Origin: a virus
Length of the DNA stretch: 23,612 nucleotides
IMG/VR virus record: IMGVR_UViG_3300030102_007258
Coordinates: 1-23,612 of that record
Strand: one strand, 5' to 3'
This document shows positions 1 through 23,612 of this stretch, in pieces. A program made the position numbers and the translations under genes. Below the pieces are notes generated by a model that was given only the letters and a program-made list of their open reading frames with translations, had not been told where the DNA came from and searched no databases. Position 1 is the first letter of the stretch, and every line of letters starts with the position of its first letter.

Positions 1-742
1 CTACAGTTGACTTATTCATATCTTCTTGCCATTGTTTATGGCGGGATTCATCTCCATCAAAACTACCTGCCCCTCTACCTGTTAAATGATACACTAAAGA
101 ATTCCATGGTTGAATAAATTTAAAACTAGCTAAAGCCATTCTATTAAATAAGTCAGAATCTTCTCTGCATGAGTGCATTATAGGATCATGTCCACCTAAA
201 ATTTCAAAAAACTCCGATTTATTAACCATCCAGGGAGCAAAAATTCCTTCTGTAGTTTTAGTATCATCTAAATGTTCTTCAACATATTTATTAAATTCTT
301 CTTCCTTAAATTCTTCGGGCCACATCCCAAAATCCATTAGTATTTTTTCCCCTCCATTAGGGTGGATTGGTGGTTCTATTCTTGTGGAACATACCACAGA
401 TTTAGGTTTTAGTTTACTATATGCATTTAAATCTGCGTTTTTACCCAACATCATATCAGCATGGAATATCATTACAACTTCTGTTTGAGATTTTTCAATA
501 CAAAAATCATAAGCCATTCCTATACCAAAAAGTGAATTACCTAAATTAGGGTTAACATAATAAGATAGGTTGTATTCCTCTTTTACTTGATCCAACCACT
601 CAATAGTTCCATCTTCATCTGAATCTACAAAAATTATAATATCATGGTCTTTTCTATAGGCATTTTTTCTTATAGAGGGAATACAAGTTTTTAAATAACG
701 TAAATTAGATTTACTAGGTATGCAAAATGTTATTTTATCCAT
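1..742 (-). CDS. GT2-family glycosyltransferase, C-terminus cut by window edge
   Basis: The reading frame starts at ATG 742 and stays open to base 1, giving 247 codons; the C-terminus lies outside the window. The N-terminus reads ITFCIPSKSNLRYLK, a typical GT-A nucleotide-sugar-binding start. An acidic HADM motif at residues 94-97 stands in the place of the DxD metal/nucleotide-sugar site. Further on come an ED-D-LF-R element and LVYHLTGRGAG, as in GT2 enzymes. It overlaps the gmd stop by 8 bases. It is clearly paralogous to the gene at 3721-4605, with matching spacing up to the SDLY/HADM site. Sugar donor and acceptor are unknown. The family call is confident and the specificity is not. Confidence 0.85.
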   Translation of the reverse strand, partial: MDKITFCIPSKSNLRYLKTCIPSIRKNAYRKDHDIIIFVDSDEDGTIEWLDQVKEEYNLSYYVNPNLGNSLFGIGMAYDFCIEKSQTEVVMIFHADMMLGKNADLNAYSKLKPKSVVCSTRIEPPIHPNGGEKILMDFGMWPEEFKEEEFNKYVEEHLDDTKTTEGIFAPWMVNKSEFFEILGGHDPIMHSCREDSDLFNRMALASFKFIQPWNSLVYHLTGRGAGSFDGDESRHKQWQEDMNKSTV

Positions 743-1700
743 TACTTAGCAAATTAATATCATTATCTACCATTGTCTTTACTAGATCTTCAAATGAAGT
801 TTTAGGTTCCCATCCTAGAATGTTTTTAGCTTTTGAAGAATCTCCTTTTAAAACATCTACTTCAGCGGGTCTCATAAATCTAGGATCTTGTTTTATATGT
901 CGTTCCCAAGCATTAGTTCCTATATGATTAAAAGCAATCTCTAAAAAGTCTTTAATTGAATAAGTTTCCCCGGTGGCAATTACGAAATCATCAGGTACTT
1001 CTTGTTGTAGCATTAGCCACATAGCTTCGACATAGTCTGGGGAATAACCCCAATCTCTTTTAGCATCTAAATTTCCTAAAGTAATATAGTCTTCTAGGTC
1101 TAATGCTATTCTTGCAACACCGTCTGTAATTTTCCTAGTAACAAATTCAATCCCCCTTCTTTCGGATTCATGGTTGAAAAGAATTCCACTACAGGCAAAC
1201 ATGTCATATGATTCCCTATAATTTTTAGTAATCCAATGACCATATAATTTTGCCACACCATATGGACTTCTTGGGTAAAATGGAGTTGTTTCTTTAGCGG
1301 GGTTTTCAACCATCCTACCAAACATTTCTGAGCTAGATGCTTGGTAAAATTTAATTTTAGGATTGAATTCCCTAATGGCCTCTAAAATTCTAAGTACGCC
1401 TAATCCAGTTACATCACTTGTTTGTTCTGGGGTGTTCCAGGATTCTCCTACAAATGATTGAGCTGCTAGATTATATACTTCATCAGGTTGGGATATTCTT
1501 AAACACCTAAAAAGAGAATTTTGATCTGTTAAATCACCTTGAATAAATTCAATTCTTCCTTCTAAGTGAGAGGTATTCACCCTGTTTTTTACAGATGATC
1601 TTCTTTCAACCCCATAAATTTTATATCCTTTATCTAATAAAAAATCAGCTAAATGGCTTCCGTCCATTCCATTGATACCTGTTATTAAAGCAGTTTTCAT
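735..1700 (-). CDS. gmd: GDP-mannose 4,6-dehydratase
   Basis: This is an extended short-chain dehydrogenase of 321 aa, slightly shorter than most bacterial Gmd. It converts GDP-D-mannose to GDP-4-keto-6-deoxy-D-mannose, the precursor of GDP-fucose, GDP-rhamnose and GDP-perosamine. The NAD(P)-binding glycine motif GINGMDG is at residues 8-14. The catalytic S/T-E region SSSEMFG is at 122-128 and the YxxxK pair is Y147/K151 (YGVAK). The SERRG and AKRDWGYSPDYVEAMW elements are family hallmarks. The start at 1700 is supported by the standard MKTALITG N-terminus and an AAATTT leader, even though it lies 56 bases inside the upstream aminotransferase frame. No fucose synthetase or reductase is visible here. 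The adjacent PLP aminotransferase makes an amino-sugar (perosamine-like) product plausible, which is inference. Confidence 0.95.
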   Translation of the reverse strand: MKTALITGINGMDGSHLADFLLDKGYKIYGVERRSSVKNRVNTSHLEGRIEFIQGDLTDQNSLFRCLRISQPDEVYNLAAQSFVGESWNTPEQTSDVTGLGVLRILEAIREFNPKIKFYQASSSEMFGRMVENPAKETTPFYPRSPYGVAKLYGHWITKNYRESYDMFACSGILFNHESERRGIEFVTRKITDGVARIALDLEDYITLGNLDAKRDWGYSPDYVEAMWLMLQQEVPDDFVIATGETYSIKDFLEIAFNHIGTNAWERHIKQDPRFMRPAEVDVLKGDSSKAKNILGWEPKTSFEDLVKTMVDNDINLLSNG

Positions 1701-2874
1701 AAATTTTATTTATTATTATATTACAAATTCTTTTTACGTCCTTTTTCTTTATTCCTAAATGAATTGGGAGGGTTAATAGTTGGTTTGAAAAAAGATGGGC
1801 ATTAGGACAACTGCCAAAAGCATCTTTATACATAGGATATTGAGTATTATCAATATAATGTACCCCTGGGTAGATGTTGTTTTGTTGTAAGGTAAGAATT
1901 AAATCATCTCTCAATTTTTCATTTACTCTTATTTGAAATAAATGTTTTGAAGAAGATGATACTAATGGGGAATCCGGAACTAAATTTAACCAATCCTTCT
2001 TCTCCATTTCCTTTAAAATCTCCGTATACCACCTAGCAACTTTTCTTCTATAGGCATTATCCTTATCTAAATACTTAAGTTGAACTAAACCTATAGAGGC
2101 CATAATAGAATTACCATGGTACTTATACCCTAATTCATCTACATTATATTTCCATTTATATGTTCCTTGCTCACTTCTATTAAATGTATCTTTATTAATC
2201 CCTAACCAAGATAACTTTCTAACAGCACTATCATTTTCTCGTTCTCTGAAGCAGATCATTCCGGAATCTGCAGTAGGTAAATTTTTAACAGATTGAAAAC
2301 TAAATACTGTAACATCGGCCTCTTGACCTACATGATGTTCGGTAGAACCCACTCCATGAAATACTTTGTTAACTTTAGTCCCGGCCATATGAGCAGCGTC
2401 TAAAATTAGTTTTAAATTATGTTTTAAACAAATCCTTTCCACTTCCTCTAATTCCCCGGTATTACCTCCTATACCTACATACATTACAGCCTTAGTTTTA
2501 GGAGTAATCTTTGATAAAATTGATAACGGAGACAAACATAAGGATTCATCAACATCAGCAAAAACTGGTTTAAGGTTTGAGTGAAGGATAGCATGATTTG
2601 AAGATATAAAAGTAAGTGGAGTAGTAATTACTTCACTTCCCTCCTCCCATGCATATCTTCTTTTAAATACTTCAAGAGCTAAATGCAACCCGGCAGTATT
2701 TGAGGAAATAAAATGGGAATGAGGTAAACCTGTATATTTACACCATTCTGATTCAAATTCTTCTGTCTTAAAACCAATCCCAGTCCACCCCTTATCTAGG
2801 CATTCTTTAATACCTGATAAAATTTTACGTGTCCTATACTTAGGTTTAAGAACGTTGATCTTCTTTGTACTCAT
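1645..2874 (-). CDS. DegT/DnrJ/EryC1-family PLP sugar aminotransferase
   Basis: This 409-aa protein has the fold-type I signature of nucleotide-sugar aminotransferases. The substrate-binding start region is GWTGIG (residues 29-34). The cofactor Asp is in LDAAHMAG (D159), and the Schiff-base lysine is K197 in SFQSVKNLP followed by TADSGMI. A C-terminal YPGVHYIDNTQYPMY segment matches the active-site lid of this family. Such enzymes transaminate keto-sugars such as GDP-4-keto-6-deoxymannose, and the product of the next gene (gmd) would be a fitting substrate. The normal family C-terminus would fall near INKIYE; about 14 more residues read through the start of gmd. It overlaps the preceding gene by 29 bases. 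Substrate assignment is inferred from context. Confidence 0.9.
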   Translation of the reverse strand: MSTKKINVLKPKYRTRKILSGIKECLDKGWTGIGFKTEEFESEWCKYTGLPHSHFISSNTAGLHLALEVFKRRYAWEEGSEVITTPLTFISSNHAILHSNLKPVFADVDESLCLSPLSILSKITPKTKAVMYVGIGGNTGELEEVERICLKHNLKLILDAAHMAGTKVNKVFHGVGSTEHHVGQEADVTVFSFQSVKNLPTADSGMICFRERENDSAVRKLSWLGINKDTFNRSEQGTYKWKYNVDELGYKYHGNSIMASIGLVQLKYLDKDNAYRRKVARWYTEILKEMEKKDWLNLVPDSPLVSSSSKHLFQIRVNEKLRDDLILTLQQNNIYPGVHYIDNTQYPMYKDAFGSCPNAHLFSNQLLTLPIHLGIKKKDVKRICNIIINKIYENCFNNRYQWNGRKPFS

Positions 2875-3718
2875 AACCGTCTATAATAAATTCTTTTGGT
2901 AGATCAAAAGGTTTAGTTTCTTTATCTTGGGGAAGATCTACATTTCCCCTACCACACTCAATCATCCACTTAGATTTTCTATACACATTAGATAACCATT
3001 TAAAGGAATCTTGTCCAAAATATTTAGAAAATTTATAGGCATTAAGATAAAGAGAAGAATTACCAAATGGATCAGTTAGTAAAAATTTAGTACCATCTTC
3101 CTTAACTCCTTCACATAATGGGACATTTACATACTCAAATCCATTTATTAATTTAATATGTTTCCATCTAGTAACTAAGAAACTACCTCTAATAGATAGA
3201 CATTGTATTTTTTCATCAAACATATGTCTGTTTTCAGGTCGTACATAATCTATCCACTTATGATTAGCGTATTCTTTGGTTTGAGGGTTTGTATTTAACC
3301 AATAACTAAGTCTGGCTTCTTCATTAGGGTCCATTAGATAAGGATAGTTAAACCCATTACCTATAATTTTAATTTTATCATCAGCTAAGTGGCTTACACA
3401 TGCCTCAATGAATCCCCAATCCTTGATAACCATATCATCTTGTATACAAAATACAAAATCGTCATCCTCAAATTCCAGATCATTAAATGCTTTATTATAT
3501 GCACCCCACTCTAACCCTACATTATCGTATAATTTCCATTCAAAATTATTTTTAACTAAATCTATAGGTTCTTTATGACATGCCCAAAACACATCTATAT
3601 TATCATTACTATTATTGAGATAAATTAACCCCTCAATAAATTCAGTAAGATTAGTTCTATGATCAAATTCATCAAACCACCACCCACAGATAATAATTTT
3701 TATTTTTGCTTCTTTCAT
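2846..3718 (-). CDS. Putative GT-A fold glycosyltransferase
   Basis: This is a 290-aa protein. Its N-terminal half resembles a GT-A nucleotide-sugar-binding domain: a beta-strand start (KIKIIICGWW), an EWGAYNKAF segment, then an acidic site FCIQDDM (QDDM at residues 93-96) in the DxD position. SIRGSFLVTRWKHI in the middle resembles the acceptor-side loop seen in small GT2 proteins. No signal peptide or membrane segment is evident, so a cytoplasmic enzyme is expected. It follows the GT2 gene at 3721-4605 with a 2-base gap and overlaps the aminotransferase by 29 bases, so it belongs to the same operon. Family membership is moderately certain and substrate is unknown. Confidence 0.65.
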   Translation of the reverse strand: MKEAKIKIIICGWWFDEFDHRTNLTEFIEGLIYLNNSNDNIDVFWACHKEPIDLVKNNFEWKLYDNVGLEWGAYNKAFNDLEFEDDDFVFCIQDDMVIKDWGFIEACVSHLADDKIKIIGNGFNYPYLMDPNEEARLSYWLNTNPQTKEYANHKWIDYVRPENRHMFDEKIQCLSIRGSFLVTRWKHIKLINGFEYVNVPLCEGVKEDGTKFLLTDPFGNSSLYLNAYKFSKYFGQDSFKWLSNVYRKSKWMIECGRGNVDLPQDKETKPFDLPKEFIIDGYEYKEDQRS

Positions 3719-3720
3719 TT

Positions 3721-4605
3721 TTAATTCTGATTAATTCTGTTAGGGGATCCATCTATAATAGGCATTGCCCTTACAAAATCCATCTCATCTGTCTCTGCTG
3801 GTTTACCATATTTTTTAATAAATTCTCTCATACTATTCTGTTCTATTTCTGACAATTCAACAGGTCTTTTAGTTAGATCATCATCTGGGAATCTACTAGC
3901 TCTAGAAGCGAAATGGTAAAGTAATGAATTAGAGGTTAGAGCAAATTTAAATCCTTCATTCTGCATTCTAATAAATAAATCCATATCCTCACAATAAGCA
4001 GGGGCAAATCGATCATCATTTCCCCCAATATAATCCCAATCTTTTTTCCGGATTAAACCACTTACACCTTCTCCCTTTCTAAAAATCATTTCTTCGTTTA
4101 ATGTACGTAATTCTTTACACCAATCCAAGAAATATTGCTCTTTAAAGTCATGGTGGTATGCACCAAATTCATCTAAGGGAACAAATATAGTTCCTACTCT
4201 TTCGGGATCGTTAAAAATATCAGGTTGGACTCTGTAACTAAATACAGATCCTCTATCTTCTCCTATTTGTTCTTCAAAGCATTTAAGTAATTCTAAATCC
4301 CAATCAGTAGAACAGTATAAGTCAGATTGAAGGAAATTAATAAATTCTGTTTTTACTTTACTAGCACAAAAATTCATTCCACCCCCAATACCTCTTCTTT
4401 TTTCATTATTGGGTTCTATATAAACTTCTAAATTATATTTTTCCTTATTTTCTTCTAACCATTCATTTGTTCCATCAGTACAATTTTCTGCATAAACCAC
4501 AAATGGTGAGTCTTTAAAATGACTATTTTTCCTTACGGATTTAATAAGGAGTTTTAAATAATGATAATTATTATAGGTTGAAATGCAATTTGTTATTTTA
4601 CTCAT
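3721..4605 (-). CDS. GT2-family glycosyltransferase
   Basis: This is a 294-aa GT-A enzyme. It has the N-terminal ITNCISTYNN strand-loop, a CTDGTNEWL segment contacting nucleotide, an acidic LQSDLY motif (SDLY at residues 94-97) at the DxD position, and a downstream ED-DLFIR element typical of the GT2 catalytic base region. Its layout matches the partial gene at 1-742 almost position for position, including the KYNLEVY/EYNLSYY segment and LLYHFASRASR versus LVYHLTGRGAG. The two are therefore duplicated or repeatedly acquired paralogues. It overlaps the CstII/MptE-like gene by 4 bases (ATGA). The probable role is in sugar decoration made by this island; donor and acceptor are not determinable. 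Confidence 0.85.
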   Translation of the reverse strand: MSKITNCISTYNNYHYLKLLIKSVRKNSHFKDSPFVVYAENCTDGTNEWLEENKEKYNLEVYIEPNNEKRRGIGGGMNFCASKVKTEFINFLQSDLYCSTDWDLELLKCFEEQIGEDRGSVFSYRVQPDIFNDPERVGTIFVPLDEFGAYHHDFKEQYFLDWCKELRTLNEEMIFRKGEGVSGLIRKKDWDYIGGNDDRFAPAYCEDMDLFIRMQNEGFKFALTSNSLLYHFASRASRFPDDDLTKRPVELSEIEQNSMREFIKKYGKPAETDEMDFVRAMPIIDGSPNRINQN

Positions 4606-5396
4606 AATTCTGTTCTTGGTATTTGATTTGATGAAGGATTTCTATCTGATATAATATTAAATTCTATTCCTTTATTTTTTAGGTAATTATATAATGCTAG
4701 GGCTGATTTAACTACTGTGTTTACTTCATGGTAATTCATAGGAGTAGGGGCGTAAGCCATTTGTTCTTGAGTATCCTCATAAAAATGATCTTGCCAAATA
4801 TCTTCTCTTAAATTATCTCCTTTGAATTTACTTACATCACCTATGTCCCATCCTAAAGTAATAATCTTACTAACTCCTAAATATACTGCTAAATGTATTA
4901 CAGTCTCATACATTATCCCAGGCCCATACATTCTTTCTAGAGTTTTATCTAACTCCCATTCTTCAAAATTTTCTAACCCCGCTTGAGAATTATCTATTCT
5001 ATGGATAATATCTGGGTGGTGATTACCTGTTACTGGGAGCATTAGTTCACACTTAAGATTATTATCTAAAATCATGTTAGGATGGAACTGTTCAAACACC
5101 TCCCATACTACAATGTTAGTAGTATCTTTATAATCGTAAGGTTGGAAATTAGTAAAATTTAAAACATGAAAATCAGTTACAGATTTAATTAAATTGAAAG
5201 CTTGTTTAATTGAGATTACTAATTTATCTTTTAACTTACTTTCCAATTCCTCACTAGTATAGTTCTTTAAAGAAGGCCCTCCAGTAACAATATAACAAGT
5301 TTCTCCCTTAAAAGCATCTTTTAATACTTTAAGTCTTTCGGGGATGTCCTCGAGTTGATTTATTTGTTGTAAAAGATCTTTAGTTTTAGTCTTCAT
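4602..5396 (-). CDS. CstII (GT42)/MptE-like protein, candidate CMP-sugar transferase
   Basis: The 264-aa protein has the two signatures shared by GT42 sialyltransferases and the related MptE-like (DUF115) group. These are an N-terminal glycine loop YIVTGGPSLKNY (TGGPSLKNY at residues 38-46) and a C-terminal block from residue 157 to 184 running YGPGIMYETVIHLA to IITLGWD. In CstII the equivalent segments hold the CMP moiety. The gene directly follows the fusion that carries a CMP-sugar synthetase domain (11-base overlap), which supports a CMP-activated donor. A likely role is transfer of a CMP-ulosonate onto a glycan or protein. Alternatives are an MptE-like pyrophosphokinase or a non-catalytic flagellin-glycosylation-type protein. 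The fold call rests on motif memory, not on a search. Confidence 0.6.
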   Translation of the reverse strand: MKTKTKDLLQQINQLEDIPERLKVLKDAFKGETCYIVTGGPSLKNYTSEELESKLKDKLVISIKQAFNLIKSVTDFHVLNFTNFQPYDYKDTTNIVVWEVFEQFHPNMILDNNLKCELMLPVTGNHHPDIIHRIDNSQAGLENFEEWELDKTLERMYGPGIMYETVIHLAVYLGVSKIITLGWDIGDVSKFKGDNLREDIWQDHFYEDTQEQMAYAPTPMNYHEVNTVVKSALALYNYLKNKGIEFNIISDRNPSSNQIPRTEL

Positions 5397-7044
5397 GCCA
5401 ATTATTTTCTATTACAACGATATCCTCGGGGTAGTCTACAGCATATGAAACATTATTTAACTCTAACATTTTAACTTTCATTCCTTTTTCTAAACACCTT
5501 ACTATTTCAATATCCTCAATACTCTCTAAAGGTGTTTTTTTATTAGAATTAAATTCTTTTAGTTGTTTCTTATTGAAAACATAAATACAAACCTGTTTTT
5601 TTACTGATGTATAATCACCTTGTTTGGACCCGGGCAATACACTTCTACTTGAATATATTAACTCATTATTGAGATTACAAATTACTTTAGGTATTTTTTT
5701 ATCAGTAGCCTCTTCGTCTTTATGAAGATTAGACATACAATTAATCACATAATCTTTATTAGAAGATTTTAATTCTATAGCTTTTACAATATCATTAGGA
5801 TTAACCATAGGTTCATCACCTTGGATATTTACTATAATATCAGCATCAATCTCTAAAGAAGCTTCTGCTACTCGATCAGTACCTGTTAAACAATCATCTG
5901 AGGTCAATATAGCTTTGTATCCATCTTTAGTTACTAAATCAGATATTTGTTTATTTTCAGTGGCTATATAAACATTTTCCTTACCTACAGCTTCTTTAGC
6001 TTGATCAGCTACCCTAAGTACCATTTCCCTTCCAAGTATTTTAGCTAAAGGTTTTCCTGGGAATCTAGTTGATTTATATCTAGCAGGGATTATAACTGCT
6101 ACTTTTTGTTTAGTAATAGATTTTAGGTAATCATCATCAAATGAATTCCTAGACTTTAATGTTTCTAAAATTTTTAAAGTTTGCTTAGAAGATAAATCCC
6201 ATTGATTTATACCTTGAGAGTATAGAGGGTGGATGCTATCCCTTCCTGATTGATGGAAAATAATATTTTTCCCCCATCCATAATGGTGTTTTAAAATATT
6301 AAACTTTTCTACTAAATTAAATATTTCAGGGGTCATAATACCTTTATGTACTAATAACTGTTCTGTAGTAACATTACCAACACCTCTCCCCATTCCAGTA
6401 ATAGTTCCGTCTATATACTTTACTCCATTTTCAATAGCTGCTAAACAGTTTGCAAATGCCAACCCCATATTATCATGGGTATGAATCCCACTAGCATATG
6501 AAGATAAAGATTTTACATCTTTAGGTAGAAGAGAACCATAACTATCAGCAATATAAAAAGCCTCTATATCTAATCCATCAATGATTAATTTAAAATCCAT
6601 TACTTGTTCTTCTTCTAAAAGGGATACCCCCATCAAATTACAAATAACAGTATAATTTAGTTCTTTTAAGATTTTTACTATAGAAGTAAGGTGAGGTGCT
6701 TCATTATATTTAGCAGCTACTCTACAAATTTTAAATAATGAAGCTGGTTTAATAGTATCCCTTAGTAATTTTTCATTTAATCTATTTTTTTCTACAAAAT
6801 CCTTAACATCAATCATAAATGCTAAATCAGATTTTATTGGAAAATTAATTACAGAAGAGATAAATCCATCATTACATTTTCTGTAGGGACCACCCTTTAA
6901 AGGTGATTTATAACCTAGTTCAATAATATCAACATTTCCATCTAGTGCTTTAACTAAATCTCTAACTAGCTCAGTTTCAAAACTCCAATTAGTATAGTAA
7001 CCTCCATCTCTAAAGGTACAATCTAAAATTTTAAATTCTTTCAT
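5386..7044 (-). CDS. Fusion: HMGL-type aldolase + KdsB-type CMP-sugar synthetase
   Basis: This single 552-aa protein carries two enzymes. Residues 1 to about 300 form a DRE-TIM metallolyase/aldolase: LDCTFRDGG (7-15) supplies the Asp and Arg, and HTHDNMG (188-194) supplies the two metal-binding histidines, as in 4-hydroxy-2-oxovalerate aldolases. Residues about 314-552 form a 3-deoxy-manno-octulosonate cytidylyltransferase-like domain: IPARYKSTRFPGKPL (319-333) binds the CTP phosphates, NIQGDEP (406-412) binds metal, YSSRSVLPGS lies in the sugar pocket, and DYPED is at 537-541. At about 238 residues this domain is close to full KdsB length. The expected chemistry is pyruvate-type aldol formation of a keto-acid sugar followed by CMP activation, which is inference. 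The KdsB 'PW' position reads 'PG', so the sugar may not be Kdo. It overlaps both neighbours. Confidence 0.88.
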   Translation of the reverse strand: MKEFKILDCTFRDGGYYTNWSFETELVRDLVKALDGNVDIIELGYKSPLKGGPYRKCNDGFISSVINFPIKSDLAFMIDVKDFVEKNRLNEKLLRDTIKPASLFKICRVAAKYNEAPHLTSIVKILKELNYTVICNLMGVSLLEEEQVMDFKLIIDGLDIEAFYIADSYGSLLPKDVKSLSSYASGIHTHDNMGLAFANCLAAIENGVKYIDGTITGMGRGVGNVTTEQLLVHKGIMTPEIFNLVEKFNILKHHYGWGKNIIFHQSGRDSIHPLYSQGINQWDLSSKQTLKILETLKSRNSFDDDYLKSITKQKVAVIIPARYKSTRFPGKPLAKILGREMVLRVADQAKEAVGKENVYIATENKQISDLVTKDGYKAILTSDDCLTGTDRVAEASLEIDADIIVNIQGDEPMVNPNDIVKAIELKSSNKDYVINCMSNLHKDEEATDKKIPKVICNLNNELIYSSRSVLPGSKQGDYTSVKKQVCIYVFNKKQLKEFNSNKKTPLESIEDIEIVRCLEKGMKVKMLELNNVSYAVDYPEDIVVIENNWHED

Positions 7045-7897
7045 TTAGTTTTTGTATTTCTTTAGTATAATTAGATTCTGATTTACCTCTCATTTTACTT
7101 TGATTATTTTTCCTCTTAATAAAAGGATCCATAGAATAAGACCTATAAACTCTATCTTCTTTTACTATGATATCATTTAGAATATACTGTTTTATGTCAT
7201 ATCCTTTATTTTTTAATAAATTAGCTCCTTCTGCTACAAATGTATCATCTAGACCATAATGTCCCAAGCTATCAGGAATGTCTATTAAATTAAGGAGGTC
7301 TTTACTAAAAACGTTAAACCACCCCCCTCCAAATTTAATGTAAGGGGACACTATTAGTTCAATATCTTTGGGAGTATGACTGAATACTTGGTATGGATCT
7401 TGTAGCCATTGTTGGTGATCTCTATCTAAATTTCTATAATTTTGGTTTGAAATAACATCCCAACTTTTATCCCAAAGTTGAAAAATTTGAGGGGTAATGA
7501 TATAATGCTCATTCCTAATTTGCCCTATAGCTTGGTTTATATAAAATAGTATATTATCTGGGAAGATGAGATCGGTGTCTAAGTAAGCTATATGAGTAGT
7601 ATTATCCTTAGACCTAATAGCTTCCCTCCTAACTGAATTACATCCAGTTTGTTCATAAGATACTTTTTGATCATTATGAAAAGGACTTTTTTTAAAAATT
7701 AAATCAAATTTATCTACACAGAATTCTTTAGTTAATAGAGATTCATCCCAATTAATATCTTCATCTGATACATTTAAAGTAAAATCTAATGTGAAATCCT
7801 TAGGATCAATAAATCTAGAACTTCTTTTAAGTTGATCTACAATCCAAGCTACTTGATCTAATTCATTAGGTAAACAATGTAAAACTATTTTGGTCAT
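7031..7897 (-). CDS. Putative GT-A fold glycosyltransferase
   Basis: This is a 288-aa protein. A DxD-type motif, YLDTDLIFPDN (LDTD at residues 106-109), follows a RREAIRSKDN helix, which is the usual order in GT-A enzymes (nucleotide-contacting helix, then the metal site). Later PYIKFGGGWFNVFSKDLL resembles the acceptor-side loop, and YGLDDTFVAEGANLL resembles the ED/DD catalytic region. No membrane segment is visible. The C-terminus is basic (FIKRKNNQSKMRGK). It overlaps the next gene by 14 bases and the previous by 4 (ATGA), so it is part of the same transcription unit. Substrate is unknown. Confidence 0.7.
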   Translation of the reverse strand: MTKIVLHCLPNELDQVAWIVDQLKRSSRFIDPKDFTLDFTLNVSDEDINWDESLLTKEFCVDKFDLIFKKSPFHNDQKVSYEQTGCNSVRREAIRSKDNTTHIAYLDTDLIFPDNILFYINQAIGQIRNEHYIITPQIFQLWDKSWDVISNQNYRNLDRDHQQWLQDPYQVFSHTPKDIELIVSPYIKFGGGWFNVFSKDLLNLIDIPDSLGHYGLDDTFVAEGANLLKNKGYDIKQYILNDIIVKEDRVYRSYSMDPFIKRKNNQSKMRGKSESNYTKEIQKLNERI

Positions 7898-8541
7898 ATA
7901 CTACTATACAATTCATTTTGTTTTTCTTGTCTATCTATAGTTTTAGGGTGATACAATGACCATTCTTCTTCAGCAGGTAAATGGGCATGGCATGAATGTG
8001 ATACAATACGTTCATGTACTTTACCTTGCCATTTTAAACGTACTTCCCCGAACCACCCCGTCCACTTACTGTTTTTATAAATTCTACCTTGATGATCTGG
8101 GAAGTTGATCCATCCATTCTTATTTTTCTTCCATCTCCATCTAGTTAAATGTTCTTCAGTTAGTCCTTCAACTGTATTTACTCTAGGAACATAAAATAAA
8201 TCTACATTATTCTCTAGTAAATTAGGGAGATTTTTAATTAAGTTTTCATGAGGTAATTCATCAGCATCAATTTGAAAAATATATTCTGTACTACAGAAAT
8301 CAAATAATCTATTTTTATAATCAGCAAAATCACCATTAAATTCATATGGATACCAAGCAAACTCATTATTTACCGAGTGTGTTCTTAAATATTCTTCTAC
8401 TATAGAGGTGCCATTAGTATTATCAAAAAGTACTACAATTTCATCATCAATAGATTTATTTTTTAGTAAAAATGGTATTAATCTTTGTATTTCTACAAAC
8501 TCATTACAAACTGTAATGGCATAAGTAACTGTTTTTTTCAT
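7894..8541 (-). CDS. GT2-family glycosyltransferase (WaaE-like)
   Basis: This is a compact 215-aa GT2 enzyme. The N-terminal strand TYAITVCNE is followed by EIVVLFDNTNGTS, then FQIDADE (IDADE at residues 91-95) as the metal-binding site, and a later KVHER (VHE at 175-177). The VHE element is characteristic of the WaaE/KdtX-like and related GT2 proteins that act on lipopolysaccharide cores. The length is short, about the catalytic domain only. It overlaps the 55-aa gene at 8538-8705 by 4 bases (ATGA). A lipopolysaccharide-type acceptor is suggested by family resemblance only. Confidence 0.85.
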   Translation of the reverse strand: MKKTVTYAITVCNEFVEIQRLIPFLLKNKSIDDEIVVLFDNTNGTSIVEEYLRTHSVNNEFAWYPYEFNGDFADYKNRLFDFCSTEYIFQIDADELPHENLIKNLPNLLENNVDLFYVPRVNTVEGLTEEHLTRWRWKKNKNGWINFPDHQGRIYKNSKWTGWFGEVRLKWQGKVHERIVSHSCHAHLPAEEEWSLYHPKTIDRQEKQNELYSSI

Positions 8542-8705
8542 TTAATAATATTTTCTTCTCTACAGGGAAGAGTAGTTCCGTTATGGGTTCTTATCATATA
8601 AAGAGTATAATATTTTCCTTTATTGTTTGCTCTACTAATTGAGGAAATATAACCTTCATGTAACTCCCCTGTAAAATTAAATTTAACAAAGTCTCCTATT
8701 TTCAT
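8538..8705 (-). CDS. 55-aa small basic protein, unknown function
   Basis: A short frame runs from ATG 8705 to a TGA at 8538-8540, beginning MKIGDFVKFNFTGEL and ending with EENIIK. It fills exactly the gap between the zinc-ribbon gene (its start overlaps that stop as ATGA) and the GT2 gene (its stop overlaps that start as ATGA). This double translational coupling is strong evidence that it is expressed. The residues alternate hydrophobic and polar (GDFVKF, GYISSI, YYTLYMI), suggesting a small SH3/KOW-like beta barrel. No catalytic motif is visible. Function is unknown; the fold is a guess. Confidence 0.72.
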   Translation of the reverse strand: MKIGDFVKFNFTGELHEGYISSISRANNKGKYYTLYMIRTHNGTTLPCREENIIK

Positions 8706-9148
8706 AATACGCCAATATACTCAAGAGCATCCATATAGTCACGCTCAACAAACTCCTTCATTGTAGACATATCCATTTTGTTTTCAAAATAGGTACCATC
8801 TTTTTTCTTGAATTTTTCCTTTTCCTCCTCTTTAACATTAGTAGATTTTACTGCTGCCCACTTCCAATTTTCATGGTTTGGGCCATTAGCGAATACCATT
8901 CCCTTATCAGGAACATTTACATAAGAGGGAATCCAAATCATACCTGTATCTTCTTCCTCTCCCATCAAAACTTTATATAGTTCTGGGAGGGTTTCAGCCA
9001 TTTGTTCAAATAGTTCTTCTCCTTTTTTATATAGGGTATTTGAGATAAAACCACAACCATAACACATATAGTTTTTAATCTTCTCGTTTACCTCTTGAAC
9101 GTAACAGGCATCTGAACCGCATCTATTACAAGTTATTAGATTATCCAT
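8702..9148 (-). CDS. Zinc-ribbon protein, unknown function
   Basis: This is a 148-aa protein. The N-terminal 35 residues form a zinc ribbon with paired cysteines: C7/C10 (CNRC) and C29/C32 (CYGC). The rest is an acidic and lysine-rich domain with MGEEEDTGMIWIPSYVN, a segment around GPNHENWKWAAVK, and a C-terminal helix EFVERDYMDAL. No enzymatic signature was recognised. It overlaps the GT-B gene at 9141 by 8 bases and is coupled to the 55-aa gene downstream. Its place within the sugar island does not itself imply a sugar role, since small zinc-ribbon proteins are scattered through T4-like genomes. Confidence 0.75.
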   Translation of the reverse strand: MDNLITCNRCGSDACYVQEVNEKIKNYMCYGCGFISNTLYKKGEELFEQMAETLPELYKVLMGEEEDTGMIWIPSYVNVPDKGMVFANGPNHENWKWAAVKSTNVKEEEKEKFKKKDGTYFENKMDMSTMKEFVERDYMDALEYIGVL

Positions 9149-10421
9149 CTTTTTTCTTTAGTTTAGGTAGTTGTAATTTAGGAAGTTCAAGTTTTACTTC
9201 TTTAGAGATTTCAGGAATATTTTGTTCTAGAATTTCTATAAGTTTTTCTCCCATTTTCGAAAGGCTAAAGTTTTCTTTGGAATAATAAGCTTGTCTCTTA
9301 GCCAACTCTTGATACTTTTTATAATTCTCATAAACATCTTTAATATAAAAACCAACTTCACCATCATTAGGAGAGAACCACTGGTAATCTGGGAGGATCA
9401 TATCCTTTTGGGCTGCAGATGGGTGTACATTTTTTAACTCACCACTAACCATACAACAAAAATCTTTCTTTAAAAAGTCTACATGACCAGACCAATTTGT
9501 AGTTAAAATAGGTTTTTTAACCAACGAAAATTCTAGTAAAGGTCTACCAAATCCTTCCCCCTTAGTAAACATCATAAATGCTTTTACTTTAGGATGATTA
9601 TAGAGCTCATTTAATTGCTTTTCAGATAAATCACCATGTAAAATATAAATAGAAGGTAAACGTGATGAATTTACAGAGGATTTAATTTGTTCTACTCTCT
9701 TTACTAATTCATCTCTCCCCATATACGAGGAATTTCCTATTGGGGTTTTCAAAATTAGAGCAGGAGCTTTCTTTTTGTTTTTAAATACCTCTAGGAATGC
9801 TTTAATTGTATAACTAATATTTTTTCTATCTTCTCCAAAATCACCTTGCAACCAATGTCCTACACATAGATAAGCAAAATCCTCTTTAATATCTAAAGGA
9901 AAATCACTAGCTTTACTTACAAATGTATCTAAATTAACCCCTTCAAATAATACCTCAATTGGTTTATTTACTTTTAGCTCACCAACTACTTGATTTTGTT
10001 GATTCTGTTGTTGGTATCTGGATTCAAGGAATGTTTTCTTGGAATGTTCAGAAGGGACTAATGTTAGATTCATTCTGTTTACGCCCTCTAACCAAGAGTG
10101 ATGTACCCCTGTTGTTTCCATCCCAGCTGTAATACCAATATTATATTTTCCTACGGGTTGGAACTCATTTGGTACAGTAATTTGAGCCCAAATATCAGGT
10201 TGTTGATTAAGTTGAGGTTCCTTATAGAGATATTGATCTAAAAATCCCCATTTTTCACTATGGTCCCTAATATAACCCCAAGCAGTATTACCCCACCTTT
10301 GTGGGATAATTTTAACATCATACTTATCAGATTCAATAATCGTTTTTACTAAATCTCTACTGCGACTACCATACCCACTGTACGTATCAATAGGACAACT
10401 TATATAAAACGTATTCTTCAT
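9141..10421 (-). CDS. GT-B (GT4-type) glycosyltransferase
   Basis: This 426-aa protein has a two-domain GT-B layout. The N-terminal acceptor domain starts with a strand and a glycine-rich turn (DTYSGYGSRSRDLV). The C-terminal donor domain carries the EX7E signature as E289 and E297 in TKGEGFGRPLLE, followed by the usual PILTTNWSGHVDF strand. The linker region includes LVPSEHSKKTF and VLFEGVNLDTF, both typical of GT4 enzymes ('vpNGvd'). The C-terminus is a Lys/Leu-rich tail (LPKLQLPKLKKKDG) that may contact membrane or partner. Its start overlaps the stop of the next GT-B gene by 1 base. Donor and acceptor are unknown. Confidence 0.88.
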   Translation of the reverse strand: MKNTFYISCPIDTYSGYGSRSRDLVKTIIESDKYDVKIIPQRWGNTAWGYIRDHSEKWGFLDQYLYKEPQLNQQPDIWAQITVPNEFQPVGKYNIGITAGMETTGVHHSWLEGVNRMNLTLVPSEHSKKTFLESRYQQQNQQNQVVGELKVNKPIEVLFEGVNLDTFVSKASDFPLDIKEDFAYLCVGHWLQGDFGEDRKNISYTIKAFLEVFKNKKKAPALILKTPIGNSSYMGRDELVKRVEQIKSSVNSSRLPSIYILHGDLSEKQLNELYNHPKVKAFMMFTKGEGFGRPLLEFSLVKKPILTTNWSGHVDFLKKDFCCMVSGELKNVHPSAAQKDMILPDYQWFSPNDGEVGFYIKDVYENYKKYQELAKRQAYYSKENFSLSKMGEKLIEILEQNIPEISKEVKLELPKLQLPKLKKKDG

Positions 10422-11848
10422 TAATAAACTAATTTATGTTTTGTACTATTATCAGGTAAACCATCTACTTTAAAAAATTCAAACGTCTCTCTAGGTGTCC
10501 AACTTTCAAGCAAATCATCAACCCCTTCAATTACCCTTTGGGCTTGAGCGAATGTATTAAAACCTGCTTCCTCAGACAAACACCACTCACGACCTGCTAA
10601 TCCATTTTCCTTTCTTTCCTCTTTACTCATCCAATGTACTTCCTCTAATTTCCTAGCAGCATCCTCAGGGGCACATCTATCATCCCAAATATAAGGGGTA
10701 GGAGGAGAACCTTGGATTGAACGATTGGAAGGGAATACGGGTGCAGCCCATTTTCCATGTTTAATATAAGTCCCTTTATGATTTGAAGGGACATCTTTTG
10801 ATGGTGTAAACCAATTTCCTTTCTCATCAGTGAATCTCATTTGATCCTGCATACCACCTGTTACGTTAGCTAAAATCATAGTTCCCGCTAACATTGATTC
10901 AGTTAAGGTGAGTCCCCATCCCTCATTTGAGGTTAATAAACAAGTAACATCAGCTATATTATATAACCAATTTAGTTGTTCTGCTGATAGTTTTTGATGA
11001 GAGAACCTAACATCAAACCCTTCAATATTATTTAGAGTTTCAACTACCTTAGGTAAATCAGTTCCATTTTCATCAACAGGTTGAGTATGCAACAATAGAG
11101 TACATTTTTTCCTTTCCTCAACTGAAAGGTTTTCAAGAAACAAACGATAAGCAAAGATCAGATCCGGAATAGATTTCCTACGAATATTTCTAGAGTTAAA
11201 GAACACTACAAACTCCTTATCACCTACTACTTGACTTTTAAAATTCAAAAAGTCAGGTGTTTCCTCTACCGGCTTATAGATTTCCGGATTCAAACCATGA
11301 GGAACATACCTAATTACCTTCCCATCTGCTTTTTCTCCCAGCACAATCTCATTGATGAACTTTGTTTGCTTTGAGATAGCCAACAACGCATCACATGACT
11401 CATAAAACGCCCTGTTGTAGTTTGGAGCTGGAAGGTCATCCCAAATGTTTAGATATACTATTGGGGTTGTTTTCCTAACCTCATTTTCAATTTGAAACAA
11501 CCAAGTATAATAGCGTGGATCTGTAATGATAAACAATGCATCAGGTTTTTCTTCCCTAATGATGGTTCTAATTAAATCAGGGTCTCCATATCCGTTGTTA
11601 CATAAAACATGAACCCAACTATCTTTAATTTTAGCTTGCTCATTTACATCTCCGGATATATCAAATCGTTTTCCTTGATCGGGGTGATTAATAGCTGCCC
11701 CAATGGTTAGCCAATTAAAGTGGTGGGCAGTTTGAATAACTATCTCTCTAGATACTGTTCCTACTCCTGAATGTAATCTGATGTCATCTCCTAACAGAAG
11801 TATCTTTTTTCGATCTTTCTGTTCTTTATAACGAAACTTGTTTTCCAT
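10421..11848 (-). CDS. GT-B (GT4-type) glycosyltransferase
   Basis: This is a 475-aa GT-B enzyme. LLLGDDIRLHSGVGTVSRE near the N-terminus is the glycine-rich acceptor-domain loop. YVPHGLNPEIYKP (about residues 181-193) is the inter-domain 'hGvd' element, FFNSRNIRRKSIP marks the start of the donor domain, and TSNEGWGLTLTE carries the EX7E pair E309/E317. It is the second GT-B gene in tandem with the one at 9141-10421 but is not an obvious recent duplicate. The leader is AAATTT-ATG with no Shine-Dalgarno sequence. It lies 5 bases after the ribbon-helix-helix gene and so is probably expressed with it. Specificity is unknown. Confidence 0.9.
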   Translation of the reverse strand: MENKFRYKEQKDRKKILLLGDDIRLHSGVGTVSREIVIQTAHHFNWLTIGAAINHPDQGKRFDISGDVNEQAKIKDSWVHVLCNNGYGDPDLIRTIIREEKPDALFIITDPRYYTWLFQIENEVRKTTPIVYLNIWDDLPAPNYNRAFYESCDALLAISKQTKFINEIVLGEKADGKVIRYVPHGLNPEIYKPVEETPDFLNFKSQVVGDKEFVVFFNSRNIRRKSIPDLIFAYRLFLENLSVEERKKCTLLLHTQPVDENGTDLPKVVETLNNIEGFDVRFSHQKLSAEQLNWLYNIADVTCLLTSNEGWGLTLTESMLAGTMILANVTGGMQDQMRFTDEKGNWFTPSKDVPSNHKGTYIKHGKWAAPVFPSNRSIQGSPPTPYIWDDRCAPEDAARKLEEVHWMSKEERKENGLAGREWCLSEEAGFNTFAQAQRVIEGVDDLLESWTPRETFEFFKVDGLPDNSTKHKLVY

Positions 11849-11853
11849 AAATT

Positions 11854-12033
11854 TTAGTTGGTAGTATAGGCGTGGATTGTTTTTCTAAATTCCTCATCGT
11901 TCAAGTACTTATGCATGGTACGTTCTACGAGTTTTTGGAGTGTGAATTTTCTTTTTACACACTCGACTTTAAAATCTTCAAAGTTCTGTTGTTCTACTTT
12001 AACCGAAGTTAATACTAATTTTCTATTATTCAT
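11854..12033 (-). CDS. Ribbon-helix-helix (Arc/CopG-type) small regulator
   Basis: A 59-aa frame runs from ATG 12033 to TAA 11854-11856. The pattern is that of a ribbon-helix-helix DNA-binding protein: a short strand (KLVLTSVKV), helix 1 (EQQNFEDFKVECVKRK), a turn (FTLQ), helix 2 (KLVERTMHKYL) and a tail DEEFRKTIHAY. Alternating residues in the strand would enter the major groove. It lies at the junction between the replication block and the sugar island, right after the gp62-like gene, the place where T4 carries regA, although it is unrelated to RegA by sequence. Near-palindromes immediately upstream could be its own operator. The fold call is good; targets are unknown. Confidence 0.8.
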   Translation of the reverse strand: MNNRKLVLTSVKVEQQNFEDFKVECVKRKFTLQKLVERTMHKYLNDEEFRKTIHAYTTN

Positions 12034-12042
12034 AATATTATT

Positions 12043-12050
12043 TATTTATA
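12043..12050 (-). promoter_or_regulatory. Candidate T4-type late promoter (TATAAATA)
   Basis: The minus strand reads TATAAATA here, identical to the T4 late-promoter octamer recognised by the gp55 sigma factor. It sits in the largest intergenic gap of the window, between the replication genes and the sugar island. By eye I found no other exact copy on the minus strand. The octamer is only 9 bases from the ATG at 12033, so transcripts would have a leader of a few bases at most. In such AT-rich DNA a chance match is possible. Confidence 0.4.
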
Positions 12051-12065
12051 TCCGGTTATACGTAT
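12047..12065. promoter_or_regulatory. Adjacent palindromes, candidate operator
   Basis: Two overlapping inverted repeats lie just upstream of the ribbon-helix-helix gene. TATATCCGGTTATA (12047-12060) is a near-palindrome centred on CCGG with one mismatched pair, and ATACGTAT (12058-12065) is a perfect 8-base palindrome. They touch the TATAAATA octamer. Ribbon-helix-helix dimers usually bind short inverted or tandem repeats, so autoregulation is a reasonable guess, not shown. Confidence 0.3.
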
Positions 12066-12082
12066 GTGTGGAATAAGGAATG

Positions 12083-12514
12083 TTAAAAGCCCTTTAAAAG
12101 TTCTTTAACTTCTTTTTTCTCTAAATTATAATTTCCTAATATTTCTTTCACTATTGATCCCCCCAACAAAGGAATATAATCTAAAACTTCTCGAGATGAG
12201 ACTTTAAAATAATTAGATAGAATTTCTAATAGTTTTGAATTTAGATTCTTTTTATTTGATTTAATATACTTTAAGTACACTTTATTTTTAGGAATGAATT
12301 CAAGATAGAATTTATATATTTTTTCCTTTTCTGTTGGGGGGAAGTTTTGTGCTAGATTAGTTATACCTACATAATTCTCGTTCATGGAGATGAATCTATG
12401 TAACATATAGGGATTTATCACCTCCTTTTCCTCATCTGTAAGTTGCTCGTATGGCTTCTTACTGTAGGTAAGATAATCTAGAATTGTAAAAATATTTACA
12501 GGTTTACTCTTCAT
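12083..12514 (-). CDS. 62: Clamp-loader small subunit, gp62-like
   Basis: This is a 143-aa protein. The N-terminal FTILDYLTYSKKPYEQL and PYMLHRFISMNENYV match the start of the small clamp-loader subunit in T4-like marine phages. The middle holds a P-K-xYLKYIK segment and the C-terminus an ISNYFKVS-type segment (LSNYFKVSSREVLDYI) that resembles the T4 gp62 'yyqv...dai.y' region. It would complete the pentameric loader (four gp44, one gp62) that opens the sliding clamp at primer ends. Position supports the call: it follows the gp44-like gene and an 80-aa gene, with an 11-base overlap with the latter. T4 gp62 is longer (187 aa), while the cyanophage type is closer in length. Similarity is weak but consistent. 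Confidence 0.7.
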   Translation of the reverse strand: MKSKPVNIFTILDYLTYSKKPYEQLTDEEKEVINPYMLHRFISMNENYVGITNLAQNFPPTEKEKIYKFYLEFIPKNKVYLKYIKSNKKNLNSKLLEILSNYFKVSSREVLDYIPLLGGSIVKEILGNYNLEKKEVKELLKGF

Positions 12515-12746
12515 TGAAAATTACGTCCACTAGTTCTTTAGGTACACCTTCTTTCAAAATTTCATTTGTTTCGGGATCGTAAAATACCGGAATAGGGAGA
12601 ATAGCATCATCAGAAGTTCCTGTTACAAACTTAGATACTTTTCTAAGGATTACTCCCTGCTGCCAAATTTTTCCTCCTGATGGAGTATTAAGGGCTGTTG
12701 TGTTTTTAAAGTCGATATTTGGACCTTGTTGTTGTGGTTGGTTCAT
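12504..12746 (-). CDS. 80-aa protein between clamp-loader genes, unknown function
   Basis: This small protein has a Gln/Pro-rich, probably disordered N-terminus (MNQPQQQGPNIDFKNTTAL). A compact domain follows with GKIWQQGVILRKVSKF, a TGTSDDAILPIPVFYDPET segment and an acidic C-terminus ending in EE. No known domain was recognised. Translation is tightly coupled: its ATG overlaps the gp44-like stop (ATGA) and its end overlaps the gp62-like start by 11 bases. Lying between the two loader subunits, it is a candidate accessory factor of the clamp-loader complex, which is positional inference only. Confidence 0.75.
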   Translation of the reverse strand: MNQPQQQGPNIDFKNTTALNTPSGGKIWQQGVILRKVSKFVTGTSDDAILPIPVFYDPETNEILKEGVPKELVDVIFNEE

Positions 12747-13666
12747 ATTACCTGTGGTTTAGTATGGCTGATTATTTCCGAAATTAAAGCCATAAGATTG
12801 ATTTCTTTATCTATTTTAAAATTTGCTTCGTATGCATACTTGTTTAGTAGGATTGCTATTGTACCTTCTTTACCTGATGCATACTCTGAAGCATTATCGT
12901 ATAGGAATCTATAAAATCCCTCGTAATCAGACACGTTTGAGTCTTGAATTATTTGTCTGATTTTTTTAAAGTTTGGTTTTGATTTTAACTCCTTAAGTAC
13001 CTCAAACATATAATTTGAAGATGCTATTGCTGTTGTATCTAATACTAGTGTACCCGTTTTAGAAAATGCTTGAGCTGTATTAAGCATCTTCCTTAAATCA
13101 GGATAAAATTGATTTACTAGTGTTTTTAGATCATTTACCTCAACTTTTATTTCTTCCTTCTCTAAAATCTCATTTACATGGGATGCAATCTGGGATTTAG
13201 ATGGTGGGAGGATTTTAAATGTTTGGCATCTTGATTGAATCGGGTCAATGATACGTTCTACAAAATTACAAGTTAAAATAAATCTTGTTGAGCGTGAGAA
13301 TGTCTCAATTACATTCCTCAAAGATGCTTGTGCATTAAGTGTAAGGAAATCTGCCTCATCTAGAATTACTACCTTTAGAGGAGTAAACGAAGCAGCCGAA
13401 GCAAAACTAACTACTTTATCTCTAATTGTGTCAATCCCCCTTTCATCACTCGCGTTGATGTAAATATGGTCGCAGTTAATATTATCTACAATTAGCTTAG
13501 CTAGAGTAGTTTTACCTGTGCCCGCGGGGCCATAGAACAATAGATTTTGAATATCATTTTGTTCTATAAACAACTTAATAGATTCCTTAATAGAAGGATT
13601 CCCTACAAATTCTTGTAGGGAATTGCTCCTATACTTCTCAACCCATAGGGAATGGTTCTTGCTCAT
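12743..13666 (-). CDS. 44: Clamp-loader AAA+ ATPase subunit, gp44-like
   Basis: This is an AAA+ ATPase of the RFC/gp44 family, 307 aa from the chosen ATG at 13666 (MSKNHSLWVEKYR); T4 gp44 is 319 aa. Walker A GPAGTGKT is at residues 46-53, Walker B ILDEAD at 101-106, sensor 1 TCN at 132-134, and the SRC arginine-finger motif at 145-147. FASAASF just before Walker B also occurs in T4 gp44. An upstream in-frame TTG at 13690 would add eight residues inside GroEL coding sequence. The ATG is preferred because WVEKYR is the normal N-terminal motif of these proteins. It overlaps the GroEL 3' end by 29 bases. It loads the gp45-like clamp with the gp62-like partner. Confidence 0.95.
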   Translation of the reverse strand: MSKNHSLWVEKYRSNSLQEFVGNPSIKESIKLFIEQNDIQNLLFYGPAGTGKTTLAKLIVDNINCDHIYINASDERGIDTIRDKVVSFASAASFTPLKVVILDEADFLTLNAQASLRNVIETFSRSTRFILTCNFVERIIDPIQSRCQTFKILPPSKSQIASHVNEILEKEEIKVEVNDLKTLVNQFYPDLRKMLNTAQAFSKTGTLVLDTTAIASSNYMFEVLKELKSKPNFKKIRQIIQDSNVSDYEGFYRFLYDNASEYASGKEGTIAILLNKYAYEANFKIDKEINLMALISEIISHTKPQVI

Positions 13667-15245
13667 CTTCGTCTTTAGGTTCGTCTGCAATAACTGTTTC
13701 TGTCAATAATATAGTTCCGGCAATCGAGGAAGCATTTTGTAAAGCTGATACTGTTACCTTAGTTGGATCCAAAATACCTTCTTCATAAAAATCAATAGTA
13801 TCTATATTTCCTACTGATAGGTTATATCCTACCCAATCCTCATTACTTGAACAAATTCCATTCAATGTACCATAGATTTCGTAATCATCACACCCAGCGT
13901 TTCTTAGGATTTTTGTGGATGGAAGTCGACAAACACTCTCAATAATTTCACCTCCTAAGGTTCTAGAATCTACCTCCTTGGAAGCTTTAAGTAATGCACA
14001 CCCACCACCAGGAACAATTCCTGATTCAACTGCCGCACGAGTTGCAAATAAAGCATCTTCTGCTCGATCTTTTTTCTCTTTTACTTCAGTTTCAGTAGCA
14101 CCTCCAATATTTACAATTCCGATTCCTCCTGTGAATTTCGCAAGTCTCTCTTGGAGTTTTTCCGTTTCGAAAGGGGTTTGTGCTTTTTCGATTTGTTGTT
14201 GTAGTTCTTCAATACGTGTTTGTATTGATTCATCTCGTCCTTTTCCATCTACGATTGTGGTTTGATCTTTTGTAATTGTTACTGTTCTTGCTTCACCAAA
14301 CCAATCCCAAGAAAACTTATCTAGCTTCATTCCTTTATCTGAGGAATATACTTCACCACCTGTTAGGACAGCAATATCATCCATAATGAGTTTTTTGCGA
14401 TCTCCAAAGTCTGGGGCTTTAACAGCTGCAACTTTAAGGGTACCTCTCATTTTATTGACAATAAGGGTTGCTAGAGCTTCTCCTTCAAGATCATCTGCAA
14501 TAACCAGGAGGGGACGGTTTGTGTTTGAAACACCTTCTAATATAGGTAGAAGTTCTTTTACTTGTGTAAATTTCTTATCTGCAATAAGAATGTAAGGATT
14601 TTCTAAAACACTAGTCATGTTATTGTTATCAGTAACAAAATAATGAGATTTATAACCTCTATCAAATTGTATACCTTCTACAATTTCTAATGAATCATCA
14701 TATGCTTTAGATTCTTCTATAACTACTGCTCCATCTCTACCTACCTTTTGGATTGCAGTAGCAATAAGTTTTCCTAACTTACTATCTCCGTTAGCAGAGA
14801 TTGTAGCAATATCTTCAAGTTGCTCTTCACTTTCAATATCTACTGAGAGTTCAGATTGAAGGTATTCAACAACATCTTCTACAGCTTGATCAATTTCTCT
14901 TTTAAGTTGAACTGCATTTACCCCATTTGTAAGATGCTTCATTCCGGCATTTACAATTTCGGAAGCTAGTAATGTAGAAGTAGTTGTACCATCACCTACA
15001 TAATCTGCGGTTTTAACTGCTGCTTGTTTAATTAAGCTTACTCCAATTTGTTCAAATGGGTCTGAGAACTCAATATTTTTAGCTACTGTAACCCCATCTT
15101 TAGTAGAGTAAGTAGAATAACCATCTGAATAGAGTACGTTTCTACCATTTGGTCCTAATGTAGACGTAACTGCGTCTGCTAATTTAGTAATACCTTGTAC
15201 TACTTTTTCCCTTGCTTCGGGTCCTATAACTATCTGTTTTGCCAT
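13638..15245 (-). CDS. groEL: Phage-encoded GroEL-type chaperonin
   Basis: This is a full-length group I chaperonin of 535 aa. It starts AKQIVIGPEAREKVVQGI, with ATP-binding TLGPNGRNV (29-37) and DGTTT (85-89), the catalytic Asp in KKDRAEDAL (D397, equivalent to E. coli D398), VPGGG (411-415) and ILDPTKVT near the end. Equatorial, intermediate and apical regions are all present, so it should form an ATPase folding ring. The C-terminus lacks the usual GGM repeat tail and ends in an acidic stretch (DEPKDEDEQEPFPMG), which changes the lining of the cavity floor. The segment between ASKEVDSR and ILRNAG is a few residues shorter than in E. coli. The gene sits 3 bases after groES. Most T4-like phages carry only a cochaperonin. 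Confidence 0.97.
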   Translation of the reverse strand: MAKQIVIGPEAREKVVQGITKLADAVTSTLGPNGRNVLYSDGYSTYSTKDGVTVAKNIEFSDPFEQIGVSLIKQAAVKTADYVGDGTTTSTLLASEIVNAGMKHLTNGVNAVQLKREIDQAVEDVVEYLQSELSVDIESEEQLEDIATISANGDSKLGKLIATAIQKVGRDGAVVIEESKAYDDSLEIVEGIQFDRGYKSHYFVTDNNNMTSVLENPYILIADKKFTQVKELLPILEGVSNTNRPLLVIADDLEGEALATLIVNKMRGTLKVAAVKAPDFGDRKKLIMDDIAVLTGGEVYSSDKGMKLDKFSWDWFGEARTVTITKDQTTIVDGKGRDESIQTRIEELQQQIEKAQTPFETEKLQERLAKFTGGIGIVNIGGATETEVKEKKDRAEDALFATRAAVESGIVPGGGCALLKASKEVDSRTLGGEIIESVCRLPSTKILRNAGCDDYEIYGTLNGICSSNEDWVGYNLSVGNIDTIDFYEEGILDPTKVTVSALQNASSIAGTILLTETVIADEPKDEDEQEPFPMG

Positions 15246-15248
15246 AAT

Positions 15249-15581
15249 TTAAAAAGGTAATTCTTTTGATTTTGGTTTTTCTTCACTAATAACTGCCAAT
15301 ACTTGATTTTCAGGACCAATAAAATATTCTTCTCCCTTAAATTCAAACTTAGTAAAACCTTGGGTTGGGAGAACTACTAAATCTCCTTTTTTACAAGTAG
15401 TTGGAATCCATGCTCCTGTTGCAGAGTAATGTCCCTCTCCTACATCTACAACCTCCCCGATTTTATTCTTTTCATTTCCCAGATCTGGGACTACAATGGA
15501 ACCATAATTGGTTTCTTGTTCCTCAATTGGTTTTACAATGAGGGCATTATACAATGCATATAAGTTTTTATTTTCTAACAT
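15249..15581 (-). CDS. groES: GroES-type cochaperonin
   Basis: This is a 110-aa Cpn10 homologue. YNALIVKPIEEQET begins the barrel. The mobile loop region NYGSIVVPD carries the hydrophobic tripeptide IVV that docks on the GroEL apical domain (IVL in E. coli). EVVDVGEGHY and KKGDLVVLPTQG follow in the family order, and YFIGPENQVLAVI closes the barrel. It is slightly longer than the usual 95-100 residues because of a short insert (YSATGAWIPTT) and a KPKSKELPF tail. It lies immediately upstream of groEL, as in bacterial groESL operons. T4 gp31 has the same role but much lower similarity to GroES. Its start overlaps the 84-aa gene by 7 bases. Confidence 0.95.
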   Translation of the reverse strand: MLENKNLYALYNALIVKPIEEQETNYGSIVVPDLGNEKNKIGEVVDVGEGHYSATGAWIPTTCKKGDLVVLPTQGFTKFEFKGEEYFIGPENQVLAVISEEKPKSKELPF

Positions 15582-15829
15582 AAAACTTTATTTAAACTAT
15601 TTACTACTTGTTGATATTCTGAAATAAAACTTTGTAGACTATCATAAGATTTATTCATCATTTTGTCTCGGGCCATTGCCTTAATACAAGAATCTAGATT
15701 TCTATAATGACCTACAAATTTTTCATAAATGGTATCTGATTCCCCAGATTGGACCATTTTGTTTAAAACATAACCATTTTCCAAATTAATGAAATATGGT
15801 TCAATTATTTTGTCTTTGATTGAATTCAT
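15575..15829 (-). CDS. 84-aa protein, unknown function
   Basis: This is a small protein with a possible strand-rich start (EPYFINLENGYVLNKMV), then YEKFVGHYRNLDSCIKAMARDKM, and a C-terminal helix LQSFISEYQQVVNSLNKV. The pattern 'YF..l..gY.L......GyYrnLesci' resembles a group of short phage proteins of unknown role; I cannot name the family with confidence. It overlaps groES by 7 bases and lies about 30 bases downstream of the sliding clamp gene. There are no cysteine clusters, membrane segments or catalytic motifs. Confidence 0.7.
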   Translation of the reverse strand: MNSIKDKIIEPYFINLENGYVLNKMVQSGESDTIYEKFVGHYRNLDSCIKAMARDKMMNKSYDSLQSFISEYQQVVNSLNKVLC

Positions 15830-15858
15830 ATAGTGTGTTTCGGTTAATATACGAAAAA

Positions 15859-16599
15859 TTAATCGTCAAGCCTAGCTAAGTGATAAACAGATTGAACTTC
15901 TTCACTCCAAAATTCTAGTTTAAGCAATCCTTCTTTGTAAACAATAATGTTAAACTTTTCCATATCTTTATTTACTTGTAAGATTCTGGAGAATATTTCG
16001 GAATTGAAGGGTAATTCGACTTGGGTTTCGGATTCAAACTTTACATTCTCTAAAGTAAAGGTCAGTCTATTTGAATAGGCAGAATCCTCACCAAATATAA
16101 ATTCTAAAATATCATCACCATCTATACTTTTAGCCGATTTGATAATTACTTTTTTATTCTCTAAAGCGTTTTTAGCTTTAATTAAATTATCCATATCAGT
16201 CATCTCCAATTCTGCATTAACAAAATGTGAAGGTGGAGTATTAACTGTAGGAATTTTTGAAATTAAAAGAATATCTGATAGATTATACTCTAGATTAAAT
16301 GATGAATCTGATATATATAATTTTGTAGATACTCCTTTATTACTATCTACGTGAAGTTGTAAATGGTTTTGAGTTACATTTAAGAGCTTTAATAACTTAG
16401 AGGTTTCATAAATTCCTAATTTACAATCCTTTAAGGGAAAATTAGGTACTCTTAAATTACCAACTACACCAGCTGTATTAGTGGGTTTAAAGTCTACATT
16501 TAAGACATTATTATCCACAGTCCACAAAACTGATTCACATTCACCTGCTAAGTAATACTTGTTAAGAGCGGAACTTAATAATACTTTTTCTATTAACAT
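15859..16599 (-). CDS. 45: DNA polymerase sliding clamp, gp45-like
   Basis: This 246-aa protein is compatible with the T4 gp45/PCNA-type clamp (T4: 228 aa). It has the repeating strand-rich two-domain pattern: a LGIYETSKLLKLLNV helix in the first half and an ELPFNSEIFSRILQVN helix in the second, each preceded by clamp-like strands, ending LKLEFWSEEVQSVYHLARLDD. Sequence identity to gp45 is low, so position is important: the ATG directly abuts the stop of the polymerase C-terminal piece, and the loader genes lie downstream. It would trimerise around DNA and tether the split polymerase, whose last residues (KQFFNF) look like a clamp-binding tail. The clamp call is inferred from pattern plus synteny. 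Confidence 0.82.
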   Translation of the reverse strand: MLIEKVLLSSALNKYYLAGECESVLWTVDNNVLNVDFKPTNTAGVVGNLRVPNFPLKDCKLGIYETSKLLKLLNVTQNHLQLHVDSNKGVSTKLYISDSSFNLEYNLSDILLISKIPTVNTPPSHFVNAELEMTDMDNLIKAKNALENKKVIIKSAKSIDGDDILEFIFGEDSAYSNRLTFTLENVKFESETQVELPFNSEIFSRILQVNKDMEKFNIIVYKEGLLKLEFWSEEVQSVYHLARLDD

Positions 16600-17526
16600 T
16601 TAAAAATTAAAAAATTGTTTAATATAAGGGTTAACATTTAATTGCCATTCTAAATCTGAATAAAATCCTTCTAATTTATTTAATAGAATAGTATCAAATG
16701 ATTTTTTTCTGTCAACATATTCTTCCATAAATGTACGAATTTTATCTGGGATGTCAAATTCTAGGAATGCTAATGTTTCTATTTTGTATGAGTTAGGTTT
16801 TAGGTATACCCACTTAACTTTATCACCTTGTACTATTTCGGAATATTTTTTATCTAATTTCCATAAATGTAAAAGGTCATTATAACGAATAGCTGCCTTA
16901 ACAGGAGCAGGAGCACCTAATTTTATACTTGAGAGTATTTCCCCATTTCGTCTAGGACCAACATAACTATTTAATTTTTTAACTGAGGTCGGGTTACCTA
17001 ACAGTACGGGATCTAAATTAGTTAATACTTTATCTCTAAACTCATGGATTTGCTTATCAATTTCATCTTGAGTAACTCCTCTTATGACTTGGTCTAACAA
17101 TTTATTAAAAAACTTCCCAAACAAAGGTGGGAAATTAGCTTTCATAAACTCTAAACCTTTAATATCAAGTTTATCTACGTCTACTCCTTCTGATTTAGTA
17201 ATCCATTGGGCATATCTGCGGGTTGCTCTAAAGTAAGCTGCTCTAATTACCGCTTCGGTTTTCATTTCAAACCTGTGAGAATCATTTATATTAAAAATGG
17301 TCTTAGCCATTTCATCATAATACTCATTTATAAGGTCTTGGTATTTTAAAGCAACACTTTCTAGTAAATTATCTTTTTCTTCATCTGTTTTTTCTTCAAA
17401 ATCAGGATAAAGGTGTTTTACTAGAGGTTCGGCATTTACATAAAGAGAATCTGTATCATTGTAAGAGATAAAATTAGTATCTCCTTCATCACATATGAAC
17501 CAAGGTACTTTCTCTAAATGCTTCAT
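16600..17526 (-). CDS. 43B: Family B DNA polymerase, C-terminal piece (motif C and thumb), gp43B-like
   Basis: This 308-aa protein starts just before motif C: SYNDTDSLYV (21-30) carries the two catalytic aspartates of the palm. It continues through the rest of the palm (KTEAVIRAAYFRATRRYAQW, with KKRY-type residues) to the thumb. The C-terminus reads PYIKQFFNF, resembling the short aromatic tail that binds the sliding clamp in T4 gp43. Together with the 572-aa piece the total is 880 aa, against 898 for intact T4 gp43, so little appears missing. It starts with ATG overlapping the Smr stop (ATGA). Activity would require assembly of the two chains, because motifs A and B are on the other one. 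Confidence 0.95.
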   Translation of the reverse strand: MKHLEKVPWFICDEGDTNFISYNDTDSLYVNAEPLVKHLYPDFEEKTDEEKDNLLESVALKYQDLINEYYDEMAKTIFNINDSHRFEMKTEAVIRAAYFRATRRYAQWITKSEGVDVDKLDIKGLEFMKANFPPLFGKFFNKLLDQVIRGVTQDEIDKQIHEFRDKVLTNLDPVLLGNPTSVKKLNSYVGPRRNGEILSSIKLGAPAPVKAAIRYNDLLHLWKLDKKYSEIVQGDKVKWVYLKPNSYKIETLAFLEFDIPDKIRTFMEEYVDRKKSFDTILLNKLEGFYSDLEWQLNVNPYIKQFFNF

Positions 17527-17738
17527 GCAACTACTCGTATTTCGCCTAAATTGTTAGCCGGAATATAATACTTGTATTCTAACCCATCAAGCCATTCTGT
17601 TACAAGATCCTGCATTTTTTGGGAATTTCCTGTAATAATTTTATAATGTTTTTGATCGGGATGCTCCCAGAAAAAATGTTGAGTTAATCTACTTTCAACA
17701 TCAATATGCTTTACTCCATGTAAATCTAGTTCTTTCAC
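17523..17738 (-). CDS. Small Smr-domain protein inserted between polymerase pieces
   Basis: This is a 71-aa stand-alone Smr domain, the fold found at the end of MutS2. The N-terminal LDLHG motif is at residues 4-8, the glycine loop is ITGNSQKMQDLV (family form: TGxGxG/S), and it ends GEIRVVA, as in the final strand. Smr domains often nick or cleave nucleic acids or bind RNA. The loop here has N-S instead of G-x-G, so activity is uncertain. It starts with GTG overlapping the stop of the polymerase N-piece (GTGA) and ends in an ATGA overlap with the C-piece, so all three are one translation unit. It has replaced the homing endonuclease often seen at split phage genes. Confidence 0.82.
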   Translation of the reverse strand: MKELDLHGVKHIDVESRLTQHFFWEHPDQKHYKIITGNSQKMQDLVTEWLDGLEYKYYIPANNLGEIRVVA

Positions 17739-19453
17739 AATATTGTTTCTTGTTTTAATACCTTATTCATATGTCTATTTACAAATAAAGAGCTTTCTTG
17801 AATTATTCTTTGACCACTCAATGTAATGGCCTCAGAAAGTATAACACTACCAAATCTAAAACTTGATAAAGCTAGAGCACCATATAAAGAATTAAGTAAG
17901 ATTTTCATTGTATATTGTCTCAAATGCCAAAACTCACCTTTTTCGGTATCTTTAGATTTGTAAGCTTCTTTCATTTTATTTTTATACTCTACCCTTTCAT
18001 CAAACCATTTAGATAAAACTTTAGACAACACAGATTTTTTATCTGGTCTAAACATAACCCCATTTGCTGAGACATGGATGTTTTTTTCTTTAATAGTTTT
18101 AATAAGAGTTTTTGCTGGGAGTTGGGTGAGTTCTCGTTTAGCATTCTCTACTGCAAGTTGGGTATCAGGATCCATTTGTTCAAGATCATTTAGACCTAAT
18201 CTACAATTAAATATTTCTTTGCCTTCTACTACAACTTTTTCTTGTACTGTGTCTCCATCAGGGAAAATTCTACCTATGTAAGTTTCTTTTCCTATATTAA
18301 TAGACATAATAATCGATGGATATAGTGAAGTTAAATCTTCATCGAACATATAACGGTATAATCCCGCATTAGGACAAAATAAATATGCTCCTGCGTAATT
18401 CTTTTTAGTAATTGGGTTTGGATCTTTTGAGGGAGGTACTTGATTATTACCTAATAGATAAGTAGAAATAGCACCATCATGCACCCAACTATTTTTATAA
18501 ACGTCTCTATAGTTGATTTTACCTTTATGAGCTAAGTTTTTAGTTAGACCTAAATATTGAAATTTTTCATCTAACTTTTGTAGGATTTCAACATCACGAA
18601 AGTTGTATTCAATAAACTTATCAATGTCTTCTCTAAATAACCTATCCAGAGATCCATCATACTCGACTTTACCTAACCCAACATATTTTTCTCCTAATGA
18701 ATTTAATTTATAAGATGGTTCATCCTTAAAACTAAACTTTTTATGTAATTTCATATAATCAAGTGTTTGAACACCTGCTATATGAAGCCAACCATCAACA
18801 TTCCATTGAGATTCATCTCGAACAATTCCAATTGGAGATAATTGATTTGCTCTTTTTTCCCCTAGTATTCTTTTCATTCTAAAATACAGGTAAGGAATAT
18901 CAAAATAATCTGAGTTATATCCTACTAGAATGTCTGGGGATATATCTTGGAGTTGTCTTAAGAAATACTCTAAAAGATCTTGTTCTGTTCTTACAGGATA
19001 GATTTTTCTATTACCTTCTTGTTTTTCCTGTAATTCCCCCTTTTTATCTAAAATAACAATAGACCATTCATCTATCTGTCTGTCCCACCAAGCAATTGAG
19101 GTAACGGGTTTAGGTGCTTTTTTGATATAATCTTCAGTAAGTGCACCTCCCATTTCAATCTCAATATCGAAAAATACTTCTCTATGGGTTTTAGAGGGAG
19201 TATCATCATCACCATACTTATCAATTAAAAATCTTTGATAAGGTCTGATATCATGGAAATGTAGCCCTTGATCGTATTTATCCCATCTGGTGGTTTTGGA
19301 TAATTTCTCTCCGTTTAGACCAACATACTCTCCATTTGGATCCTCTTTATAAGCAGGATACTCCCATTCTATTTTCTCATAACCACCTTCATCACTCCAT
19401 AGGTGAATTAAGTATTTTTCGTTTACTCGTTGAGAAAAACAACTTTTATACAT
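17735..19453 (-). CDS. 43A: Family B DNA polymerase, N-terminal piece (exonuclease, motifs A and B), gp43A-like
   Basis: This 572-aa protein contains the N-terminal and 3'-5' exonuclease domains plus most of the palm and fingers of a T4 gp43-type polymerase. Exo I FDIE is at 95-98, Exo II YNSDYFD at 179-185 and Exo III YNFRDVE at 283-289. Motif A DEDLTSLYPS is at 371-380 and motif B KILLNSLYGA at 517-526. It ends NRHMNKVLKQETIL and a TGA, just before where motif C should come. Proofreading residues are intact. The C-terminal remainder is encoded separately after the Smr gene. It overlaps the MazG-like gene by 8 bases. There is no intein splice-junction signature at the break. Confidence 0.97.
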   Translation of the reverse strand: MYKSCFSQRVNEKYLIHLWSDEGGYEKIEWEYPAYKEDPNGEYVGLNGEKLSKTTRWDKYDQGLHFHDIRPYQRFLIDKYGDDDTPSKTHREVFFDIEIEMGGALTEDYIKKAPKPVTSIAWWDRQIDEWSIVILDKKGELQEKQEGNRKIYPVRTEQDLLEYFLRQLQDISPDILVGYNSDYFDIPYLYFRMKRILGEKRANQLSPIGIVRDESQWNVDGWLHIAGVQTLDYMKLHKKFSFKDEPSYKLNSLGEKYVGLGKVEYDGSLDRLFREDIDKFIEYNFRDVEILQKLDEKFQYLGLTKNLAHKGKINYRDVYKNSWVHDGAISTYLLGNNQVPPSKDPNPITKKNYAGAYLFCPNAGLYRYMFDEDLTSLYPSIIMSINIGKETYIGRIFPDGDTVQEKVVVEGKEIFNCRLGLNDLEQMDPDTQLAVENAKRELTQLPAKTLIKTIKEKNIHVSANGVMFRPDKKSVLSKVLSKWFDERVEYKNKMKEAYKSKDTEKGEFWHLRQYTMKILLNSLYGALALSSFRFGSVILSEAITLSGQRIIQESSLFVNRHMNKVLKQETIL

Positions 19454-19925
19454 TCAAAAACTGCTTGAGATTTGGTCTAAAATAATTAATTGATTTCATT
19501 ACTTTTCTATCCCTTGATCTGTACACAACCCAATAGTCTCCAACTTTCTCGTGATGGCATGGTTCACCTTGTTGTTCGGAGCGGACTTTAACCGATTCAA
19601 TAGCCTCTTCTTCGGTTTTACAAGCCTTTGACATATTTGAAGCTTGAACTTCTGCATATGCTTGGGGAAAAACATCTTTAAGACCATGTAGCATGGCACC
19701 ATTGCCCAAAGAAACATAGGTAATATCGCAAAGAGCATCAAGTACTTCAACAATGTCTCCTTTTTCACATGCTTCTTTATATTCTTCAAGTTCCTCTAAA
19801 ATAAAATTATAAACAAACTCCCATTCTTTTCGTTCTGGGATTTGTGGGGTGTAGTTGTTTGGTTTTCCCATTGTGGCATTAAATTCTTCTACCTCGCTCA
19901 CATAAGGTACATAATTTTTACTCAT
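19446..19925 (-). CDS. MazG-like all-alpha NTP pyrophosphohydrolase
   Basis: This is a 159-aa protein from ATG 19925. The all-alpha NTP-pyrophosphatase metal motif is present: EELEE (44-48) as ExxE, then E60xxD63 in VEVLDALCDITYV. Such enzymes hydrolyse (d)NTPs or alarmones to monophosphates. Here it may clean up aberrant nucleotides or adjust the pool alongside ThyX and the phosphoribosyltransferase. The rest (VQASNMSKACKTEEEAIE... and HHEKVGDYWVVYRSRDRKV) matches the phosphoribosyl-ATP pyrophosphohydrolase-like proteins of phages. An upstream in-frame TTG at 19955 is ignored because the ATG is better placed and that region is covered by a 42-aa frame. Substrate is unknown. Confidence 0.85.
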   Translation of the reverse strand: MSKNYVPYVSEVEEFNATMGKPNNYTPQIPERKEWEFVYNFILEELEEYKEACEKGDIVEVLDALCDITYVSLGNGAMLHGLKDVFPQAYAEVQASNMSKACKTEEEAIESVKVRSEQQGEPCHHEKVGDYWVVYRSRDRKVMKSINYFRPNLKQFLNV

Positions 19926-20046
19926 AAATACGTTTTTTACTGATTTTGTATACAAGATAACAAGTTGCTAGGATAAATCCCAGATTAACTAAATTAGGAT
20001 GACTATGCTCTCCACAGATTCCTAGTAAATGATATAAAGTTTCCAT
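19918..20046 (-). CDS. 42-aa putative single-span membrane peptide
   Basis: A short frame from ATG 20046 to TAA 19918-19920 starts METLYHLLGICGEHSHP and continues NLVNLGFILATCYLVYKIS, a plausible single transmembrane helix followed by a basic tail (KKRIYE). The ATG lies 8 bases after the folE stop, and the stop lies 5 bases past the MazG ATG (ATGAGTAA). This fit, with no other frame in the gap, supports real coding. I recognise the GICGEHSHP-type start from small peptides of T4-like marine phages but cannot assign a function. Confidence 0.65.
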   Translation of the reverse strand: METLYHLLGICGEHSHPNLVNLGFILATCYLVYKISKKRIYE

Positions 20047-20054
20047 ATTAAATT

Positions 20055-20750
20055 TTAAATGTTATGACCTCCGTTATTAATTTTCAAACTGTCAAAAAAT
20101 TCTTTTCTAGATAAATTTTTATTATCTCTAAATACTCCTGACGCTTTGGTAGTAACCATTGCGGCACCCTGATGTTTTACACCTCTGCAAGATACACAAT
20201 TATGTGTACCTACAATAGTAACAATAACACCTTTATTACCATCAGTAATTTTTGATACGGCATTATGAATTGCTGATGTTAATTGCTCTTGAATAGCTCC
20301 TCTACGCCCAAATAATTCTACAATCCTATTTAATTTACTTAATCCAATTACTTGTCCTCCTTCTCCGGCAATGTAACCAATGTGAACTGCTCCTCCAATG
20401 GTTTGGTGATGGTGTGAACACATTGAAGTTAAAGGAATGTTTCTTTCAATAATGATTCCATCATAACCGTCTGAGGGGAAAGAAGTAATGGGAGACATAG
20501 CTGTATACCTACCTGCCCATAAATCATTAACATATGCTTTAGCTACTCGACGAGGAGTTTCCATTGAGTTAGGATCGTTTCTCCAATCACATCTTAGGGC
20601 ATCTAAAAATTGACCATAAGCAATTTCTGCTTCATCAATCATTTCAGCTTTATCATCCTTTGATAAAGGGAAACCAGGAGCAACTCCGTTTGCAAATCCT
20701 TCTTGTACAACTTCTAGTTCCTCGTGAACTTTTCTACGTTTATTTTCCAT
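20055..20750 (-). CDS. folE: GTP cyclohydrolase I
   Basis: This is a 231-aa FolE. It makes 7,8-dihydroneopterin triphosphate from GTP, the first step of both folate and queuosine/7-deazaguanine synthesis. The zinc ligands are present: C111 and H114 in TSMCSHHH and C185 in HNCVSCRGV (E. coli C110, H113, C181). IGLSKLNRIVELFGRR is the diagnostic block, ending in the usual GVFRDN. The N-terminus is charged (MENKRRKVHEELEVV). It lies in the same unit as QueD and QueE, which use its product, and also as ThyX, which needs folate. About 23 bases separate it from the phosphoribosyltransferase gene. Confidence 0.96.
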   Translation of the reverse strand: MENKRRKVHEELEVVQEGFANGVAPGFPLSKDDKAEMIDEAEIAYGQFLDALRCDWRNDPNSMETPRRVAKAYVNDLWAGRYTAMSPITSFPSDGYDGIIIERNIPLTSMCSHHHQTIGGAVHIGYIAGEGGQVIGLSKLNRIVELFGRRGAIQEQLTSAIHNAVSKITDGNKGVIVTIVGTHNCVSCRGVKHQGAAMVTTKASGVFRDNKNLSRKEFFDSLKINNGGHNI

Positions 20751-20773
20751 ACTTTAAATATAATAAAAACTTT

Positions 20774-21304
20774 TTAAACTGCAAAGATATTTTTATAATT
20801 TCTGTAATAACCTAGTTCATTATCCATCCCGTACCCTACTAACCATTCATCAGTTTTAAAACAGCTAATTACTGGGTATGAGATAGCAGGGTTTGTCGGG
20901 TGGTATAGACTTTTTGGTGAGGTTGTTCTTTGTACTAAAGTAGTTATTGTAATTGATTTTATAGGTTCTTTTTCTAAGTAATTTATAATAGCGTTTACAG
21001 TATTACCTGTATCAAAAATATCATCTACTATATAAACATGATGGTTTTTAAAATCAATCTCAGGTTTTTTGGTTATTTCAACTTTATTTTGTTTCCTTTT
21101 CCCGGTGTAAGATTTTGCTGAGATAAAATCACATTTAACATCTAATTCTAGATTTTTTACTAAATCACTATAGAACATAAAACCACCATTTAATACACCT
21201 AACATAACAATTCCGGTGGGGTCTTCTTTGTGGAATATAGAAGTATCGTAAGCCAGAAGTTTTATTTCTTTTTCTATTTCATCTTGGGTATAAAGTAACT
21301 TCAT
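20774..21304 (-). CDS. Hypoxanthine-type phosphoribosyltransferase
   Basis: This is a 176-aa type I phosphoribosyltransferase. The PRPP motif VYIVDDIFDTGNTVNAI (90-106) is clear. The N-terminal VLNGGFMFYSDLV (37-49) and the SAKSYTGKR flexible loop (62-70) match bacterial Hpt. PVISCFKTDEWLVGYGMD near the end is the purine-pocket strand of Hpt (VGYGxD). It converts hypoxanthine or guanine plus PRPP to IMP or GMP, salvaging bases from degraded host DNA. It overlaps thyX by 4 bases (ATGA). A xanthine or guanine preference, or use of a deazapurine base, cannot be excluded from sequence. Confidence 0.9.
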   Translation of the reverse strand: MKLLYTQDEIEKEIKLLAYDTSIFHKEDPTGIVMLGVLNGGFMFYSDLVKNLELDVKCDFISAKSYTGKRKQNKVEITKKPEIDFKNHHVYIVDDIFDTGNTVNAIINYLEKEPIKSITITTLVQRTTSPKSLYHPTNPAISYPVISCFKTDEWLVGYGMDNELGYYRNYKNIFAV

Positions 21305-21921
21305 CCTAGTTTAAATGCTTTAAGAGTTTGCTTAAAAGGATTTCCTTCTATTTGTTTTACTTGATTTAACATTTCTTCGGCTAATTCTCTAACCTCTTTT
21401 TGGGCGTGACCATCATTCCTTAATTTTTGGAAATGATAAAAACTTCTCCAATTAAACATAACATCCATTGTAATTTGGGAATTCATCATTTTCATAAAAC
21501 GAGATGATTCTTTAGCACGTTTTCTTCCCAATTGCGGAGTAAGTTTTTCTACTAAAAGATGGTAAGCAGCATTAGTATCTTTAGTATAATTTTCAAGAAC
21601 CTCCTGAGCATCTTTAGGCCAATCCCTAGGAATAATATACTTATCTTCTTTTAGTTCTTTATATCTTGCACTCTCCCCATTAATTGAAACCCCAATTCTA
21701 TGTTTCAATAGATGAATATGGGTTGCTTGATCTACTGTTACTAAAAAATGTAAAGATGATTTTTCGAATGGGGTATGATGACCTTCTGTAGCCAACATTT
21801 TAAGTAGTTTATCTATCCTCCCTAGTTTTTCTTCTGTAAGATCTCTGGTTGTAGAGGTCCAAGCTGATTGGGCATGGGTAAGATCACTTCCATAATGCCC
21901 TAATAGTTCTATTTTATTCAT
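21301..21921 (-). CDS. thyX: Flavin-dependent thymidylate synthase
   Basis: This is a 206-aa ThyX. GHHTPFEKSSLHFLV (48-62) and the C-terminal HFQKLRNDGHAQKEVRELA are family elements. The ThyX signature RHRx7S is modified to KHRIGVSINGES (73-84): lysine replaces the first arginine and the spacing is one residue longer than in RHRTASVNEQS. ARY follows as in other ThyX. The enzyme uses FAD, NADPH and methylene-tetrahydrofolate to make dTMP, and its folate comes from the pathway that starts at FolE. It overlaps the 62-aa gene by 4 bases. Confidence 0.93.
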   Translation of the reverse strand: MNKIELLGHYGSDLTHAQSAWTSTTRDLTEEKLGRIDKLLKMLATEGHHTPFEKSSLHFLVTVDQATHIHLLKHRIGVSINGESARYKELKEDKYIIPRDWPKDAQEVLENYTKDTNAAYHLLVEKLTPQLGRKRAKESSRFMKMMNSQITMDVMFNWRSFYHFQKLRNDGHAQKEVRELAEEMLNQVKQIEGNPFKQTLKAFKLG

Positions 21922-22106
21922 AGATGAGATGGTGTTCTAATTTCTTTTACCTCATAGGTACAATTATGGTTACTATTTGCTTGAAACATTTTTGCTGTTT
22001 TTATAGCCTCATCAGGATCATCCCATTCCATAGGAATACCTTCAGGATCATTTACAAGAATAACATGTTGCTGATTTGGGTTGTGTTTTAAAATAATATA
22101 AGACAT
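21918..22106 (-). CDS. 62-aa protein, unknown function
   Basis: This short protein starts MSYIILKHNPNQQHVILVNDPEG. A helical DPDEAIKTAKMFQAN segment and a strand CTYEVKEIRTP follow. The layout resembles small alpha/beta phage proteins of the form 'Y.IL......G...e..d.e.Ai..A..f'. Its start overlaps the queE stop (TAATG) and its end overlaps the thyX start (ATGA), which shows it is part of the operon. No function is assigned. Confidence 0.75.
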   Translation of the reverse strand: MSYIILKHNPNQQHVILVNDPEGIPMEWDDPDEAIKTAKMFQANSNHNCTYEVKEIRTPSHL

Positions 22107-22879
22107 TAGACTTCTCTTTTAGTACCAAAAGCCATAATATGGGCTCTGCTGGTAAAGTTATAACCTTCTCTATTTGCTAAGTCCATCACAGGACCATAAC
22201 TCTCTAATAATGCCTGGATGTCATCTCCTGCGGGCATTAACCAAACTTTATTTTTTGGGATTTTCATTTGATTTAACCAATCCTTAATTTCAGGCCAAAT
22301 TTTCAATTCCTTATCAATTACAGGTTTAATATGATAATCAGAATGATATGCTATAGATTTAGCAATTGCATCATTGTTTAACCTGAATTTATTATGTTTA
22401 TCAATAAACTTTTGATTTACTTCACCACCTTGAGGTTTAATAGCATCCAAAGTAGGAACGGAATTACTAAATTTAGGACTAATAGAAAGAAGGTTAATAG
22501 GGTAATCTGTCTCCAAGTAGTGTGACCCTTCTGTTTCGATGGTGACCAGAATACCCCTTTCATGTGCAAAATTTGTTATTTCATTTACAATTCTTGGATG
22601 CATTGTTGGAGAACCTCCGGTTAACATCATTTCCTTAATGTGAGGATTCTTATCATAAATATCTACTACGTCTTGGAAGCAGTATCTACCCCTTTCGGGG
22701 TGAATTGAGGTATAAAACGAGTCGCACCAACCCCCCTCCCCAAAGTAGCAGCGATGGGTACAACCTGTTGTACGAACTGCTACAGTGGGGTAACCTGCTC
22801 TTGATCCTTCGCTTTGTATACAAGTATACAATTCTAAGATTGGGAGGTTTTTATTATAATCTGTAACTCTTCCTAACAT
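22106..22879 (-). CDS. queE: 7-carboxy-7-deazaguanine synthase (radical SAM)
   Basis: This is a 257-aa radical-SAM enzyme. It turns 6-carboxytetrahydropterin into 7-carboxy-7-deazaguanine. The N-terminal block IQSEGSRAGYPTVAVR (21-36) is the QueE signature. The iron-sulphur cysteines are C40, C44 and C52 in an enlarged CTHRCYFGEGGWC arrangement (CX3CX7C instead of CX3CX2C). The GGE-like SAM site reads TGGSPT (87-92), and SISPKFSN is the conserved central motif. The WLMPAGDD segment near the end is also typical. It overlaps queD and the 62-aa gene by 1 base each. The cluster spacing variant is recalled from phage and marine QueE, not verified. Confidence 0.94.
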   Translation of the reverse strand: MLGRVTDYNKNLPILELYTCIQSEGSRAGYPTVAVRTTGCTHRCYFGEGGWCDSFYTSIHPERGRYCFQDVVDIYDKNPHIKEMMLTGGSPTMHPRIVNEITNFAHERGILVTIETEGSHYLETDYPINLLSISPKFSNSVPTLDAIKPQGGEVNQKFIDKHNKFRLNNDAIAKSIAYHSDYHIKPVIDKELKIWPEIKDWLNQMKIPKNKVWLMPAGDDIQALLESYGPVMDLANREGYNFTSRAHIMAFGTKREV

Positions 22880-23346
22880 TACGATGGGATAAAAATAGCT
22901 GAGTTTTTACCATGTTCTCTAAATTCTACTCTAACTACCTTTACTCTACCTTCTGTTTCTTGTGATATGAAAGGTGCTACTTTATCACAAATGTACTGAG
23001 CAAAACGTTCTGCACCAGTAGCAGGAACAACTCTTACTTGGGCAACACCTGCTTCATCCATTCTTTTAAAACTTTCTAAAAACGGATCATCTTCAGCAAC
23101 CAAAAAGGTATGATCAAACATATAGTCCATCCATTCTTTAGGGGACATACCGTCAATCTTACCTTTTGCTCTTTTCATTCCACCAAAATCCCATACCCAG
23201 TTTCTTTCATCTAGTTCACCCTCAAACCATATCTGGAAGGAAATACCATATCCGTGGAGAAATCTACAATGAGTGTCTTCGGCTTTCCATTGACGGAATA
23301 CTGTAGAAAATCCATCAAATACCTTAGTTGAAATAAAATTACCCAT
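22879..23346 (-). CDS. queD: 6-carboxytetrahydropterin synthase-like protein (QueD)
   Basis: This is a 155-aa QueD/6-pyruvoyltetrahydropterin synthase-fold protein. It converts dihydroneopterin triphosphate to 6-carboxytetrahydropterin, the substrate of the neighbouring QueE. FRQWKAEDTHCRFLHGYGISF (in two parts: residues 17-26, 27-37) stands where standard QueD has FSAAHRL...CxxLHGH. VWDFGG (51-56), FDHTFL (77-82) and the VPATGAERFAQYI region (107-119) match the family. Two of the usual zinc histidines are displaced: the first is F17 and LHGH is LHGY. H26 and H31 may bind metal in a variant way. I recall a subfamily with this FRQW pattern in alphaproteobacteria and phages. It overlaps trx and queE. 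Confidence 0.9.
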   Translation of the reverse strand: MGNFISTKVFDGFSTVFRQWKAEDTHCRFLHGYGISFQIWFEGELDERNWVWDFGGMKRAKGKIDGMSPKEWMDYMFDHTFLVAEDDPFLESFKRMDEAGVAQVRVVPATGAERFAQYICDKVAPFISQETEGRVKVVRVEFREHGKNSAIFIPS

Positions 23347-23584
23347 TGATAAAACGTCCGATTTGTTCCATACTCTTAACTCCTACGAACTTATCTACCA
23401 TATTTCCATTAGCATCTACCTTTACTACTGTAGGTACATTTCTAATTCCATATTTAGCTGATAGTGTAGTATCTTGATCTACATTTACTTTTTGAACTTG
23501 GTAGGTTCTGGATACTTGCTCCATAATTGGTCCAAATGTTTTACAAGGACCACACCAGGGAGCTGAAAAATATATTAGCTTCAT
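23339..23584 (-). CDS. Short thioredoxin
   Basis: This is an 81-aa thioredoxin-fold protein. The redox motif WCGPC is at residues 10-14 and the cis-proline is P51 in RNVPTVV. A Gly-rich segment (DKFVGVKSMEQI) closes the fold. Normal thioredoxins have about 105 residues; here the first helix and strand before the active site are missing, as in small phage thioredoxins/glutaredoxins such as T4 NrdC. It may supply electrons to a phage ribonucleotide reductase, but no nrd gene is in view. It overlaps queD by 8 bases. The 28 bases to the right-hand edge show no gene. Confidence 0.93.
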   Translation of the reverse strand: MKLIYFSAPWCGPCKTFGPIMEQVSRTYQVQKVNVDQDTTLSAKYGIRNVPTVVKVDANGNMVDKFVGVKSMEQIGRFING

Positions 23585-23612
23585 TTGTTTTTGATTTAAT
23601 CTTTTAAAAATT

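Follow-up and report, generated by a model that had tools for sequence, protein, structure and literature searches.

In the Campylobacter phages CP220 and CPt10, dADG is reported to replace 100% of dG (PMC8306585), and two reports describe 7-deazaguanine DNA also in the cultured phages CAjan, 9g and nt-1 (PMC6884629, PMC8306585). We compared these and further systems with a locus in a 23,612-nucleotide stretch of viral DNA (IMG/VR record IMGVR_UViG_3300030102_007258, positions 1 to 23,612; hereafter the window), the source of which is probably a large phage of Flavobacteria or their kin. The virus record is a fragment of 37,310 bases that extends 13.7 kb beyond the window.

Flavobacterium phage immuto (MW353175), for which a family A polymerase is annotated, has, like our locus, homologues of QueD, QueE, a phosphoribosyltransferase (PRT), FolE, MazG and DpdA in one run, and its QueC, encoded elsewhere in its genome, is similarly devoid of the zinc cysteines. 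However, DpdA follows MazG in immuto whereas it precedes QueC here, the immuto PRT is of the short XGPRT type and ours of the HGPRT type, and immuto carries genes annotated as QueF and formyltransferase, while QueF had no match in the incomplete record of our phage. CP220 and CPt10 share with the locus a full-length DpdA homologue (34.7% identical by tblastn in the case of CP220) and, for CP220, QueC; their PRT is XGPRT-type, and in CP220 the pathway genes are scattered and QueC retains the zinc motif. Cellulophaga phage phiST and its kin possess the QueD-QueE-FolE-MazG block, a distant DpdA homologue and a PRT, although in phiST the PRT lies about 19 kb away from FolE and its record gave no QueC match. 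Reportedly, phiST contains dCDG. In the Queuovirinae-type phages Vibrio 033B and Variovorax VPv64, unlike in the window, the PRT is fused to FolE, and their DpdA (phrog_887) is not recognised by the profile of our DpdA. The tubercidin cluster, by its description in PMC6112128, resembles the locus in encoding a purine PRT together with FolE, QueD and QueE homologues, but it makes a nucleoside antibiotic, and DpdA is missing from the gene list given there.

The preliminary description of the window recognised FolE, QueD and QueE, and we confirmed all three on the minus strand: FolE, GTP cyclohydrolase I, at 20055..20750 (PF01227 2e-41; TIGR00063 1.7e-40, under the equivalog cut-off), the QueE-like 7-carboxy-7-deazaguanine synthase at 22106..22879 (phrog_2076 7.9e-48; TIGR03365 2e-15, under cut-off) and the QueD-like 6-carboxytetrahydropterin synthase at 22879..23346 (PF01242 2.1e-14; phrog_2389 7.6e-42). 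Between FolE and QueE, also on the minus strand, lie a PRT gene just upstream of FolE (20774..21304), ThyX, a flavin-dependent thymidylate synthase (21301..21921; TIGR02170 1.6e-28, over cut-off) that is probably outside the deazaguanine pathway although within the same gene run, and a 62-aa ORF with no assigned function and no match in family searches (21918..22106). A MazG/PRA-PH-like NTP pyrophosphohydrolase comes after FolE (19446..19955, minus strand; PF01503 2.1e-10; phrog_671), and family searches gave no assignment for a 157-aa gene. Since neighbouring genes between QueD and FolE either overlap or leave gaps of at most 23 bp, the single transcription unit proposed earlier is plausible, but promoter-like and terminator-like matches were not clearly above those in shuffled sequences.

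The same description called the pathway partial and noted the lack of QueC and DpdA. This is literally true of the window, but it is an effect of the window edge: inspection of the flanking sequence, as had been suggested, uncovered both genes on the minus strand of the same record less than 2 kb past the window end, the QueC-family gene at 23632-24429 (PF06508 8.1e-38) and the DpdA-like gene at 24635-25414 (tblastn), in the continued numbering of the record. Thus, the pathway appears partial because the window ends before these genes, and the inserting enzyme, whose absence had been named as the argument against DNA modification, has a candidate in the latter. The neighbourhood was confirmed by two separate contigs, L032, in which QueC, the thioredoxin-like protein and QueD are 96%, 82% and 95% identical, respectively, and L005, with the gene order DpdA-QueC-Trx-QueD-QueE.

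The enzymes of the pathway differ in how closely they follow their canonical families. FolE scored 141.8 bits with PF01227 (cut-off 27), and both zinc-ligand motifs, found in 116 of 125 FolE sequences, are readable in the window's protein. Canonical QueD has three zinc histidines; the protein encoded at 22879-23346 reached 30.3 bits with TIGR03367 (cut-off 89.25), HGY replaces HGH in it as in 73 of 78 sequences (5 were unmatched by the pattern), and the first zinc histidine, judged by eye, is missing too. We class it as QueD-like, without canonical zinc ligands. The protein at 22106-22879, with 57 bits against a TIGR03365 cut-off of 206.1, is classed as QueE-like: instead of CX3CX2C, the radical-SAM motif of canonical QueE, it has CX3CX7C, as do 76 of 93 sequences (CX3CX11C in 5, 12 unmatched). 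The product of 23632-24429 scored 132.2 bits with TIGR00364 (cut-off 150.3). The canonical QueC zinc motif, C(x)8CxxCxxC (PMC13329287), is absent from it, the four positions being S/D/S/S in 35/35 sequences of the clade, including the window genome and immuto, whereas the SGGxDS, YxQxHxxE, VPxRN and YPDC motifs described in the same source are all readable. It is classed as QueC-family, not as canonical QueC. Loss of the zinc motif was considered as a marker of an ADG product and dropped, because CP220, the phage with reported dADG, keeps it. Since a QueC-family gene is present, preQ0 or ADG would be a likelier end product than CDG; QueF had no match in the incomplete record.

The DpdA homologue of contig L005, 61% identical to that of our phage, was modelled with a pLDDT of 94.3 and adopts the TIM-barrel fold of TGT (Z 17.2 to TGT 1iq8 and 16.9 to DpdA 7ui4), whereas the DpdA sequence profile gave no credible match in the PDB. 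D52 and D205, the candidate catalytic aspartates, are invariant in 11/11 aligned sequences, immuto and CP220 included, and would, as judged from strand order, correspond to TGT D102 and D280. On the strength of the model, the gene is a candidate DNA-guanine transglycosylase of the TGT superfamily, presumably of the type called DpdA3. This fold and the adjoining QueC-family and DpdA-like genes support the earlier suggestion of deazaguanine DNA modification. With these two genes, the DpdA-like one having relatives in CP220 and CPt10, the block and its flank most likely make up a complete 7-deazaguanine DNA-modification cluster of an already-known kind.

The preliminary description was silent on the PRT, which of all genes in the block is the most informative. 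The protein scored 72.4 bits with PF00156 (3.3e-20; cut-off 26.3) and 114.5 bits with TIGR01203 (4.1e-33; cut-off 150), the best PDB matches of its family profile were HGPRTs (3e-38), and the best 50 Foldseek matches of its model (pLDDT 92.3) were all HPRT/HGPRT-type. Consistent with the PRT fold and a PRPP loop with the purine-specific Asp, D94, D95 and D98 are present in 41/41 HGPRT-type sequences (near-copies were removed by script from the QueC, DpdA and PRT alignment sets). The aspartate contacting purine N7, D137 in the human enzyme, is likewise invariant in all 41, and its counterpart in E. coli Gpt, D92, is kept in 11/11 aligned XGPRT-type sequences. The lysine contacting O6, human K165, is replaced by Q in the window's PRT and is K in only 25 of its 41 relatives. 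The protein is classed as an HGPRT-type guanine/hypoxanthine phosphoribosyltransferase; guanine is the substrate common to HGPRT and XGPRT.

We observed that a guanine PRT is associated with 7-deazaguanine clusters, which is the new finding here. Among 80 loci picked by their DNA polymerase and not by the PRT, 39 had QueE, FolE and MazG together, and each of these 39 (near-copies counted) had exactly one guanine PRT, HGPRT-type in 28 and XGPRT-type in 11; on the polymerase tree the two types have been swapped at least 2 times. The 41 loci left out for want of the full set comprised 19 with FolE (11 with a PRT and 8 without) and 22 lacking FolE, 1 of which had a PRT. Five of the 8 FolE loci without PRT end at FolE, while L092, L121 and L122 extend 2 to 5 kb past FolE on its upstream side and have neither PRT nor QueE there. 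When loci with FolE and QueE were chosen by RFC or by DpdA, the PRT was present in 16/16 and 9/9, respectively. The HGPRT profile at first suggested a second polymerase clade without PRT, and thus a gene confined to part of the clade, but whole-record searches, which covered 49 or 50 records, and reading of the gap revealed a short XGPRT-type gene after FolE. PRTs of the XGPRT type are also present in phages of Campylobacter, Cellulophaga, Flavobacterium, Brevundimonas and Synechococcus that have this pathway, including CP220, which had initially seemed to lack one. In the Vibrio and Variovorax phages the FolE protein carries the PRT as its N-terminal part, and DpdA is encoded immediately downstream. 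At the same time, CAjan, 9g and nt-1 were absent among the PRT matches although their DNA is modified; therefore, the PRT is not obligatory.

The E. coli Gpt query matched 16 of 50,697 records, as compared with 392 that contain FolE; 11 of the 16 were Cellulophaga, Flavobacterium and Brevundimonas phages of this kind, 3 were host-DNA-like and 2 were unannotated faecal scaffolds. As the general PRT model fails to detect the CP220 and FolE-fused forms, the PRT can serve as a new marker for 7-deazaguanine phages. No publication linking a PRT to phage 7-deazaguanine was found in the literature searched, including passages of PMC11097641, PMC11309003, PMC8310023 and PMC12398825, but a gene of Campylobacter phage F379 bears the database label 'purine phosphoribosyltransferase / queuosine biosynthesis protein', so the link has not gone wholly unnoticed.

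Judging from the predicted activities, GTP would be converted by FolE, the QueD-like, the QueE-like and the QueC-family enzymes to a free base (preQ0 or the amide ADG), which the DpdA-like transglycosylase would swap for guanine in replicated DNA. DpdA has to free one guanine for every base that it exchanges. For a 168-kb relative with every guanine exchanged this amounts to 2.8-5.5 million guanines per cell (assuming a burst of 50-100 and 33% GC), compared with a pool of about 0.6 million GTP per cell at 1 mM and 1 fL. We found no account of the fate of this guanine in the literature searched, and the recurrent PRT beside or fused to FolE offers a testable answer: it may convert the released guanine and PRPP to GMP, which kinases would return to GTP and again to FolE, closing the cycle. 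Such a cycle would spare purine and take away the product able to reverse the exchange, and by this pull the PRT may explain full guanine replacement in some phages. We consider it fairly probable that the locus as a whole serves replacement of DNA guanine by a 7-deazaguanine with recycling of the released guanine by the PRT. The chances are slightly better than even that, as a general rule, 7-deazaguanine phages commonly carry a dedicated guanine-recycling PRT from one of two families, in some fused to FolE, which closes the loop and drives the reversible exchange to completion.

A different role for the PRT would be that of TubE, which is encoded beside FolE, QueD and QueE homologues and is described as using CDG and PRPP (PMC6112128). 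The PRT would then join a 7-deazaguanine base to PRPP, kinases and ribonucleotide reductase would yield a deoxynucleotide taken by the polymerase, a route proposed earlier for Campylobacter phages (PMC6884629), and DpdA would be secondary. The variable O6-contacting lysine is in line with this, as are a dNMP kinase gene adjoining FolE-PRT in Brevundimonas phage MaInes and a gene annotated as thymidylate kinase adjoining DpdA in CP220. However, the N7-contacting aspartate is invariant, while 7-deaza bases have no N7, and fusion of the PRT to FolE, a consumer of GTP, fits GMP supply better. Moreover, DpdA inserts a free base, and all but BUCT-ZZ01 of the 7 cultured PRT-bearing lineages examined have a homologue of it (immuto, phiST, CP220, Vibrio, Variovorax VPv64 and, with a weak match, MaInes). 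We therefore regard this role as unlikely.

General purine salvage, with the PRT in a nucleotide block by chance, would agree with ThyX in the window and the ribonucleotide reductase genes in the record, which imply that nucleotide genes cluster here. Yet such PRTs, as the Gpt query indicates, are rare in phages and concentrated in those with 7-deazaguanine, two PRT families replace each other within the cluster, and other phages have the PRT fused to FolE, which makes a chance location decidedly doubtful. Bacteria use the same 7-deazaguanine precursors for tRNA, but it is highly improbable that the pathway serves queuosine in tRNA and not DNA: canonical TGT (PF01702) had no match anywhere in the fragmentary record, and the TGT-fold protein is homologous to the one of CP220 and to a phage protein that is annotated as DNA guanine transglycosylase. 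Returning to recycling of guanine by the PRT, the points that speak against it are the non-conserved O6 contact, the PRT-bearing Synechococcus phage BUCT-ZZ01, in which no DpdA was recognised in the part of its ORFs tested, and the reported ability of TubE, a related PRT, to use CDG instead (PMC6112128).

In addition, a thioredoxin-like protein is encoded between QueC and QueD (23339..23584, minus strand; PF00085 5.5e-17). Its frame near the window edge contains a short run of N (X residues in the translation), and the gene occupies the same position in many relatives. ORFs resembling the 62-aa ORF come after QueE in some of them.

The FolE (20055-20750), QueE-like (22106-22879) and QueD-like (22879-23346) genes named in the preliminary description were confirmed at these positions on the minus strand. 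The interval between QueE and FolE holds a 62-aa ORF, ThyX and an HGPRT-type phosphoribosyltransferase (PRT; 20774-21304, minus strand), and adjacent genes of the QueD-to-FolE block overlap or are spaced by at most 23 bp. The window represents bases 1-23612 of an IMG/VR record of 37,310 bases. Inspection of the flanking sequence for queC and dpdA, one of the checks that had been proposed, revealed a homologue of each. The next gene upstream in the direction of transcription encodes a QueC-family protein (23632-24429 in continued numbering; L004:2133-2930, where L004 covers the genes past the window end). It is followed by a 70-aa ORF, a 259-aa DpdA homologue (24635-25414, continued numbering) and, beyond it, more ORFs and ribonucleotide reductase genes. 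Close to the window edge there is a short stretch of N; the arrangement is no scaffolding artefact, since the separate contigs L032 and L005 carry the same neighbourhood. Thus, the pathway that had appeared partial was truncated by the window edge: it is most likely complete, and the FolE-QueD-QueE block is ordinary for phages of this class.

The DpdA homologue, of the subfamily named DpdA3, had no match in Pfam or NCBIfam and matched only function-less PHROGs. In tblastn it matched 23 phage records (Campylobacter 14, Flavobacterium 4, Bacillus 4, Weizmannia 1), the four from Flavobacterium being annotated as DNA guanine transglycosylase. The AlphaFold2 model of the L005 homologue (61% identity, pLDDT 94.3) resembled TGTs and the solved DpdA 7ui4 when this predicted structure was compared, and D52 and D205 were invariant in the alignment, also in CP220. 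We also observed a 157-aa protein of no known family (L004:4298-4771), encoded near DpdA in many relatives and often overlapping the DpdA start, which is a possible DpdA partner. Many of its copies end in an RGRPPK tail resembling an AT-hook, which is missing from the copy of the window genome.

The order DpdA-QueC-(Trx)-QueD-QueE-...-PRT-FolE-MazG-PolB, in which Trx is a thioredoxin-like protein, recurred in loci long enough to contain it (DpdA-selected, n=26; PRT-selected, n=20). In a PRT-independent sample of 80 loci picked by DNA polymerase relatedness, 39 held QueE, FolE and MazG, and all 39 had exactly one PRT (28 HGPRT-type, 11 short XGPRT-type); the XGPRT-type gene was placed after FolE in those loci read. 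When FolE and QueE were present, a PRT was found in 16/16 RFC-selected and 9/9 DpdA-selected loci, although the three samples overlap and include near-copies and their counts are not independent. The starred branches of the polymerase tree force at least two switches of PRT type.

None of the 17 records with HGPRT-type relatives in the phage collection belonged to phages known to carry the pathway, and therefore the association of the window-type PRT with it was observed in uncultured contigs alone. XGPRT-type genes are carried by immuto and phiST; these and the PRT of locus L126 matched the NCBIfam xanthine PRT at 3e-19 to 5e-12, every one below the cut-off, and the E. coli Gpt residues D92 and W134 were invariant in alignment A4. 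The phiST PRT query retrieved 34 phage records (Campylobacter 15, Cellulophaga 5, Vibrio 5, Flavobacterium 4, Brevundimonas 2, Synechococcus 1, unannotated faecal scaffolds 2). FolE or pathway partners accompanied the PRT in each named lineage (1-2 records examined per lineage), and 15 Campylobacter records with FolE were tallied; FolE occurs in 392 of the 50,697 records of the collection. On one faecal scaffold the PRT was the sole match within the 16.5 kb examined. The E. coli Gpt query matched 16 phage records: 11 Cellulophaga, Flavobacterium and Brevundimonas phages of the PRT-bearing kinds, 3 of host-like DNA and the 2 faecal scaffolds already named. In Vibrio 1.207.B, Vibrio 033B and Variovorax VPv64, a 300-307-aa protein combines an N-terminal PRT with a FolE remainder, and the following gene is DpdA (phrog_887). 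The VPv64 PRT domain matched 38 records (Pseudomonas 17, Vibrio 7, Cellulophaga 5, Stenotrophomonas 3, Variovorax 2, Xanthomonas 2, Sphingomonas 2), among which three of those with a fusion were examined and the others judged by feature names, 3 being without annotation. Within the literature and data searched, the linked guanine PRT is an undescribed component of 7-deazaguanine phage clusters.

Guanine is a substrate of HGPRT and XGPRT alike, the former also accepting hypoxanthine and the latter xanthine; guanine is also the product released by TGT-type exchange. From the gene content we infer a recycling mechanism in which the PRT would return the released guanine to GMP, and the path from GMP through GTP to FolE would close the cycle. 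The PRT would join the two ends of this cycle, because its shared substrate is the exchange product and its gene adjoins or is fused to FolE. By arithmetic with assumed burst, GC and pool values, the guanine flux under full replacement would exceed the GTP pool several-fold.

The strongest reason for doubt is that the PRT could instead be a TubE-like enzyme coupling a 7-deazaguanine base to PRPP. There is a precedent in TubE, described in PMC6112128 as a PRT that uses PRPP with CDG; its gene has homologues of FolE, QueD and QueE as neighbours. The O6-contact position is variable in the PRTs, which likewise casts doubt on guanine salvage. However, the Asp that contacts N7 shows no variation, the fused forms have FolE as the partner, and a DpdA homologue is found in 6 of the 7 cultured PRT-bearing lineages examined, with a weak match in MaInes (hhalign probability 69.8%, E 4e-5) and none recognised in Synechococcus BUCT-ZZ01. 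Purine salvage of a general kind ranks below the TubE-like activity as an alternative to guanine recycling.

The pathway enzymes of this clade are unusual. In the QueC-family protein S, D, S and S replace the four zinc cysteines (35/35 sequences), and the copy of the window genome retains the remaining QueC motifs described in PMC13329287. HGY replaces HGH in 73/78 QueD-like sequences, the pattern being unmatched in the other 5, and 76/93 QueE-like sequences, including the window copy, have the expanded cluster motif CX3CX7C. Both FolE motifs are kept in 116/125 sequences. The QueC-family and QueD-like proteins thus both lack canonical zinc ligands and FolE retains its own; judged by these motifs, the middle of the pathway is possibly zinc-independent. 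Since VPv64 QueC (L245:1679-2530) is likewise devoid of the zinc cysteine motif by eye, the motif may have been lost on more than one occasion. These oddities of QueC, QueD and QueE cannot tell the end product, because CP220, which together with CPt10 is reported in PMC8306585 to carry dADG in place of all dG, has a zinc-type QueC.

Elsewhere in the window, the family B DNA polymerase (16600-19453) is interrupted: between its two ORFs (17735-19453 and 16600-17526) lies a GTG-start ORF of 71 aa that is Smr-like by eye (17523-17738, with 4-bp overlaps). This ORF occupies the split in many relatives and is missing in others, though their polymerase is still split. The other half of the window (1-11848) holds a long run of glycosyltransferase-like and sugar-nucleotide genes, as judged by eye from the translations.
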